Source: Pseudomonas fluorescens (GTDB lineage: Bacteria; Pseudomonadota; Gammaproteobacteria; Pseudomonadales; Pseudomonadaceae). Taken from it: a stretch of DNA of 64,000 nt. Numbering within the stretch: position 1 is the first letter of the stretch; every line of letters begins with the position of its first letter. This document shows positions 1-64,000 of the stretch, piece after piece. The position numbers were made by a program, and so were the translations under genes. Location: positions 3,100,001 to 3,164,000 of the forward strand of contig NZ_CP015225.1 in assembly GCF_001623525.1 (NCBI RefSeq), read 5' to 3'. The notes beneath the pieces were generated by a model. That model was given only the letters and a program-made list of their open reading frames with translations. It was not told where the DNA came from and searched no databases.

Positions 1-765
1 GGCCTCCGCCAACCGATACAACTCGATCGACCCGTCCCAATGCTCGATCAGCGCCGTGCAGGATTCGACCCAATCGCCACAATTGAGGTATTCCACCTCA
101 CCCACCCTGCGCATCTCCGCGTGGTGGATATGCCCACAGACCACGCCATGCAGTTCGCGCTTCACACACTCGTGGGCGATGGCTTCTTCGAAATCGCTGA
201 TGAAGCTGACGGCGGTCTTGACCTTATGCTTGAGGTACGCCGACAACGACCAGTAGCCGTAGCCGTAACGGGCTCGCCAATGGTTTAGCCAGCGGTTCAA
301 CGTGAGGGTGAACTCGTAGGCCGAATCCCCGAGGAACGCCAGCCAACGGTGGTACCGGGTGATGACATCGAACTGGTCACCATGGATCACCAACAGATGC
401 CGGCCATCGGCCGTGACGTGCACCGCTTCGTCCACCAACTGGATATTGCCCAGGATCAGCTTCGAATAGCGCCGCAGGAATTCGTCATGGTTGCCGGTAA
501 CGTAGATCACTTCGGTGCCGCGCTTGCTCATGGTCAGCAAGCGACGAATGACGTTGGTGTGGGCCTGGGGCCAATACATGCCACCGCGCAGTTTCCAACC
601 ATCGATGATGTCACCCACCAAGTAGATTTTGTCGGCGTGGTAGCCCTTGAGAAACTGCGACAAGTGCTCGGCCTGGCAATCCCGGGTACCCAGGTGCACA
701 TCGGAAATCCACAGGGTGCGTACACGCTGTTTGCGGCTGGGTCTGGCGAGCTCGGCGCTGGTCAT
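1..765 (-). CDS. LpxH-like UDP-2,3-diacylglucosamine diphosphatase family metallophosphoesterase (3' end cut by window edge)
   Basis: Reading the minus strand from an ATG at 765 gives an open frame of 255 codons with no stop before the window edge, so the C-terminus is missing. The protein shows the calcineurin-like phosphoesterase signature in order: DVHLGT near residue 20, GDIIDGW near 50, GNHDEF near 85, HGDQFD near 120 and GHIHHAE near 215. These are the metal ligands of the LpxH/YbbF family (COG2908), which cleaves UDP-2,3-diacylglucosamine to lipid X at the inner face of the membrane during lipid A synthesis. Several Pseudomonas paralogues of this family have no proven lipid A role, so the exact substrate is inferred only. 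It is divergent from the AraC gene at 901. Confidence 0.85.
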   Translation of the reverse strand, partial: MTSAELARPSRKQRVRTLWISDVHLGTRDCQAEHLSQFLKGYHADKIYLVGDIIDGWKLRGGMYWPQAHTNVIRRLLTMSKRGTEVIYVTGNHDEFLRRYSKLILGNIQLVDEAVHVTADGRHLLVIHGDQFDVITRYHRWLAFLGDSAYEFTLTLNRWLNHWRARYGYGYWSLSAYLKHKVKTAVSFISDFEEAIAHECVKRELHGVVCGHIHHAEMRRVGEVEYLNCGDWVESCTALIEHWDGSIELYRLAEA

Positions 766-900
766 TGGGCAACCCTCTGATCGTTTTCGCCACTGTGCAC
801 GCCAGCGGTTAATGGCCCATGACAAACACAAGTCCATTACATGACAGCGCGGGCCGGTGTGCCCCCGGTGTATGCTGGCGGCCTGACACGGGAGACCGCG

Positions 901-1650
901 ATGAGACCGATCCTCACGCTACGCCACTACAGCCACGATCTGATTGTCCACAGCCACGACCACGCGCAACTGGTGTTCGGGTTGTCCGGCGCGCTGGATT
1001 TCGAGGTCGAAGGGCGTGGCAGCCAGGTGGTGCAACAGAGTTTCGTGGTAGTACCCGCCGGTGCCCATCACGCCTGCGGCAGCCCCCACGGCAGCCGTTG
1101 CCTGGTGCTGGATGTGCCCAGTGACGATTGGGTCGGGCAATGCCTGGGGGATCACGCCGACGCCAGCCGCCGTTTGCTCGACGACACCGCGCGCCTGCCC
1201 CTGGATGCGGGGCAAAGCCAGTTGGTCAGTTGGTTGGCGGGCAGCCCGGTGGACGATCCGGTGATCGCCCAGCAAGGCGCGGTGCTGCTGCTGGCGAGTC
1301 TCAATAACGCTCGCCAGGCAACCCACGGCGGCCGGCGCCTGCCCTACGCCGCGCTCAATGCCCACATCGACCAGAACGCCGCCTATGCGCTGCAAGTGGC
1401 GGACCTGGCGCGAATCGCCGGCCTCTCCAACGCCCGCCTGCACGCACGCTTCGTCGCCGAGTGCGGGCAAACCCCGATGGATTACATCCGCAGCCGTCGC
1501 TTGCACAAGGCCGTAGCGTTGTTGCGTGATTCGCAGTTGCCCATCGGTGAGATCGCCCACCGCGTCGGCTACAGCTCCCAAAGTGCCTTCTCCGCGGCGG
1601 TGCTGCGCGAATTCGGCGTCTCGCCGGGCAAGCTGCGGCGTCAGCGCTAG
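901..1650 (+). CDS. AraC family transcriptional regulator
   Basis: A 249-residue regulator. The N-terminal half looks like a small cupin sensor domain (HSHDHAQLVFG near residue 17, then VVVPAGAHHACG). The C-terminal ~100 residues carry the two helix-turn-helix motifs of AraC/XylS proteins, with ADLARIAGLSNARLHARF for the first and IGEIAHRVGYSSQSAFSAA for the second. I chose the ATG at 901, preceded by a GGGAGA ribosome site, over an in-frame ATG at 841 that has no ribosome site. Family knowledge says such proteins activate nearby genes. The EamA exporter gene begins 117 bases downstream on the same strand and is the obvious candidate target, but that is inference. Confidence 0.85.
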   Translation: MRPILTLRHYSHDLIVHSHDHAQLVFGLSGALDFEVEGRGSQVVQQSFVVVPAGAHHACGSPHGSRCLVLDVPSDDWVGQCLGDHADASRRLLDDTARLPLDAGQSQLVSWLAGSPVDDPVIAQQGAVLLLASLNNARQATHGGRRLPYAALNAHIDQNAAYALQVADLARIAGLSNARLHARFVAECGQTPMDYIRSRRLHKAVALLRDSQLPIGEIAHRVGYSSQSAFSAAVLREFGVSPGKLRRQR

Positions 1651-1767
1651 CTTCGCGCTAAAAATCGCTAGGATCGCGACAGACGCCAGCACCTCCCTAA
1701 CGCTTAAATACCCCCATGGGATTGATGTTTGTCCGTCGGTTTTGGCTTATCTGTTGAAAGGATTGAA

Positions 1768-2658
1768 ATGACACCTCGTACTGCCCTAGGCGCCCTGCAC
1801 ATCGGCGCACTCATGTTTGGCCTGACCGGTGTCTTCGGCAAACTCGCCGCGGCTTCGCCGGCGGTCATCGTGTTCGGGCGCGCCGTCTTCGCCGTGCTGG
1901 CCCTGGCGATGTTCGCCCGGTTCGCCAGCAACAGCCGCTGGCAGAAGCTGCGGGCCCGGGATGGCCGGCGATTGTTGCTTGGGGGGCTGTTGCTGGCCGG
2001 GCATTGGGTGAGTTTCTTCATCGCCGTGAAGGTGGCCGGCGTGGCGGTCGCCACGCTGGGGTTCGCCAGTTTCCCGGCCTTCACGGTATTGCTCGAGGGG
2101 CTGATCTTCCGCGAACGGATTCGCGCCAATGAAATCTGGCTGGTGGTGCTGGTGAGCGTCGGCCTGGTGTTGGTCACGCCGAACTTCGACCTGGCCAGCG
2201 GTGCCACCACTGGCCTGCTGTGGGCCGTGGCCTCGGGGTTGCTCTTCTCCCTGTTGTCCTTGACCAACCGTGCCGGTTCGGCGCACGTCCCGCCGGTGCA
2301 GGCCGCGCTGTGCCAGAACGTGGTGGTCGGGTTGTGCCTGCTGCCGATGGCCGCGCCACAATTGAGCGACGTTCGCCCCCTCGACTGGTTGTGGATCGGC
2401 TTGCTCGGCGTGTTCTGCACCGGCCTGGCCCACAGCCTGTTCGTCGCCAGCCTGGCGGTGATCAAGGCCCGCACGGCGGCGGTGGTGTTCGCCATGGAGC
2501 CGGTCTATGGCATCGCCATGGCCTGGTGGCTGTTCGATGAGAACCCGACCCTGCGCATGCTGCTGGGTGGCGTGGTGATCATCGCGGCCATCGTGATCTC
2601 AAGCCAACTGGGCGGTTCGAAGAAACCGGGGGTTGGCGCCCAAGCCGCGTCTCACTGA
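1768..2658 (+). CDS. EamA/DMT family transporter
   Basis: A 296-residue inner-membrane protein with about ten hydrophobic segments in two halves, each starting with the EamA pattern (GALHIGALMFGLTGVFGK at the N-terminus; a second repeat from about residue 150). The length matches drug/metabolite transporters with two EamA domains, typically exporters of amino acids or other small metabolites. The start at 1768 follows a GAAAGGA ribosome site; an in-frame start at 1729 lacks one. The substrate cannot be read from sequence. The stop overlaps the stop of the convergent SelW-like gene by 7 bases. Confidence 0.88.
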   Translation: MTPRTALGALHIGALMFGLTGVFGKLAAASPAVIVFGRAVFAVLALAMFARFASNSRWQKLRARDGRRLLLGGLLLAGHWVSFFIAVKVAGVAVATLGFASFPAFTVLLEGLIFRERIRANEIWLVVLVSVGLVLVTPNFDLASGATTGLLWAVASGLLFSLLSLTNRAGSAHVPPVQAALCQNVVVGLCLLPMAAPQLSDVRPLDWLWIGLLGVFCTGLAHSLFVASLAVIKARTAAVVFAMEPVYGIAMAWWLFDENPTLRMLLGGVVIIAAIVISSQLGGSKKPGVGAQAASH

Positions 2659-2939
2659 ACCCGATCGTTGTGGCCCAGGTCCCGCTCCGGATCGATCCGG
2701 TCGCGGACCCGCTGCTTGAGGACCTTGGCTTCGGGAAAACCGCCATCGGCCTTGCGCTCCCAGATCTGCGTATTGTCGCAACTGATGTGGAACACGCCAC
2801 CGGTGCCCGGTACCAGGGACACTTTGCCCAAGTCGTCGCCGAAGGTGCTGAGCAGTTCCTGGGCCAGCCAGGCAGCGCGCAACAGCCATTGGCACTGGGT
2901 GCAATACGTGATGACGACTTCCGGTTTATGTTCGGTCAT
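2652..2939 (-). CDS. SelT/SelW/SelH (Rdx) family selenoprotein-like protein
   Basis: A 95-residue protein beginning MTEHKPEVVITYCTQCQW, with a CxxC motif near residues 13-16 directly after the first beta strand. This is the hallmark of the Rdx/SelW thioredoxin-like family, and here it uses cysteine rather than selenocysteine. The GTGGVFHI segment in the middle also fits family members. The start at 2939 was chosen because the longer frame to 3068 has no family similarity and runs into the promoter of the divergent patatin gene. The biochemical role of bacterial SelW proteins is unsettled; a thiol-redox function is inferred from the motif. It is convergent with the EamA gene. Confidence 0.85.
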   Translation of the reverse strand: MTEHKPEVVITYCTQCQWLLRAAWLAQELLSTFGDDLGKVSLVPGTGGVFHISCDNTQIWERKADGGFPEAKVLKQRVRDRIDPERDLGHNDRVQ

Positions 2940-2971
2940 TGCGGGTGGACTCCTGGATTCGAAGGCGTCGT

Positions 2972-2977
2972 TATAAT
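2972..2977 (+). promoter_or_regulatory. Candidate -10 box upstream of patatin gene
   Basis: A perfect TATAAT lies 33 bases before the ATG at 3010. No good -35 hexamer is seen at the usual distance, so the assignment rests on the -10 match and position alone. Confidence 0.4.
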
Positions 2978-3009
2978 ACCCGCCTTTGACGCCCGCCCCG
3001 AGATTGACG

Positions 3010-5211
3010 ATGCGCCGCCTCCTGCCCCTCCTGCTTCTGTTGCTGTTGCCCCTGCTCGGCCATGCCAACGTGTCCGCCGTCGAAGCGCCACGCCCGAAAA
3101 TCGGCCTGGTGCTGTCCGGCGGTGCCGCACGGGGGCTGGCTCACATCGGCGTGCTCAAGGCCCTGGAAGAGCAAGGCATCAAGATCGATGCCATCGCCGG
3201 CACCAGCATGGGCGCGGTCATCGGCGGGCTATATGCCTCAGGCTACAAGATCGACGAACTGGAAAAACTCGCCCTGGGCATCGACTGGCAACAGGCTCTG
3301 TCCGATGCGCCGCCACGCAAGGACGTACCCTTCCGGCGCAAGCAGGATGACCGGGACTTCCTGGTCAAACAGAAACTGAGTTTTCGTGACGACGGCAGCC
3401 TCGGCCTGCCCTTGGGGGTCATCCAGGGCCAGAACCTGGCCCTGCTGCTCGAAAGCCTGCTGGCCCACGCCAGTGATACACGGGACTTCGACAAACTGCC
3501 GATCCCGTTTCGCGCAGTCGCCACTGACATCGCCACGGGCGAAAAAGTCGTGTTCCGCAAAGGCCACCTGCCCAAGGTCATCCGCGCCAGCATGTCGATC
3601 CCGGCGGTATTCGCCCCGGTGGAACTGGACAACCGACTGCTGGTGGACGGCGGCATGTCCGACAACATCCCGCTGGATGTGGCCCGGGAAATGGGCGTGG
3701 ACGTGGCCATCGTGGTCGACATCGGTACGCCCCTGCGCAACCGCAAGCAACTGGTCACGGTGGTCGATGTGCTGAACCAGTCGACCACCCTGATGACCCG
3801 GCGCAACTCTGAAGAGCAACTGGCAACGCTGAAGAAAGACGACGTGCTGATCCAGCCGGCGCTGGCGAGCTTCGGCTCCACCGATTTCGGCCGGGCCCAG
3901 GACATGATCGACGCCGGTTACCGTGCCACGCGGATACTCGAGACACGCCTGGCGCCTCTACGCCCGTCCGAGGCGCCCGACGCCGAGCTCATGGCCGCGC
4001 GCACCCCAAGCGAGCGCACGCCGGTCATCACCGCCATTCGGGTGGAGAACGACTCGAAAGTCGGCGATGACGTGATCCGCTATTACGTTCGCCAGAAAAT
4101 CGGCGAGCCGCTGGACCTGGGCCGCCTGCAGACCGACATGGGCACACTGTACGGCCTGGATTACTTCGAACAGGTGCAATACCGCGTGGTCCGCAAGGGC
4201 CCGGATCACACGCTGGTGATCAGCGCCCGGGGCAGACGTACCGGCACCGACTACCTGCGGCTGGGGCTGAGCCTGTCGGACGACATGCGCGGCGACAGCG
4301 CTTTCAACCTGGGAGCCAGCTATCGGGTCAACGGCATCAATCGCCTCGGTGCCGAATGGCTGACCCGGGCGCAGATCGGCGACAAGCAGGAGCTGTACAG
4401 CGAGTTCTACCAACCATTGGATGTCGGTTCACGTTACTTCATCGCGCCCTACGGGCAATTTGAATCCCGCAACGTGGAGTCCATCCTGGACAACGATCCG
4501 GTGGCCCAGTATCGCGTCGAGCGCTATGGCTTCGGGCTGAACGTGGGCCGCCAAATCAGCAACAACGGCGAAATCCGCTTCGGTGTCGGCCAGGCCTGGG
4601 GCAAGGCGGATGTGCGCATTGGCGATCACGACCAGCCCAGCGAAAACTTCAATGAAGGTTTCTATGAGCTGAAGTACTCCTTCGATTCCTTCGACAACGT
4701 GTATTTCCCCCACGAAGGGGAAGATATCGGCCTGAGCTGGCGCCAATACGAACCAGGGCTGGGTTCCGACCAGCGTTACCGCCAGTGGGAGTTCAAGCTG
4801 GACAAAGCCCTGAGCAGCGGCCCGGACACCTTCATCCTGGGCGGGCGCTACGGTCGAACACTGGACACTGCTGAAGTCGTGACGTCCAGCTTTGTGCTCG
4901 GTGGCGCGCGGCAACTGTCAGGCTTTCGCGAAGACGGGGTATCCGGACAGAACATCAGCCTGATGCGTGCCGTGTATTACCGCCGCCTCACACCGCGGGC
5001 CTATCTGCCACTGGACTTCCCGCTGTACATCGGCGGCTCGTTGGAACGCGGCCGGGCCTGGAACAACGACAATGAATTCGACAGCGGCTACATCAACGCC
5101 GCCAGCATTTTCCTGGGCTTCGATACACCGCTGGGGCCACTGAATTTCAGCTATGGTTTTAACGACGATGATGAACAGGCGGTGTACCTGAACCTGGGGC
5201 AGACGTTTTGA
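3010..5211 (+). CDS. Patatin-like phospholipase with POTRA and beta-barrel (PlpD-type, type Vd)
   Basis: A 733-residue exported protein. It has a leucine-rich signal peptide (cut near LLGHA), then a patatin domain from about residue 30 to 310. The oxyanion loop is GGAARG, the nucleophile elbow GTSMG and the catalytic aspartate is in DGG, so the Ser-Asp dyad looks intact. A POTRA-like segment follows near residues 340-410, and a C-terminal outer-membrane barrel of alternating polar and hydrophobic strands ends in a terminal phenylalanine. This layout is that of PlpD of P. aeruginosa, a type Vd autotransporter whose lipase passenger is exposed at the surface. The ATG at 3010 was preferred to a TTG at 2986 because it starts directly with the signal peptide. 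Confidence 0.9.
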   Translation: MRRLLPLLLLLLLPLLGHANVSAVEAPRPKIGLVLSGGAARGLAHIGVLKALEEQGIKIDAIAGTSMGAVIGGLYASGYKIDELEKLALGIDWQQALSDAPPRKDVPFRRKQDDRDFLVKQKLSFRDDGSLGLPLGVIQGQNLALLLESLLAHASDTRDFDKLPIPFRAVATDIATGEKVVFRKGHLPKVIRASMSIPAVFAPVELDNRLLVDGGMSDNIPLDVAREMGVDVAIVVDIGTPLRNRKQLVTVVDVLNQSTTLMTRRNSEEQLATLKKDDVLIQPALASFGSTDFGRAQDMIDAGYRATRILETRLAPLRPSEAPDAELMAARTPSERTPVITAIRVENDSKVGDDVIRYYVRQKIGEPLDLGRLQTDMGTLYGLDYFEQVQYRVVRKGPDHTLVISARGRRTGTDYLRLGLSLSDDMRGDSAFNLGASYRVNGINRLGAEWLTRAQIGDKQELYSEFYQPLDVGSRYFIAPYGQFESRNVESILDNDPVAQYRVERYGFGLNVGRQISNNGEIRFGVGQAWGKADVRIGDHDQPSENFNEGFYELKYSFDSFDNVYFPHEGEDIGLSWRQYEPGLGSDQRYRQWEFKLDKALSSGPDTFILGGRYGRTLDTAEVVTSSFVLGGARQLSGFREDGVSGQNISLMRAVYYRRLTPRAYLPLDFPLYIGGSLERGRAWNNDNEFDSGYINAASIFLGFDTPLGPLNFSYGFNDDDEQAVYLNLGQTF

Positions 5212-5258
5212 TGGGCTGGGTGTTGCCTGGACGGGATTGATAACCTGACAGACCGTCA

Positions 5259-5320
5259 TCGCGAGCAAGCTCGCTCCCACATGGGGGCGCAGATGGCTGT
5301 GGGAGCGGGCTTGCTCGCGA
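5259..5320. repeat. REPIN, GTGGGAGCGGGCTTGCTCGCGA type
   Basis: Two REP palindromes face each other: TCGCGAGCAAGCTCGCTCCCAC at 5259-5280, shown here in part only by its core GCGAGCAAGCTCGC, and its near reverse complement at 5299-5320. The pair sits between the convergent patatin and FimV-like genes, the usual place for Pseudomonas REPINs. Confidence 0.85.
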
Positions 5321-5350
5321 AGAGGCCAGCCGCTACAGCCTCGATGGTTC

Positions 5351-7309
5351 TTAGCGAATCCCCGCCAGCAGCACCCGGGCGGTCTGCTTGAGGGGTTCGT
5401 CACCCTCCTCGAGCAGTTCTTCAAGCAGGGAGACGGCGGTTTTCAGGTCTCCGTCGTCGATGCAATTCTGTGCCTGCTCCAACTTGACCGAGTGTTCCGG
5501 GGCCTGAGGCTTGAGGGGCAGGGTGTCCAGGGAAACAGGTTCAAGGGCCAGTGGCTCAAGTTCCAGCGACTGTTCTTCGTCGGCAAAGCTATCGAGGAAG
5601 GCATCGTCCAACGACTCGGTTTCCAGTGGCGCTTCCCATTGCAGATCCGGCTCGTCAAAACCTGAAAGCGAAAAGCTCTCGGCGGCGTAAGGTGAAACAG
5701 CCTCTTTATCGGCAGTGTTGTCCTGGGCATCGGCGAGGTCCCAGCTGGTTTCCATGGACAGCGCATCCAGGTCCAACTCGAACTCGTCACCGGGCCCCGG
5801 CTCACGTTCAGGAGCAGGTGTCGGTGCCGGAGTAGATGAAAGAACCGGGACCTGAGGTGGTACCGACGCCACTGTCGGCGTGGCGATCATGGAAACCTTG
5901 GGGTAGCGCCCGCGGACCTCCTCCAACGTCCCGGCATCGATACCCTGTGCCTGTAGATGATGCTCCTGGGCCTGGAAACCGATGACATCGCCCTGCTTGC
6001 CCAGTACTTCCAGCAACTTGAGGCCCAGGTCGGTGCGCTCCGGCTCCGCCAGCAACGCGGCGCGCAACAGCCCTGCGGCCTCGGTGAATCGACCGTAGGT
6101 CAGGTAGATCCCGACGCCCTCCAGCACATCACCCAGGGGCGTGTCACCGTTATTGAACGATGCCGCGGTCTCGGACGGCTCCGTATCGGGGATTGATGCA
6201 AAGGTTTCGTCGCCCTCCTCCAGCATCGGCTCGGGACGCCCGGTCATCGGTTCCAACTCGGCCTGCTGCTGCCGACGCCGAACGAACAGTAACAGCGCCA
6301 GCAACCCCAACAGGCCCACCAGCCCCGCCACCCATGTCCAATTGATGCCCTCTGGCTCTGCTACCGGTTCTGTAGCGGGTTGCGCGTTCGACGCCAGTTC
6401 CGATGCAGGAAGCGCCGGTTGCGGTTGCGTCGATGCGACAGGGGCTGGCGCTACCTCGGCCAGCCGGGCCTGCAATTCGCTGATCTGCTTGCGCTGGCCA
6501 GCGACTTCCTCGTCCTGGGCCTGGAGCCGGGCCTGCAGTTGCTCGATAGTCTTCTGTTGCTGCTGGTTTAGCAGCACGCTGGCGGCCAATTGCTCATCGG
6601 CCGCGACGGGGGCCTGGCCGGCCGGGGTTGCAGCCGACGTCGGCAGCACGGCCGAATCGGGCAACAACAAGCGCTGGCCGATGGAAAGCCGGTCGCTGCC
6701 GGGGTTCAAGGCCTGGATTGCTTGCATCAATTCATTGATCGACGCGTTGCTGCCGGCGTCATGCAGGCGTTTGGCGATGAGCCAGGGGTTGTCCCCCGGC
6801 ACCACGGTGTAGCGCTTGCCCTGTACCGCCGGGGGCGGCTTGATGGACGGCGGGGCCTCGGAAGGTTCGTCACGGACAGGCACGATACCCGGTGTGCCCG
6901 GCGGGTCGATCAGCACGGTGTATTCGCGCAGCAGGCGCCCGTTGGGCTGATTGAGCTGCACCAGGAAGTTGAGAAAGGGTTCCTCCACCGGTTTGCTGGA
7001 GGTCACCCGAATGAAGCTGCGCTCCCCGCGCAAGACCGGCGTGAAGCGCAGGTTGTTGAGAAAAAACGCCCGCTCCACACCCGCACGACTGAAATCGTCC
7101 GGGCTCGCCAGGCTGGCCGACAGATCGCCCTCGCCGATGCCGGCCACATCGACCAGGGCGATATCGGCGCGCAACGGCTGGTTCAGGGCGGAATGGAGCG
7201 TTATGTCCCCCAGTCCCAGCGCCGACGCCAAGGCCGAATACCCCAGGGCACCCACGACGACCGACACGTTGACCCAACTGCGCAACGTGGACTGCAAACT
7301 TTCAAGCAT
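5351..7309 (-). CDS. FimV-like LysM/TPR inner-membrane protein
   Basis: A 652-residue protein. After a signal/anchor segment, the N-terminal FimV domain is clear (LGLGDITLHSALNQPLRADI near residue 30). A LysM peptidoglycan-binding motif follows (YTVVPGDNPWLIAKRLH near 165), then a glutamine-rich coiled coil (about 240-285), a single membrane helix near 325-345 followed by RRRQQ, an acidic cytoplasmic region, and a C-terminal TPR-like segment. P. aeruginosa FimV supports twitching motility and polar c-di-GMP signalling and is about 900 residues long, so this shorter protein may be a paralogue. FimV normally sits beside truA; no truA is present here. The start has an AAGGGA ribosome site. Confidence 0.82.
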   Translation of the reverse strand: MLESLQSTLRSWVNVSVVVGALGYSALASALGLGDITLHSALNQPLRADIALVDVAGIGEGDLSASLASPDDFSRAGVERAFFLNNLRFTPVLRGERSFIRVTSSKPVEEPFLNFLVQLNQPNGRLLREYTVLIDPPGTPGIVPVRDEPSEAPPSIKPPPAVQGKRYTVVPGDNPWLIAKRLHDAGSNASINELMQAIQALNPGSDRLSIGQRLLLPDSAVLPTSAATPAGQAPVAADEQLAASVLLNQQQQKTIEQLQARLQAQDEEVAGQRKQISELQARLAEVAPAPVASTQPQPALPASELASNAQPATEPVAEPEGINWTWVAGLVGLLGLLALLLFVRRRQQQAELEPMTGRPEPMLEEGDETFASIPDTEPSETAASFNNGDTPLGDVLEGVGIYLTYGRFTEAAGLLRAALLAEPERTDLGLKLLEVLGKQGDVIGFQAQEHHLQAQGIDAGTLEEVRGRYPKVSMIATPTVASVPPQVPVLSSTPAPTPAPEREPGPGDEFELDLDALSMETSWDLADAQDNTADKEAVSPYAAESFSLSGFDEPDLQWEAPLETESLDDAFLDSFADEEQSLELEPLALEPVSLDTLPLKPQAPEHSVKLEQAQNCIDDGDLKTAVSLLEELLEEGDEPLKQTARVLLAGIR

Positions 7310-7422
7310 GGGTATCCCTTTCGACTACCAGACTGAGCGTAAACGCATCCATTACGATCACTTAGTACTGGTTATAGTTCGCTAATCGCCGAATCTCAAA
7401 AGTCTGGCGCCAGGGATATGCC

Positions 7423-7869
7423 TCAGGATTTTTCCAGGTTGGCCAGGATCGTACCGTGGACCCGCATGCACACGCGCATGTCCGCTTCATCGACCCCTTC
7501 GAACAGCTCACGACGCAATTGCGTGGCAATGGTTTCGATTTGTTCGATCAACGGTAGGGCCGGTGCGCAGAGCACGATTTTCTTGGCCCGGCGGTCCTCG
7601 GCCACGGCCTGGCGCTGCACCAGCCCCTGGGTTTCCAGGCTGTCGAGCAACCGGGCCAGGGTCGGCCCTTCGACGGCGACGCTCTGGGCCAGTTCACGCT
7701 GGGTCGGCGCCTGTTCGAAACGGGCCAGGTGCAACAGCACCAGCCAACGCGCCTGGGACAGGCCCAACCCGGCCAGGCGACGATCCAGTTCGGCACGCCA
7801 GCCTCGAGACATTTGCGCCAACTGCATGCCAAAACGGTGTTGATCGGTTAACGGCATAAAAAAACTCAT
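7423..7869 (-). CDS. MarR family transcriptional regulator
   Basis: A 148-residue winged-helix protein. The recognition region QRELAQSVAVEGPTLARLLD and the wing QAVAEDRRAKKIVLC match the MarR/SlyA family, which binds palindromes as a dimer and is often released by phenolic or other small ligands. Two starts are possible, at 7869 or an ATG at 7857; neither has a strong ribosome site. A 13-base perfect palindrome lies 21 bases upstream of the start and is a candidate autoregulatory operator. No efflux pump or other typical MarR target adjoins it. The next gene upstream, recQ, reads the same way. Confidence 0.88.
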   Translation of the reverse strand: MSFFMPLTDQHRFGMQLAQMSRGWRAELDRRLAGLGLSQARWLVLLHLARFEQAPTQRELAQSVAVEGPTLARLLDSLETQGLVQRQAVAEDRRAKKIVLCAPALPLIEQIETIATQLRRELFEGVDEADMRVCMRVHGTILANLEKS

Positions 7870-7889
7870 CAGATCTGAAATAGAGAAAA

Positions 7890-7902
7890 ACTAATTATTA
7901 GT
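7890..7902. promoter_or_regulatory. Candidate MarR operator palindrome
   Basis: ACTAATTATTAGT is a perfect 13-base palindrome in an AT-rich stretch just upstream of the MarR gene start. Size and position fit an autoregulatory MarR site; binding is inferred. Confidence 0.55.
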
Positions 7903-7975
7903 CAGCTAAGCATGAGCTTTGGATTCAAGCAAGGCTCGCCTTGTACTGAATCGTTAAAGGAACGCAACTTACTGA

Positions 7976-10102
7976 TCAGACTTCAAATTCCGACTGCAAT
8001 GCAGCCCTGACGCAATACAACACGCCTTCGGGAACCCGTCCGACAAACAGTGCGGCAACTTCAGACACTGGTGGTAACTCGCCTTCGCCGTCCAGGAAGG
8101 CATCCTGCACTTCACCCATCAGTTCCTCGGGCAGATCCAGTGCCTGTTCCAGGGATAACTGCTGTTTGCCAATGGCCTCGGCCAGCATCGTGTAGACGTT
8201 CTTTTCCGAGCACTGCAGTTGCCCGGCGATCTGCAACGGCGTCATGCCGGCCCGGGCCAGTGTGATGAGTTCGTGGCGTACATCGGCCACCGCTTTCGGT
8301 GCTTCGGCCTCGCCGCCCAGTACCTGGAGGAAGGCCTCGCCATACCGCTCCAGCTTGCGCGCGCCCACGCCACTGACCCGGGCCATTTCCGCCAGGGAGG
8401 TGGGCTGGCTGCGGAGCATTTCCAGCAGCGTCGAGTCGGGGAAGATGACGTACGGCGGGACGCCGTGCTCCTCGGCCAGCTTGCGCCGCAAGGCCCGCAA
8501 GGCTTCCCATTGATCGCGCTCTTCGCCACGCACCAGTTGGCTGGCCTGGCTCTTGCTGCTCTTGACCGCCGTTGCCGGTTTGAGGTCGCGGCGCAGTTCG
8601 AGGGTGACTTCACCTTTGAGCAATGGCCGGCAAGTCGCACTCAGGCGCAGGCCGCCGTAGCCTTCCAGGTCGATGTCGGCCAGACCGCGGGCCACCAGTT
8701 GTCGGAATAATGAACGCCACTCACTCTCGGTGCGCGCCTTGCCCACACCGAACACCGACAGGTGCTGGTGGCCAAAGCTGCGGACCTTTTCGTTGTCCTT
8801 GCCCAGTAACACGTCCACCAGATGCCCAACACCGTAGCGCTGGCCGGTGCGGAAAATCGCCGACAAGGCCTGGCGGGCCGGTTCGGTGGCGTCCCAGGTT
8901 TCCACGCCATCGACGCAGTTGTCGCAATGCCCGCAAGGCTGGGGCATGTCTTCGTCGAAATAGGCCAGCAGGGTCTGGCGCCGGCAGCGGGTTTCTTCGC
9001 ACAGCGAGAGCATCGCGTCGAGCTTGTGCTGCTCCAGGCGCTTGTGGCGCTCATCACCTTCGGAGCTCTGCAACATCTGCTTGAGCATCACCACGTCTTG
9101 CAGGCCGTAGGCCATCCAGGCGTCGGCCGGCAAGCCATCACGACCGGCACGCCCGGTTTCCTGGTAATACGCCTCGAGGGACTTGGGCAGGTCCAGGTGC
9201 GCGACAAAACGCACGTTGGGCTTGTCGATGCCCATGCCGAACGCAATGGTGGCCACCATGATCAGGCCTTCCTCGTTGAGGAAGCGCTTCTGGTGATAGG
9301 CCCGCAGGTCGTTGGGCAGGCCGGCGTGATACGGCAACGCCGGGAACCCCTGCTCACACAGAAACGCCGCCACTTCATCGACCTTCTTGCGCGACAGGCA
9401 GTAGACGATGCCGGCATCACTGCGACGTTCGGCGAGAAACGCCAGCAACTGCTTGCGCGGCTGCTCCTTGGGTACAATGCGGTAGAAAATATTCGGACGG
9501 TCGAAGCTGGACAGGAAGCGCTCGGCATCCTGCAAGTGCAGGCGCTCGACGATTTCCTCGCGGGTGCGCTTGTCAGCGGTGGCGGTCAGGGCGATGCGCG
9601 GCACGTCGGGGAACAGTTCAGCCAATTGCCCCAGTTGCAGGTATTCACGTCGGAAATCGTGGCCCCATTGAGATACGCAGTGGGCTTCGTCGATGGCGAA
9701 CAGGGCGATTTCCAGGCTCTGCAGGAACGCCAGCATACGTGGCTGCACCAGGCGTTCCGGGGCCAGGTACAACATCTTCACTTCGCCGCGCCTGATGCGT
9801 GTCGCCAGGTCCCGCTGTTGCTCGGCGCTGAGGGTGGAGTTCAGCGAAGCAGCGGCAACCCCCAGCTCCTCGAGGGTCGCAACCTGGTCGTCCATCAATG
9901 CGATCAGTGGCGAGACCACCACGGCCAGGCCGTTGCGCAACAACGCCGGGACCTGGAAGCACAAGGATTTGCCGCCGCCGGTGGGCATGAGCACCAGGGC
10001 ATCGCCACCGCTGGCCACGCGCTCAATAATGGCACCCTGGCGGCCACGGAAACTGTCGTAGCCGAAGATGTCCTTGAGGACGCGTTGAGCCTGTTCGAGC
10101 AT
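7976..10102 (-). CDS. recQ: ATP-dependent DNA helicase RecQ
   Basis: A 708-residue superfamily 2 helicase that unwinds DNA 3' to 5' in RecF-pathway repair. Visible parts in order: motif [12 protein letters not shown] (about residue 45), motif [17 protein letters not shown] (about 140), the [10 protein letters not shown] motif VI (about 320), a four-cysteine zinc site (one Cys each in CEETRC and the CGHCDNC cluster, about 375-400), the RQC winged helix, and an HRDC domain ([10 protein letters not shown] near 550). A short HTH-like tail follows. Length fits RecQ. The ATG at 10102 has a GGAG ribosome site; a longer frame to 10441 reads through a REP element and is rejected. Confidence 0.95.
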
Positions 10103-10315
10103 AGAAACTCCAAAAATCACCGAAACATCCCTGCAAGGCTGGTTCAGAATCACAAAAGCTGCACCGGCAAATCGTAAGTGCGCGTTTCGAACCGGCGGGA
10201 CGCCGCAGGGCATCACAAAACGCGGCAGTATACCCGAGGCCTTCGTTGCGAAGGGCGCTGCTGACAAGAGGTGTTCGATGAAGCCCTTGCACTGTTGCCA
10301 GTCATGCACCGAACC

Positions 10316-10408
10316 TGTGGCGAGGGAGCTTGCTCCCGCTGGGTGGCGAAGCCGCCCCAAAAAACAGGGCCGCTGCGCGCCCCAGCGGGAGCAAGCTCCC
10401 TCGCCACG
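10316..10408. repeat. REPIN, TGTGGCGAGGGAGCTTGCTC type
   Basis: Inverted pair of the second REP type, TGTGGCGAGGGAGCTTGCTC at the left and its reverse complement at the right, with a GC-rich hairpin between. It occupies the 433-base gap between recQ and the UPF0149 gene; the rest of that gap shows no gene. Confidence 0.88.
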
Positions 10409-10535
10409 GGGGATATATGCCAGGGCATGCGGGCAACCCAACCCTTACCGACAAGGCAAATACGCCACGCGGCTGGCCTGGGCGCTCAAGAAGGCCTAGA
10501 ATTCCCGCATTGTTTATTCCCCAAGGTAGCCCGTA

Positions 10536-11123
10536 ATGTCCTTCGCTGAGCAACTGACCCGCCTGCAAGTCTTCCTCGACGCCGATGAGCTGCACGAAGA
10601 GGCGCTGGACTACGTGGCCGCTCACGGCTATCTGACCGCCCTGTCCATCTGCGCAGAAACGGTGCCGGACCGTGAGTGGATCGACGCCCTGTTCGCCGAA
10701 GAGCCGCATTACAGCGACGAAGCCCAGCGTGCCGAAATCGAAGCCACGCTGGTCGGCCTCAAGGCCCACATCGCCCGCCAACTGGCTTCCGACGAAGAGT
10801 TCGAACTGCCGTGCGACCTGGACTTGGGCGATGACCCGGACGATTCGGAACTGCGTGGCTGGTGCATCGGCTTCATGGAAGGCGTGTTCCTGCGCGAAGC
10901 CGCCTGGTTCGAAACCGCCGAAGAGGAAGTCAGCGAAATGCTGCTGCCGATCATGGTCGGCTCCGGTTTGTTCGACGAGCAACCGGAGTTTTCCGACATC
11001 GCCGCCGACGCCAACCTGATGGACGACATGATCGTCCAGATCCCCGAAGCCCTCACGGCCCTGTACCTGCTGTGCAACGCACCGGACGAGAAACCGGCGA
11101 TCCTCAAGCCTCGCCACCACTGA
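10536..11123 (+). CDS. UPF0149 (YecA/YgfB) family protein
   Basis: A 195-residue acidic protein with the UPF0149 pattern: RGWCIGFMEGVFLREAAWF near residue 110 and an N-terminal all-helical half. Members lack a proven general function; the relative YgfB in P. aeruginosa has been linked to gene regulation. This one lacks the C-terminal SEC-C metal-binding tail seen in some YecA proteins. The ATG at 10536 is preceded by AAGGT. The YbaN-like gene follows 8 bases after its stop, so they are probably cotranscribed. Confidence 0.85.
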   Translation: MSFAEQLTRLQVFLDADELHEEALDYVAAHGYLTALSICAETVPDREWIDALFAEEPHYSDEAQRAEIEATLVGLKAHIARQLASDEEFELPCDLDLGDDPDDSELRGWCIGFMEGVFLREAAWFETAEEEVSEMLLPIMVGSGLFDEQPEFSDIAADANLMDDMIVQIPEALTALYLLCNAPDEKPAILKPRHH

Positions 11124-11131
11124 GTGACCGG

Positions 11132-11527
11132 GTGCCCTCGCCCATTGGCAATCGCCCGCTGATCCTGCGTTACGTTCTGTTGGCCATTGGCTGGCTGAGC
11201 GTCGCGCTGGGGGTCATCGGCATCTTCGTCCCCGTACTGCCCACCACCCCTTTCCTGCTCTTGGCGGCGGCCTGTTTCGCCCGCAGTTCGCCGCGCTTCT
11301 ACCAATGGCTGGTAGAACATCCCCGCCTCGGCCCGTGGATTCGTGACTACCTCAGTGGCAAGGGCATCCCGCTCAAGGGTAAGGTCTATGCCATCGGACT
11401 GATGTGGGCGAGCATCCTCTTTTCCTGCTACCTGGTGCCCCTGCCGTGGGCCCGGGGGTTCATGCTCACCAGTGCGGTGCTGGTGACGGTTTATATCCTC
11501 AGGCAAAAGACGCTGCGCAAGCCTTGA
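11132..11527 (+). CDS. YbaN/DUF454 family inner-membrane protein
   Basis: A 131-residue small membrane protein from a GTG at 11132. It has a first hydrophobic hairpin (ILRYVLLAIGWLSVALGVIG then VPVLPTTPFLLLAAACFAR) with the PTTPF signature of DUF454. A charged stretch with RFYQWLVEHPRLGPWI follows, then two more hydrophobic helices ending at about residue 120. The PxxPTTPFLLLAA-CFARSS string is diagnostic for YbaN relatives; function is unknown. It is tightly spaced after the UPF0149 gene. Confidence 0.85.
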   Translation: MPSPIGNRPLILRYVLLAIGWLSVALGVIGIFVPVLPTTPFLLLAAACFARSSPRFYQWLVEHPRLGPWIRDYLSGKGIPLKGKVYAIGLMWASILFSCYLVPLPWARGFMLTSAVLVTVYILRQKTLRKP

Positions 11528-11613
11528 ATGTGGCACGAGCCTGGAACTCCCTCGCCACAATGGCATGCATGCGTCCAGCCAATCTGTGGATCCACCCACA
11601 AGTTTCAAAAAGA

Positions 11614-11652
11614 CAAAACCCGCCATTTCCAGACCGAAAATCGCGGGTTTTG
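11614..11652. terminator. Bidirectional intrinsic terminator
   Basis: The stem CAAAACCCGC (11614-11623) pairs with GCGGGTTTTG (11643-11652). T-rich runs follow on both strands, so it can end both the UPF0149/ybaN unit and the convergent adhesin gene. Confidence 0.8.
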
Positions 11653-11667
11653 TTATTTCAGCTCATC

Positions 11668-14600
11668 TCACACCGTGTCCACCTTCAACGAGTGGTCATT
11701 CAACATCCCGTTGATGATGGTCGCCGTATCTGCACCTGCGATCATTCCGTCTGCGCCAGGTGTGACGCCGTAATGACTGGCGAGGTTGACGCCGGCCAGG
11801 TCGATGGTCTGGTTCGGCGTGGCGCCGGCGATGGCGCTGACGTCGATGCTGGTAATGACCGACGCCCCGCTGCCGCTCACGCTGAAATGCAGGTAATCGT
11901 CCAGTGACGCCGCGCTGCCATTCTCCCCCTGCAACAACTGGGACAGGTCGAGTTTGTCGACACCGGGCGCGAAGTCCGTGATCACGTCGTGGCCGCTGTT
12001 GCCTGCCTGCCATTGGAAGGTGTCGGCACCGCTGCCGCCAGTGAGGGTGTTGTTGCCCAGGCCGCCAATCAGCAGGTCATCGCCGCCACCGCCATTGAGC
12101 ACGTCATGGCCCAATCCACCGTTGATGCGGTTGCTGGCGCCGTCGCCGGTGAGGGTGTCGTTGAAGTTCGAGCCCACCAGGTTTTCGATGCCGATCAATG
12201 TATCGGTGCCCGCGCCCAGGGTGTTCTGCGCCGCCAGCAGGCCCAGGTTCACCGTGACTGCCGACGTGGCATGGGCGTAGCTGACGGTGTCGTTGCCCGT
12301 ACCGCCATCGAGCAGGTCGTTGCCAGCGCCGCTGTAGAGCAGGTCATTGCCGGCCCCACCATTCAGGGTGTTGTTGCCCGAACCGGCGCTGAGTACGTCG
12401 TTGCCGTCGCCGGCGTTGAGGATGTTGTCGCCGTTGCCAGCCAACAGCACATCGTCGCCACTGGTGCCCGTCAGGGTATGGCCCGCCTGGTAGCTGATGC
12501 CTACCGCTGCGCTGTCACTGCCGCCATGGTTGTCGCTGGCGGTGTAGCTGCCGTGGTAGTCCGGTGTTTTGTCTTGCGCCCCGGAATAGTCAACGGTGAG
12601 GGTCAGTTGATAGTTCTCCGCAGCGTTGGAATTACCGCCGCCGGGATTGGCGATATTGGTGACGTGGATCTGGTAATTGCCATCCGCTGCCGCGGTGAAA
12701 GAAGCCCCATCGTTGATCGCAATGAATGGCCCGCCGTTGAGCGAATACTCCATCGCAATGCGACCGGCCGACAGGTTGTGGTCCAGGGTGAGGGTTTCGC
12801 CCTGTTTGAGGCTGATGTTGAGCCGGTCTTCATCGTTGGTGTTGTTATTGGACACCATCCCCAGTGCACCGCTGACCACCAACATCGCCGTCATGCTCGC
12901 GGTATTGGCGACGAAAGCGCTGCGGCTGAGGTTGATCGATTGCACGTTGTTGCCGGTGAAGCTGGCCGTGCCGGTGCTGCCGGTGAAGTCCGCGCCTTTG
13001 GCGACCCAACCGGTATTGAAACTGGTGGGTGACGCGCTGAGCGGATCGCCGTTGGCGTCGCTGTCGTTACCCAACAGCAATTCGCCCGGAATCACGATGT
13101 TGCCCGACAGCACGTTGGTGATGATGTTGTCGTCAGCCGCTATCGGTGGGCTGTTGGGTACAACGTTGATCACCAGGTTGGAGCTCGCCAGGTCACCGTC
13201 ATGGTCGCTGACGGTGTAGCCGATGTGCTCGGTGATCAAGGTGCTGGTGGCCGTCTGGGAGGTGTAGCTGAACGCACCGGTATCGAGGTTGACCACCAGG
13301 GTACCGTCGTGGTCGGTGGCGATGCTCAACGTGTTGGTGGCTGTATTGAAGGAGCCATGGTTGAGCCCGCCGCTGGCGGTCAGCGCGCCATGGCCACCGT
13401 TGGCCGCCGGGTCATAGCTGTACGTGGTGCCATCGACCACCAGACTCTTGATAAACCCGCTATCGGCGCCGAACGAGCCCCCCTCGCCCAGCAGGTTGCC
13501 GGTGACCGGCGCGCCTTGCACGGTACCGGAAAGCACCGAGTTGAGCTGGTTCAGGTCGGTGACCACCACCGCGTTGGTATCGGTGTGCGTACTGCCGTCA
13601 TAAGCCAACGGGTCGAGGTTGACGTTTCTGGCACCGCTGCCCAGGCCGACGGCGTAATTCTTGATGCCGTTGGCATCGAGAAAGGCTTTCCATGCGACCT
13701 CGTCCGCCGAGCCGATTTCGCCCAAGGTCGGCTTGCCATCGGAGAAAAAATAACCAATGTTCTGGGCGCCGGTCAGTTGTCCGGGGGTGGCGAACGCCGT
13801 CTTGGCCATCGCCACGGCCGCATCGTAATTGGTGTCACCGTGCGCGCTCAGCGCGGCGATCAGTGTCTTGGCAGTTGCCACGTCCACCCACACGGCACTC
13901 TGGTCGGTGGCACTGCCGCTGAAGGTCACCAGCTGGACTTTGACGTCGCCCATGTCGTCGTATTTGTCGAGCAAGGCGCTGATCGCCTGTTTGGCCAGAT
14001 CCATACGCGAGAGCCCCGGCACGCCGGAATCGTCTTTCATGCTGCCGGACACATCCAGCACGATCAGCAGGTTCGAATCGACCTCCACCGCCGTGACCGA
14101 ACGCTCGGACGCGACAGCCTTTGGTATGTCATCGACGATGCTGACCACCAGGCTGCCGGTGGTGCTGTTGCCCAGGGAGTCCGTGGCCTGGTAGGTGAAG
14201 CTTTCGCTCAACACGTTCGGGCCATCGTTGGCATGGGGTGTGGTCGTGGCCGGCGAGGTCAAGGTGTAGGTGTACGACCCATCAGGATGGAGCAGCAACT
14301 GACCGTAGGCACCGGTGGCATTGCCCACCAGGGTGAAGGTGACGGCGCCCGTGGCACCGCTGACCGAGCCGACCAAGGTCCCGCTGGCGGTTTCACCGGT
14401 AGCGCTCGGGTCACTGCCGGTGACGGTGCCGGGGGCCAAGTCCAGGCCGTCCTGGGTCAGGTCCAAGGCTTTTTCGTAGACGGTCACGTCATGGTCGGTT
14501 TCTGCGACGAGGCAGCTGTTGTGCACGTCGACAGTGATGGTCGTCGTGCTTTCATCACCATCGGCATCACGCACGGTATAGGTGAAGACATCGGTCGCGC

Positions 14601-17600
14601 CTGGTGCGCCGACAGCATCGGGATTGCTGTGGTAGACGGCGTTGCCGTTGGCGTCCAGGGTCAGGTAGCCGTAGGTGCCATTGATCTGGCTATTGAGGCC
14701 GCCGATGGCTGGGTTGGTGGTGTCGTTGCCGGCACGCACGCCGATGATTGCGCCGCCGTCCGCACCGAGTACGTCGTTGTCCAGCACGTTGCCATTGACC
14801 GTGCCGCCCTCTACCACCGAGGCAAAATCGGCATGGGCCTTGGGCACGTCGTCGACAATGTCGATGACGATGGTGCTAGTGACCGTGTTACCCAACGAGT
14901 CCGTGGCCTGGTAGGTGAAGCTTTCACTCAAGACGTTGGGGCCATCGTTGGCGTGAGGCGTGGTGGTGGCTGGCGAGGTCAGGGTGTAGGTGTAGGAGCC
15001 GTCGGACTGAAGTGACAGTTGACCGTAGGCACCCGCGGCGTTGCCCACCAGCGCGAACGTGACGGTGCCAACGGCGCCGCTGATCGAGCCCACGAGGCTG
15101 CCGCTGGCGGTTTCACTGGTGGCATTCGGGGCGCTGCCGGTGACGGTGCCGGGGGCCAGGTCCTGGCCGTCCTGGGTCAGATCCAAGGCTTTTTCGTAGA
15201 CGGTCACGTCATGGTCGGTTTCTGCGACGAGGCAGCTGTTGTGCACGTCGACAGTGATGGTCGTCGTGCTTTCATCGCCATCGGCATCACGCACGGTGTA
15301 GGTGAAGACATCGGTCGCGCCTGGTGCGCCGACAGCATCGGGATTGCTGTGGTAGACGGCGTTGCCGTTGGCGTCCAGGGTCAGGTAGCCGTAGGTGCCA
15401 TTGATCTGGCTATTGAGGCCGCCGATGGCTGGGTTCGAGGTGTCGTTGCCGGCACGCACGCCGATGATTGCGCCGCCGTCCGCACCGAGTACGTCGTTGT
15501 CCAGCACGTTGCCATTGACCGTGCCGCCCTCTACCACCGAGGCAAAATCGGCATGGGCCTTGGGCACGTCGTCGACAATGTCGATGACGATGGTGCTAGT
15601 GACCGTGTTACCCAACGAGTCCGTAGCCTGGTAGGTGAAGCTTTCACTCAAGACGTTGGGGCCATCGTTGGCGTGAGGCGTGGTGGTGGCTGGCGAGGTC
15701 AGTGTGTAGGTGTAGGAGCCGTCGGGCTGAAGCGACAGTTGACCGTAGGCACCGGTGGCGTTGCCCACCAGCGCGAACGTGACGGTGCCAACGGCGCCGC
15801 TGATCGAGCCCACGAGGCTGCCGCTGGCGGTTTCACTGGTGGCATTCGGGGCGCTGCCCGTGACAGTCCCAGGGGCCAGGTCCTGGCCGTCCTGGTTCAG
15901 GTCGAGGGCTTTTTCGTAGACGCTGATTTCATGGTCGGGTGTGGCGACGAGGCAGATATCGTGGACATCGATGGTGATGGTGGTAGTGCTTTCGTCGCCA
16001 TCGGCATCACGCACGGTGTAGGTGAACACATCGGTCGCGCCCGGGGCGCTGACGGTGTTCGGGTTGCTGTGATAGACGGCGTTGCCATTGGCATCCAGAG
16101 TCAGGTAGCCGTAGGTGCCGTTGATCTGGGTGTTCAAGCCGCCAATCGCCGGAGTCGAGGTGTCGTTGCCCGCACGCACACCGATCACGGCACCACTCGC
16201 AGCCGGTCCGTCGGCACCACCTTCGTCGTTGTTCAGGACGTTGCCACTGACCGTCCCACCCTCATCCACCGAGGCGGAATCAGCATGAGCGGTTGGCAAG
16301 TCGTCGACGATGTTCACGTCCAGATTGTCGTTGGCCGTGGTGCCATTATCGTCGGTGACCACTACGGCGAATTGCTCGCTAACGCTATTGGCACCGTTGG
16401 CGTTTGGATGGGTTTCATTGTCCAGCAAGGTGTAGCTATAGCTCACCACACCGGTGCTGGCGTTGTAGCCAGTGATGGTGAGCGTGTTGCCCAGCGCAGT
16501 GGTAATCGATTGTGGGAAACCCGCCGCCACGCCGCCGATGACGACGTTGATACCACCCACACTCAAGGTCTGCACGCCGTCCAACGCAGTCACGGTAAAG
16601 GTGCCGCTTTGAGTCAGCGCCAATGCATCCGGGCTGCTGCCGTCGCTGAGGTTTTTCTCCAGCAACGACAGCTCACCACCTTCGGTGTCGAGGCCGGTGA
16701 TGACTACCGGGTCGTCGTTGTTGTGCACTTGCAGCACCAGGTTCGCGGTGCTGGTGTCGCCATCGGCGTCGGTCAGGGTGTAGGTGAAGGTTTCGCTGCC
16801 ATTGCCACCACCGTGCAAGCCTTTGAAATCGGCGTCAGAGGTGTTAAGGGTGTAGGTGTAGGAACCGTCGGCGTTGAGCACCAGGGTGCCGTAGGTGCCG
16901 GTAAAAGTGCCGGGTGTGATGGGGCCGGACGCCACGTGATCCGCACCTTGGGTGTCGTTAGGCAATACGTTGCCGGTCAGGGTGACCAGGGTTTCCGAGG
17001 CCGTACTGGCGTTGCTGTCGTCCACGGCCTTGGGCAAGTCGTCGACGATGTTCACGTCCAGGTTGCCGTTGGCCGTGGTGCCGTTGTCGTCGGTGGCGAC
17101 TACGGCAAATTGCTCACTAACGCTGTTGGCGCCGTTGGCGTTTGGATGGGCTTCGTTGTCCAGCAGCGTGTAGCTGTAGCTGACCACCCCAGTGCTGGCG
17201 TTGTAGCCAGTGATGGTGAGCGTGTTGCCCAGCGCAGTGGTAATCGATTGTGGGAAACCCGCCGCCACGCCGCCGATGACCACATTGATGCCGCCCACGC
17301 TCAGGGTCTGCACACCGTCCAACGCAGTCACGGTGAACGTGCCGTTTTGAGTCAAGGCCGATGCGTCCGGGCTGCTGCCGTCGCTGAGGTTTTTCTCCAG
17401 CAACGACAGCTCACCACCCTCGGCATCAAGGCCCACCAACACCACAGGGTCGTCGTTGTTGTGCACTTGCAGCACCAGGTTCGCGGTGCTGGTGTCGCCA
17501 TCGGCGTCGGTCAGGGTGTAGGTGAAGGTTTCGCTGCCATTGCCACCACCGTGCAAGCCTTTGAAATCGGCGTCAGAGGTGTTAAGGGTGTAGGTGTAGG

Positions 17601-20229
17601 AACCGTCGGCGTTGAGCACCAGGGTGCCGTAGGTGCCGGTAAAAGTGCCGGGTGTGATGGGGCCGGACGCCACGTGATCCGCACCTTGGGTGTCGTTAGG
17701 CAATACGTTGCCGGTCAGGGTGACCAGGGTTTCCGAGGCCGTACTGGCGTTGCTGTCGTCCACGGCCTTGGGCAAGTCGTCGACGATGTTCACGTCCAGG
17801 TTGCCGTTGGCCGTGGTGCCGTTATCGTCGGTGACCACTACGGCGAATTGCTCGCTAACGCTGTTGGCGCCGTTGGCGTTGGGATGGGCTTCGTTATCCA
17901 GCAAGGTGTAGCTGTAGCTGACCACACCAGTGCTGGCGTTGTAGCCGGTGATGGTCAACGTATTACCCAGCGCAGTGGTAATCGATTGTGGGAAACCCGC
18001 CGCCACGCCGCCGATAACCACATTGATGCCGCCCACGCTCAGGGTCTGCACACCGTCCAACGCAGTCACGGTGAACGTGCCGTTTTGAGTCAAGGCCGAT
18101 GCGTCCGGGCTGCTGCCGTCGCTGAGGTTTTTTTCCTGCAGCGATAGCTCACCACCCTCGGCATCAAGGCCCACCAACACCACAGGGTCGTCGTTGTTGT
18201 GCACTTGCAGCACCAGGTTCGCGGTGCTGGTGTCGCCATCGGCGTCGGTCAGGGTGTAGGTGAAGGTTTCGCTGCCATTGCCACCACCGTGCAAGCCTTT
18301 GAAATCGGCGTCAGAGGTGTTAAGGGTGTAGGTGTAGGAACCGTCGGCGTTGAGCACCAGGGTGCCGTAGGTGCCGGTAAAAGTGCCGGGTGTGATGGGG
18401 CCGGACGCCACGTGATCCGCACCTTGGGTGTCGTTAGGCAATACGTTGCCGGTCAGGGTGACCAGGGTTTCCGAGGCCGTACTGGCGTTGCTGTCGTCCA
18501 CGGCCTTGGGCAAGTCGTCGACGATGTTCACGTCCAGGTTGCCGTTGGCCGTGGTGCCATTGTCATCGGTGACGACTACGGCGAATTGCTCACTAATGCT
18601 GTTGGCGCCGTTGGCGTTTGGATGGGCTTCATTGTCCAGCAAGGTGTAGCTGTAGCTGACCACGCCCGTGCTGGCGTTGTAGCCGGTGATGGTCAGCGTG
18701 TTGCCCAACGCAGTGGTAATCGATTGTGGGAAACCCGCCGCCACGCCACCGGTGACGACGTTGATTCCACCCACACTCAAGGTCTGCACACCGTCCAGCG
18801 CGGTCACGGTAAAGGTGCCGCTTTGAGTCAGCGCCGATGCATCCGGACTGCTACCGTCGCTGAGATTTTTTTCCTGCAGCGATAGCTCACCACCCTCGGC
18901 ATCAAGGCCCACCAACACCACAGGGTCGTCGTTGTTATGCACTTGCAGCACCAGGTTCGCGGTGCTGGTGTCGCCGTCGGCGTCGGTCAGGGTGTAAGTG
19001 AACGTCTCAGTGCCGCTGCCCCCACCGTGCAACGCGACGAATTGCGGGTCGCTGGGGTTCAGGGTGTAGGTGTACGTGCCGTTGGGGTTGAGCACCAGGG
19101 TGCCGTAGGTGCCGGTGAACGTGCCGCCGATGATCGGCCCGCTGTCGGGACCGGTGGGGATCCGGTCGGCGCCCTGATGGTCGTTGGGCAATACGTTGCC
19201 GGTGAGGGTCACCAGGGTTTCCGACGCCGTGTTGGCGTGGCTGTCGTCGATCGCCTGGGGTACGTCATCGGTGATGTTGACGTCCAGGGTGCCGGTGGCC
19301 GTGTCGCCGTCGGTGTCGACAGCCACCACCGGGAACTGCTCGGTAATGTTGTTGGCACCACCGCCGGCAGGATGGGTTTCATTGTCCGTCAGGGTGTAGC
19401 TGTAGCTGACCACCCCCGTGGCCGGGTCATAGCCGGTGATGGTCAACGTGTTGCCCAGCGCCGAAGTGATGGTTTGCGGGAAGCCCGTGGGCACGCCGCC
19501 TGTGATCACGTTGATGCCGCCGATGCTCAGGCTGCTCAGCCCGTCAGGCGCGGAAACCGTGAAGGTGCCGCTTTGCACCAACGCCCCCGGATTGCTGGCC
19601 GAACCATCGGCCAGATTGGCCTCGTTGGTGGTCAGTTCGCCACCCTCGACATTGACCCCGTCGAGGGTCACCGGGTTATCCGGTGTCACCGGCGGCACGG
19701 TTGCATCGTCGCCCGTGTTGTCCGGATCACCGGCCAGGCGCAGCTGTGGAAACTCGGGAATCCCGTTGAACCCGGCCGTCGGAAAACCGATCTGCGGATC
19801 GACCTCCCCGCCAACCTCTTCCAGCAGCACAAAACTGTGCCCACCGCCCACGCCCCCCGGGTTGCCACCCTCGGGGCCGGCGGCCGTGGCTTCACCGGTC
19901 TGGGTCGGGTCGGCACCGGCGGCGATGGCTTGCTGCAGCTTTTGCACATCGGTCAGTTGCGCGTTACTCGGTGTCGCCGCGTCAGGCGTGTCGACATGCG
20001 GCGCATGGTTGGCGAGCAACTGCGGAGTCAGGGTCAGGTTGCTTTCGCGGCCCAGGGTCAACGTCTGGCCGTTCTGCATACGAACAGCCACCGCCCCTTC
20101 GGCACCGGTGACCAGGTGTTCGCCGGCATAAAGCCGATCGCCTTCGACCAGAGGCCGCCGCAGGCCACCGGCCGCTTCTGCGAATACTTGCCCGACTATT
20201 TTGCTGACGATACCGATGAGCGCTGCCAT
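11668..20229 (-). CDS. Large LapA/MapA-like RTX adhesin with vWA domain, type I secreted
   Basis: A 2853-residue surface adhesin. The N-terminal retention module (residues 1-118) resembles that of LapA. It holds TAAG at 115-118, a match to the dialanine site cut by periplasmic LapG, and a second candidate IAAG at 102-105. Then come about five T1SS-143/VCBS-type units of 246 residues from residue ~180, three related 240-residue units to ~2035, and a von Willebrand A domain (~2045-2215) with the metal-binding DVSGS motif. RTX nonapeptides (GNGDNILNAGDGND and similar) start at ~2585, and the C-terminus is a type I secretion signal. Start 20229 is chosen for GGAGGA 8 bases upstream. The divergent TolC/ABC/HlyD genes are its likely exporter. 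By size and its own exporter it looks more like MapA than the longer LapA. Confidence 0.9.
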   Translation of the reverse strand: MAALIGIVSKIVGQVFAEAAGGLRRPLVEGDRLYAGEHLVTGAEGAVAVRMQNGQTLTLGRESNLTLTPQLLANHAPHVDTPDAATPSNAQLTDVQKLQQAIAAGADPTQTGEATAAGPEGGNPGGVGGGHSFVLLEEVGGEVDPQIGFPTAGFNGIPEFPQLRLAGDPDNTGDDATVPPVTPDNPVTLDGVNVEGGELTTNEANLADGSASNPGALVQSGTFTVSAPDGLSSLSIGGINVITGGVPTGFPQTITSALGNTLTITGYDPATGVVSYSYTLTDNETHPAGGGANNITEQFPVVAVDTDGDTATGTLDVNITDDVPQAIDDSHANTASETLVTLTGNVLPNDHQGADRIPTGPDSGPIIGGTFTGTYGTLVLNPNGTYTYTLNPSDPQFVALHGGGSGTETFTYTLTDADGDTSTANLVLQVHNNDDPVVLVGLDAEGGELSLQEKNLSDGSSPDASALTQSGTFTVTALDGVQTLSVGGINVVTGGVAAGFPQSITTALGNTLTITGYNASTGVVSYSYTLLDNEAHPNANGANSISEQFAVVVTDDNGTTANGNLDVNIVDDLPKAVDDSNASTASETLVTLTGNVLPNDTQGADHVASGPITPGTFTGTYGTLVLNADGSYTYTLNTSDADFKGLHGGGNGSETFTYTLTDADGDTSTANLVLQVHNNDDPVVLVGLDAEGGELSLQEKNLSDGSSPDASALTQNGTFTVTALDGVQTLSVGGINVVIGGVAAGFPQSITTALGNTLTITGYNASTGVVSYSYTLLDNEAHPNANGANSVSEQFAVVVTDDNGTTANGNLDVNIVDDLPKAVDDSNASTASETLVTLTGNVLPNDTQGADHVASGPITPGTFTGTYGTLVLNADGSYTYTLNTSDADFKGLHGGGNGSETFTYTLTDADGDTSTANLVLQVHNNDDPVVLVGLDAEGGELSLLEKNLSDGSSPDASALTQNGTFTVTALDGVQTLSVGGINVVIGGVAAGFPQSITTALGNTLTITGYNASTGVVSYSYTLLDNEAHPNANGANSVSEQFAVVATDDNGTTANGNLDVNIVDDLPKAVDDSNASTASETLVTLTGNVLPNDTQGADHVASGPITPGTFTGTYGTLVLNADGSYTYTLNTSDADFKGLHGGGNGSETFTYTLTDADGDTSTANLVLQVHNNDDPVVITGLDTEGGELSLLEKNLSDGSSPDALALTQSGTFTVTALDGVQTLSVGGINVVIGGVAAGFPQSITTALGNTLTITGYNASTGVVSYSYTLLDNETHPNANGANSVSEQFAVVVTDDNGTTANDNLDVNIVDDLPTAHADSASVDEGGTVSGNVLNNDEGGADGPAASGAVIGVRAGNDTSTPAIGGLNTQINGTYGYLTLDANGNAVYHSNPNTVSAPGATDVFTYTVRDADGDESTTTITIDVHDICLVATPDHEISVYEKALDLNQDGQDLAPGTVTGSAPNATSETASGSLVGSISGAVGTVTFALVGNATGAYGQLSLQPDGSYTYTLTSPATTTPHANDGPNVLSESFTYQATDSLGNTVTSTIVIDIVDDVPKAHADFASVVEGGTVNGNVLDNDVLGADGGAIIGVRAGNDTSNPAIGGLNSQINGTYGYLTLDANGNAVYHSNPDAVGAPGATDVFTYTVRDADGDESTTTITVDVHNSCLVAETDHDVTVYEKALDLTQDGQDLAPGTVTGSAPNATSETASGSLVGSISGAVGTVTFALVGNAAGAYGQLSLQSDGSYTYTLTSPATTTPHANDGPNVLSESFTYQATDSLGNTVTSTIVIDIVDDVPKAHADFASVVEGGTVNGNVLDNDVLGADGGAIIGVRAGNDTTNPAIGGLNSQINGTYGYLTLDANGNAVYHSNPDAVGAPGATDVFTYTVRDADGDESTTTITVDVHNSCLVAETDHDVTVYEKALDLTQDGLDLAPGTVTGSDPSATGETASGTLVGSVSGATGAVTFTLVGNATGAYGQLLLHPDGSYTYTLTSPATTTPHANDGPNVLSESFTYQATDSLGNSTTGSLVVSIVDDIPKAVASERSVTAVEVDSNLLIVLDVSGSMKDDSGVPGLSRMDLAKQAISALLDKYDDMGDVKVQLVTFSGSATDQSAVWVDVATAKTLIAALSAHGDTNYDAAVAMAKTAFATPGQLTGAQNIGYFFSDGKPTLGEIGSADEVAWKAFLDANGIKNYAVGLGSGARNVNLDPLAYDGSTHTDTNAVVVTDLNQLNSVLSGTVQGAPVTGNLLGEGGSFGADSGFIKSLVVDGTTYSYDPAANGGHGALTASGGLNHGSFNTATNTLSIATDHDGTLVVNLDTGAFSYTSQTATSTLITEHIGYTVSDHDGDLASSNLVINVVPNSPPIAADDNIITNVLSGNIVIPGELLLGNDSDANGDPLSASPTSFNTGWVAKGADFTGSTGTASFTGNNVQSINLSRSAFVANTASMTAMLVVSGALGMVSNNNTNDEDRLNISLKQGETLTLDHNLSAGRIAMEYSLNGGPFIAINDGASFTAAADGNYQIHVTNIANPGGGNSNAAENYQLTLTVDYSGAQDKTPDYHGSYTASDNHGGSDSAAVGISYQAGHTLTGTSGDDVLLAGNGDNILNAGDGNDVLSAGSGNNTLNGGAGNDLLYSGAGNDLLDGGTGNDTVSYAHATSAVTVNLGLLAAQNTLGAGTDTLIGIENLVGSNFNDTLTGDGASNRINGGLGHDVLNGGGGDDLLIGGLGNNTLTGGSGADTFQWQAGNSGHDVITDFAPGVDKLDLSQLLQGENGSAASLDDYLHFSVSGSGASVITSIDVSAIAGATPNQTIDLAGVNLASHYGVTPGADGMIAGADTATIINGMLNDHSLKVDTV
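14128..16297 (-). repeat. Three 720-bp tandem repeats within the adhesin gene
   Basis: The anchor GTCGTCGACAATGTCGATG recurs at 14848 and 15568, exactly 720 bases apart, and a diverged copy begins near 14128. Units 14848-15567 and 15568-16297 are nearly identical over long stretches. Each encodes 240 residues. Confidence 0.85.
16298..19249 (-). repeat. Four 738-bp tandem repeats within the adhesin gene
   Basis: The anchor GTCGTCGACGATGTTCACG recurs near 16299, 17037, 17775 and 18513, a 738-base period. Blocks of several hundred bases (for example from 16710, 17448 and 18186) appear identical. The last copy diverges after about 19000. Each unit encodes 246 residues. Confidence 0.88.
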
Positions 20230-20684
20230 GTGCATTTCCTCCGTTGCCGACCGCAATCGGCACGTGTCTGGGTGAAGAATCCGTCCTCAGGTTTGGCAAT
20301 CCAGAAAGCTGGAAAATCTGCCAGCTTTCGTGAAAGCAGAAGGTGCTGGCAATTCGCCAAAACGACAAAAAACCGTCACCAAAAACCACTTCACAGATCG
20401 CTCTTTCGACACTTCTTCACATCGTTTAAAAATTTGCATGGAACTTTTATTGACGCCTAAAAGCCGTCGCAACCCGCAAACTAAAAGGCTTTCGCTCTGA
20501 ACAATGTGCCGGTTTTTTTCAAGCTCATAAGTTTTTTTCGGAATAAGCCTTATGAGAAATTCTTCTTAGGTTTTGCTCAGGATGTTCTTAGCTGTGTTGT
20601 TACAAGGTTGAAACGGTTTTGATCTTTAATACGTCAATATTTTGGCGACAAGCGAAGCACTACAGACCTCAGGAGATGCACCCC
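20230..20684. promoter_or_regulatory. Divergent promoter region between adhesin and its exporter genes
   Basis: This 455-base gap is more AT-rich than its surroundings and must hold the promoters of both transcripts. It contains an inverted repeat, CTCATAAG at 20524-20531 and CTTATGAG at 20549-20556, with a T-run between. No gene is seen. In related systems FleQ and c-di-GMP act at such promoters, but no site was assigned here. Confidence 0.5.
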
Positions 20685-22043
20685 ATGCGCGTTCTAACCC
20701 CCCTCTGCAGCGCGGTTTTACTGGCCATGGCCTGCTCTTCTCAGGCGCAGGCAATGTCCTTGACCGAGGCGATCCAGAGCACCATTGCCACTCACCCAGA
20801 GCTGGCACAACGGGTGGACAGCCGTCTGTCGGCCAATGAAGACGTCAAGGTCGCCCGAGGGGGCTTTTTCCCATCGGTGGATTTGAATGCCGGTTACGGT
20901 CGTGGCTATAGCGACAACACCAACACCCGGGCCTTGGGCAACCACCACACCAACATCCTCACCTATACCCAATCGGAGCTGCGCCTGCGGCAGATGATCT
21001 TCGACGGGTTCAACACTGCCAATGAAGTGGACCGCACCCAGGGCGTGGTCAACTCCCGGGCCTATTACGCCCAAGGCACCGCCCAGGACCTGGCGCTACG
21101 CACCATCGAGGTCTACCTGGAAGTGCTCAAGCGCCGCGAGCTGGTGACCCTGGCCAAGAACAATCTGCAGGCGCACCTGCGGGTCAACGACCAGATCGGC
21201 CTGCGCACCGAGCGAGGGGTGGGCAGTACGGCCGACTCCGACCAGTCCAATGCCCGTCGGGCCCTGGCGGAAAACAACTACGACACCGCCCAGGTCGACT
21301 TGGCCGACGCCGAGGCCAACTTCTACAGCGTGGTCGGACGCATGCCCGATGAGCTGGAGACACCGCCCTCGACCAAAGGCGAAATCCCCGCCGACCTGCG
21401 CGAAGCCCAGCAAAGCATGGTGGATAACAACCCCTACCTGAAATCGGCCCAGGCCGACATACAGTCCGCCGAGAGCCAGTACGAAGTGGCGAAGTCGCCG
21501 TTCTACCCACGCTTCGACGCCGAGGCAGCGGTGGGCGCCAATAACAACATCGGTGGCGAAGAAGGTCACGACAACAACTGGCGGGTCGGCGTGGTGATGA
21601 ACTACAACCTGTTCCGCGGTGGCAGCGACAAGGCGCGGTTGGCGTCCAACGCCCACCAGATCAACCAGGCGATGGACATCCGCAACAATGCCCTGCGCCA
21701 ACTCAACGAAGATACGCGCCTGGCCTGGAACGCGATGCTCAACGCCCGCAAACAGACCCCCACCGCCCGCGAATATGCCGACACCACCGCCCGTGTGCGC
21801 GCCGCATACCAGGATCAGTTCGGTCTCGGCCAGCGCACCCTGCTCGACCTGCTCGACAGCGAAAACGAGCTGTACAACGCCAACCGTCGCTACACCGAGG
21901 TGCGTTACACCGAGGAGTACTCGATGTACCGGGTGCTGGCGAACATGGGCCTGCTGTTGCACAAACAACGGATCGTGCTGCCGGCCGATACGGTCGCGCA
22001 GACCGAAGTCAAGAACCAGGCTCGGCTGCCGGAACTGAAGTAG
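20685..22043 (+). CDS. TolC/LapE-like outer-membrane channel of type I secretion
   Basis: A 452-residue protein with a signal peptide ending SSQAQA and the duplicated outer-membrane efflux fold of TolC: first repeat from MSLTEAIQSTIATHPEL, second from about residue 250 (LKSAQADIQSAESQYEVAKS), and a conserved end-of-barrel NYNLFRGGSD. It forms the trimeric outer-membrane exit duct. The ATG at 20685 was chosen because AGGAG lies 9 bases upstream; the ATG at 20676 abuts that site. It is the first gene of the exporter unit divergent from the adhesin, and the ABC gene follows 30 bases after its stop, so the substrate is very probably that adhesin. Confidence 0.92.
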   Translation: MRVLTPLCSAVLLAMACSSQAQAMSLTEAIQSTIATHPELAQRVDSRLSANEDVKVARGGFFPSVDLNAGYGRGYSDNTNTRALGNHHTNILTYTQSELRLRQMIFDGFNTANEVDRTQGVVNSRAYYAQGTAQDLALRTIEVYLEVLKRRELVTLAKNNLQAHLRVNDQIGLRTERGVGSTADSDQSNARRALAENNYDTAQVDLADAEANFYSVVGRMPDELETPPSTKGEIPADLREAQQSMVDNNPYLKSAQADIQSAESQYEVAKSPFYPRFDAEAAVGANNNIGGEEGHDNNWRVGVVMNYNLFRGGSDKARLASNAHQINQAMDIRNNALRQLNEDTRLAWNAMLNARKQTPTAREYADTTARVRAAYQDQFGLGQRTLLDLLDSENELYNANRRYTEVRYTEEYSMYRVLANMGLLLHKQRIVLPADTVAQTEVKNQARLPELK

Positions 22044-22073
22044 CCCCCTCGAAAAAAAATGGGAGCGAACACT

Positions 22074-24233
22074 GTGACCAGCATGGAACCCGCAACCCTT
22101 GGCGCTGATCCGCGCCTGAATTTCGATGATCCCTTGCTGGACGGTCTGTTGATCCTCTGCAAACTCCATGGCGCGACGGTCAGCCGCGCCAGCCTCAGCG
22201 CCGGGCTCCCTATGGCGCACCAACGCTTGAGCCTGGACCTGCTGCCCCGCGCAGCGGCCCGGGCAAGCTTGCAGGCGCGGCTGTTGCGTCGTGAGCTGGC
22301 GGACATCTCCCCCCTGAACCTGCCGGTGATGCTGATCCTGGCGGGGGGCCGCTGTGCGGTCTTGCGACGCTGGGGCGAGGATGGCAAGGCGCTGATCCTG
22401 CCCAGCGAAGCCGATGGCGGCGAGCAATGGGTCAGTCGCGAGGAACTGACCACCGATTACAGCGGCCAGGCGCTATTCGCCCGGCCGCGCCATGAACTCG
22501 AAGACCTGCGCGCGCCCCTGGTGCCGCGGGTCGAGGCGTGGTTTCGCGACACCTTGAAACTGTCGCGCTGGCTGTACAGCGACGCGATCCTGGCGAGTTT
22601 CCTGATCAACCTACTCGGCCTGATGGTGCCGCTGTTCGTCATGCAGACCTACGACCGCGTGGTGCCGAACCAGGCCACGTCGACCTTGTGGGTGCTGGCC
22701 GTGGGGCTGTTGATCGGCACCGGTTTCGAACTGGTGTTGCGGGTGGTGCGTGCCCATCTGCTGGACACCGCCGGCAAGAAAACCGACGTGATTCTCTCCG
22801 CCACCCTGTTCGAGCGCATCACCGGCATGGCGATGAAGGCCAAGCCCGTGACCATCGGCGGCTTCGCCCAGAGCATCCACGACTTCCAGGGCCTGCGCGA
22901 ATTCCTCACGGCGGTGACCCTCACCAGCCTGATCGACCTGCCCTTCGCCCTGCTGATGCTGGTGGTGATCGGCCTGTTGGGCGGCTGGCTGGTGGTGATT
23001 CCAGTGGTGGCGTTTCCAATCACCATTGTCTTCGCGATGATCATCCAGGTGCGCCTGCGCGACACCGTGCAAAAAAGCCTGGCCCTCGGCGCCCAGCGCC
23101 AGGCTCTGCTGATCGAAACCCTCGGCGGCCTGGAAACCCTCAAGGCCTGCAGCGCCGAGAGCGAGCGCCAGCATCAGTGGGAAAGCACCCACGGAGCCCT
23201 CACCCGCCTGGACAGCCACGCGCGCAACCTCTCGGCTCTGGCGACCAACGGCACGTTGTTCCTGCAACAACTGGCCGGCATGGCGACCATCGTCGCCGGA
23301 GTCTACAGCATCATCGCCGGCAACCTCAGCGTCGGCGCGCTGGTGGCGACCTATATGCTCGGCAGCCGGGTGCTCGCCCCGCTCGGGCAGATCGCCGGGC
23401 TGATCACCCGTTACCAGCAAGCCCAGCTCACCATGCGCAGCACCGATGCCCTGATGGCGCTGCCCCAGGAACGCGATGCCAAACAACGGCCGCTGGATCG
23501 CACCCAGTTGCAGGGCGCGCTGGACGTCAGCGGCGTGACCTTCCACTACAACGGCCAGAGCAGCCCAGCACTGGCGAACATCAGCTTCAGCCTCAAGCCC
23601 GGCGAACGGGTCGGGATCATCGGCCGCAGTGGCTCGGGCAAGAGCACCCTGGCGCGCCTGGTGATGGGGTTCTATGCGCCGGAGGAAGGCCAGTTGCTGC
23701 TCGACGGCCTGGACCTGCGGCAACTGGACGTCGCCGACCTGCGCCAACAGATCGGCTACGTTGCCCATGACCTGCCGCTGCTGGCCGGTAGCCTGCGGGA
23801 CAATCTCACCTTGGGCGCCCGTTACATCAGCGACGCGCGCATGTTGGAAGTGGCGGAGCTGACCGGTGTCACCGAACTGGCGCGCCAACATCCCCAAGGT
23901 TTCGACCGCCCGGTGGGCGAGCGCGGGCAACTGCTCTCCGGCGGCCAACGCCAGGCCGTGCTGCTGGCCCGGGCCTTGCTGCTCGACCCGCCGATCCTGC
24001 TGCTGGACGAACCCACCAGCGCCATGGACAACAGCAGCGAAGACGTCCTGCGGCAAAAACTCCACACCCATGTACAGGGCAAGACCGTGCTGCTGGTCAC
24101 CCACCGCACCTCGATGCTGAGCCTGGTGGACCGCTTGGTGGTGTTGGACAACGGACGGATCGTGGCGGATGGACCGAAGGAAGCAGTCATCGATGCGTTG
24201 CGCAAGGGACGGGTGGGAACGGCGGCGGTTTAA
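22074..24233 (+). CDS. LapB-like type I secretion ABC transporter (permease-ATPase)
   Basis: A 719-residue half-transporter of the inner membrane. The N-terminal ~130 residues form a C39-like domain lacking the catalytic cysteine, as in LapB and HlyB. Six membrane helices follow (about 165-440). The ATPase domain has Walker A GIIGRSGSGKST, signature LLSGGQRQ, Walker B ILLLDEPTSAMD and switch VTHRTS. I prefer the GTG at 22074, with GGGAG 8 bases upstream, giving an N-terminus like LapB proteins; the ATG at 22059 has no ribosome site. It powers export of the RTX adhesin together with the TolC and HlyD partners on either side. Confidence 0.93.
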   Translation: MTSMEPATLGADPRLNFDDPLLDGLLILCKLHGATVSRASLSAGLPMAHQRLSLDLLPRAAARASLQARLLRRELADISPLNLPVMLILAGGRCAVLRRWGEDGKALILPSEADGGEQWVSREELTTDYSGQALFARPRHELEDLRAPLVPRVEAWFRDTLKLSRWLYSDAILASFLINLLGLMVPLFVMQTYDRVVPNQATSTLWVLAVGLLIGTGFELVLRVVRAHLLDTAGKKTDVILSATLFERITGMAMKAKPVTIGGFAQSIHDFQGLREFLTAVTLTSLIDLPFALLMLVVIGLLGGWLVVIPVVAFPITIVFAMIIQVRLRDTVQKSLALGAQRQALLIETLGGLETLKACSAESERQHQWESTHGALTRLDSHARNLSALATNGTLFLQQLAGMATIVAGVYSIIAGNLSVGALVATYMLGSRVLAPLGQIAGLITRYQQAQLTMRSTDALMALPQERDAKQRPLDRTQLQGALDVSGVTFHYNGQSSPALANISFSLKPGERVGIIGRSGSGKSTLARLVMGFYAPEEGQLLLDGLDLRQLDVADLRQQIGYVAHDLPLLAGSLRDNLTLGARYISDARMLEVAELTGVTELARQHPQGFDRPVGERGQLLSGGQRQAVLLARALLLDPPILLLDEPTSAMDNSSEDVLRQKLHTHVQGKTVLLVTHRTSMLSLVDRLVVLDNGRIVADGPKEAVIDALRKGRVGTAAV

Positions 24234-24249
24234 CAGCCCCCACAACACC

Positions 24250-24382
24250 TGTGGCGAGGGAGCTTGCTCCCGCTGGGCTGCGAAGCAGCCCCCAAGCCAT
24301 TCACCCGATTGTGTCAGACGGACCGCCTCGACAGGTTTTACGACGGCTTCGCCGCCGAGCGGGAGCAAGCTCCCTCGCCACA
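24250..24382. repeat. REPIN, TGTGGCGAGGGAGCTTGCTC type
   Basis: Inverted pair of REP units with extended GC-rich arms, lying between the ABC and HlyD genes of the exporter unit, so it interrupts an otherwise operon-like arrangement. Confidence 0.88.
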
Positions 24383-24477
24383 AAAAGCAGCGCCCAGCTC
24401 TCTTCTAAAAGCAGCACCCGCTCTTTTCTAAAAAGCAGCGACCGGCTCCACTTCACTTAACCGACGGGTACCGCTCC

Positions 24478-25842
24478 ATGTCAGCCCAAACACCGGATTC
24501 AACCGCTCGAAGCTACTTCGGCAGTTTCAGCAAAAGCGCCGAAAGCGAGTTCATGCCGGAAACCGCCGGCGCCACGCTGCAGGATTCGCCCCGCCGCTCG
24601 CGGGTCACCGTGTGGCTGGCCGCCGTGTTGATCGTCACTGGGCTGGTCTGGGCGAAGTTGGCGGTTTTGCAGGAGGTCACCACTGGCGAAGGCAAGGCGA
24701 TTCCGTCGAGCAAGATCCAGGTGATCCAGAACCTGGAGGGCGGCATCGTCACCGAAATATTCGTGCGCGAAGGCCAGATGGTGAACAAGGGCGACACCCT
24801 GCTGCGCCTGGATGACACCCGATATCAGTCGAACAAGGGCGAGAGCGAAGCCGACCGCTATGCCTTGACCGCCCAAGTCGAGCGTCTGTCGGCCGAGGCC
24901 GAGGGCCGGCCGTTCAATCTTTCGGCCGAGGTGATCGCCAAGGCCCCGCAAGTGGCCGAGGACGAGCGCTCACTGTACGAACAACGCCAGCGGCGCCTGG
25001 CCAGTGAACAACGGACCCTGACCGAACAGCTGCGGCAGAAGACCCAGGAGCTGGCGGAGTTTCGCTCCAAGCAAGGCCAGTTCAGCTCGGCCCTGGCCTT
25101 GCTGCAAGAAGAAATGAACATGTCCGCCCCGCTGGTGCGCACCGGGGCGGTATCACCGGTGGAGATCCTGCGGCTCAAACGCAGCGCGGTGGAAATCCGC
25201 GGCTCGCTCAACGCCACCACCCTGGCCATTCCCCGAGCCGAATCGGCGATCAACGAGATCAAGAGCAAGATCGACGAATCGGAACAGACCTTTCGCTCCG
25301 AAGCAGCCAAGGACCTCAACGAGAAACGCACCGAACTGTCGAAAATCACCGCATCGAGCATCGCCATCGACGACCGCGTGACACGCACTACGGTGGTCTC
25401 GCCCGTGCATGGGGTGATCAAGCAACTGAAGGTCAACACCATCGGCGGCGTCGTGCAGCCAGGCAACGACATGGTGGAAATCGTGCCCCTGGAAGACAAC
25501 CTGCTGATCGAAGCCAAGGTCCGCCCCCAGGACGTGGCGTTCCTGCACCCGGGCCAGAAAGCCATGGTCAAGTTCAGCGCCTACGACTACACCATCTACG
25601 GCGGGCTCAGCGCCAAGCTCGAACTGATCGGAGCCGACACCATCACCGACGACAAGGGCAACAGTTTCTACTTGATCCAGGTGCGCACCGACAAAAACCA
25701 TTTGGGCGGGGATGCCAAACCCTTGCTGATCATTCCGGGCATGGTGGCGACGGTGGATATCATTACCGGAGAGAAGAGTGTGTTGGATTACTTGCTCAAG
25801 CCGGTGTTGAAGGCGCGGACCGAGGCGATGCGCGAGCGCTGA
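24478..25842 (+). CDS. LapC/HlyD-like membrane fusion protein of type I secretion
   Basis: A 454-residue periplasmic adaptor. It has one N-terminal membrane helix (about 43-63), a biotinyl-lipoyl-like half (VIQNLEGGIVTEIFVREGQMV), a long coiled-coil hairpin (about 120-290), the returning lipoyl half (VVSPVHGVIKQLKVNTIGG), and a beta-barrel with the HlyD family string ending IPGMVATVDIITGEKSVL. It links the ABC pump to the outer-membrane channel. The start has only a weak ribosome site, and an ATG at residue 26 is a possible alternative. A REPIN and ~240 bases separate it from the ABC gene. Confidence 0.92.
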   Translation: MSAQTPDSTARSYFGSFSKSAESEFMPETAGATLQDSPRRSRVTVWLAAVLIVTGLVWAKLAVLQEVTTGEGKAIPSSKIQVIQNLEGGIVTEIFVREGQMVNKGDTLLRLDDTRYQSNKGESEADRYALTAQVERLSAEAEGRPFNLSAEVIAKAPQVAEDERSLYEQRQRRLASEQRTLTEQLRQKTQELAEFRSKQGQFSSALALLQEEMNMSAPLVRTGAVSPVEILRLKRSAVEIRGSLNATTLAIPRAESAINEIKSKIDESEQTFRSEAAKDLNEKRTELSKITASSIAIDDRVTRTTVVSPVHGVIKQLKVNTIGGVVQPGNDMVEIVPLEDNLLIEAKVRPQDVAFLHPGQKAMVKFSAYDYTIYGGLSAKLELIGADTITDDKGNSFYLIQVRTDKNHLGGDAKPLLIIPGMVATVDIITGEKSVLDYLLKPVLKARTEAMRER

Positions 25843-25860
25843 TCTGGATTTGACTCGCCC

Positions 25861-25991
25861 TGTGGCGAGGGAGCTTGCTCCCGCTGGGCTGCGAAGCAGC
25901 CCCAAGACCATTCACCTCGCTGTATCAGACAGACCGCGCCAGTAGGTTTTACGACGGCTGCGCCGCCGAGCGGGAGCAAGCTCCCTCGCCA
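25861..25991. repeat. REPIN, TGTGGCGAGGGAGCTTGCTC type
   Basis: Inverted REP pair between the convergent HlyD and DTW-domain genes; its inner arms resemble the copy at 24250, including the TCAGACNGACCGC segment. Confidence 0.88.
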
Positions 25992-26000
25992 AAGGGGCCT

Positions 26001-26597
26001 CTAAACCTCTCCATGGTTCTTCTGGTAAGTCTCCTCCCCCATCGCCGCAATCTGCCCCTCGATCAGCGCTTCGAACGGCCTCAATAACGGTTCGAAACTC
26101 GTCGGCGCCTCCAGCGTCTGCAACGCCTGGACAATCGCCTCCACCGTCGACAACGCCCCCGGTCCGGGCGCCTTGCGCAAGCGGTAACGGGACACAGCGC
26201 CTTCGGCCAGGGTCACCCTCGGCAGCGCCGCCAACAAGGGATTGAGGTGCAGCAACTTGCGCGCCTTGCGCCAGGTGCCATCGGGAACGACCAACAGCAG
26301 CGGCTCATCGGGCAGGACATAGGCTTGCAACGGCTGCGCCTCGTCGCCGGGAAACAGCAAGCGCGCCTGATACCCCGGTTGATTGAGCAACCGGGGCAAA
26401 TCCTCGAACACCTCACCCACGATCAACTCGGCATTATTGAGTCCCAATGCCGCCAGCCGGGCGGTATTCAAAGCATGGTTCACTTCACTGGGATGCTGTA
26501 ACAGCAAGACGCGGGTACGGCTGTCGAGGCTGGGGATCAGCGGGCACAGGCAATGGCTTTGCGGCCTGTGGCAACGCGGGCATTGGATTCTGGACAT
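26001..26597 (-). CDS. DTW domain tRNA-uridine aminocarboxypropyltransferase (TapT/YfiP-like)
   Basis: A 198-residue protein with an N-terminal zinc cluster (CPRCHRPQSHCLC, residues 6-18) and the DTW-family core: LLLQHPSEVNHALNT near 32, then VPDGTWRKARKLL near 107, where DGTW is this protein's form of the DTW motif. E. coli YfiP (TapT) transfers the 3-amino-3-carboxypropyl group of S-adenosylmethionine to U47 of tRNA, giving acp3U. Function here is assigned by family. Its ATG begins 2 bases after the stop of the LysR gene (TGACCATG), so the two are translationally close, although their jobs seem unrelated. Confidence 0.87.
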   Translation of the reverse strand: MSRIQCPRCHRPQSHCLCPLIPSLDSRTRVLLLQHPSEVNHALNTARLAALGLNNAELIVGEVFEDLPRLLNQPGYQARLLFPGDEAQPLQAYVLPDEPLLLVVPDGTWRKARKLLHLNPLLAALPRVTLAEGAVSRYRLRKAPGPGALSTVEAIVQALQTLEAPTSFEPLLRPFEALIEGQIAAMGEETYQKNHGEV

Positions 26598-26599
26598 GG

Positions 26600-27493
26600 T
26601 CAGGCCTGATTCAGTTGAGCTTTGAGCAAATCGCGGAAGGTCTGGATCAGCGGCTCGCGGCTACGACCACGGCGTACGATCATCGAAAACGGCGCCTGAT
26701 AACCAAAGGTCGCCGGCAGCAGCACGCGCAAGTCGCCCTTGTCGACCCAGGCCTGGGCGTAGTGCTCGGGCAGGTAACCGACGTAGGCGCCGGATAACAC
26801 CAGAATCAACTGCGCCTCCATGCTCTCCACCGTCGCCGCGCTGTGCTTGAAACCGTGGCGAGCCAGTTCGGCCTGGCTCCAGTAACCGCGCCCGACCATG
26901 CGTTGCTGGGTGATGACCTGCTCGGGGATGCGCCGCTCGTTGAACAACGGGTGGCGGTTGCTGCAGTACAACCAGTGCTGCTCACGGTACAGCGGCATGT
27001 AGACCAGCCCGCTCATGCGCGTGGAAAACGCACCGATGGCCAGGTCCAGGCGATTGTCCTGCACGCCGAGTTGCAGCTCGTAAGGGCTCATGACCGACAG
27101 GTGCAAATGCACCGCCGGATGTTCCTGGCTGTAGGCGCCGATGGCTTCGGCGAACGGCAAGGCCTTGTCGCTGACAGTGGAGTCGATCACCCCCAGGTTC
27201 AAGGTGCCGCGCAGCTCACCCTTGAGCGCTGCGGCATATTGCTCGAACCCTTCGAGCTCGCCCAGCAGGCGCAAGGTTTCCTGATGGAACAGCTCGCCCT
27301 TGCTGGTCAGGCTGAAGCCACCCCGGCCGCGATGACACAACACCAGGCCCAAGGCCGATTCCAGTTGGCTCATGTAGGTGCTGATGGCCGACGTGGACAG
27401 GTTGAGTTCGTGCTGGGCATTGGCGAACCCTTGGTGCCGAACCACGCTGACAAAAATGCGCAGCAGTTTCAGGTCGGGTAGAGCGTTGGCCAT
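26600..27493 (-). CDS. gbuR: LysR family regulator, GbuR-like
   Basis: A 297-residue LysR protein: N-terminal winged helix (LKLLRIFVSVVRHQGFANAQ and STSAISTYMSQLE) and a periplasmic-binding-like effector domain from about residue 90. It is divergent from gbuA, as in P. aeruginosa where gbuR (PA1422) controls gbuA (PA1421) in response to 4-guanidinobutyrate. The symbol rests on this gene order, recalled rather than computed. AGGAG precedes the ATG. A 24-base palindrome at 27732 in the divergent region is a candidate target. Confidence 0.8.
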   Translation of the reverse strand: MANALPDLKLLRIFVSVVRHQGFANAQHELNLSTSAISTYMSQLESALGLVLCHRGRGGFSLTSKGELFHQETLRLLGELEGFEQYAAALKGELRGTLNLGVIDSTVSDKALPFAEAIGAYSQEHPAVHLHLSVMSPYELQLGVQDNRLDLAIGAFSTRMSGLVYMPLYREQHWLYCSNRHPLFNERRIPEQVITQQRMVGRGYWSQAELARHGFKHSAATVESMEAQLILVLSGAYVGYLPEHYAQAWVDKGDLRVLLPATFGYQAPFSMIVRRGRSREPLIQTFRDLLKAQLNQA

Positions 27494-27536
27494 CAGATAC
27501 TCCTGAACTCACGGGACATAGAACTTGCAGAGCTTT

Positions 27537-27664
27537 TGTGGCGAGGGAGCTTGCTCCCGCTCGGCGGCGCAGCCGTCGTAAACCTATCGCTGCAATCTGC
27601 CTGAGGCACCGAGGTGATTTTGGGGCGGCTTCGCCGCCCAGCGGGAGCAAGCTCCCTCGCCACA
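27537..27664. repeat. REPIN, TGTGGCGAGGGAGCTTGCTC type
   Basis: Inverted REP pair inside the gbuR-gbuA divergent intergenic region, placed between gbuR and the candidate operator. Confidence 0.88.
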
Positions 27665-27731
27665 GGGGCACCATGTCCCCCAGACCACACGGGATACTGC
27701 ACGGATTGGGAGTCTATCGCCCCGCCCGCCA

Positions 27732-27755
27732 TTAGTTTAGAAAAATCTGAACTAA
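27732..27755. promoter_or_regulatory. Candidate GbuR operator palindrome upstream of gbuA
   Basis: The arms TTAGTT and AACTAA, with inner arms AGA and TCT around AAAA, form a 24-base interrupted palindrome centred 96 bases before the gbuA GTG. Form and position fit a LysR recognition site; binding is inferred. Confidence 0.55.
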
Positions 27756-27839
27756 GTATTTGCCCCCAGCGATTCTTCACGGCAACGGCTTTTCGCAGAA
27801 TCGGCCCCTGATAAGTAAAACAACGATGAGGCCCTACCC

Positions 27840-28790
27840 GTGGACAAGATTCTGCACCAACCACTGGGCGGCAACGAAATGCCGCGCTTCGGCGGCATCG
27901 CCACCATGATGCGACTCCCCCATCTGCAAACCGCTGCCGGCCTGGATGCGGCGTTCGTCGGCGTACCGCTGGACATCGGCACCTCCCTGCGCGCCGGCAC
28001 TCGTTTCGGGCCGCGGGAGATCCGCGCCGAATCCGTGATGATCCGCCCCTACAACATGGCCACTGGCGCCGCGCCGTTCGACTCGCTGTCGGTGGCCGAC
28101 ATCGGCGACGTGCCGATCAACACCTTCAACCTGCTGGACGCGGTGCGGATCATCGAGGAGTCTTACCACAAGATCCTCGAACACAACGTCATCCCCCTGA
28201 CCCTGGGCGGCGACCACACCATCACCCTGCCGATCCTGCGGGCGATCCACAAGAAACACGGCAAGGTCGGCCTGGTGCACATCGACGCCCACGCCGATGT
28301 GAACGACCACATGTTCGGCGAGAAGATCGCCCACGGCACCACCTTCCGCCGCGCCGTCGAAGAAGGCTTGCTCGATTGCGACCGCGTGGTGCAGATCGGC
28401 CTGCGGGCCCAGGGCTACACCGCCGATGATTTCAACTGGAGCCGTAACCAGGGTTTCCGTGTGGTCCAGGCCGAAGAGTGCTGGCACAAATCCCTCGCCC
28501 CTCTGATGGCCGAAGTGCGTGAGAAAGTCGGCGGTGGCCCGGTGTACCTGAGCTTCGACATCGACGGTATCGACCCGGCCTGGGCCCCTGGCACCGGCAC
28601 CCCGGAAATCGGTGGGTTGACCACCATCCAGGCGATCGAAATCGTGCGCGGCTGCCAGGGCCTCGACCTGGTCGGTTGCGATCTGGTAGAAGTCTCGCCG
28701 CCGTACGACACCACCGGCAACACCTCGCTGCTGGGCGCCAACCTGCTGTACGAGATGCTCTGCGTACTGCCCGGTGTGGTTCATCGCTGA
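27840..28790 (+). CDS. gbuA: Guanidinobutyrase
   Basis: A 316-residue ureohydrolase that splits 4-guanidinobutyrate to 4-aminobutyrate and urea in the arginine transaminase/oxidase route. The two-manganese ligands are all present: GGDHTITLP, HIDAHADVND and SFDIDGIDPAWAPGTGTPE. The N-terminal HQPLGGNEMPRFGGIATMMR matches my memory of P. aeruginosa GbuA more closely than agmatinase SpeB. The GTG at 27840 is preceded by a GAGG ribosome site. The NTF2-like and transporter genes follow on the same strand, and the LysR gene is divergent. Confidence 0.9.
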   Translation: MDKILHQPLGGNEMPRFGGIATMMRLPHLQTAAGLDAAFVGVPLDIGTSLRAGTRFGPREIRAESVMIRPYNMATGAAPFDSLSVADIGDVPINTFNLLDAVRIIEESYHKILEHNVIPLTLGGDHTITLPILRAIHKKHGKVGLVHIDAHADVNDHMFGEKIAHGTTFRRAVEEGLLDCDRVVQIGLRAQGYTADDFNWSRNQGFRVVQAEECWHKSLAPLMAEVREKVGGGPVYLSFDIDGIDPAWAPGTGTPEIGGLTTIQAIEIVRGCQGLDLVGCDLVEVSPPYDTTGNTSLLGANLLYEMLCVLPGVVHR

Positions 28791-28799
28791 GGTGCGCCC

Positions 28800-29207
28800 A
28801 TGAACGAACAACAGCAGGTTCTCAAGGCCGCCGCCGATCTGGTGTCGGCCTTCGCCCGTAATGACCGCGACGCCTACTTCGGCGCGTTCACCACCGATGC
28901 GAGTTTCGTGTTCCACACCCTCGAACAGCCCCTGCTGTCACGCGATGCCTACCAGGCGTTGTGGGATCGCTGGCGGTCCGAGGATGGCTTCGAGGTGCTC
29001 AATTGCACCTCGAGCAACGCCTTCGTCAGCCTGCAAGGGGACGTGGCGATTTTCATCCATGACGTGGCCACCGAGCTGCGCATGCAAGGGGAGCTTCACT
29101 TTAGCCAGGAGCGCGAAACCATTGTGTTTCGCCAAGAACAACAAGGCCTATGGCTGGCCTGCCACGAACATTTGTCCGCAATGCCGGAAGGGCTGCCAAT
29201 CCCTTAG
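28800..29207 (+). CDS. NTF2/SnoaL-like protein of the gbu locus
   Basis: A 135-residue single-domain protein with the alpha+beta cone pattern of NTF2-like proteins: an N-terminal helix VLKAAADLVSAFARND, YFGAFTTDASFVFHT, and the C-terminal strands VFRQEQQGLWLACHEHLS. No catalytic residues can be named. It starts 9 bases after gbuA with a GAGGTG ribosome site, so it is probably cotranscribed. The same order holds in P. aeruginosa (PA1420 beside gbuA, from memory), which suggests a role in guanidinobutyrate use, unproven. Confidence 0.82.
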   Translation: MNEQQQVLKAAADLVSAFARNDRDAYFGAFTTDASFVFHTLEQPLLSRDAYQALWDRWRSEDGFEVLNCTSSNAFVSLQGDVAIFIHDVATELRMQGELHFSQERETIVFRQEQQGLWLACHEHLSAMPEGLPIP

Positions 29208-29259
29208 CAACAGGTGACGCCCGCACACGACGGGCGCGCCTTTATGATCGGAGCAGATC

Positions 29260-30771
29260 ATGCATAACAATAACGACAACAGCCTTACGCAAATTGAAAC
29301 CTTCGGGGTCGAACAGATCCCGGACCACGAGCGAACCGCCGGCCCGGGCGATCTGTTTCGCCTGATCTTCGGCGGCGCCAATACCTTCGCCACCGCCGTG
29401 CTCGGCAGTTTCCCAGTGCTGTTCGGCCTGTCATTCCAGGCCGGGGTCTGGGCCATTGTGCTGGGCGTCCTGGTGGGTTCGATCATCCTCGCGCCCATGG
29501 GTCTGTTCGGCCCGCTCAACGGCACCAACAACGCGGTTTCTTCCGGTGCGCACTTCGGCGTGCACGGGCGGATCGTCGGCTCGTTCCTCTCGTTGCTGAC
29601 CGCCATCGCGTTCTTCTCGCTGTCGGTGTGGAGTTCGGGGGACGCGTTGATCGGCGGCGCCAAGCGGCTGATCGGCGTGCCGGAAACCGACCTGAGCCTG
29701 GGCCTGGCCTACGGCCTGTTTGCCCTGCTGGTGTTGACGGTGTGCATCTACGGCTTCCGCTTCATGCTGTGGGTCAACCGCATCGCCGTATGGGCCGCCA
29801 GCCTGCTGTTTTTGCTGGGTATCCTGGCTTTCGCACCGACCTTCGACAGCCAGTTCGCCGGCACCGTCAGCCTCGGCCAGCCGGGCTTCTGGGCGGCGTT
29901 TATCGGCGCGGCGCTGGTGGCCATGAGCAACCCGATTTCCTTCGGTGCGTTCCTGGGTGACTGGTCGCGCTACATCCCCCGCAACACGCCCAAGCGCCGC
30001 ATCATGCTGGCGGTGATCGCTGCGCAGCTGGCGACGTTGATCCCGTTCCTGTTCGGCCTCGCCACCGCCACCATCGTGGCGATCAAGGCGCCGGACTACA
30101 TCGCGGCCAACAACTACGTGGGCGGCCTGCTGGCGGTTTCGCCGAGCTGGTTCTTCCTGCCGGTGTGCCTGATCGCGGTGATCGGCGGCATGTCCACCGG
30201 CACCACGTCGCTGTACGGCACCGGCCTGGACATGTCCAGCGTGTTCCCACGGGTGCTGTCGCGGGTCAAGGCGACGCTGCTGATCGGCGTGCTGTCGATT
30301 GCGTTCATCTTCATCGGGCGCTTCGCGGCGAACCTGGTGCAGAGCGTCTCGACCTTCGCCGTGCTGATCATCACCTGCACCACACCGTGGATGGTGATCA
30401 TGATCATCGGCCTGTTGGTGCGCCGCGGCTTCTACTGCCCGGACGACCTGCAAGTGTTCACCCGCGGCGAAACCGGCGGGCGCTACTGGTTCAGCCATGG
30501 CTGGAACTGGCGCGGCCTCGGGGCGTGGATTCCCAGCGCATTGGTGGGGTTGTGCTTCGTCAACCTGCCGGGGCAGTTCGTCGGGCCGCTGGGGGAACTG
30601 GCCGGTGGGATCGACATCAGCCTGCCGGTGACCCTGGGGTTGGCCTCGGTGGTGTACCTGGTGCTGCTTGGGTTATTCCCGGAACCGGCGGCGGTGTACG
30701 GGCCGGATGATCCGCGGAGCAAAGGCTCTTCGGTGTCAATCGATAGCCCCTCCCTCAGGCAGACCGTCTGA
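29260..30771 (+). CDS. Purine-cytosine permease (NCS1)-type transporter
   Basis: A 503-residue inner-membrane protein with about twelve hydrophobic segments. The start FGVEQIPDHERTAGPGDLF and the first helices (GVWAIVLGVLVGSIILAPMG, LFGPLNGTNNAVSSGAHFG) match the cytosine-permease branch of NCS1 transporters. It lies 52 bases after the NTF2-like gene in the gbu block, so a guanidino compound such as 4-guanidinobutyrate is a plausible substrate, inferred from context only. GGAG precedes the ATG. Confidence 0.85.
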   Translation: MHNNNDNSLTQIETFGVEQIPDHERTAGPGDLFRLIFGGANTFATAVLGSFPVLFGLSFQAGVWAIVLGVLVGSIILAPMGLFGPLNGTNNAVSSGAHFGVHGRIVGSFLSLLTAIAFFSLSVWSSGDALIGGAKRLIGVPETDLSLGLAYGLFALLVLTVCIYGFRFMLWVNRIAVWAASLLFLLGILAFAPTFDSQFAGTVSLGQPGFWAAFIGAALVAMSNPISFGAFLGDWSRYIPRNTPKRRIMLAVIAAQLATLIPFLFGLATATIVAIKAPDYIAANNYVGGLLAVSPSWFFLPVCLIAVIGGMSTGTTSLYGTGLDMSSVFPRVLSRVKATLLIGVLSIAFIFIGRFAANLVQSVSTFAVLIITCTTPWMVIMIIGLLVRRGFYCPDDLQVFTRGETGGRYWFSHGWNWRGLGAWIPSALVGLCFVNLPGQFVGPLGELAGGIDISLPVTLGLASVVYLVLLGLFPEPAAVYGPDDPRSKGSSVSIDSPSLRQTV

Positions 30772-30790
30772 CCCGAGCCAACAAACCCCC

Positions 30791-30881
30791 TGTGGCGAGG
30801 GAGCTTGCTCCCGCTCGACTGCGCAGCAGTCGCTATCAAGGGCTGCTTCGCAGCCCAGCGGGAGCAAGCTCCCTCGCCACA
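30791..30881. repeat. REPIN, TGTGGCGAGGGAGCTTGCTC type
   Basis: Compact inverted REP pair between the permease and symporter genes of the gbu block. Confidence 0.88.
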
Positions 30882-30965
30882 CAAGCACGTTCGCACTGAG
30901 GGCGCGGTGCCAGGGAGGGCATCACCCCGACTTCCTATAAAAAAGACAATCGGAGACACGCCATC

Positions 30966-32354
30966 ATGGCTTTGGACTTAATCGTCGTTCTTCTCTACGC
31001 CACTGGCATGATCGCCCTCGGCTGGTACGGCATGCGCCGCGCTAAAACCCGTGACGACTACCTGGTCGCCGGGCGCAATCTCGGCCCGGGCTTTTATCTG
31101 GGCACCATGGCTGCCACCGTCCTGGGCGGCGCGTCCACCATTGGCACCGTGCGCCTGGGTTATGTCTATGGCATTTCCGGTTTCTGGCTGTGCGGCGCCA
31201 TCGGCCTGGGCATCGTCGGCCTGAGCCTGTTCCTCGCCAAGCCGTTGCTCAAGCTCAAGATCTACACCGTGACCCAGGTGCTGGAGCGCCGCTACAACCC
31301 GGCCGCGCGCCAGGCCAGTGCGCTGATCATGCTGGTTTACGCACTGATGATCGGCGCCACCTCGACCATCGCCATCGGCACCGTGATGCAGGTGCTGTTC
31401 GGCTTGCCGTTCTGGGTGTCGATCCTGGTGGGCGGTGGCGTGGTGGTGCTGTATTCCACCATCGGCGGCATGTGGTCGCTGACCCTCACCGACATCGTGC
31501 AATTCCTGATCATGACCGTTGGCCTGGTGTTCCTGCTGATGCCGATGTCCATCGTCGATGCCGGTGGCTGGGATGCGATGGTGGCGGCATTGCCGGCCAA
31601 TTACTTCGATTTCACCGCGATTGGCGGGGACACCATCCTCACCTACTTCCTGATCTACTTCTTCGGCATCTTCATCGGCCAGGACATCTGGCAGCGGGTA
31701 TTCACCGCTCGCAGTGAAGGCGTGGCCAAAGTGGCCGGCACCGCCGCCGGCCTGTACTGCGTGCTGTACGGCCTGGCCGGTGCGTTGATCGGCATGGCGG
31801 CCAAGGTATTGCTGCCGGACCTGGAAAACGTCAACAACGCCTTCGCCAGCATCGTCCAGACCAGCCTGCCCAACGGCATTCGCGGCCTGGTGATCGCCGC
31901 GGCCCTGGCAGCCTTGATGTCCACCGCCGCAGCGGGCCTGCTCGCGGCGTCCACCACGGTGGTCCAGGACTTGCTGCCCCGTCTGCGCCAGGGCCGTGAA
32001 AGCGGCAGTGGCGACGTTCACGAGAACCGCATCGCGACCCTGCTGATGGGCGCGGTAGTCCTGGTGATCGCCCTGGTGGTCAGCGACGTCATCAGCGCCC
32101 TGACCCTGGCCTACAACCTGCTGGTGGGCGGCATGCTGATCCCGCTGATCGGCGCCATCTACTGGAAACGCGCCACCACCGCCGGCGCGATCACCAGCAT
32201 GTCGCTGGGCTTCCTGACCGCGCTGTTCTTCATGCTCAAGGATGGCCTGGACGCCAACACGCCGATCTACTACAGCCTGAGCGTGGCGCTGGTGAGTTTT
32301 GTGCTGGTGAGTGTGCTGTCGCCACGGCCGAGTGCGGTGGCCAAGGCGATCTAA
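30966..32354 (+). CDS. Sodium:solute symporter family protein
   Basis: A 462-residue protein with about thirteen membrane segments. It has the SSS family features MRRAKTRDDYLVAGRNLGPGFYLGTMAATVLGGASTIG, shown in two conserved parts DDYLVAGR and GGASTIG near residues 30-60, and the sodium-site region ALAALMSTAAAGLLAAST near 310. In P. aeruginosa a gene of this class (PA1418) ends the same block. Uptake of a guanidino or amino compound is possible but inferred. CGGAGA precedes the ATG; a REPIN separates it from the preceding permease. Confidence 0.88.
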   Translation: MALDLIVVLLYATGMIALGWYGMRRAKTRDDYLVAGRNLGPGFYLGTMAATVLGGASTIGTVRLGYVYGISGFWLCGAIGLGIVGLSLFLAKPLLKLKIYTVTQVLERRYNPAARQASALIMLVYALMIGATSTIAIGTVMQVLFGLPFWVSILVGGGVVVLYSTIGGMWSLTLTDIVQFLIMTVGLVFLLMPMSIVDAGGWDAMVAALPANYFDFTAIGGDTILTYFLIYFFGIFIGQDIWQRVFTARSEGVAKVAGTAAGLYCVLYGLAGALIGMAAKVLLPDLENVNNAFASIVQTSLPNGIRGLVIAAALAALMSTAAAGLLAASTTVVQDLLPRLRQGRESGSGDVHENRIATLLMGAVVLVIALVVSDVISALTLAYNLLVGGMLIPLIGAIYWKRATTAGAITSMSLGFLTALFFMLKDGLDANTPIYYSLSVALVSFVLVSVLSPRPSAVAKAI

Positions 32355-32372
32355 CCGGTACGACGCAGTACC

Positions 32373-32503
32373 CGTGGCGAGGGAACTTGCTCCCGCTGGT
32401 GCGCGAAGCGCGCCCAAAGCCAGGCGCCTCGGTGTGTCAGAAAGGGCTCAGGTGCTGATGGGGTCTGCTTCGCAGCCCAGCGGGAGCAAGCTCCCTCGCC
32501 ACA
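32373..32503. repeat. REPIN, TGTGGCGAGGGAGCTTGCTC type (variant)
   Basis: Inverted REP pair just after the symporter gene. The left unit carries GGGAACTTGC, a one-base variant of the usual GGGAGCTTGC. Confidence 0.85.
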
Positions 32504-32521
32504 GATTGCATACAAAATAAA

Positions 32522-32571
32522 AGATCGCAGTCCTCGGCCGTCTCGTTTGAAACGGTCGAAGACTGCGATCT
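32522..32571 (-). terminator. Intrinsic terminator of the 42-residue small ORF
   Basis: AGATCGCAGTC (32522-32532) pairs with GACTGCGATCT (32561-32571). On the minus strand the stem is followed by TTTTATTTT, which marks it as the end of the minus-strand small-ORF transcript. Confidence 0.82.
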
Positions 32572-32591
32572 CTCCAAATTCTGCGGTGTAG

Positions 32592-32720
32592 TTACCGGCG
32601 GCGCGGTTGGCGGCGGCGTTGCTCGTCATCGGTGCGGATCGGTATCGGTTGCATCGGTGGCTCGATCAGGCCAAGCGCGACACCCAGGTCATGAAGCCAA
32701 TTCTGGATTTTCTCTTTCAT
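32592..32720 (-). CDS. PA1414-like 42-residue small protein
   Basis: A 42-codon ORF beginning MKEKIQNWLHDLGVALGLIE and ending in an arginine-rich tail RRRQPRRRR. It has a strong GAGGGG ribosome site and its own terminator downstream. The N-terminal half could form a short amphipathic helix. Sequence, size and position near the gbu block recall P. aeruginosa PA1414, a low-oxygen-induced transcript that also gives the small RNA SicX. That link is from memory and not computed. An Anr-like box lies about 115 bases upstream. Conservation at protein level across species would show whether the peptide itself matters. Confidence 0.72.
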   Translation of the reverse strand: MKEKIQNWLHDLGVALGLIEPPMQPIPIRTDDEQRRRQPRRR

Positions 32721-32834
32721 CGTGGTGCCCCCTCAGGGTGGTACGAGCGGCAAATTACTGTGGCCCCTTCGCACTGATAATAGTCCGATGTTCTACGCAA
32801 TGCTCGTCTCAGTTTGCAATGATCTGTTACTGAA

Positions 32835-32848
32835 TTGATCCAAATCCA
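32835..32848 (-). promoter_or_regulatory. Anr/Fnr-like box upstream of the small ORF
   Basis: On the plus strand TTGATCCAAATCCA matches the Anr/Fnr consensus TTGAT-N4-ATCAA at 9 of 10 specified bases. It lies between the small ORF and the LysR gene, which reads toward it. The region between the box and the ORF (32721-32834) shows no clear sigma-70 promoter. Confidence 0.55.
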
Positions 32849-32859
32849 CCTCCCGGAGT

Positions 32860-33753
32860 TCAAGCCGATTGCGCCGTCGTCATGGGCGTTCGCGGCCAGG
32901 CCTGTTGTTGCAATTCAATCCAAGCGTTGAGGTTGGCCCCGACCATGCCTTTGCGCCACATCAGCCACGTGGTGGCACTGGCGAACGGCTCGGCCAGCGA
33001 ATGCACCGATACCCGCTCGCGGCCCGGCAGGCTGGCCAGCATCGACTCGGACATCAACGCCACCCCGGACCCGGCGATCACACACGCCAGCATCCCCTGG
33101 TAAGACTCGATTTCCATCGCCCGGCCCATGGTCGCGTGATCATGGGCAAACCAGGCCTCTAATCGCATCCGGTACGAACAACCACGCCGGAACGTGAACA
33201 CAGCGCGGCCCTGCACATCCAGGGCACTGCGAACCGGCGGATGATCGGCCTCGGTAATCAGTACCAACCGCTCGTCGCACAACGGCACGCCATCCAACCC
33301 CGCGAGCTCCAGCGGGCCGTCCACCAGCGCCGCGTCGAGCCGGTTGGTGAGCAGGCCTTCAAGCAGCTCGCCACTGGGCCCCGATTGCACTTGCAGGTTC
33401 ACCGCCGGATACGCCCGGTGATAAGCCGCCAGCAGGTCCGGCAAATGCGTCGCCGCCGTGCTGTACATCGTGCCCAGCAGGAAGTCCCCGGCCGGCTGCC
33501 CACCCTGCACGGCGGCATGGGCCTCGTCGTGCAAGGCGAACAGCTTGGCCGCGTAGTCCAGCAGGACTTTTCCTGCCGGCGACAACTGCAAACGCTGACG
33601 CTCCCGCAGGAAAAGGTCCACACCCAGTTGCTCTTCAAGCTGCTTGAGCCGGGTCGACAGGTTCGACGGCACCCGGTGCAGGCGCTCGGCGGCCCGGGTG
33701 ATGGAACCTTCCTCGGCCACGGCCTGGAAAATTCGCAGTTGGCTGAACTCCAT
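32860..33753 (-). CDS. LysR family transcriptional regulator
   Basis: A 297-residue LysR protein with the winged helix at residues 1-65 (FSQLRIFQAVAEEGSITRAA, then PSNLSTRLKQLEEQLG) and an effector domain after. The start at 33753 was chosen for GGAG just upstream, over one at 33765. It is divergent from a YbfB/YjiJ MFS gene with 103 bases between, a classic LysR-target layout, so it probably controls that transporter. TTCATT-TTT-AATGAA in the gap is a candidate site. Confidence 0.88.
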   Translation of the reverse strand: MEFSQLRIFQAVAEEGSITRAAERLHRVPSNLSTRLKQLEEQLGVDLFLRERQRLQLSPAGKVLLDYAAKLFALHDEAHAAVQGGQPAGDFLLGTMYSTAATHLPDLLAAYHRAYPAVNLQVQSGPSGELLEGLLTNRLDAALVDGPLELAGLDGVPLCDERLVLITEADHPPVRSALDVQGRAVFTFRRGCSYRMRLEAWFAHDHATMGRAMEIESYQGMLACVIAGSGVALMSESMLASLPGRERVSVHSLAEPFASATTWLMWRKGMVGANLNAWIELQQQAWPRTPMTTAQSA

Positions 33754-33789
33754 GACCTTCTCCAAAAAAGAACAAGTTACTCACTATTA

Positions 33790-33804
33790 TTCATTTTTAA
33801 TGAA
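33790..33804. promoter_or_regulatory. Candidate LysR operator in divergent LysR/MFS gap
   Basis: TTCATTTTTAATGAA has perfect 6-base arms around TTT and sits in the middle of the AT-rich divergent gap. Size and place fit a LysR half-site pair; unproven. Confidence 0.45.
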
Positions 33805-33856
33805 AGTCAATCAGTCCTAGCCTGACGGTCATTCGCCCCGACACCGGAGAACGACC

Positions 33857-35029
33857 ATGTCACCTCTAATTCGCCTGCTCGGCAGTTTCATCGCGCTGAT
33901 GATGGCCATGGGCATTGGCCGCTTCGCCTTGACGCCCCAGTTACCTCATTTGATCGGCGAAGGTCAGGTCGACTTGACCGCCGCCGGTCTGATTGCCGCC
34001 GCCAACTACCTGGGGTATTTCCTTGGCGCGCTGGACGCCATGTTCGCCCGTCGTCCGGAACAGGTGCGGCGGCGGTTGCTCGGCGGCCTGTGGCTGTGCG
34101 TGCTGCTGACCCTGGCGTCGTTCTGGGCCTGGGGCTTCTGGCCGCACCTGGCGTTGCGCTTCGGCACCGGCGTGGCGAGCGCCTGGGTGATGGTGATGAT
34201 CACCGCCCTGAGCCAACCCTTGGCCGCGGCGGTGGGACGGCCACGGCTCGGTGCCCTGGTGTTTGCCGGCCCGGGCCTGGGGATTTTCCTGACCGGCCTG
34301 CTTGCCCTCGGCTCGAACCTGCTGGGCCAGACCTCCGCCACCCTGTGGCTGGTGTATGCCGGCGTCGCCTTGGCGATGTTGCTGGTGATCTTGCCGATCC
34401 TGCCGCAGCCGGCCGTCGCAACACCTGTCGCTGGGCCGACCGCCCCTTCGCCGAACACCGGCATCGCTCGACTGGGCGTGGTGTACGCCCTGTACGGCGT
34501 GGGCTACATCATTCCGGCGACGTTCCTGTCGCAGATGGCCTCGGCGCAGTTCCACGGCCAATGGCTGGCCGATCTGTTCTGGCCTTGCTTCGGCCTGGCC
34601 GCCGCCAGCGGCGTGTTGCTGGTCAGCCGGCGGCGGCCGAACCCGAACACCACCGGCCGCTGGCTGATCGGCACGCTCTGGCTGCAAGCCGTCGGGGTAT
34701 TTGCCTGCCTGCTGGGCAGCGGGCCGGGGCTGGCGCTGGGGGTGATCCTGTGTGGCACGCCGTTCCTGGCCTGCATGCAGTTGGTGATGCTGCGCTCCCG
34801 GGAACTGGCGCCCCACGCCACCCAGCGCAACGCTGGCCTGTTGACCGCCTGCTTTGCCGTGGGCCAGCTCAGCGGGCCACTGCTGGCGGCGCTGAGCAGC
34901 CATTTCAGCGGAGGCCTGCAACCGGCGCTGATCATTGCCGGCAGCGGCCTGGTGCTGGCCGGTGGCCTGTTGCTGCGGCCCGCCAGTCGGCGCGCGGCGA
35001 GCCCTTGCGCCGAGACCGCCCTGCGTTGA
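33857..35029 (+). CDS. YbfB/YjiJ family MFS transporter
   Basis: A 390-residue membrane protein with about twelve segments. MMAMGIGRFALTPQLPHLI at the N-terminus is the signature of the YbfB/YjiJ branch of the major facilitator superfamily. The substrate is not known for the branch. CGGAGA precedes the ATG. It is divergent from the LysR gene that probably regulates it, and its stop abuts the stop of the convergent NCS1 gene (TTGATCA). Confidence 0.87.
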   Translation: MSPLIRLLGSFIALMMAMGIGRFALTPQLPHLIGEGQVDLTAAGLIAAANYLGYFLGALDAMFARRPEQVRRRLLGGLWLCVLLTLASFWAWGFWPHLALRFGTGVASAWVMVMITALSQPLAAAVGRPRLGALVFAGPGLGIFLTGLLALGSNLLGQTSATLWLVYAGVALAMLLVILPILPQPAVATPVAGPTAPSPNTGIARLGVVYALYGVGYIIPATFLSQMASAQFHGQWLADLFWPCFGLAAASGVLLVSRRRPNPNTTGRWLIGTLWLQAVGVFACLLGSGPGLALGVILCGTPFLACMQLVMLRSRELAPHATQRNAGLLTACFAVGQLSGPLLAALSSHFSGGLQPALIIAGSGLVLAGGLLLRPASRRAASPCAETALR

Positions 35030-36484
35030 TCAGGCCTGGCCAGCCGGGCTGAACGCCTTGCTCGACTGCGTGGCCGGCTCGCGTCGCGCCAAGGCGAAAT
35101 ACAACACCCCGCCGAGGAAGCAACCGGTGAACCAGGCAAAGTTGGCCATCGGTTGCAGCATCGGCGTGAAGGTGATCGCCACCCCCATCAGCGTCGCCGG
35201 AATCAACGCCTTCACCGCCGTCCAGTTGATGCCGCCGCTGTAGTAATAACGCCCGCTCGGCCCGTCATTGAACAGCGCATCGACGTCGATCTGCTGTTTT
35301 TTGATCAGGTAGTAATCCACCAGCAGAATCCCGAACAGCGGGCCGATAAACGCCGCCAACACGTCCAGGGTGTAGTGGATCACTTCAGGGTTATTGAACA
35401 GGTTCCACGGCGTGATGAAAATCGAGGCCAGCGCCGCGATCATGCCACCAGCGCGCCAGCTGATTTTGCTGGGAGCGACGTTGGCGAAGTCGAAGGCCGG
35501 CGAGACGAAGTTGGCGACAATGTTGATGCCGATGGTCGCCGTCACGAAGGCAAAGGCCCCCAGCAAGACCGCCACGTCGTTGTCGATGCGCGCCACGGTG
35601 GCAATCGGGTCGTGGAGCATTTCACCGAACACCGGCAAGGTCCCGGAAACAATCACCACGGTGACCAGGGAGAACGCCAGGAAATTCACCGGTAATCCCC
35701 AGAAATTACCCCTGCGCACGTCAGACATGCTCCGGCAGTAACGGCTGAAATCGCCGAAATTCAGGGTCGGACCGGAAAAGTACGACACCACCAGTGCCGT
35801 CGCCACGATCACTTGGCCGAACGCCTGCCAACCGGACAAGGACTTTTCCGCCAGGGTGAAGCTGATGTTGCTCCAACCGGCCTTCCACACGATCCAGCCG
35901 GCCAACAAGAACATCACGGCGTACACAACCGGCCCCGCCCAATCGATGAAACGACGGATCGAATCCATACCGGTCCAGAACACCAGCGCCTGGACGAACC
36001 ACAAGTTGAGGAAACCGAACCAACCCAGGTAGGACAAACCGGCAAAATGCGGCGTCGCGTAGACCTCCATCGAAGGAAAAAACCGCAGCACCACGATGAT
36101 CAGCGCGCTGGAGGCCAGGTAAGTCTGAATGCCATACCAGGCCACGGCGATCAAACCGCGAATGACCGCAGGAATATTCGCCCCGAACACCCCGAACGCC
36201 AGTCGGCAGATCACCGGATACGGCACCGCCGCCTGTTGGCTCGGCCTGGCGACCAGGTTGGCGATCAACTGCACGATGCAGATCCCGCCGAGCAAGGCGA
36301 TAAGCACCTGCCAACTCGCCAGGCCCAAGGCGAACAGACTGGCGGCGAAGACATAACCGCCCACGCTGTGCACATCACTCATCCAGAACGCGAAGATGTT
36401 GTACCAATTCCATTTCTGCGGCAGTGGGCCCAGGTCCTCGTTGTAAAGGCGGGGGCTGTAGCCATTGGGCAATTGCTCGGACAT
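35030..36484 (-). CDS. NCS1 family nucleobase/hydantoin:cation symporter
   Basis: A 484-residue permease with about twelve membrane segments. YNEDLGPLPQKWNWYNIFAF at residues 15-35 is the NCS1 entry motif, followed by QLIANLVARPSQQAAVPYPV. The NPEVIHYTLDVLAAFIGPLFG segment and the C-terminal NDGPSGRYYYSGGINW are typical of the hydantoin/allantoin/uracil group. AAGGAG precedes the ATG at 36484; the frame is open to 36643 but that extension has no similarity or ribosome site. No purine or hydantoin degradation gene adjoins it, so the substrate stays open. Confidence 0.87.
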   Translation of the reverse strand: MSEQLPNGYSPRLYNEDLGPLPQKWNWYNIFAFWMSDVHSVGGYVFAASLFALGLASWQVLIALLGGICIVQLIANLVARPSQQAAVPYPVICRLAFGVFGANIPAVIRGLIAVAWYGIQTYLASSALIIVVLRFFPSMEVYATPHFAGLSYLGWFGFLNLWFVQALVFWTGMDSIRRFIDWAGPVVYAVMFLLAGWIVWKAGWSNISFTLAEKSLSGWQAFGQVIVATALVVSYFSGPTLNFGDFSRYCRSMSDVRRGNFWGLPVNFLAFSLVTVVIVSGTLPVFGEMLHDPIATVARIDNDVAVLLGAFAFVTATIGINIVANFVSPAFDFANVAPSKISWRAGGMIAALASIFITPWNLFNNPEVIHYTLDVLAAFIGPLFGILLVDYYLIKKQQIDVDALFNDGPSGRYYYSGGINWTAVKALIPATLMGVAITFTPMLQPMANFAWFTGCFLGGVLYFALARREPATQSSKAFSPAGQA

Positions 36485-36723
36485 TGCGGGGCTCCTTTGA
36501 GTACCGCCGTGCCCCCGTATCGACCTGCTCACCATACTGCGCACGGGAGCCGGCATGGTTTGTATACGCGTTTCCACGCAGAATGCGTGCCATAGGCGCT
36601 GAATGTGAGACAAACCGGGGTGTGTGGCGCAGAGAAACACCACGCAGGAACAGGCATACGCCCACGAACAGGGCGCGAGTGCATGCTAAAGGTGCAAGAT
36701 TTTGTATACAGCGAAGATCAACC

Positions 36724-36859
36724 TGTGGCGAGGGAGCTTGCTCCCGCTGGGGCGCGAAGCGGCCCCTTCGAACATGCTACCTCGGTGTCTTAGCTTGGAT
36801 TGAGTGCAGCTGGTTTGGGGCTGCTTCGCAGCCCAGCGGGAGCAAGCTCCCTCGCCACA
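36724..36859. repeat. REPIN, TGTGGCGAGGGAGCTTGCTC type
   Basis: Inverted REP pair in the 389-base gap upstream of the NCS1 gene. The rest of the gap holds two TTGTATAC octamers (36560 and 36702) and no gene. Confidence 0.88.
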
Positions 36860-36873
36860 GGAATTGTGTGCAG

Positions 36874-37710
36874 TTAGCTCAATTCAATGCGATCGGCATG
36901 AATGACAATCTGCCCATTCTTGTACAGCGCACCAATGGCCTTCTTGAAGTTGCCCTTGCTCACGCCAAACAGGCTGCTGATCAGCGCCGGGTCGCTCTTG
37001 TCGCTGACCGCCAGGGTGCCGTTGTTCTCTCGCAACTTGGCGAGAATCTTGGCGTTCAGGCTGGTGGCAGCTTCCTGGCCCACCGGCTGCAGGCTCAGGC
37101 TGATCTTGCCGTCTGGGCGAATCTCCTTGATGAAACCTTTTTCCTGCATGCCCGCGCGCATGAACTTGAAGATTTCGTTCTTGTGGATCAAGCCCCAGTG
37201 CTTGTTATTGATGATCGCCTTGAACCCCATGTCGGTGGCTTCGGCGACCAGCAAATCCACTTCCTGGCCCGGCGTATAGTTGGCCGGGGTCTTGTCCAGA
37301 TAGCGATCCAGGCGTGCCGTGGCGGTGATGCGGCGGGTGTGCTTGTCGAGGTAGACGTGCACCACGCAGTATTCGCCGGCGGTCATCTGGCGCTTTTCTT
37401 CGGAATACGGCAGCAACAGGTCCTTGGGCAGGCCCCAGTCCAGGAACACGCCGATGCTGTTGACCTCAACCACTTTCAGGCTGGCGAACTCACCGACCTG
37501 CACTTTTGGTTTTTCGGTGGTGGCGATCAGTTTGTCGTCGCTGTCCAGATAAATAAAAACATTGAGCCAGTCTTCATCTTCGCTGGGAATATCCTTGGGG
37601 ATATAACGGTTGGGCAGCAGAATTTCGCCGTCCGCGCCGCCATCCAGATATAAACCGAAGTTAGTGTGTTTAACCACTTGCAAACTGTTGTAGCGCCCGA
37701 CTAAAGCCAT
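36874..37710 (-). CDS. CvfB-like S1 RNA-binding domain protein
   Basis: A 278-residue protein with tandem S1-like OB folds: residues 5-60 (VVKHTNFGLYLDGGADGEILLP), 65-130 (LKVVEVNSIGVFLDWGLPKDLLLP) and a third from 145 (LVAEATDMGFKAIINNKHWGLI). A C-terminal winged helix follows (ISSLFGVSKGNFKKAIGALYKNG). This matches CvfB/YitL, an RNA-binding protein that affects virulence genes in Staphylococcus; the role in Pseudomonas is not known. The ATG at 37710 has GAGGG upstream and was chosen over one at 37725. Confidence 0.85.
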   Translation of the reverse strand: MALVGRYNSLQVVKHTNFGLYLDGGADGEILLPNRYIPKDIPSEDEDWLNVFIYLDSDDKLIATTEKPKVQVGEFASLKVVEVNSIGVFLDWGLPKDLLLPYSEEKRQMTAGEYCVVHVYLDKHTRRITATARLDRYLDKTPANYTPGQEVDLLVAEATDMGFKAIINNKHWGLIHKNEIFKFMRAGMQEKGFIKEIRPDGKISLSLQPVGQEAATSLNAKILAKLRENNGTLAVSDKSDPALISSLFGVSKGNFKKAIGALYKNGQIVIHADRIELS

Positions 37711-38049
37711 TTCCAATACCCTCATTGCGTGGGCGGCATTCTACCCGGTTTTGCGGCGCGATTCGTGGCCGCCGGCAAGGTTTGCCTGGAAGGCCCGGCA
37801 CAACCGTTGATTTTCCTGGGTTTGCGTCCGAGGCACAGCCATTCGTCAGGCCGGAGACGGTGCATGCCGTCCTTTCTCGGCACAATATTCTTCACACGGT
37901 TGTTATTTAAAACAGAGGCTTAGGGCAATTATTGCCGGATAACGGCTGATTATTCCCGTCACGCTGGCGATAATTCAGAAGGATATTTGCCAAGCAATTG
38001 TCAAGTATTTCCTGTACGATGCCTGGCCCAATTAATTATCTACAGGTTA
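37711..38049. other. Intergenic region without a recognisable gene
   Basis: This 339-base gap separates two divergent genes. The last ~130 bases are AT-rich and probably hold the promoter of the small protein at 38050. No RNA gene or repeat was recognised. Confidence 0.5.
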
Positions 38050-38238
38050 ATGGCCGTCATGCGCGTAAAAGCATCCAACAGCAAAGCAAAGCCAGCTCCA
38101 GCCGTTGAAACCAGCGAGTCGATCAACGACCAGATCGCTGCGTTCCTCAAGTCCGGCGGCGAGATCCAGCAAATTGCCAAAGGCGTCAGCGGCCAGACAT
38201 TCGGCCCGTCCAAGCAGATCAGCCTGGGCAAGAAGTAA
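38050..38238 (+). CDS. Small SutA-like basic protein
   Basis: A 62-residue protein: a basic, lysine/alanine-rich N-terminus (about 1-20) and a C-terminal motif SINDQIAAFLKSGGEIQQIAKGV. The FLxxGGxxQxI pattern recalls the C-terminal part of SutA, an RNA-polymerase-binding regulator of slow-growing P. aeruginosa, and short SutA-like relatives. The similarity is by eye and may be limited to this motif. ATG 38050 has AGG 4 bases upstream; ATG 38059 is an alternative. It is followed by a hairpin at 38257. Confidence 0.65.
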   Translation: MAVMRVKASNSKAKPAPAVETSESINDQIAAFLKSGGEIQQIAKGVSGQTFGPSKQISLGKK

Positions 38239-38256
38239 CCTGCGCGTCACCTGGTC

Positions 38257-38286
38257 CCAAAGCGCTTTGAGTTTCGAAGCGCTTGG
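38257..38286 (+). terminator. Possible terminator hairpin after the small SutA-like gene
   Basis: CCAAAGCGCTTT pairs with GAAGCGCTTGG across a short loop. There is no T-run after it, so termination is uncertain. Confidence 0.4.
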
Positions 38287-38427
38287 ACTGGAACCCTCCC
38301 CGCCCTATCCATTCCCCATGAATCGACGAACGGCCTTCGCAGCCGAGCATTCGCCGGTATGCTTTCACCTCTCTAGCCCAAGCGTTTCAGCTTAGTTCCT
38401 GCTCCTCGCTATTTCATGGAGTGAAGC

Positions 38428-39144
38428 ATGCGTATCCCTATTGTTGCGCTGGCGATCAGCCTGCTGACGTGCCCCCTCGCCCAGGGGCAGGTGTTCCAAC
38501 GCGAACTCGGCGACTTCGATCTCAAACTGGGCACCACTCCAAGCCGTAGCATGGCCGAAGGCCTGGTCACGCCGTCGAGCACCGGCTCGTTTCATGGTGG
38601 GTTGGACCTGAGCCATGACAGCGGCTGGTACGTTGGCCAGTGGTCACCCAGCGCCGGCCTGACATCGTCCGCCGACCTTGAGGTCGATTCCTACATGGGC
38701 TTTAAACAACCCTTCGACCAGACCCTGGGCTACGAAGTCGGCCTGATCCACTACAGCTACCCCACCGTCGATACCCTCGACAGCCAGGAGTTCTACGGCG
38801 GCCTGACCGTACTCGGCAGCCGTTTTGGCGCGGCCCTGAGCAACGACCCGGACAAACAGAACAGCACACTGTTCGCCGACCTGGGCGGCAACGTGCCGTT
38901 CGGCATTGGCATCAGCGCCAAATACACCACCCACCAACTCAATACGCCAGTCTCGGTGGAGAACGGTTATATCGGCAGCTTCAGCGACTGGTCGTTGAAA
39001 ATTTCCCGTCCGTGGAAGGGCCTCGACCTGGATCTGATCTACAGCGACTCAAGCCTCAGCGGCAGCAGTTGCTCGGCGTACTCGGGCCACAACAGCGAGT
39101 GCGACAGCCTGCTGACCCTCAAGATGGCCCACCCTTTTTACTAA
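38428..39144 (+). CDS. TorF family (TIGR02001) putative outer-membrane porin
   Basis: A 238-residue protein with a signal peptide cut near LAQGQ, then alternating beta strands: GSFHGGLDLSHDSGWYVGQW near 55 and SYMGFKQPFDQTLGYEVGLIHYSYP near 95, here quoted by the parts GWYVGQW and YEVGLIHYSYP. It ends with a terminal aromatic (HPFY). This layout is that of TorF/TIGR02001 outer-membrane proteins of unknown transport role. Two cysteines near 215-225 may form a disulphide in an outer loop. It appears monocistronic. Confidence 0.8.
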   Translation: MRIPIVALAISLLTCPLAQGQVFQRELGDFDLKLGTTPSRSMAEGLVTPSSTGSFHGGLDLSHDSGWYVGQWSPSAGLTSSADLEVDSYMGFKQPFDQTLGYEVGLIHYSYPTVDTLDSQEFYGGLTVLGSRFGAALSNDPDKQNSTLFADLGGNVPFGIGISAKYTTHQLNTPVSVENGYIGSFSDWSLKISRPWKGLDLDLIYSDSSLSGSSCSAYSGHNSECDSLLTLKMAHPFY

Positions 39145-39225
39145 GCGTTACGCATTTAATCGGCTGAACTGCCGCGCGTCTGCGATGCTCAAACAAAGCA
39201 CCTACGCCTTCGCAAGGACTCGCTC

Positions 39226-40092
39226 ATGCCGCGCTGGTTGACCCGCACTGCCATGTTCATCGCCCTATTGCTGACGCTCACCGCCTGCAGCCGCATCGGC
39301 CTGGCCTACCGCAACCTCGACCTGATCATCCCCTGGACCCTCAATGATTACCTGGACATCAGAGGCGAGCAAAAAGACTGGTTCAACGAACGCCTCAAGG
39401 ACCACCTGACCTGGCATTGCACAACCCAATTGCCCGACTACCTCGACTGGCTGGATCGCCTCAAGACCATGGTGAAAACTGACCAGGTAACCGACGAAGC
39501 CTTGCAACAACGTACCCAAGAAGCCAAGGCCGCCATCGCCGAAACCGCACGGCAGATCACTCCCTCGGCCATCGAACTGCTGCAAGGCCTGAACGACGAC
39601 CAAGTCGATGACATGGATGCCGCCTTCGTCAAGGATCAGCGCAAACGCCAGCAGCAGTACCTCAAGCCGACGTTGCAACAGCAGATTCAGGAGCGCAGCG
39701 ACCGCATGGTCAAACGCCTAGACGACTGGCTCGGCCCGCTCAACGAAGCCCAGCACCAACGGGTGATGGCCTGGTCCACCGCCCTGGGTGACCAGAACCA
39801 GCAATGGATCGCCAACCGCGCCCACTGGCAAAACCAGTTCAGCGAAGCCGTGGCCCAGCGCCACAGTCCTGACTTCCCGAAACGCATCGAGCAACTGCTG
39901 GTCAATCGGGAAAGTCTCTGGACCCCGGCCTATCGCGAGGCCTTCAGCAAAACCGAAGCCCAGGCCCGCAGCCTGCTGGTGGACCTGATGGCCGAAAGCA
40001 CCCCGCCCCAGCGCGAACGGCTGCTGAAGAAAATCGACGGGGTGAAGAAGGATTTCACTGACTTGAAGTGCCTGAAAGCAGCACGATCTTAA
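39226..40092 (+). CDS. DUF6279-like lipoprotein
   Basis: A 288-residue lipoprotein: the N-terminal signal ends in a lipobox LTAC, followed by Ser-Arg, so outer-membrane sorting is plausible. The mature part is nearly all helical and glutamine-rich, with NLDLIIPWTLNDYLDI just after the lipobox and a conserved-looking EQKDWFNERLKDHL. These features match DUF6279 proteins common in Pseudomonas, whose function is unknown. A single REP palindrome follows at 40111. Confidence 0.78.
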   Translation: MPRWLTRTAMFIALLLTLTACSRIGLAYRNLDLIIPWTLNDYLDIRGEQKDWFNERLKDHLTWHCTTQLPDYLDWLDRLKTMVKTDQVTDEALQQRTQEAKAAIAETARQITPSAIELLQGLNDDQVDDMDAAFVKDQRKRQQQYLKPTLQQQIQERSDRMVKRLDDWLGPLNEAQHQRVMAWSTALGDQNQQWIANRAHWQNQFSEAVAQRHSPDFPKRIEQLLVNRESLWTPAYREAFSKTEAQARSLLVDLMAESTPPQRERLLKKIDGVKKDFTDLKCLKAARS

Positions 40093-40110
40093 AACCACTG
40101 AAGATCCAAT

Positions 40111-40136
40111 GTGGGAGCGAGCTTGCTCGCTCCCAC
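40111..40136. repeat. Single REP palindrome, GTGGGAGCGAGC type
   Basis: A perfect 26-base palindrome of GTGGGAGCGAGCT and its complement, between convergent genes. It can also act as a transcription-ending hairpin, though no T-run follows. Confidence 0.85.
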
Positions 40137-40154
40137 AAGGTTTGTGCCTGGTTC

Positions 40155-40547
40155 CTAGGCAATCTGCGCCTTGGACGCCAAATCATCAAACGTGAACTCA
40201 TCCAGCGCATCGTCCTGCTCATCCAGCACCTGGCGCGGATGATCATTGCCCGGAATGCTGCTGTCGATCAGGCTCAACAACCGCGAGCCACGGGGCGTCA
40301 GCACGAAGTTCTCGCCGTTACCGCCCTCTTCCTCTGGCCGCGGCTCGATATAGCCACGCTCCAGCAGTAACTTTTCATACTCCCCGGCGACCGCTTTCAG
40401 ATGATCGAGGTTCTCGATTTCCTCACCCGCCGCCGCCTTCTGAGCTGCGTATTCCTCCGCATAAGGCCGAGGCGTAAAACTATGGCCGGCGCCGTTCTGC
40501 ACTTCGTGCAACAACTTTTCGATCAAGTCCCAGTTATAAGTCGTCAT
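40155..40547 (-). CDS. Hypothetical protein, DUF2513-like winged-helix
   Basis: A 130-residue acidic protein. MTTYNWDLIEKLLHEVQNG at the start, LDHLKAVAGEYEKLLLERGYIEP in the middle and NFVLTPRGSRLLSLIDSS after it give the helix-helix-wing pattern of DUF2513-like proteins. Its C-terminal 30 residues are acidic and probably disordered. The family call is tentative, and no DNA target or partner is evident. It is convergent with the lipoprotein gene, and a small gap with part of a REP separates it from the DUF899 gene. Confidence 0.6.
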   Translation of the reverse strand: MTTYNWDLIEKLLHEVQNGAGHSFTPRPYAEEYAAQKAAAGEEIENLDHLKAVAGEYEKLLLERGYIEPRPEEEGGNGENFVLTPRGSRLLSLIDSSIPGNDHPRQVLDEQDDALDEFTFDDLASKAQIA

Positions 40548-40663
40548 CCTGGTCCATCCTCTGAAGAGTGAGATGCCTACCTAGGTTGTGACCGAGGTGC
40601 TGCGCCGCCGTTCAGCCGGGTTTCCGGGCGCAATGCTGTTTACTTGAGGCCTATCCAATTCAT

Positions 40664-40705
40664 TGTGGCGAGGGGATTTATCCCCGTTGGGCTGCGAAGC
40701 AGCCC
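40664..40705 (+). repeat. Partial REP unit (variant)
   Basis: TGTGGCGAGGGGATTTATCC is a variant left REP unit with its GC-rich arm but no matching right unit, upstream of the DUF899 gene. Confidence 0.65.
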
Positions 40706-40845
40706 TGAATCCAACCGCGCGGTTTACAAGCTTAACGGCTAGCTATTTCACAAACCGACCAACGGCCTGTCGAATTCATCCAGAGCCAGACGACCACTTA
40801 CAGAAAGTGCCGACTCAGCGGCTCTGCCATGCAGGAGAATTCATC

Positions 40846-41577
40846 ATGAATGTTGAGAATCATCCGGTCGTCTCGCGGGAAGAGTGGCTCGCCGCCCGCC
40901 GCCAACACCTGGCCCACGAAAAAGCCTTCACCCGCGAACGAGACAAACTCAGCGCCGAACGCCGCGCCCTGCCCTGGGTAAAAATCGACAAACCCTACCG
41001 CTTCCAAGGCCCCCACGGTGAACTGAGCCTGGCCGACCTGTTCGGCGGCCGCAGCCAACTGATCATCTACCACTTCATGTTCGGCCCCGGCTGGACAGAA
41101 GGCTGCCAGGGCTGCTCATTCCTCTCCGACCACATCGACGGCGCCAACCAACACCTGGCCCACCACGACGTGGCCGTGGTCGCCGTCTCCCGCGCCCCCT
41201 TCGCCGAGTTCCAGCCATTCAAGCGCCGCATGGGCTGGACCTTCGACTGGGTCTCGTCCAACGGCTGCGACTTCAACTACGACTTCGGCGTCAGCTTCAA
41301 AGCCGAAGACACCGCCGGTGGAAAAGCCACCTACAACTACGAAAAAACCGACACCACCGAAGGCGAACTCCCCGGCCTGAGCGTCTTCTACCGCAACGAA
41401 GCCAGCGACATCTTCCACACCTACTCCACCTACGCCCGCGGCCTCGATATCCTGGTCGGCACCTACAACTACCTCGACCTGACGCCCAAGGGCCGCAACG
41501 AAGACGAAATCATGGACTGGGTGCGGCATCACGATAAATACGACGAGGCCAAGCCACACAGCTGCTGCCACAGCTGA
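40846..41577 (+). CDS. DUF899 thioredoxin-like family protein
   Basis: A 243-residue cytosolic protein of the DUF899 family (thioredoxin-like fold): VSREEWLAARRQHLAHEKAF at 9-28, YHFMFGPGWTEGCQGCSFLSDH near 85, here with a CxxC in the redox position, and SVFYRNEASDIFHTYSTYARG near 185. Members are often annotated as dithiol-disulphide isomerases, without firm proof. It ends in a Cys-Cys pair (HSCCHS) that might bind metal. AGGAG precedes the ATG at 40846; the frame opens earlier (40663), but that part overlaps the REP fragment. Confidence 0.85.
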   Translation: MNVENHPVVSREEWLAARRQHLAHEKAFTRERDKLSAERRALPWVKIDKPYRFQGPHGELSLADLFGGRSQLIIYHFMFGPGWTEGCQGCSFLSDHIDGANQHLAHHDVAVVAVSRAPFAEFQPFKRRMGWTFDWVSSNGCDFNYDFGVSFKAEDTAGGKATYNYEKTDTTEGELPGLSVFYRNEASDIFHTYSTYARGLDILVGTYNYLDLTPKGRNEDEIMDWVRHHDKYDEAKPHSCCHS

Positions 41578-41609
41578 TGCGCCAACCCGCACAAGTCGAG
41601 CGCGATCCC

Positions 41610-41652
41610 CGTGGCGAGGGAGCTTGCTCCCGCTCGACTGCGCAGCAGTCGC
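41610..41652 (+). repeat. Partial REP unit, TGTGGCGAGGGAGCTTGCTC type
   Basis: Left REP unit with its inner arm but without the usual right partner, just after the DUF899 gene. Confidence 0.7.
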
Positions 41653-41840
41653 CTGCAGTGCCTGACCCGCGGCAGCCCAAAAAGCCGACTGATGCAGGGC
41701 TAAAGGTCCTACACAAAGCTCGGAAAGTGGCGTCTTGTGGCTCTGGAACGGGGCGGTCTATAGTCCGTTGTCGCCCAAGAAGCGACCGGGTTTGGCGACC
41801 CGATCCACAGAGAGACTCATTAATTTTCGAGGCTCTGAAT

Positions 41841-42113
41841 ATGACCAGATACATGCCCATCACCGGCATTGACTGTACCCCCGCTACCCTGCTCATCGAC
41901 ACTGAGGCCCCGCTCGACGTTCTTTTCGAAACGGCTGATTACCGCATTCGCACCGTGACCCAACTGCTGGAAAACATCGCGTTTCGTTCAGATATCAGCT
42001 CCGATACGGTGGTGCTTTCGGACTTTTGCAAAATGCTAACGATAGCGTTGCGCGATGGGTGTGATGTGATGGACGTGATTGGGAGACGGTTGCGGGCGCA
42101 AGCTGCTGAGTAA
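41841..42113 (+). CDS. DUF3077-like small protein
   Basis: A 90-residue protein with an ordered C-terminal part: VLFETADYRIRTVTQLLENIA near 30-50 and FCKMLTIALRDGCDVMDVIGRRL at the end. The pattern resembles the short DUF3077 proteins found in many copies in fluorescent pseudomonads; function unknown. GAGG precedes the ATG at 41841, and a strong hairpin follows the stop. Upstream (41780-41805) two similar CGACC-G-GTTT/CGACCCG segments occur, as is often seen before this gene class from memory. Confidence 0.65.
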   Translation: MTRYMPITGIDCTPATLLIDTEAPLDVLFETADYRIRTVTQLLENIAFRSDISSDTVVLSDFCKMLTIALRDGCDVMDVIGRRLRAQAAE

Positions 42114-42118
42114 CGAAA

Positions 42119-42150
42119 ACGGGCGACCTCTGGGTCGCCCGTCTCACTTT
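42119..42150 (+). terminator. Intrinsic terminator after the DUF3077-like gene
   Basis: ACGGGCGACC (42119-42128) pairs with GGTCGCCCGT (42133-42142) across a 4-base loop, followed by CTCACTTTCT. Confidence 0.75.
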
Positions 42151-42230
42151 CTAATTAGTGGAATAACAAGGCACACGCTTGACCGTAAATATGCAGCCTT
42201 GCCTTTTCTGTATTTTATAGACTACATTTC

Positions 42231-42533
42231 ATGAAGAAGATCGAATCCAGCAAATTCCGATCCTGGCTGAAAAAGCTCAAGGATGGCACCGGCAGAGCTC
42301 GTATCACCTCACGGATCAATCGACTGATAGAGGGCTTACCTGGCGATGTCGCTCCAGTCGGCCATGGTATCAGTGAGCTACGAATTCACTACGGGCCTGG
42401 CTACAGGGTGTATTTCTACCAGCAGGGCGACGTGCTGGTGATTCTGCTCTGTGGCGGCGACAAAGGCAGTCAGAGCCGCGACATTGAAACCGCCCACCAG
42501 ATAATGCAGGCGTGGAGAGCACAAAATGACTGA
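42231..42533 (+). CDS. RelE/HigB-type toxin of a type II toxin-antitoxin pair
   Basis: A 100-residue basic protein of the phage-derived Gp49/HigB-like killer group: FRSWLKKLKDGTGRARITSRI at 10-30, then ELRIHYGPGYRVYFYQQGD near 50-70 and LLCGGDKGSQSRDIETA near 75-90. Such toxins cleave mRNA at the ribosome. It is followed by an antitoxin gene overlapping by 8 bases; toxin-first order is typical of HigBA. The 5' region is more AT-rich than the backbone. Confidence 0.85.
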   Translation: MKKIESSKFRSWLKKLKDGTGRARITSRINRLIEGLPGDVAPVGHGISELRIHYGPGYRVYFYQQGDVLVILLCGGDKGSQSRDIETAHQIMQAWRAQND

Positions 42534-42825
42534 GACTTTTACAGAATTTGACCCCGCAGAATACCTCAGTACTCCCGAAGCCATCGCGGAGTTCATGAGC
42601 GATGCTCTGGAAACCGGCGATGCAAGTTACATCGCCAAAGCGATGGGGGTAGTCGCGCGAGCTAAGGGGATGACCGAATTGGCCAGGGAAACAGGCCTGT
42701 CGCGCGAACAGCTATACCGTTCCTTCAGCGAGCATGGTAATCCCACTCTGAAAACACTCCTGGCGGTCATGAAGGCACTTGGTGTCGATATGACGGCTCG
42801 GCCACACACGCACACTGCGCCGTAA
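42526..42825 (+). CDS. HigA-like XRE antitoxin
   Basis: A 99-residue antitoxin. The HTH is visible as GMTELARETGLSREQLYRSFS followed by NPTLKTLLAVMKALGVDM, the XRE-type addiction-module pattern. It binds and neutralises the toxin and represses the operon as a family rule. It begins inside the end of the toxin gene (8-base overlap), so the two are translationally coupled. An IS4 element lies about 100 bases downstream. Confidence 0.87.
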   Translation: MTETFTEFDPAEYLSTPEAIAEFMSDALETGDASYIAKAMGVVARAKGMTELARETGLSREQLYRSFSEHGNPTLKTLLAVMKALGVDMTARPHTHTAP

Positions 42826-42931
42826 TCCTAATGGAAAGAAAAGGGGACAAAGAAACACGAAAAGGGGACCAGACGGCGATTAAAAAGACAGGCCGATCTC
42901 GATTAGTCTGTCTCAAATCCCAGAAAAAAGG

Positions 42932-44270
42932 GGACAGATTCTGAGGAATCCCCGAATTTTCTTACGAAAAATCAAGAAGTTGGAATATTGAAGATACCTG
43001 CATGAGTCGGCAGCTTGTGTTGCACCACACAAAACAAGATCCCGACCCATGCAGGCCATCCGATTCTTACATAGCGCGCTCGCTCAAGCGCTCCCCGGTG
43101 TTCACTCTCGTCGCCTGAAAACGTTGATGTGTTGTGTCAGCGCATTGCTACGAGGACGTCAGCTCACGCTGACGGGGCTTGGTCGATTTTTACCGAGCAA
43201 AGCCTATCCCAAACACACCATCAAACGAGTGGATCGGTTGCTGGGTAATCGGCATCTGCAAACCGAGCGCCCGCTGTTTTACTGGGTCATGCTGCGAGCC
43301 CTGTTGGGCTCGCTCAAGCATCCATTGATCCTGGTTGATTGGTCACCCATTGATGCGGCTGGAGAGTTCTTTTTGTTGCGCGCAGCCATCCCTTTGGCGG
43401 GACGCTCATTCCCGATCTATGAGAGCGTTCATGAACGTGAGGGTTGTCCGAAATATCAAAAACGATTGCTACAAACGCTGGCCGAAATGCTTCCCGAAGA
43501 GTGCGTTCCGATCCTTGTGGCTGACGCAGGTTTTCGCCGGCCATGGATCAAAGCCGTCGAGGCGCAAGGCTGGTATTACGTGGGACGCGTGCGTAACCGG
43601 GATCTCTACCGAGCCGACGCAGACACTTGGCTACCCGTTAAAAACCTCTACGCTCTGGCATCGTCCTCACCGAAGTCATTGGGGCGGATCGAGATGACCC
43701 AAAGCGCTCCGCACATCATTCATCTGTACTGCGTTAGGCATTCGGCAAAAGGTCGCAAACACCAGCGTGTCACCGGATCAATCGCCAAAAACAAACTCAG
43801 CAGGCAATCGGCCAATCGTGAACGCGAGCCCTGGTTATTGGCTAGCAACCTGCCGGAGGATCAATGGAATCCATCGAAAATCGTGGCCATTTACAAACAG
43901 CGCATGCAGATAGAAGAAGGCTTCAGAGATGTAAAAAGTGAGTATTTTGGCGTAGGCGTCACTCGCCATCGGAGTCACTGCCCACGCCGAATCGAAGTAC
44001 TTTTGCTGATCTCGGCTCTGGCTAATTACATCATTTGTTTAACGGGGTTGCAGGCCCGCGAGGCGGGGCATGAGCGCCGTTTTCAAAGCAATAGCCTTAA
44101 ACGCCGACGAGTGTTATCGCTATGGCGGCTGGGCTTGGAATACTGGCGTAGCGGACGCGGCTCAAACTCTCGAAAAACTTTGGAAAGACTTGAGCACGCG
44201 TTGCGAGCAGAGGTACATCAAGAGGTGCAGACATTGGAATAGATTTGTGGGGATCCCTCAGAATCTGTCC
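42932..44270 (+). mobile_element. IS4-family insertion sequence with 22-bp terminal inverted repeats
   Basis: The left end GGACAGATTCTGAGGAATCC (42932 onward, 22 bases to 42953) is matched by the complement of 44249-44270 with one difference. The ~1.34-kb element holds one transposase gene. The ends may extend a few A/G bases outward. No clear target-site duplication was found. Confidence 0.85.
43049..44242 (+). CDS. IS4 family transposase
   Basis: A 397-residue DDE transposase. The catalytic aspartates are in LVDWSPID (about residue 97) and LVADAGFRRPW (about 160). The C-terminal glutamate is in YKQRMQIEEGFRDVK, which fits the IS4 signature Y-(2)-R-(3)-E-(6)-K exactly. The gene is full length with no frameshift, so the element could still be active. 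It is flanked by the 22-base inverted ends of the IS and separates the toxin-antitoxin pair from the CDI locus. Confidence 0.93.
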   Translation: MQAIRFLHSALAQALPGVHSRRLKTLMCCVSALLRGRQLTLTGLGRFLPSKAYPKHTIKRVDRLLGNRHLQTERPLFYWVMLRALLGSLKHPLILVDWSPIDAAGEFFLLRAAIPLAGRSFPIYESVHEREGCPKYQKRLLQTLAEMLPEECVPILVADAGFRRPWIKAVEAQGWYYVGRVRNRDLYRADADTWLPVKNLYALASSSPKSLGRIEMTQSAPHIIHLYCVRHSAKGRKHQRVTGSIAKNKLSRQSANREREPWLLASNLPEDQWNPSKIVAIYKQRMQIEEGFRDVKSEYFGVGVTRHRSHCPRRIEVLLLISALANYIICLTGLQAREAGHERRFQSNSLKRRRVLSLWRLGLEYWRSGRGSNSRKTLERLEHALRAEVHQEVQTLE

Positions 44271-44396
44271 TCTTTTTCCTCCTTTTTCCTCAGATAAAAG
44301 GGGAACCCAGCAGTTAAAAGCTGCAGGGCGAGTTGGCTTTTAGCCTTGACTTGAGACCGGCTAATGGGTGTCCCCTTTTCTCTCCGCTTTTTTTCA

Positions 44397-44909
44397 CTAA
44401 TTTAGACCAAGCTCTCGCAACTGAATTTCGCTCGCAAAGTCTAATTCATCACTTTTAACCCTAGTCCCATCTGAATAATGAGAGTAACCACAGACACCAC
44501 ACTGACAAGCTAACAATCCATTATATCTACCTATAAAAATGCGTCCCCCATCAGACTTACATCTTGGACATTGCTCATCTACTTCGACCGTTATCAACTC
44601 CTCAATCGTATCGCGCAGAAATCTCGCAATCGCCTCTCCCTCCCGAGGCTGACGTTTCATGATAGTATTTTTAAAATTCATTAAATCCACCGCCGTAAAA
44701 CAAGAGCGCTCAACCGGCATTGCTCGCTCATTGACCTTCATAACCCTATCAAATCCATAAGTCGTGAACGGCTCACAGTCAAGATACTGATAATTACTCC
44801 GAATCCAGTGGAGTATTAATTCAAGAATTTGTCTCGAAGATGCCTCATCAGCCAGAGCTGAGACTGCCGACTGAAACTCACCCCAAACTTTAGTTGGTAG
44901 ACCACCCAT
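44397..44909 (-). CDS. Presumed CdiI immunity protein
   Basis: A 170-residue protein whose ATG overlaps the TGA of cdiA by one base (TGATG). The gene is clearly AT-richer than the chromosome. The N-terminal part is helical (TKVWGEFQSAVSALADEASS), and the C-terminal part contains a zinc-ribbon-like set of cysteines (CPRC near 120 and CQCGVCG near 140). I do not recognise the family. Position right after the CdiA C-terminal toxin, together with odd base composition, is the normal sign of a cognate immunity gene. Binding to the toxin is inferred. Confidence 0.7.
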   Translation of the reverse strand: MGGLPTKVWGEFQSAVSALADEASSRQILELILHWIRSNYQYLDCEPFTTYGFDRVMKVNERAMPVERSCFTAVDLMNFKNTIMKRQPREGEAIARFLRDTIEELITVEVDEQCPRCKSDGGRIFIGRYNGLLACQCGVCGYSHYSDGTRVKSDELDFASEIQLRELGLN

Positions 44910-47900
44910 CAAATACCCGCCTTAACAGGAAAAGTTGTTATCAAATTACCGGCTCTGTCGGTAAATACCTTTAACACAGAAGTGGGGACACCGCCATCCT
45001 TCAACGTAGTAGTACCAATCGTCCGCCCCACATCAACCGTTCTAACAAACTGGCCATCCGGCAGCCCCACAACCGGGGACTTCACCACAGATGTACTTTG
45101 CAAAATCCCTTTTAGCTCCTCCGGTGCAATAGTGAATACGGAGCGTGAATTAGATATTTCCCTATTAAAATGCCCTTCTAAAACATGTTCGAAACCCGCA
45201 GACACGGGTTTACCACTATCCCGAAGAGGTGTCGTTGCAGTACGGCCGTTGGCAATGTTTATGCGGGACTGTACGCGGCCCGGGACTGGGATAATGGGTT
45301 CACTTGGAACATCTTTAACCGGATGAGTATAAGGCATCCCCGCCTCAGCATCCGGCCCCCCAAGCGGCGTGCTGCCGTTCTTGCCCGTAGAAGCTCCCGT
45401 ACGTACGGCCTTGGCTTCCGTAAACTTATCCAAAGCCGCCTGAACCCTAGGCGAAATCCCTCCTTCGCCAACGCCAGCACCACGCGCGCCGCCTGAGGTC
45501 GGTATGACCAGCGTAGCCACGCTTGTTGCGTTTTCCCACGTGTCAGTAACCTTCGCCAAGTTCGTCAGGTCGTTCAACGCACGCTCAGTCAGGGTGTCCT
45601 TGTATTGCGTACAAGTCGCCGTCGTGCAATTGAGGTCATTCAGTGCGGTCAGCCCGCCCTGGATCGAGGTCAGCAAGGATTTCGCAAATGCACCACTGAC
45701 GGCCTTCTCCGACCAATCGGTGATTTCGTTACTGATCTGTTCGTACTTCCCCCCTTCCCACGTGTTTTTCTGACAAGTCTCGCTGCTACCACAGGCATTC
45801 ATGTCCCCGACAAAGTCACTCATATCGGGGTGATTGAGGTTGTTGTACTGGGTCGCGTTGCCAGCCACATACGCGCCGGTCTGTAGACTATTCGCATCAT
45901 CACCAGCCACAGCTGCGGCAGCCACCACACCCAGCAATTGCGAAGACATGAGCATAAGATGGTCACGGTTCTCCGGACTCATCTGAGCCGACATCCGCCG
46001 CAACTGGTTAGCGAACGTCTCATTCACTCCCGCTGCCATCGCACCGACAGCAAAGTCGCTGCCCGATGCTTCGGCGATCATGCCGCCTACCAAGGCGTGC
46101 AGGGCGATCTTCTCCGGACTGCCGGTCTTCAGGCCGAGGTTACCTACCTGGTCAAAGGAATAAGCCGCCAAGGTGTTGTAGACCGCCGACTGCAGGATGC
46201 CCGCTAACGTAACGTCCCGACCGAAAGCTTTGGCGATCGCAGCAGCAGATGCGTTGTTGATCAGTTGCTGACCCGCAAAATGGCTGACGGCTTCGATCGA
46301 ACTTAAGTCAATCACCGTCTTGCCATTGACCTGCTTGGTCATGGTCATATCGCCCAGGTAGTTCTCGGCGACACCGGCCGTGATGGCCGCGATGGCGGCG
46401 TTGGTAAGGCCGTCTTTGCTGGCTACCGCTTTCAACCCGGCACCTAGGTCGCCGTTATTGTTGATCGTCGCCACAGTGCCGGTGGTTGCCAGACTGGACG
46501 CACCAGCCAAGGCCCAGCCGCCAAGACCGGCACCAGCAGGGCCGAGCAGAACGGTCATCAGAATGGCAATTATCATCTGCGCTGCCGGCCCCAGGCCGGA
46601 GTTCGAGTACTTGAAGCTGGTATGGATCTCCTGCACTTGCCGCCAATCAACACCACCCTGCTCATCAAGCTCCTTGAGCCAAGCCAGTTTCGGATCGGCC
46701 TTGGCCATCGCATCGATGGATTCGCTGACCGTCTGCTTGTTGACTTGCAGCACGTCCGCATGAATCTTGCCCACCGCGCTGATGACCAAGTCGCCTTGAG
46801 CAGTCAGTTCACTCTGACGAACCGTCTCATCCGTGCGGCCGCTGCCCTTCATGCTGAACCACGCGGCGCTGGTCTTGCTTTTCTCGTGACTCTCCTGATG
46901 CAGGTCCTTGGCGCTCTCAAAGGTAATCGAGCCACCGCTTTGCAAGGTCAGGTCATTGCCACTGTTCAGCTTGGCTACTTGATAATGCTGATCCTCACCG
47001 GAAACCAAGGTCAGATCGCCCCCAGTGGTAATCTCACTCCCCACATGAGTCACCTTGGTCAGCTCATCACGCCGACTCTGTTTCTTCCCCCAGCTCCCCT
47101 TCTTCTTTTTCTCATACAGCGAATAATCGCTGTCCTGCGCGGCCAGAAGCGCCAGGCTTTCTCCAGCCACCAGATAAGCTTCATCACCGGCGTTGATACG
47201 GCTGGAGATAAGCGCCATATCCTTCCCGGCATCCAACCTCACGTCGCCTCCAGCACTGATAGCGCTGCCGATCTGTTTGACGTGGTCCTTTTGGGCCGTG
47301 ACCTTTTTCGACTTGTAGTAAGAGTGGGTTTCGTTGGCGCCGGAGGAGATTGTCATGTTCTCGTCGGCGGCCAGCGCTACATCGCGATCAGCACTGATCT
47401 GGCTCGCGATGGCGTTGAAGTCTCGACCGGCATTCACAACAACGTCGCGCCCTGCATCCACCTCCGAGCCCAATTGAGTGATCGAACTTCTACGGGTACC
47501 ACCGGTGTTAGCGGTCTGTTGTTGCGCAGAAACGATATTGACATCCCGCCCTGCATTGATTTGGGTGTCGCGTCCGCTGACCATGACGCTGCCAACGCTG
47601 TTGACGTCTCTACCAACTCCCATGGTCAGGTCGTTGGCCGCCTCGATACGCGAGGCGTTATCCGCATAGTCCTGCCGCTGCGTGTAGCCCTTGTTACTGA
47701 TACTTGCGGTGGTCAACGTGCGCTCGTTGATTATGTCGCCAACGATCGCATTCATGCTGACGTCACGCCCGGCGATGATGCCGCCGGATTTATTGACGAT
47801 GTCGTTGCCGGCCAACAGGTCAAGACGGTTGCCGGCTTCAATCAATCCGCTGTTCGTCAGGTTCTCGCCAGCGGATGCGGAGAGGTTATTCGTAGCCCGA

Positions 47901-50900
47901 AGCGTACCGGCGTTCTCTAGATCCTTGCCGGCAATCAACGTAACGTTCTGACCAGCAATCAATGCACCATTAGGCGCCAGACGATTATTGGCCTGGGCCA
48001 GGTACAGCACCGGCACCAGCACCTTTTCACCGTTCACTTCGTGCTCTTCGAGCCAGACGATGTCGTGGGTCAGGGCGGCAACTTGTTGGGCGGTGAGGGT
48101 GACGCCTACCGACAAGTTGAGGGCGTCCTTGCTGGCGATGGCGTTGTTCATCAGGTACTCGAACATCGCCTCATCGGAGGTCTGGCCGTCGATGAAGCGT
48201 TGGCCGGTGCGGGCGACGACGGCTTGCTGGATCAGACGTTGTTCAAACAAGCCATCGCCCAGGCGCTTGGCGCTGGTGTCGGCGTCGTAGCCGAGTTTCG
48301 TCAGCAAATAATCCGAGCTGGTGAATGACTTGAGGTCGGTAAGGACCGGGTTGGTCTCGATCAAGTATTTATGTGGCGTCGAGGCAACCGTCGTGCTTGG
48401 CAGGCCCGTTACCCGTGCCACCGTTTGGCCGTTGACAGGCGCTGGACCGCTTACCGAGGCGTCGGTTGGACGACTTACGCCGACCGGCGGCGTGCTCGAA
48501 GTGTCCAGTGCAATGTCGACGCCACGGGGGATGGTGCCGTCGAGCGAATGCCCTGGCAGTTGCGGCGTGCCTGTGGACGAGTCCGTTGGAGCGGTGACCT
48601 GAATGGCGGACGCGCCAGCCGTAACGCCACCGCTCTCACGATTCAACAACTGCACCTGTCGTTCGGCGGTGGAAACCTGGGTGGCATCGGCGATCTGGAT
48701 GTCGCGCACATTGGCGGTCGGGGCGGCGGTGGATCGATTCGATGCGCTCACGCTGGCGCCGCCGATTGTCCAGTTCTGCGACACGACCGGCGTCTGGGAG
48801 GATGACGCGTCGCTGGCGCCCTGCCCGCTCAGCCGGAACAGGCCGTTTTGCCCGGTGGGGAGGCTGAAGCCGGGGAGTGTCAGGGGGTTTATTTGTTGTT
48901 GGGCCAAGTCCGGTGGGAGTTGGCTGTTCAGGGTCACGACCGTGGTTTTGCCTGAGCCTGAGGCGGCGGTTGTGGTGTTGCGGGGCGACGTTGTTATGCC
49001 GGTGGCGAATGGGCGCTCCACGCCGTTGGTGATTTTGTTTGTTGCGGTAATGGAGACGTTGCCGCCGGCTTGGATGATGGCCGGGGCAAAATTATCGGAT
49101 GAGGTCGAGGAAAAAACCTCCTGCTTAAATGGAGTAAGTCTTTTTATAAAATCTGGCAGTTCGGTCCGAATACCCGCCGAATACTTAGAGCTATTGAAAA
49201 CTACTACTTTCGTCCCTCCACCGCTATAGCTATCAACCATGTTAACCACCGGACCAACAACCTGATAATACTCCCTATCTACAGGCTTGTTAGTGGTCAT
49301 AAAATTGCGTGACAGAACAAAACTTTCATCCCCCGCCGCATTCCAAAAACGAATATCTTTATTGTAGCCAGAGTCATTGTAAACATTATAGTCCACAACC
49401 CTCTGCAACTCATCCCCATTCTGGATATTATTATAATTTATATATTGATAACTCGTATAATCTCCCAAAGCCGTACCGGAATTTTCAAAATCATCGACAA
49501 TTATAGAAATATCACCTCCAGCTGTAGTAGTTGAGTTCGAATTAACAAATGATGCACCATCGATAGCTAGATTTCTTCCAGCACTCAACGAAGCCGACAC
49601 CGCGGTAGAGTCCCCGGACACCAAGACACGATACTGCTGCTTATAGACTAGGTAGTAGGGTATCTGTTCGCTTCCATATTGAGGAAGCGAATCACAACTG
49701 GAGCAACGAAACCCCAACGCCGAAGAATACAACTCCGCCTCAGTCTTAAAATCCCCGCGCTTATTAATAATTGAATCCGCATTAATGGAAAAATCCCGCC
49801 CACTCTCCATGGTGCCCGAATCATTCTCCATCAACGCCGACCGCCCCCCCAGGTCATTGCGCGCTACATCAATGTTCTCTAGGGCATAAACATCCGACTT
49901 ACGGTTGGTAAAACTCCCCACCCGCAATTTCATGTCCGCCCCACTGAACAAAAACCCACCTTGATCGTTCAGCAAGGTCGAAGCCGTCAGTTTCAAACCA
50001 TCTGCACCGGCAACCGTCCCATAGTTATTAATGGTGCCCGCAGTGATATTCAACGCACCCGCCGATGTCAGCCGCCCGTAATTGTTCAGGCTGCCCAGGC
50101 CACCGCGCCCACCGATCGTCGTGGTCCCGCCGCCGGTGATACTGGCCACACTACTCAAGTCGATCGCAGCGGCATCTACCGTCATGTCGCCCAGGCTGGA
50201 GACCCGGCCATTGCCGCTATACCGCCCAGTCAACTGCAAGCCCAGGCCACCATCACTGGCAATCAACCCGTTGTTAACCCAGTTCCCGCCTTTACCCTCC
50301 AACTGCGTCGAGGCCAGCAGTTGCCCAGTCTCGGTCTGGGTGAAATTGTTGACGTCGACCGTCAGCCGCCCGGCCTGGATGACGCTGGTGTTGGTCCAGG
50401 TGTCGGCTTTTAGCGTCAAGCCGCCGCGGGTGACGATGTCGCCGCCGGCGCCGGTGACGTTGGCCAGGGAGATGTCGAACGTGCCGTCACCCAGATGCAG
50501 TAATTGGCCGCCGCCATTGAGGAAGCTGTTGGCGGACAGGGTCAGGTGACTGTTGGCGCTTTCCAGCTTGCCATTGCGGTTGTCGAAGAGGCTGCCGATC
50601 TGGAAGTCGGTTTTGCCCGTTACCCCAAGGGCTCGCAGTTGGCCCGTCTGGTTATCGAGGCTGGCGGCACTCACCACCAAGGTGCTGTCGCTTTCCAGAA
50701 TGCCGCCACGGTTGATCAGGGCGCCGTCCAGGTCCAAATTGATGGCGTTGCCGGCGATCTGGCCGGCGGTGTTGTCCAGGCTGGCACCGGTGCCGCTGAC
50801 CTTGATCAGCCCAGAGGCATAGAGACCGCCACTGCGATTGTTCAGGCCGACGGTGTCGATGACGATATCGCCCGTCTGCGCGGCAATCCGGCCACCGTTG

Positions 50901-53900
50901 TTGTTCAGCCCGGCCAAGGCGCGCAGGCCAAGGCGTTGGCCTTGAATCACACCGCCCTTGTTGTTCACATCGAAGCCGTTGCGCAGCACCCCTACGGTTC
51001 TCGCCTCAAGGGCGCCCTTGAGGCTGGCGAGGGTGCCGCCACGGTTATCGATGTTGGCCGCGGTCACGTTTACATCGCCGGTTTGGGCGATGAGTTTGCC
51101 GCCCTGGTTGTCCAGGTCCGCGCGCAATTCAAGACTCACACCCGTCTGGCCTTGCATCTCGCCTTGGCCGTTGGCAAGGCTCGCGGCATTGAGTTCAACG
51201 TCCGCCGTCTGGCTGTAGATCAGCCCGTTGGTATGGTTCTGCACGGCTCCGGAGGCAGTGACCGTCAGCGCATTTTTCGCGGCGACAGTGCCGGTATAGC
51301 TGTTGTCCAGGGTGCCGGTGCCCAGGGTCATTTCGCCCTGGCTGACCAATTGACCGCCTTGGTTGTTGATCGCGGTCGCATCTTTAACCGTCAACGGACC
51401 AGCGCTGGCAAGCTTGGCGCCGTGGTTGTCCAGGGCCCCCTTGAGGTTGAGGGTCACGGCGGCGTTACCGATCAGGTTGCCGCCACTGTTGTCCACGGAG
51501 GTGCCGGTGAAGCTCAAAGCGTTTTGTGCGTTGACAGTACCGCCGACGTTGCCCAGGGTCATGGCCTTCATGACCAGAGTCGCGCCGCTGTCGATCAAGC
51601 CGCCTTGGGCGTTGTTCAGCAAACCGCCAGTGACGGTCAGGGTCTGGTCGGCGCCGCTGGACAGATTCCCGCCCTGGTTATCCAGGCTGGCAGCGCTGAC
51701 AGTGAGTTTTTTCTGGCCGACCAGCGCACCGGTAGCGCTGTTGAGCAGTGCCCCGCTGAGGGTGACGCCAACGTCTCCATTGCGGCTGGAGAGCGTGCCG
51801 TTGTTGCGGTTGTCCAGGCTGCTGCCACTGACCTGCAAGTCCTGCCATCCAGAGATCAAGCCGTTCTGGTTGACCAGGCTATCGCCATGAAGGCTCAGGT
51901 TCTGACTGCTGATCAGCTTGCCGCCGCTGTTATCGATCGTCTGGCCGCTGAGGTTGAAGCTCTGGCTGCTGGAGATTTCGCCACCCTGGTTATCAAGGTT
52001 GCGCAGGCCGTTGACGGTCAGCAAACCTTTGGCGGTGATCAGGCCGTTGCGATTGTTCAGGTCATGACCGCCGAGGTTCAGCGTCACGGCTTGTTCGCCC
52101 AGTAGACGTCCACCGTTTTGGGTCAGCGCCGCGAGGGTCAGGTTCATATCGCCCTTGGCCGACACTTCGCCGCCGTCGCTGGAGTCCAGCGAATCGGCGC
52201 CGAGGGTGAGTCTGGATTGGGCATTGATCAGGCCGTTGGCGCTGTTGTCCAGGGCCATGGCGTTGAGGACCAATGCACCGCCCGCCAACACGCTGCCACC
52301 CTGGTTGTTCAAATTGCCGCTGTTGAGTGTCAGCAACTGTGCGGCGCTGATCAGGCCTTGGGCCTGGTTGTCTATTTCTTGGCCAACCGTCAGGTCGAGC
52401 TTGCCACGACTGGTCAGGGTGCCGCCGTTGTTGTTCAGGCTTTGCGCAAGGACATCGACGCTGGCCGCGCCGATCATGCCTTTGACGTTGTTCAGCGCCT
52501 GGGCGATGCGCAGCGTGAGGCCCTGGTTGCTGAGCAGCCGGCCGCCATCGTTGTTGAGGTTTTGTGCCGCCAGGGTGAAGGCTTGGGCGCTGGAGATTTC
52601 ACCGCCCTGGTTGTTCACGCCGAGGAGGTTTTTCAGCAGCAACGTACCGGGGGCGTTGATCAGGCCGTTCTGGTTGTTGAGCTGGCCATTGTTCATGTCC
52701 AGGCTCAGCGAGGTGTTGCTGAACAACTGGCCGCCCTGTTGATCCAGGCCGGAAACCGAGGCAGTCAGTGCGCCCTGGCTGCCGATGCGGCCGCCGTCCT
52801 GGTTGGTGACCTGGGCCGCCTTGAGGTTCAGTGTGCTGCCGCTGTTGAGGCGTCCGTTCTGGCTGTTGTTGAACGCGCCGGTAGAGATGTTCACCGTGCC
52901 TTTGCCGCTGATGTTGCCCTGCTGACGGTTGTCCAGGGCCGTGCTGCTGAGCAGCAACGCGCCGTCGGTCACCAGTTCGCCGCCCTGGTTATCGAGGCGG
53001 CCCAGGCTTTTAACCGTCAGGTTGGCCGCGCTGGACAAGCTGCCGCCGCTGTTGCCCAGGTTGGCGGCGCTGACGTCGAGGGTACCTTCGCTGCTGAGTT
53101 GACCCTGGGTGTTGATCAGGTCGCCACTGAGGTCGATGCGCTGGTTCTGCTGGCTGACCAGATAGCCGCCGCTGTTGTCCAGGGAACCGCCGTCGAGGCT
53201 CAATTGTGTCTTGGCACTGAGCAGGCCTTTGGTCCGGTTGAGCAGCTTGTCCACGGTGAGCTTCAGGGTTTGCCCGGCGAATATTTGGCCGCTGTCGCTG
53301 TTGTCGAGGTTTTTGCTCACCAGTGTGACGCCGGTGTTACCGCTCAGCTCGCCGCCACGGTTGTCGAGGTCGTCAACGTTGATATCCAGCGCTTTTGTCG
53401 CGCCGATCAAGCCGGCCTGGCGGTTGTCGAGGCTCGACGCTTGCAACGTCAGGTCCGTGGTGCTGACCAGCGTGCCTTGACGGTTATCCAGCGCAGTGAC
53501 GGTGACGTCGAGCCCGGCCTTGCCGGCGATACTGGCAGCGCGGTTATCCAGGCGATCAGCGTTCAATACCAGTGCGCCGTCGGCGATCAGCGAACCGCGC
53601 TGGTTGTCGAGCAACGTATCGACCTTCACATCGAGCTGATCGCGACTGCTGATCAGCCCATCGCTGTTATCCAGGCTGGCGCTGTGGCTGTCCACGGACG
53701 CAGCCGAAACAATCCCTTTGGCGTTGTTCAGCGCCTGCACGGTTCGAAGCATCAGGGCTTGGTTGCTAAGCAGTTTGCCGCCGCTGTTATCGAGGTTCCG
53801 CGCGGCCAGGGTGAACGCTAGCCGGCTGGAAATTTCACCGCCCTGGTTGTTGACGTCCTTGAGGTTGCTCAGCAGCAACAGACCCGCGGCATTGATCAGG

Positions 53901-56900
53901 CCGCCCTGGTTGTTCAACTGGCCTTGGTTCATGTCCAGGCTGACGCTGGTGTTGCTGAACAACTCTCCTTGCTGTTGATCCAGCCCGGTGACCGATGCAG
54001 TCAGAGCCTGACTGCTGGCGATACGGCCGTCGGCGTTGTTCACCTGAGTGGCGGTGAGCGCGAGGGTGTTGCCCGAGGTCAAGCGCCCGCCCTGGCTGTT
54101 GTTGAGAGCGCCGGTGCTGACTTGGGTGGCGGCGCTGCCCGAGACCAGGCCTTTCTGGCTATTGTCCAGGCTGGCGCTTTTGAGGCTCAGGCCGGCGTCG
54201 GTGCTGATGGAGCCACCCTGGTTGATCAGCCCACCCTGGCTGACAATGGACAACGCGCCGGCACTGCCGAGGCTACCGGCGGTGTTATCGAGGCTGCCGG
54301 CGTCGACGCTCAGTTCACCTTCGCTGCTGATCAGGCCTTTGTTATTCAACAATGCGTTGTCGAGTGTGATCACCAAAGCATTCAGGCTACTGAGTGCGCC
54401 ACCGCTGTTGTCCAGCGTACTGCCCGTGAGCATGAGTCGGCCTTGGGCGTGGACCAGGCCCTTGGTCTGGTTGATCAGTTGCGCGACTTTCAATTCAAGC
54501 GCGCTGCCTGCAATCAGTTTGCCGCCGTCGCTGTTGTCCAGGCGTTGAGCGCCAACCTTGACGTCCAGCCCTGCGGACAGTTCGCCCGCCCGGTTATCGA
54601 TCTGCTCAACCTGCAAATCCAGCGCTTTTGTGGTGCCGACCAATCCACCGTTGCGGTTATCCAGAACGCTGCCGGTCAGGCTCAGGTTGCCTTGTGATAC
54701 CAACGCGCCTCCCTGCTGTTGCAGGGTATCGATCCGCGCGGTGAGGTCGGTTTGGCTGGAGATGCGGCCAAGGGCGTTTTGCACCTCATTGGCCTTCAAG
54801 TTCAGCGGGCCTACGCTGCTCAGCAAACCACCGCTGTTGTCCAGCCGCGTGACTTCGACGCCGACGCCGGCTTTGCCGGTAATGATCCCGTTGCTGCGGT
54901 TGTCCAGTTGCGCGACCGTCAGTTGCAGCGCTCTGTCGGCGCGGATGTTGCCGCCACGGTTGTCGAGCGAATCGCTGCGCACGGTCAGCAGGTCGACCCC
55001 GGTGAGACGACCGCCGCGGTTGTCGAGGCTACCGGTTTGCAGGTCAAGTGCGCCCTTGGCGATCACTTCGCCCTGGCCCTGGTTGTCCAGCAGGCCACTG
55101 ATGCGTGCGCTCAGGCTGCCGTCGCTGATCACTTGGCCAGCGTTGCCGTTGTTCAGGCTCGCGGCCTGGATGTCCACGACCTTGCCCGAACCGAGCACAC
55201 CCTCGCGGTTGTCCAGCGCGCCGCCCAGGCTGATGTTCAAGGCGTTATCGCCCAGCACCTGACCATTGCGGTTGTTCAGGGTCATCGCGTTGAGCCGGGT
55301 CAGACCGGCACTGGACACTTCACCCTCCAGGTTGGTCAGCGTTCCATCGACGTCCACACTCAGGTCGGCGTCGCTGCTCAAGGTGCCGCTGCTGTTGTCC
55401 AGGCTGGCTGCGCGCACGGCAAGGCCATTGGCCGAGACCACTCCTTGGGCGTTGTTCAACGCCTGGGCAATGGTCAGGTTGAGGCCCTGCTTGCTGACGA
55501 CTTTGCCGGCGCTGTTGTCCAGGCTGTTTGCATTCAGGCTGAAGGACTTGTCGCTGGAGATCTCGCCGTCACGGTTGTTCACAGCGGCGAGGTTGTTCAA
55601 CAGCAGCGCGCCGGGGGTGCTGATCAGCCCGCCCTGGTTGTTCAATTGCCCATGGTTGAGGTCAAGGGAAAGGCTGGTGTTGCTGACCAATTGGCCGTTC
55701 TGTTGCTCCAGCCCGGTGACGCTGGCGTTCAGGGCCTTGGCGCTGGCGATGCGACCGGAGGTGTTGTTCACCTGACCGGCCTTCAGTAGCAGCGTGTCAC
55801 CGCTGATCAGGCTGCCACCCAGGTTGCTCAGGGTCGCGGCGCTGTCGATGCTCAACGCACCGACGCTGGTCAACTGACCCGCATCGTTATTGATACCGGC
55901 GGCTTTGACGCTGGCGGTGGCGTCGCTTTTGAGGCTGCCTTGGGCATTGAGCAGTTGCCCGCGCAGGTCCAGGTTCATCCCTCGCTGGGCATACAGCGAC
56001 CCCTGGCGGTTGTCGAGTTGGCCGGCGTTGACCGCCAGGACGCCTCGGGTCGAGATCAATCCGAGGCTTTGGTTGGTCAGGCGTTCGAGCGTCAGGCGCA
56101 GATCACCATAGGCAATTACTTTGCCGCTGTTGCTGTTGTCCAGCTCGGTGCCGGTCAGCGTCAGGACACCCTGGCTCGACAGCTCACCGCTGCGGTTATC
56201 CAACTTGCCTACATCGAGGCTGGCGGCCTGGGTTGTGGTGACGACGCCGTTCTGACGGTTATCCAGGCTCGCCGCATTGAGCGTCAGCAGCCCCGCCGAA
56301 GACAGCAATCCCGCCTGATTCAGCAACTGCGCCGAAATGCTGGCGGTGAGCGCACCGTCACTGAGCAAACGGCCTGCGGTGTTATCCACCGACGCAGCGC
56401 TGAGCTGCACGCTCTTGCTTGAAGTGAGCCGGCCGCTGCGGTTGTTCACTTGGCCGCTGGCATTAATATCCAACCCCTGCCCTGCCGCGACCAGGCCAGC
56501 CACGTTGTCCAGCGACGCAACGCGCAATGTAACGCCGCTCAAGCCGGTGAGTTCGCCACCGTTGTTATTCAACTGACTGACATTGGCCGTCAGGTTGCCG
56601 TTGCTGCTGACCGTGCCCTGGGTGTTGAGCAGCGTGTTGGCGGTGACGTTCAGCGTATTGCTGCTGAGCACCCGTCCTTTACTTTGATTGTCCAAGGTCG
56701 CGGCGTTGACCGTGGCGGCCTGCCCGGCGCTCAGCGTCCCACCCTTGTTGCTCAGCGTCTGCGCAACGTCGACTGTGAGGTTACGACTGGCAACAACGCT
56801 CTTACCGTTGTTACTCAGACTCTGCGCCTCCAGGCTCACGTCCCCCGCCGCGTTACGGGTGTTATCCGCGTTGACCCCGGCCTCGATAATGCCGTTGTTG

Positions 56901-57994
56901 GTCAACTGCCCACCCGCGTTCAGCGTAATGCTGTCCCGCGCCGCAAGACTCTGCTGGTTGCTCAAGTTGCCCTGGGTCTGGGCGTTCAACCTGGTGCCGG
57001 CGTAGGCCGGACCTCGGGCATCAAGGCTCGCGGCTTTGACATTGATGGCGCCACTGGCCGAGGTCTCTGCCAGGCTCAGGCGGCCGTTGGCATCGAGCTG
57101 AATGTCGCCGCCGCTGGCGATCAGTTTGCCGTCCAGTTTCACGCCGACGCCAGCTTCGGTGCCCACCAGCTTGATAGTGCCTGCGTACATGCCGCCCAAG
57201 GCCGAGGAGTCGATGGCCAATTCGGGCTTGGCACTGCCATCATCGGCCCGGGCAGTGGCGTTGAGGGTATTGGCGTTAACGTCGTTGCGCCCGGCGACGA
57301 TGGTCAGGTTCTTGGCCTGGATCTCGGCATTGATCCTGGCACTGCGAGTAATGATTTCGAAACTGTCGACGTTGTTGGCGTTGAGGCCCGCGCCTTCGAT
57401 GGCGACGCTGCCCTGGTCAACCTGGTAGCGGCTCACCTGACCGTTTTCGATGATCGGCTTGCCCGTGGTCAGGGTCGCCTTTGGGGCATTGATGAAACCG
57501 CAGCCATTACAGCTGATGCCGTAAGGGTTGGCGACGATGACGTGGGCCGACTGCCCTGCCACTTCGGTGTAGCCGCGCAACTGGCTCGGGTTGCCGCCAT
57601 TGACTTCGTTGAGAATGGTGGTGGCGGCCGTGCCGTTGAGGTTTGGGTTGCCGAGGATGATCCCGCCCAGTTGCGTGGACTGGGTTCGGTTTGTGGCGTT
57701 GTTGAGGATTACGCCGTTGCTGCCGACGTTGTAGTCCTTGAATTGGTTGTGGGACAGACCGCTGCCGTTGGGTTTGGCGATGTTGACGATAGGCACACCA
57801 TTGCCTGCCTGGCTGAGGCCGGTGCCCGGTGCGCTGACCACAATGCCGTCGGCCTGGGCCCACAGCGGTTGCCAGAACATGACGTTGGCCAACAGGAACG
57901 CCAGGCCGCGCTTGGGCATGCCGCAGAACCGGTCACGGGCGTGCAGGGCTGCGGAAGGTTGGCGGGCCAGGAAGGCGTATTGGCGGTCGTCCAT
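44909..57994 (-). CDS. cdiA: CdiA-like two-partner-secreted contact-dependent inhibition effector
   Basis: A 4361-residue TpsA. Signal peptide (ANVMFWQPLWAQA), then a TPS/haemagglutination domain (~50-300) with the secretion motif NPYGISCNGCGFINAP. A very long FHA-1 repeat field with Asn/Leu/Asp repeats runs to ~2700, then a tyrosine-rich, AT-rich segment (~2750-2970; VYKQQYRVLV, YTSYQYINYNN) that is a candidate receptor-binding domain. Next come FHA-2-type haemagglutinin repeats (~3300-3750), a DUF637 region (~3850-4020) and a pretoxin stretch with YNNLNHPDMS in place of VENN. The toxin (last ~100 residues) has AGFEHVLEGHFNR and ends LITTFPVKAGI. The ATG at 57994 was chosen over a TTG at 58015. 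cdiB precedes it by 24 bases. Confidence 0.9.
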   Translation of the reverse strand: MDDRQYAFLARQPSAALHARDRFCGMPKRGLAFLLANVMFWQPLWAQADGIVVSAPGTGLSQAGNGVPIVNIAKPNGSGLSHNQFKDYNVGSNGVILNNATNRTQSTQLGGIILGNPNLNGTAATTILNEVNGGNPSQLRGYTEVAGQSAHVIVANPYGISCNGCGFINAPKATLTTGKPIIENGQVSRYQVDQGSVAIEGAGLNANNVDSFEIITRSARINAEIQAKNLTIVAGRNDVNANTLNATARADDGSAKPELAIDSSALGGMYAGTIKLVGTEAGVGVKLDGKLIASGGDIQLDANGRLSLAETSASGAINVKAASLDARGPAYAGTRLNAQTQGNLSNQQSLAARDSITLNAGGQLTNNGIIEAGVNADNTRNAAGDVSLEAQSLSNNGKSVVASRNLTVDVAQTLSNKGGTLSAGQAATVNAATLDNQSKGRVLSSNTLNVTANTLLNTQGTVSSNGNLTANVSQLNNNGGELTGLSGVTLRVASLDNVAGLVAAGQGLDINASGQVNNRSGRLTSSKSVQLSAASVDNTAGRLLSDGALTASISAQLLNQAGLLSSAGLLTLNAASLDNRQNGVVTTTQAASLDVGKLDNRSGELSSQGVLTLTGTELDNSNSGKVIAYGDLRLTLERLTNQSLGLISTRGVLAVNAGQLDNRQGSLYAQRGMNLDLRGQLLNAQGSLKSDATASVKAAGINNDAGQLTSVGALSIDSAATLSNLGGSLISGDTLLLKAGQVNNTSGRIASAKALNASVTGLEQQNGQLVSNTSLSLDLNHGQLNNQGGLISTPGALLLNNLAAVNNRDGEISSDKSFSLNANSLDNSAGKVVSKQGLNLTIAQALNNAQGVVSANGLAVRAASLDNSSGTLSSDADLSVDVDGTLTNLEGEVSSAGLTRLNAMTLNNRNGQVLGDNALNISLGGALDNREGVLGSGKVVDIQAASLNNGNAGQVISDGSLSARISGLLDNQGQGEVIAKGALDLQTGSLDNRGGRLTGVDLLTVRSDSLDNRGGNIRADRALQLTVAQLDNRSNGIITGKAGVGVEVTRLDNSGGLLSSVGPLNLKANEVQNALGRISSQTDLTARIDTLQQQGGALVSQGNLSLTGSVLDNRNGGLVGTTKALDLQVEQIDNRAGELSAGLDVKVGAQRLDNSDGGKLIAGSALELKVAQLINQTKGLVHAQGRLMLTGSTLDNSGGALSSLNALVITLDNALLNNKGLISSEGELSVDAGSLDNTAGSLGSAGALSIVSQGGLINQGGSISTDAGLSLKSASLDNSQKGLVSGSAATQVSTGALNNSQGGRLTSGNTLALTATQVNNADGRIASSQALTASVTGLDQQQGELFSNTSVSLDMNQGQLNNQGGLINAAGLLLLSNLKDVNNQGGEISSRLAFTLAARNLDNSGGKLLSNQALMLRTVQALNNAKGIVSAASVDSHSASLDNSDGLISSRDQLDVKVDTLLDNQRGSLIADGALVLNADRLDNRAASIAGKAGLDVTVTALDNRQGTLVSTTDLTLQASSLDNRQAGLIGATKALDINVDDLDNRGGELSGNTGVTLVSKNLDNSDSGQIFAGQTLKLTVDKLLNRTKGLLSAKTQLSLDGGSLDNSGGYLVSQQNQRIDLSGDLINTQGQLSSEGTLDVSAANLGNSGGSLSSAANLTVKSLGRLDNQGGELVTDGALLLSSTALDNRQQGNISGKGTVNISTGAFNNSQNGRLNSGSTLNLKAAQVTNQDGGRIGSQGALTASVSGLDQQGGQLFSNTSLSLDMNNGQLNNQNGLINAPGTLLLKNLLGVNNQGGEISSAQAFTLAAQNLNNDGGRLLSNQGLTLRIAQALNNVKGMIGAASVDVLAQSLNNNGGTLTSRGKLDLTVGQEIDNQAQGLISAAQLLTLNSGNLNNQGGSVLAGGALVLNAMALDNSANGLINAQSRLTLGADSLDSSDGGEVSAKGDMNLTLAALTQNGGRLLGEQAVTLNLGGHDLNNRNGLITAKGLLTVNGLRNLDNQGGEISSSQSFNLSGQTIDNSGGKLISSQNLSLHGDSLVNQNGLISGWQDLQVSGSSLDNRNNGTLSSRNGDVGVTLSGALLNSATGALVGQKKLTVSAASLDNQGGNLSSGADQTLTVTGGLLNNAQGGLIDSGATLVMKAMTLGNVGGTVNAQNALSFTGTSVDNSGGNLIGNAAVTLNLKGALDNHGAKLASAGPLTVKDATAINNQGGQLVSQGEMTLGTGTLDNSYTGTVAAKNALTVTASGAVQNHTNGLIYSQTADVELNAASLANGQGEMQGQTGVSLELRADLDNQGGKLIAQTGDVNVTAANIDNRGGTLASLKGALEARTVGVLRNGFDVNNKGGVIQGQRLGLRALAGLNNNGGRIAAQTGDIVIDTVGLNNRSGGLYASGLIKVSGTGASLDNTAGQIAGNAINLDLDGALINRGGILESDSTLVVSAASLDNQTGQLRALGVTGKTDFQIGSLFDNRNGKLESANSHLTLSANSFLNGGGQLLHLGDGTFDISLANVTGAGGDIVTRGGLTLKADTWTNTSVIQAGRLTVDVNNFTQTETGQLLASTQLEGKGGNWVNNGLIASDGGLGLQLTGRYSGNGRVSSLGDMTVDAAAIDLSSVASITGGGTTTIGGRGGLGSLNNYGRLTSAGALNITAGTINNYGTVAGADGLKLTASTLLNDQGGFLFSGADMKLRVGSFTNRKSDVYALENIDVARNDLGGRSALMENDSGTMESGRDFSINADSIINKRGDFKTEAELYSSALGFRCSSCDSLPQYGSEQIPYYLVYKQQYRVLVSGDSTAVSASLSAGRNLAIDGASFVNSNSTTTAGGDISIIVDDFENSGTALGDYTSYQYINYNNIQNGDELQRVVDYNVYNDSGYNKDIRFWNAAGDESFVLSRNFMTTNKPVDREYYQVVGPVVNMVDSYSGGGTKVVVFNSSKYSAGIRTELPDFIKRLTPFKQEVFSSTSSDNFAPAIIQAGGNVSITATNKITNGVERPFATGITTSPRNTTTAASGSGKTTVVTLNSQLPPDLAQQQINPLTLPGFSLPTGQNGLFRLSGQGASDASSSQTPVVSQNWTIGGASVSASNRSTAAPTANVRDIQIADATQVSTAERQVQLLNRESGGVTAGASAIQVTAPTDSSTGTPQLPGHSLDGTIPRGVDIALDTSSTPPVGVSRPTDASVSGPAPVNGQTVARVTGLPSTTVASTPHKYLIETNPVLTDLKSFTSSDYLLTKLGYDADTSAKRLGDGLFEQRLIQQAVVARTGQRFIDGQTSDEAMFEYLMNNAIASKDALNLSVGVTLTAQQVAALTHDIVWLEEHEVNGEKVLVPVLYLAQANNRLAPNGALIAGQNVTLIAGKDLENAGTLRATNNLSASAGENLTNSGLIEAGNRLDLLAGNDIVNKSGGIIAGRDVSMNAIVGDIINERTLTTASISNKGYTQRQDYADNASRIEAANDLTMGVGRDVNSVGSVMVSGRDTQINAGRDVNIVSAQQQTANTGGTRRSSITQLGSEVDAGRDVVVNAGRDFNAIASQISADRDVALAADENMTISSGANETHSYYKSKKVTAQKDHVKQIGSAISAGGDVRLDAGKDMALISSRINAGDEAYLVAGESLALLAAQDSDYSLYEKKKKGSWGKKQSRRDELTKVTHVGSEITTGGDLTLVSGEDQHYQVAKLNSGNDLTLQSGGSITFESAKDLHQESHEKSKTSAAWFSMKGSGRTDETVRQSELTAQGDLVISAVGKIHADVLQVNKQTVSESIDAMAKADPKLAWLKELDEQGGVDWRQVQEIHTSFKYSNSGLGPAAQMIIAILMTVLLGPAGAGLGGWALAGASSLATTGTVATINNNGDLGAGLKAVASKDGLTNAAIAAITAGVAENYLGDMTMTKQVNGKTVIDLSSIEAVSHFAGQQLINNASAAAIAKAFGRDVTLAGILQSAVYNTLAAYSFDQVGNLGLKTGSPEKIALHALVGGMIAEASGSDFAVGAMAAGVNETFANQLRRMSAQMSPENRDHLMLMSSQLLGVVAAAAVAGDDANSLQTGAYVAGNATQYNNLNHPDMSDFVGDMNACGSSETCQKNTWEGGKYEQISNEITDWSEKAVSGAFAKSLLTSIQGGLTALNDLNCTTATCTQYKDTLTERALNDLTNLAKVTDTWENATSVATLVIPTSGGARGAGVGEGGISPRVQAALDKFTEAKAVRTGASTGKNGSTPLGGPDAEAGMPYTHPVKDVPSEPIIPVPGRVQSRINIANGRTATTPLRDSGKPVSAGFEHVLEGHFNREISNSRSVFTIAPEELKGILQSTSVVKSPVVGLPDGQFVRTVDVGRTIGTTTLKDGGVPTSVLKVFTDRAGNLITTFPVKAGI

Positions 57995-58018
57995 GTTCAG
58001 GTCTCGTTGCAGCAAAAT

Positions 58019-59725
58019 TTAGAGGAGTACGTCCACGCGGAAGTAGATCGGCGCTTCGCGCTCGCTCAGGGCATCCGGGCGTTCCAGGGAATGGGCGAAG
58101 GTGACGCTGGCGCTCAGGTGCTCACCACGGGCGAACAGCTCCAGCGAGTTGCTCGACATGCGCCCGTGCTGGCCGCCGTTGTAGCGGTCGCCGCGAATCA
58201 CGCCCTGGTCATAGCCGAGGCTGGTGCCGTATTCGGCGAACACCGGGCGCAGCCACTCCAATGTCACCGGACGGCTCCAGCGCAAGTCGTTGCGCCAGTA
58301 GCCGCCGCTGTCGCCAGACAGCGTCTGGTCTTTGTAGCCGCGAATCGACGACAGGCCGCCCAGGCTCATGCGCTGGGGGCTGAACAGCACGTCTTCGCTG
58401 CGCTGGCCGGTCATCAGGCTGCTGAAGCTGAAGGACTCGCCACCCAGCATGAAGGGCTGCAAATAGCTGAGGGTCGCGGTGTATTTGCGATAGCGCGCAT
58501 CCGGTACGCCAGGGCCCGGGTCGTGATCGCCCTGGGCATCGAGAGCACCGATACCTTGTTGCATGCCCAGGTCGAGGTTGACGAAGGCATTGCCGATTCG
58601 CCGGCCATGGTTGATGCCGAACTGCGCCTCGCTGATGCGATTGCTGCTCTCGCGAAGCTTGCTGTCTTCGATGAAGTTGTTGGTGCGCAGGTACGAAAGG
58701 CCGGTGTTGAGGGAAGTCTTGCTCAGCGCATCGCGATGGATCACCCGCTCGACCCGCAACTGATGGTTCTGGCTGTCGCCGGTCTGCTTGAAGTTGAAAC
58801 CGTTGGCCGGAATTTGCGAGCGGTATTCGCTCTGGCTGTAGGTGTAGCTGACGTTCCACCAGCCCCAAGGCAGGTTGTAATAAAGCATGGCGTTGTTGGA
58901 GGTGTGCTGGTGGTCGGTCATCGCGTCATGACCGCCGCGCAACATCAACTGGTCGGCCAGGCCCAGCGGGCTGTCCCACTCGAAACTGCTGCCCCACTGC
59001 TGCTCACCGGTGCTGCGCTGGCCGTCGTTGCTGCGCGACAGGCCGGCGCGCCAGGGCTTTTTCGGCTCGTTGGTGACCCGCACTTCACTGCCACCGACTT
59101 CCTGGCCGGGGGTCAGCTCCATTTTGGCCTGGTTCGACGGCAGGCGATTGAGCTGATCCACCATCTGCTCGATCTCCCGCAGGTTGACCAGGTCACCGGC
59201 CTTGCCGGGAAAAGCCATTCCCAATTCACGGTCCGACAGCTTGCTGTCCTCGGTCCCCTTCAGGCCTTCAAGTCGCCCTTCCACCACCAGCACGCTCAGA
59301 TGCCCACCGGACAAATCCTGCTGCGGCAGATAGGCACGACTGGTGACCAGCCCCTTTTCGATGTAGTGGTCGGTGATGACTTTGAGCAGTTCGTTAAGCT
59401 GCCGCACACCCAGGCATTGGCCGGTGTAGGGCTTGAGCAGTCGTTCGCGCTCACTGGCGGACAGGCTGTCGGCCCCCTTGAGTTCGATGGTCTTGATCGG
59501 GAAGCAACGGGTATCGACAGGTGCGGTCGGCTGGGTCGGCTTCGCCTCCTGGCCGGGCAGGTCCTTGAGTTCCTCCAGGCGACGACGCTGCTCTTCGAGC
59601 AAACGGTTCTGTCGCTCGCGGATCAGGTCCGTCTCGCCTGGAGTGGGGGCGGCGCGAGCCAGGGTCAGCGGAGAAAGGCACAGCACAGCCACGCACAACC
59701 TCGCCCAAAAGGCGGGTGAGGACAT
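58019..59725 (-). CDS. cdiB: CdiB-like TpsB outer-membrane transporter
   Basis: A 568-residue exporter of the ShlB/FhaC/HecB family. After a signal peptide it has an N-terminal Arg/Glu-rich helix (about 35-55), two POTRA domains (about 75-150 and 150-225) and a 16-strand barrel. Barrel landmarks are SLGGLSSIRGYKDQ near 455, the conserved VRGY-type loop motif (here IRGY), and the terminal FRVDVLL. It secretes the CdiA protein encoded just downstream, as expected for two-partner secretion. An inverted repeat lies upstream at 59748. Confidence 0.92.
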   Translation of the reverse strand: MSSPAFWARLCVAVLCLSPLTLARAAPTPGETDLIRERQNRLLEEQRRRLEELKDLPGQEAKPTQPTAPVDTRCFPIKTIELKGADSLSASERERLLKPYTGQCLGVRQLNELLKVITDHYIEKGLVTSRAYLPQQDLSGGHLSVLVVEGRLEGLKGTEDSKLSDRELGMAFPGKAGDLVNLREIEQMVDQLNRLPSNQAKMELTPGQEVGGSEVRVTNEPKKPWRAGLSRSNDGQRSTGEQQWGSSFEWDSPLGLADQLMLRGGHDAMTDHQHTSNNAMLYYNLPWGWWNVSYTYSQSEYRSQIPANGFNFKQTGDSQNHQLRVERVIHRDALSKTSLNTGLSYLRTNNFIEDSKLRESSNRISEAQFGINHGRRIGNAFVNLDLGMQQGIGALDAQGDHDPGPGVPDARYRKYTATLSYLQPFMLGGESFSFSSLMTGQRSEDVLFSPQRMSLGGLSSIRGYKDQTLSGDSGGYWRNDLRWSRPVTLEWLRPVFAEYGTSLGYDQGVIRGDRYNGGQHGRMSSNSLELFARGEHLSASVTFAHSLERPDALSEREAPIYFRVDVLL

Positions 59726-59747
59726 GTTCGATCCCTCGAGCGGAAAA

Positions 59748-59796
59748 TGACATCAAAATAGTGGCGCGATGTTAATGAGCCATCATTTTGACGTCA
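59748..59796. promoter_or_regulatory. Inverted repeat upstream of cdiB
   Basis: TGACATCAAAAT (59748-59759) and ATTTTGACGTCA (59785-59796) are reverse complements with one mismatch, 25 bases apart, just before the cdiB start. They could be an operator or a looping site in the promoter region. The rest of the 324-base gap shows no gene. Confidence 0.5.
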
Positions 59797-59956
59797 ACTA
59801 AATGGGTTGGGCTTTAAGGCTATTGCTGGAACCATTCATCTGAAATCGGATGGCTCCGGTACGGGGGTACGAAAGGTCCCGAGGCTACTCTGGAAACCTC
59901 CTACAAAACGGACAAGCAGCGTTCGCCGGGGGGTAATTTTGTGTCGAAGGGGCTTC

Positions 59957-59990
59957 ATAAAAAACCGGACTCAAGGTCCGGTTCTTTATG
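59957..59990 (-). terminator. Intrinsic terminator of the propeller-cytochrome gene
   Basis: The stem ACCGGAC/GTCCGGT is followed on the minus strand by a run of T, about 60 bases after the stop at 60050. A hairpin of the same ACCGGAC stem occurs at 63393. Confidence 0.8.
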
Positions 59991-60049
59991 AAAGAGCGAG
60001 GAATTCGCCTCGGACAGCAGGGCTATCCTGCTGGGCAGTGGTTTGACGA

Positions 60050-62554
60050 CTACTTGCTTGCCTCCTCGACGGCTGCTGTGTTCTGAGGACCGAAAGAATA
60101 TTTCAGGGCCCGTGCCTTCATGGTGCGCGGATCAGGTAAGCCTACGGTCTCTGGGCCCGCAAAGCCGGTGACACCTTTGCTGAACGTGGGATTGATCGCA
60201 TCGAACAGGAAACTGAAACCTTGTTTGAGCGAGCTCTGGGCGATGCCGTGACATCCCATGCAACCGCCCATGGTCAGGCCTTGGGTGCTGTGGTCGTAAT
60301 CCGGTACCTTGATGTTCGGCTGGTTGCGCGCATTGGTCAGGGTGTTGTTATTCGGGATCGGGAATACGTTGCTCCCGCGAAACAGCTGAATCCCCGGCTG
60401 GCTGCTTTCGACCATGATATTGGCCAAGTAGTAATCCGGATCGGTTTGAGTGCTCGACGGGATGGCTTGAACGCCTTTGAGCCGATAATGCTTCCAGACC
60501 GAATTGTTGAATTCGCCGCTGCCGTCCATCAACTGCTTGACCTGGTTGTTCACCGCCGCGACTTCGACATCCATGGTGAGCGGTTGCACGACCCGGATCG
60601 GGCCGGCCTGCCCTTCAGGGATCCCGTTACTGCCGGAGTAGACCGGCGGATCAAGGCTCGCGTTTGCGACTGCGCCCGCTTTTGGCAGGGAAACCGTATA
60701 GGTCTTGTTGCCGTCAGAGAAGGTGGCGGTCGGGGGGTTGTTTATATCGAAACCGGGGTAATCAATCTTGTTGTAGTTGGCAATGTAGTAGAGCCCGGTC
60801 GGTGATTTACCGTCGGGCAGCGTCAGGGCATCTTCGTGCTCGAACGTGGCGAAAATGAAGGTCGGGTAGTTGGACGTCTTATGGATTATATGTAAGGCGA
60901 CCAGTGCGTAGTCTTCGTTCTGCGCCACCGGGTCACTGTCGAGGCCCTTATAGGTCACCACCGTCGCCGTGTGGTAACGCGCGCGATTTTGAACCGGGAT
61001 GTCTGCCAGCTTGCGCCATGTCGCCTTGACCTCCACCGCGCCGTCGGGCAGCACTACATTCATATCCGGGAAGCTGGTCAGGCCTTTCGCATACTCGTAA
61101 ACGACGGGGTTCGCCTTGGCCTCGAACAGGATCTGGCTGTCGTTTGAAGGGGCATAATCTCTCCCTGTCTTCGCCACATTTGGCGGATTGACCGGGAAGA
61201 AAATAGCGTTTTGTCCTATTTGGGTCGCCTCATCCAGATTGTTGTAATGATTAAAGGTGGCGCCAGGCGCCAAACGAATACCCTGGGGAAATTGTATATA
61301 GCTGTATTGCGGGTCAGAACCAAACGGGCGCGTCGGACCACCTGCGGTGTTTTTTTGTGGTCCCGCGGGAAACAACTCAGTACGGTGCGCGAAGGTTTGC
61401 CATAACAAGGGGCTGGGAGACTTTGGCACCTTGCCCGAATCAGCAAAACTGCTGGCGGGATTGCCGACGCCGCGGTTAGCGGGCAATGGTGCGGCAGCTG
61501 TATTGTTCAGTGCGAAAAAGCTGCGCCAGGCGAACGTTGCATAGTCGCTATGGCTGAGGCCTGTGGCCAGGTCCGAGGGCAGTTGCGGGTTGCGCACGGT
61601 TAGATCGCTTGCGGTAATGCCATAGGAAACGCCCAAAACCGAGGGAAAGTTATCAAGCCCACTCGCAGCGAAATACGGATTCCAGTTAACCCCATCGCTG
61701 GAGTAAAAAGTTTTTGTATTGTTGCTGACAAACACACGATCGTTGATCATCGCCGCACTGTTCAGGAAAAGTTTACTGTTTATACCTTTCAGCTCTTGCC
61801 TCTCTCCCCACTGGCCGCGACGGTTGTAAGTGCGTGCGTACATGAGGCGATTTTCCACCGTGTAATAGACCCAAATTTTACCGCTATAGACGATAGGCAC
61901 CACTTTGGTCAGAGGCGTGTCAGTGCTTTCCTGGAACGCTGGAGTTTCCCGGCCAAACAGAAGACCATCATTCGAAGTGACGTAATAAACAGTTTTAGCA
62001 TTACCGTCACCTTTATGATAAAAAATGAATAATTGACCGTTATACACAACGGGGCTGTTAACGCCGGCCATAGGGCTGGTATTGATAGTTTGAATATCGG
62101 TCCAACTGACGCCGTCTGTAGAGCTGGTGGTCCTCAAGCGTTGCTGAGGGTCGGCAAAGGTCAGTACTAGTTTCTGCTTAAATACAGTCACTGAAATATC
62201 CCCACCCCATCGGTAGCCATTCACTGGGATAGTTTTAGCAGGGGACCACTTTCTCCCATCTGTCGAATAGGAAGAATAGATATGCTCTGAATCATAATTA
62301 TTGGACCAGAACATATAAATTTTTCCCTTGAACGACTGCACCGCGGGTATAAATCCCGCTGGGAGGCCGAATCCCACCAGGCTCGTCGAGGAAGGAATAC
62401 CGTTTGAGGCATCGGGCTTGTCAAAGACATCGACTTTTATTCCCACACCTTGTTGCGGTGTGGCGATGATCAGACTTTCCGCATAGGCCGATGAGAGCGC
62501 GAACAAACCCCACAGACACAACATCAGCCGACTGAATATCGCTCTAAGACTCAT
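60050..62554 (-). CDS. Secreted beta-propeller / single-haem cytochrome c fusion protein
   Basis: An 834-residue exported protein; the signal peptide ends SSAYA. The first ~310 residues have repeated sialidase/BNR-like blades (IYSSYSTDGRKWSPAKTI, TTSSTDGVSWTDIQTI, FYSSDGVNWNPYF), consistent with a beta-propeller. The rest (~340-834) resembles a poorly described cytochrome-c-related family: LLWQTFAHRTELFPAG, SQILFEAKANPVVYEYAK and ALVALHIIHKT. One haem-binding CMGCH follows GG near residue 770. I know no named protein with this fusion. The start at 62554 has AAGGA 9 bases upstream; the ATG at 62563 abuts it. Redox or surface-binding function is inferred. Confidence 0.72.
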   Translation of the reverse strand: MSLRAIFSRLMLCLWGLFALSSAYAESLIIATPQQGVGIKVDVFDKPDASNGIPSSTSLVGFGLPAGFIPAVQSFKGKIYMFWSNNYDSEHIYSSYSTDGRKWSPAKTIPVNGYRWGGDISVTVFKQKLVLTFADPQQRLRTTSSTDGVSWTDIQTINTSPMAGVNSPVVYNGQLFIFYHKGDGNAKTVYYVTSNDGLLFGRETPAFQESTDTPLTKVVPIVYSGKIWVYYTVENRLMYARTYNRRGQWGERQELKGINSKLFLNSAAMINDRVFVSNNTKTFYSSDGVNWNPYFAASGLDNFPSVLGVSYGITASDLTVRNPQLPSDLATGLSHSDYATFAWRSFFALNNTAAAPLPANRGVGNPASSFADSGKVPKSPSPLLWQTFAHRTELFPAGPQKNTAGGPTRPFGSDPQYSYIQFPQGIRLAPGATFNHYNNLDEATQIGQNAIFFPVNPPNVAKTGRDYAPSNDSQILFEAKANPVVYEYAKGLTSFPDMNVVLPDGAVEVKATWRKLADIPVQNRARYHTATVVTYKGLDSDPVAQNEDYALVALHIIHKTSNYPTFIFATFEHEDALTLPDGKSPTGLYYIANYNKIDYPGFDINNPPTATFSDGNKTYTVSLPKAGAVANASLDPPVYSGSNGIPEGQAGPIRVVQPLTMDVEVAAVNNQVKQLMDGSGEFNNSVWKHYRLKGVQAIPSSTQTDPDYYLANIMVESSQPGIQLFRGSNVFPIPNNNTLTNARNQPNIKVPDYDHSTQGLTMGGCMGCHGIAQSSLKQGFSFLFDAINPTFSKGVTGFAGPETVGLPDPRTMKARALKYSFGPQNTAAVEEASK

Positions 62555-62920
62555 AGGTTTCATTCCTTTGAATTAACGGCTACCACAGGCCGTGGATACG
62601 TCCTGACAGGCGTAGTTATTCTATTGTTCAATGCGAGCTGAACTGGATGTTCTGGAAGTCATTGACTGCATCGCGACAGACATATTGTTAGCCTCCTAGC
62701 TAATGAAGCACTTACATCCTGTGTGAAGCAGCGACCCGGCGTTGCAGGCATAGGGCTACCAGTCGCCTTTCTCCATGGTAGACGACGGTTTAATATCGGC
62801 TAGGGAAATTCTGAAAAAAGGCACCCTGCGAAGCGGCAGCCAGCATGGCGGCCAATGAACTTTCCACCCAACAACGGCCTCAACCCATTACCTGCCCAAC
62901 AAGGAATATGAGGCCCAGCC
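62555..62920. other. Intergenic region without a recognisable gene
   Basis: A 366-base divergent gap. It presumably holds promoters for both neighbours; no repeat, RNA or operator stood out. Confidence 0.45.
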
Positions 62921-63196
62921 ATGAAAACCCTCTTGAAACTCACCCTCGCAGCCACCCTCACCTGCGCCCTGCCCGCCTGGGCCACTTGCACGCCAGAAGA
63001 AGCGACCGCCAAACGTGAGCAACTGGCCCAGGAAGTGACCAAGCTCACCGAGCAGAACCCGGCCAAGGCCAAGGAAATCAACGACGAGTTGCAGGCCATG
63101 GACCTGGAGACTGCCAGCAAGGATGTGCCGGACAAGTGCCAGTTGATCGATAAGCGTCTGCAAGAGTTGAAGGATGCGGAGAAGAAGGCCGGGTGA
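62921..63196 (+). CDS. Small periplasmic coiled-coil-like protein
   Basis: A 91-residue protein with a clear signal peptide (TLAATLTCALPAWA), leaving a mature part of about 68 residues that is helical and charged (KREQLAQEVTKLTEQNPAK). Two cysteines, one just after the cleavage site (ATCTPEE) and one in DKCQ, may form a disulphide. No family recognised; similar small proteins are common in Pseudomonas. It appears monocistronic, followed by a REPIN. Confidence 0.75.
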   Translation: MKTLLKLTLAATLTCALPAWATCTPEEATAKREQLAQEVTKLTEQNPAKAKEINDELQAMDLETASKDVPDKCQLIDKRLQELKDAEKKAG

Positions 63197-63225
63197 GTGC
63201 CCTAGTCTGAGCACCGCTTCGCTTT

Positions 63226-63356
63226 TGTGGCGAGGGAGCTTGCTCCCGCTGGGGTGCGAAGCGCCCCCCAAAAACAAGTCTCACCGCGCAATAATGGGTG
63301 AACACGCAACTTTGGGGCTGCTGCGCAGCCCAGCGGGAGCAAGCTCCCTCGCCACA
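63226..63356. repeat. REPIN, TGTGGCGAGGGAGCTTGCTC type
   Basis: Inverted REP pair between the convergent small periplasmic gene and the helicase gene. Confidence 0.88.
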
Positions 63357-63392
63357 GGTTCTGCATCGAACTTAAGGTCGAGTTTCACCCAT

Positions 63393-63425
63393 AAAAAAAC
63401 CGGACCTTGGGTCCGGTTTTTCATG
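63393..63425. terminator. Bidirectional intrinsic terminator
   Basis: AAAACCGGACC pairs with GGTCCGGTTTT, with A/T runs on both sides, between convergent genes, so it can serve both. Confidence 0.85.
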
Positions 63426-63441
63426 AGGCACTACCGCCGCT

Positions 63442-64000
63442 TCACTCAGCAGCAGGCGCTTCTGGCTTGCGGCGCTTGAGCGGGGCCATGCCGTCCTTGC
63501 TGACCAGCGACGGGGCGTCGGCCTTCGGACGGTTGGCGGTCTTGCGCTTGGTCGGGGCCTTGGCGCCGGTTTTCTTCTTGTCGCCCTTGGCGTCGACCTT
63601 TTTCTTCTTCACGCCAACGGCCTTGCCCGAGGCCTTGACCTTCTTCGGCCCGCCGTAGGTGCCTTTGACTTCCTTGATGGTGCGGCGCTCGAAGCTCTGC
63701 TTGAGGTAGCGCTCGATGCTCGACATCAGGTTCCAGTCGCCGTGGCAGATCAGCGAGATCGCCAGGCCGTCGTTGCCGGCGCGGCCGGTACGACCGATGC
63801 GGTGCACGTATTCGTCGCCGCTGCGGGGCATGTCGAAGTTGATGACCATGTCCAGGCCTTCCACGTCCAGGCCGCGAGCGGCGACGTCGGTGGCGACGAG
63901 GATTTTCACGCCGCCCTGCTTGAGGCGATCGATGGCCAGCTTGCGGTCCTTCTGGTCTTTCTCGCCGTGCAGTACGAACGCCTTGTATTCCTGAGCCACC
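63442..64000 (-). CDS. DEAD-box ATP-dependent RNA helicase, 5' part outside the window
   Basis: The visible 186 residues are the C-terminal part of an SF2 helicase: motif IV-V region ILVATDVAARGLDVEGLDMVINFD, motif VI HRIGRTGRAG, then a lysine-rich low-complexity tail (KKKKVDAKGDKKK and similar) of about 80 residues typical of RhlE/DeaD-like RNA helicases. The N-terminal half with the Walker and DEAD motifs lies beyond the right edge. Exact subfamily (RhlE or another) cannot be fixed. Confidence 0.88.
   Translation of the reverse strand, partial: VAQEYKAFVLHGEKDQKDRKLAIDRLKQGGVKILVATDVAARGLDVEGLDMVINFDMPRSGDEYVHRIGRTGRAGNDGLAISLICHGDWNLMSSIERYLKQSFERRTIKEVKGTYGGPKKVKASGKAVGVKKKKVDAKGDKKKTGAKAPTKRKTANRPKADAPSLVSKDGMAPLKRRKPEAPAAE

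Follow-up and report, generated by a model that had tools for sequence, protein, structure and literature searches.

A contact-dependent inhibition locus of Pseudomonas fluorescens with an exchangeable, predicted BECR-fold toxin and a putative zinc-ribbon immunity protein

Does the gene cluster at positions 44397-59725 of the window (the whole 64,000-nucleotide stretch analysed, part of a 6.92 Mb, single-contig Pseudomonas fluorescens genome) encode a complete contact-dependent inhibition (CDI) system, and what kind of toxin and immunity protein would it deploy? A sequence-only reading had proposed a full cdiB-cdiA-cdiI locus. The ORF listing bears this out, with the three genes in that order and all on the minus strand:

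58019..59725, minus strand: cdiB, 568 aa, outer-membrane TPS transporter (Pfam ShlB, POTRA_2, POTRA_3)
44909..57994, minus strand: cdiA, 4361 aa from ATG (ORF with Pfam TPS, Fil_haemagg and Fil_haemagg_2, and TIGR01731)
44397..44909, minus strand: cdiI, 170 aa, putative immunity gene, ATG at 44909

The spacing is also as had been read from the letters: cdiB and cdiA are separated by 24 bases, and the cdiA stop shares one base with the cdiI start (TGATG). The cdiA frame runs from an ATG at 57994 to a stop at 44911-44909; the ORF lister opens it at an upstream TTG (58015), from which CdiA residue numbers are counted here (protein P0002).

CdiB is a ShlB/FhaC-type transporter, matching ShlB (4.8e-96), POTRA_2 (2.5e-25) and POTRA_3 (5.8e-19) over cut-off. 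Transporters of the CdiB type export CdiA to the cell surface. CdiA combines the TPS domain named by the earlier reading with filamentous haemagglutinin (FHA) repeats, recognised as Fil_haemagg (1.5e-78, 25 stretches), Fil_haemagg_2 and 47 TIGR01731 stretches from NCBIfam. DUF637, likewise anticipated, was recovered in the genome search and, as residues 3837-3995, when the C-terminal 695 aa were scanned alone; the full-length CdiA hmmscan gave no DUF637 row. The parts of CdiA that matter here are:

57074..57817, minus strand: TPS secretion domain, residues 67-314 (PF05860, 4.8e-56)
49000..50000 (edges approximate), minus strand: low-G+C variable region, G+C 0.461 against 0.623 for the CdiA body
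46850..47080, minus strand: best Fil_haemagg_2 stretch (FHA-2 region), residues 3646-3722 (PF13332, 2.9e-14)
46031..46507, minus strand: DUF637 domain (PF04830, 5.3e-21 in the genome search, 4.8e-20 in the C-terminal scan)
45305..46030, minus strand: pre-toxin region, residues 3996-4237, kept when the toxin is swapped
44912..45304, minus strand: swappable toxin module, residues 4238-4368, delimited by breakpoint and structure model; predicted BECR-fold nuclease

Neither the full-length nor the C-terminal Pfam scan found PT-VENN in CdiA at E up to 1. Because Pseudomonas CDI classes without VENN have been described (excerpts of PMC4725963), this absence rules out the E. coli subtype and not CDI. 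With the exception of that motif, the sequence-level features tested support the identification of the locus as CDI. It shares gene order, TPS domain and FHA repeats with the Pseudomonas systems of Mercy et al. 2016, in which DUF637 precedes the toxin in classes I, IV and V, as here, and in which the toxin and immunity genes of PAO1 are similarly low in G+C (PMC4725963, in the sections available). In the window the CdiA body has a G+C of 0.623, the toxin only 0.492 and cdiI 0.435, which agrees with the small AT-rich gene described earlier. Compared by eye with the NEALV motif of PMC4725963 (excerpts), the NETFA of the window makes the protein only class-V-like, and exchange among the window's relatives is confined to the last 131 aa, well past NETFA. 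Since CDI loci are common, the locus itself is not surprising.

What distinguishes close CdiA proteins from one another is the C-terminal toxin. The match to the window protein ends at residue 4237 both in a P. viciae protein (P0176; 92% identity over 638 residues) and in a metagenome protein (P0178; 89% over 636 residues), and a P. ogarae protein (P0177; 81% over a longer aligned stretch) has a different tail from about the same residue. These divergences place the exchange point at the toxin itself, about 240 residues after the end of DUF637. A partial P. brassicacearum protein (P0099) has the window toxin as far as its sequence reaches, two others (P0100 and P0098) carry a window-type toxin behind different linkers, and the part common to the toxin-bearing tails compared starts at or just before a 'VQSRINIANG'-like segment. 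The C-terminal toxin of the sequence-only reading is thus present, but the swapped module is about 131 aa long and not the roughly 110 residues first given. The retained pre-toxin region (3996-4237) is presumed to mediate entry into the cytoplasm.

CdiA varies a second time in its interior. Across residues 2800-2999 identity to P0176 and P0177 drops to 51-64%, against 72-98% in the other blocks, excepting a second low-identity block near residue 600, which is a gapped stretch, and the last two blocks. This drop coincides with the low-G+C stretch at 49-50 kb, which, judging by other CdiA proteins, probably binds the receptor. Of the proteins that match the CdiA tail, the ones closest to it ahead of the toxin belong to P. 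viciae, P. ogarae and P. brassicacearum, which we take to group together within the P. fluorescens complex; the host therefore probably belongs to that part of the complex.

The last 121 residues of CdiA were modelled with high confidence (pLDDT 92.1, pTM 0.84) in what is predicted to be a BECR fold, as had been guessed by eye. Nine of the best 12 VIA-align structural matches are RNases by their titles or papers; the others are 2pd0, 7m5f and 8ey4. Three positions stand out, together with P116 (47 of 47), in counts that leave out the CdiA tails without this toxin (P0176-P0178) and whose rows still include fragments:

45170..45172, minus strand: H35 codon of the 121-aa toxin domain, 45 of 45 representatives; candidate catalytic residue
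45041..45043, minus strand: R78 codon of the toxin domain, 49 of 49; candidate catalytic or phosphate-binding residue
44936..44938, minus strand: T113 codon of the toxin domain, T or S in 47 of 47; T/S-x-x-P motif on the last strand

The C-terminal motif of the family reads T/S-x-F/Y-P. An N-terminal histidine together with a serine or threonine on the C-terminal strand is the conserved BECR pattern of Zhang et al. (PMC3482391, in part), the residue correspondence being set by motif and aligned range and not by superposed coordinates. The predicted structure and conserved H35, R78, T/S113 and P116 together support the view that the toxin is a BECR-fold nuclease, and we infer that it acts as an RNase.

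Sequence comparison alone does not lead to this assignment. The HMM check proposed for both proteins gave no match above cut-off in Pfam, NCBIfam or PADLOC, and searches of solved structures found no convincing relative of the toxin or of CdiI (best E value 0.014); CDI toxin entries were absent from the PDB matches of the toxin. Bacterial EndoU (PF14436), which others have assigned to P. aeruginosa PA2462 (PMC4725963, excerpts), gave no Pfam match to the toxin at E up to 1. Ntox50 (PF15542) is structurally nearest, but the window toxin has neither a match to its model nor its HxVP motif, and the Pfam model run against 23 members of the toxin family gave a single match at E 0.13. No Ntox50 member was found in 185 genomes or in 14 control genomes, a count that says nothing on absence. 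The Ntox50 toxin of the YxiD-YxxD pair from Bacillus subtilis 6633 (PDB 9V8I) is 15% identical to the window toxin and has three histidines and HxVP, whereas the window family has T/SxxP at the corresponding end (PMC12700104, in part). The Yersinia kristensenii CdiA-CT/CdiI complex (PDB 5E3E) is 16% identical in its toxin, with no sequence relationship detected, and its immunity protein is absent among the CdiI matches listed, although the two may still be related, as may other families that the structure searches do not list.

A BECR-like toxin delivered by a CDI-type locus could instead be a DNase, a ParE-type gyrase poison or something else. BECR folds include ParE, a gyrase inhibitor (PMC9086364, in part), the residues of the candidate active site are not the three histidines that YxiD uses, and the RNase role is putative. 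Yet RNases make up nine of the best 12 structural matches, with 2pd0, 7m5f and 8ey4 not assigned, and the conserved histidine and C-terminal T/S fit the pattern of Zhang et al. (PMC3482391, in part). We consider a non-RNase activity unlikely and favor a BECR-fold RNase.

CdiI is predicted (pLDDT 93.9) to consist of a 106-residue helical N-terminal domain followed by a zinc ribbon with two CX2C knuckles:

44460..44591, minus strand: C-terminal zinc ribbon of CdiI, residues 107-150, with C114, C117, C137 and C140

These four cysteines are invariant in 20 of 20 sequences (19 loci and the window) and little else is. A search with CdiI found 53 proteins, its own entry included, and the conserved protein is 170 aa long. 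From these motifs we infer that the ribbon is structural and zinc-bound. The immunity family, described earlier as unrecognised, is indeed so in Pfam, NCBIfam and PADLOC, but its zinc ribbon is recognisable. Weak matches of CdiI to a transglutaminase (PF09017) and to S27ae were discounted as lying far under cut-offs, though the latter points to a zinc ribbon. Here a C-terminal ribbon of the Rpb9/TFIIS type follows 106 helical residues in a protein linked to a toxin; the YxxD immunity protein has an Sm-like fold instead (PMC12700104, in part).

The pair recurs well beyond this genome. Among 194 genomes, the host's included, the toxin was found in seven and the immunity gene in six, and in all six the immunity gene adjoins a toxin or toxin remnant. 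Beside the toxin match in genome G009, and beside the more divergent copies in G003 and G044, this immunity gene is missing. A scan of genome contigs yielded 21 loci. They belong to Pseudomonas, Stutzerimonas, Massilia, Herbaspirillum, Cupriavidus, a Burkholderiaceae MAG, Stenotrophomonas, Neisseria dentiae, Acinetobacter, two Paenibacillus and MAGs labelled Lachnospiraceae, Oscillospiraceae, Polyangia, Deltaproteobacteria and uncultured bacterium. Going by these organism names, we take the phyla to be Pseudomonadota, Bacillota and Myxococcota. In 19 of the 21 loci the next ORF matches the immunity profile (E 1.2e-97 to 9.4e-8, in a file of about 20 proteins); since the closely related Pseudomonas forms are much like the sequences in the profile itself, it is the distant loci that truly test it. 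The remaining two are L044, whose frame stops early, and L047, which at 25% identity is probably not a relative. In each of the 18 pairs compared (the window's and those of 17 loci, with L044-L047 set aside) a basic toxin (pI 8.4-11.7) accompanies an acidic immunity protein (pI 4.6-6.4). Toxin and immunity distances across these pairs are correlated (Pearson 0.93, Spearman 0.83), the Spearman value being reached by none of 5000 permutations that do not control for shared ancestry.

These data bear on whether the cdiI product is an immunity protein at all, or a zinc-ribbon regulator that travels with the toxin. Rpb9/TFIIS-type ribbons are best known from transcription factors, and the structure searches covered well only residues 107-155, so that the N-terminal 106 residues were barely probed. 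Against this, the gene immediately follows the toxin in 19 of 21 loci that span several carriers and phyla, none occurs without a toxin or remnant among the 194 genomes, CdiI is acidic where the toxin is basic, and in such systems, from what is known of the family, this is the position of immunity genes. A regulatory role is thus very improbable, and CdiI most likely protects against the toxin.

The carriers are as varied as the hosts. CdiA-type proteins (e.g. L036, L039 and L041) are joined by RHS/teneurin-type ones, recognised by Pfam in L040, below the curated cut-off in L043, by eye in L042 and from precomputed domains in P0174 and P0175. In the Burkholderiaceae MAG (L030:4411-6366) the toxin forms the C-terminal end of a frame that begins with a TadE-like segment (6.4e-11), which suggests a Tad-pilus-type carrier of a polymorphic toxin; a Tad-like apparatus has been tied to contact-dependent killing (PMC8460266, in part). 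The carrier in L038 has a 463-residue helical N-terminus that is WXG/LXG-like by eye and gave no Pfam match. We are confident that toxin and immunity protein are exchanged as a single module, with the swap near CdiA residue 4237, and that this module is mounted on several delivery proteins. That CdiA is mainly a filamentous haemagglutinin-type adhesin with a decayed CT/CdiI passenger is fainter still than a regulatory CdiI: TPS domains and repeats are, as family knowledge has it, common to such adhesins, and P. aeruginosa CDI systems contribute to adhesion and biofilm too (PMC4725963, excerpts), but the 4361-aa frame and candidate active-site residues are intact, the toxin is swapped among relatives and the pair stays together across phyla.

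We therefore favor, with considerable confidence, a complete CDI system with a BECR-fold RNase toxin, CdiI as immunity protein and the two as an exchangeable pair. Gene order, domains, toxin exchange, linkage, invariant residues and the zinc-ribbon motif are read from sequence and the folds are predicted; surface display, receptor binding, delivery, RNase action and the placing of CdiI over the active site come from family knowledge. We envision a scenario in which CdiB exports CdiA to the cell surface, where CdiA probably recognises, through its variable middle region, a receptor on a neighbouring cell. Contact would release the C-terminal toxin, which, aided by the retained pre-toxin region, could reach the cytosol. 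There it would work as a small, basic RNase of BECR fold, with tRNA as the most likely substrate and H35, R78 and T113 as the likely active-site set. CdiI, acidic and helical with a structural zinc ribbon, would bind the toxin, probably over that active site, so that sister cells would survive.

How new is the pair? The toxin family and its zinc-ribbon immunity proteins appear not to be catalogued in Pfam, NCBIfam, PADLOC or the open-access literature, where we found no description of such a pair; most subscription papers lay outside that search. Published groupings of P. aeruginosa CdiA-CT sequences may already cover the toxin form of that species. An S. maltophilia survey (PMC11893273, in part) has groups without assigned function, and the pair may be among them. 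In the excerpted Table 1 of Mercy et al. (PMC4725963) no named CT type corresponds to the window toxin, but about half are without predicted function, so a match may yet exist. Many CDI toxins are BECR nucleases recognised from structure alone, whose immunity proteins have little in common (PMC9086364, in part), and for that reason a CDI locus with a toxin of a new type is to be expected. On balance we lean towards a broader reading: an uncatalogued polymorphic BECR toxin family with its own class of zinc-ribbon immunity proteins, found together across Pseudomonadota, Bacillota and Myxococcota on at least three carriers (CDI, Rhs and TadE-type, and probably also WXG-type). If so, neutralisation would need a metal-stabilised immunity protein, and self-protection could fail under zinc starvation. 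The value of the pair lies in its being small, nameable and testable, with a predicted active site in the toxin and a predicted metal site in the immunity protein. Occurring behind several delivery proteins in three phyla, it is a good case for studying how modules move between delivery systems, and it also suits the question of whether immunity can depend on metal supply.

Related sequences surfaced elsewhere. The viral-contig scan turned up no relative; two short, unannotated Listeria phage records (OR848241.1 and OR846895.1) encode a toxin domain 43% identical, and a P. aeruginosa plasmid record encodes an immunity protein 48% identical. In P. aeruginosa PA7 (L029:5473-10409) a short frame that contains the pair precedes another CdiA-like frame, whose end is a divergent relative of the window toxin, an arrangement like an orphan-module string.

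Directly beyond cdiI, on the opposite strand, lies a DDE_Tnp_1 transposase gene (43049-44242, plus strand; PF01609, 2.1e-17), so an insertion sequence probably adjoins the locus on this side. Two overlapping small genes at 42231-42825 (plus strand), one Gp49-like and one an HI1420-type antidote with HTH, resemble a HigBA toxin-antitoxin pair and form a second conflict module adjoining the transposase gene and the CDI locus. Upstream of cdiB, 60050-62563 (minus strand) encodes a secreted-looking 837-aa protein that weakly resembles BNR/DUF6242 and has a haem-like CMGCH motif in its C-terminal part. The same genome holds a second CDI-like region (L026, C1:3962000-3976000), where a 1088-aa frame with DUF637 and Fil_haemagg_2 overlaps a 1527-aa frame; alongside are two pairs of equal-length small ORFs (192 and 161 aa), possibly duplicated modules.
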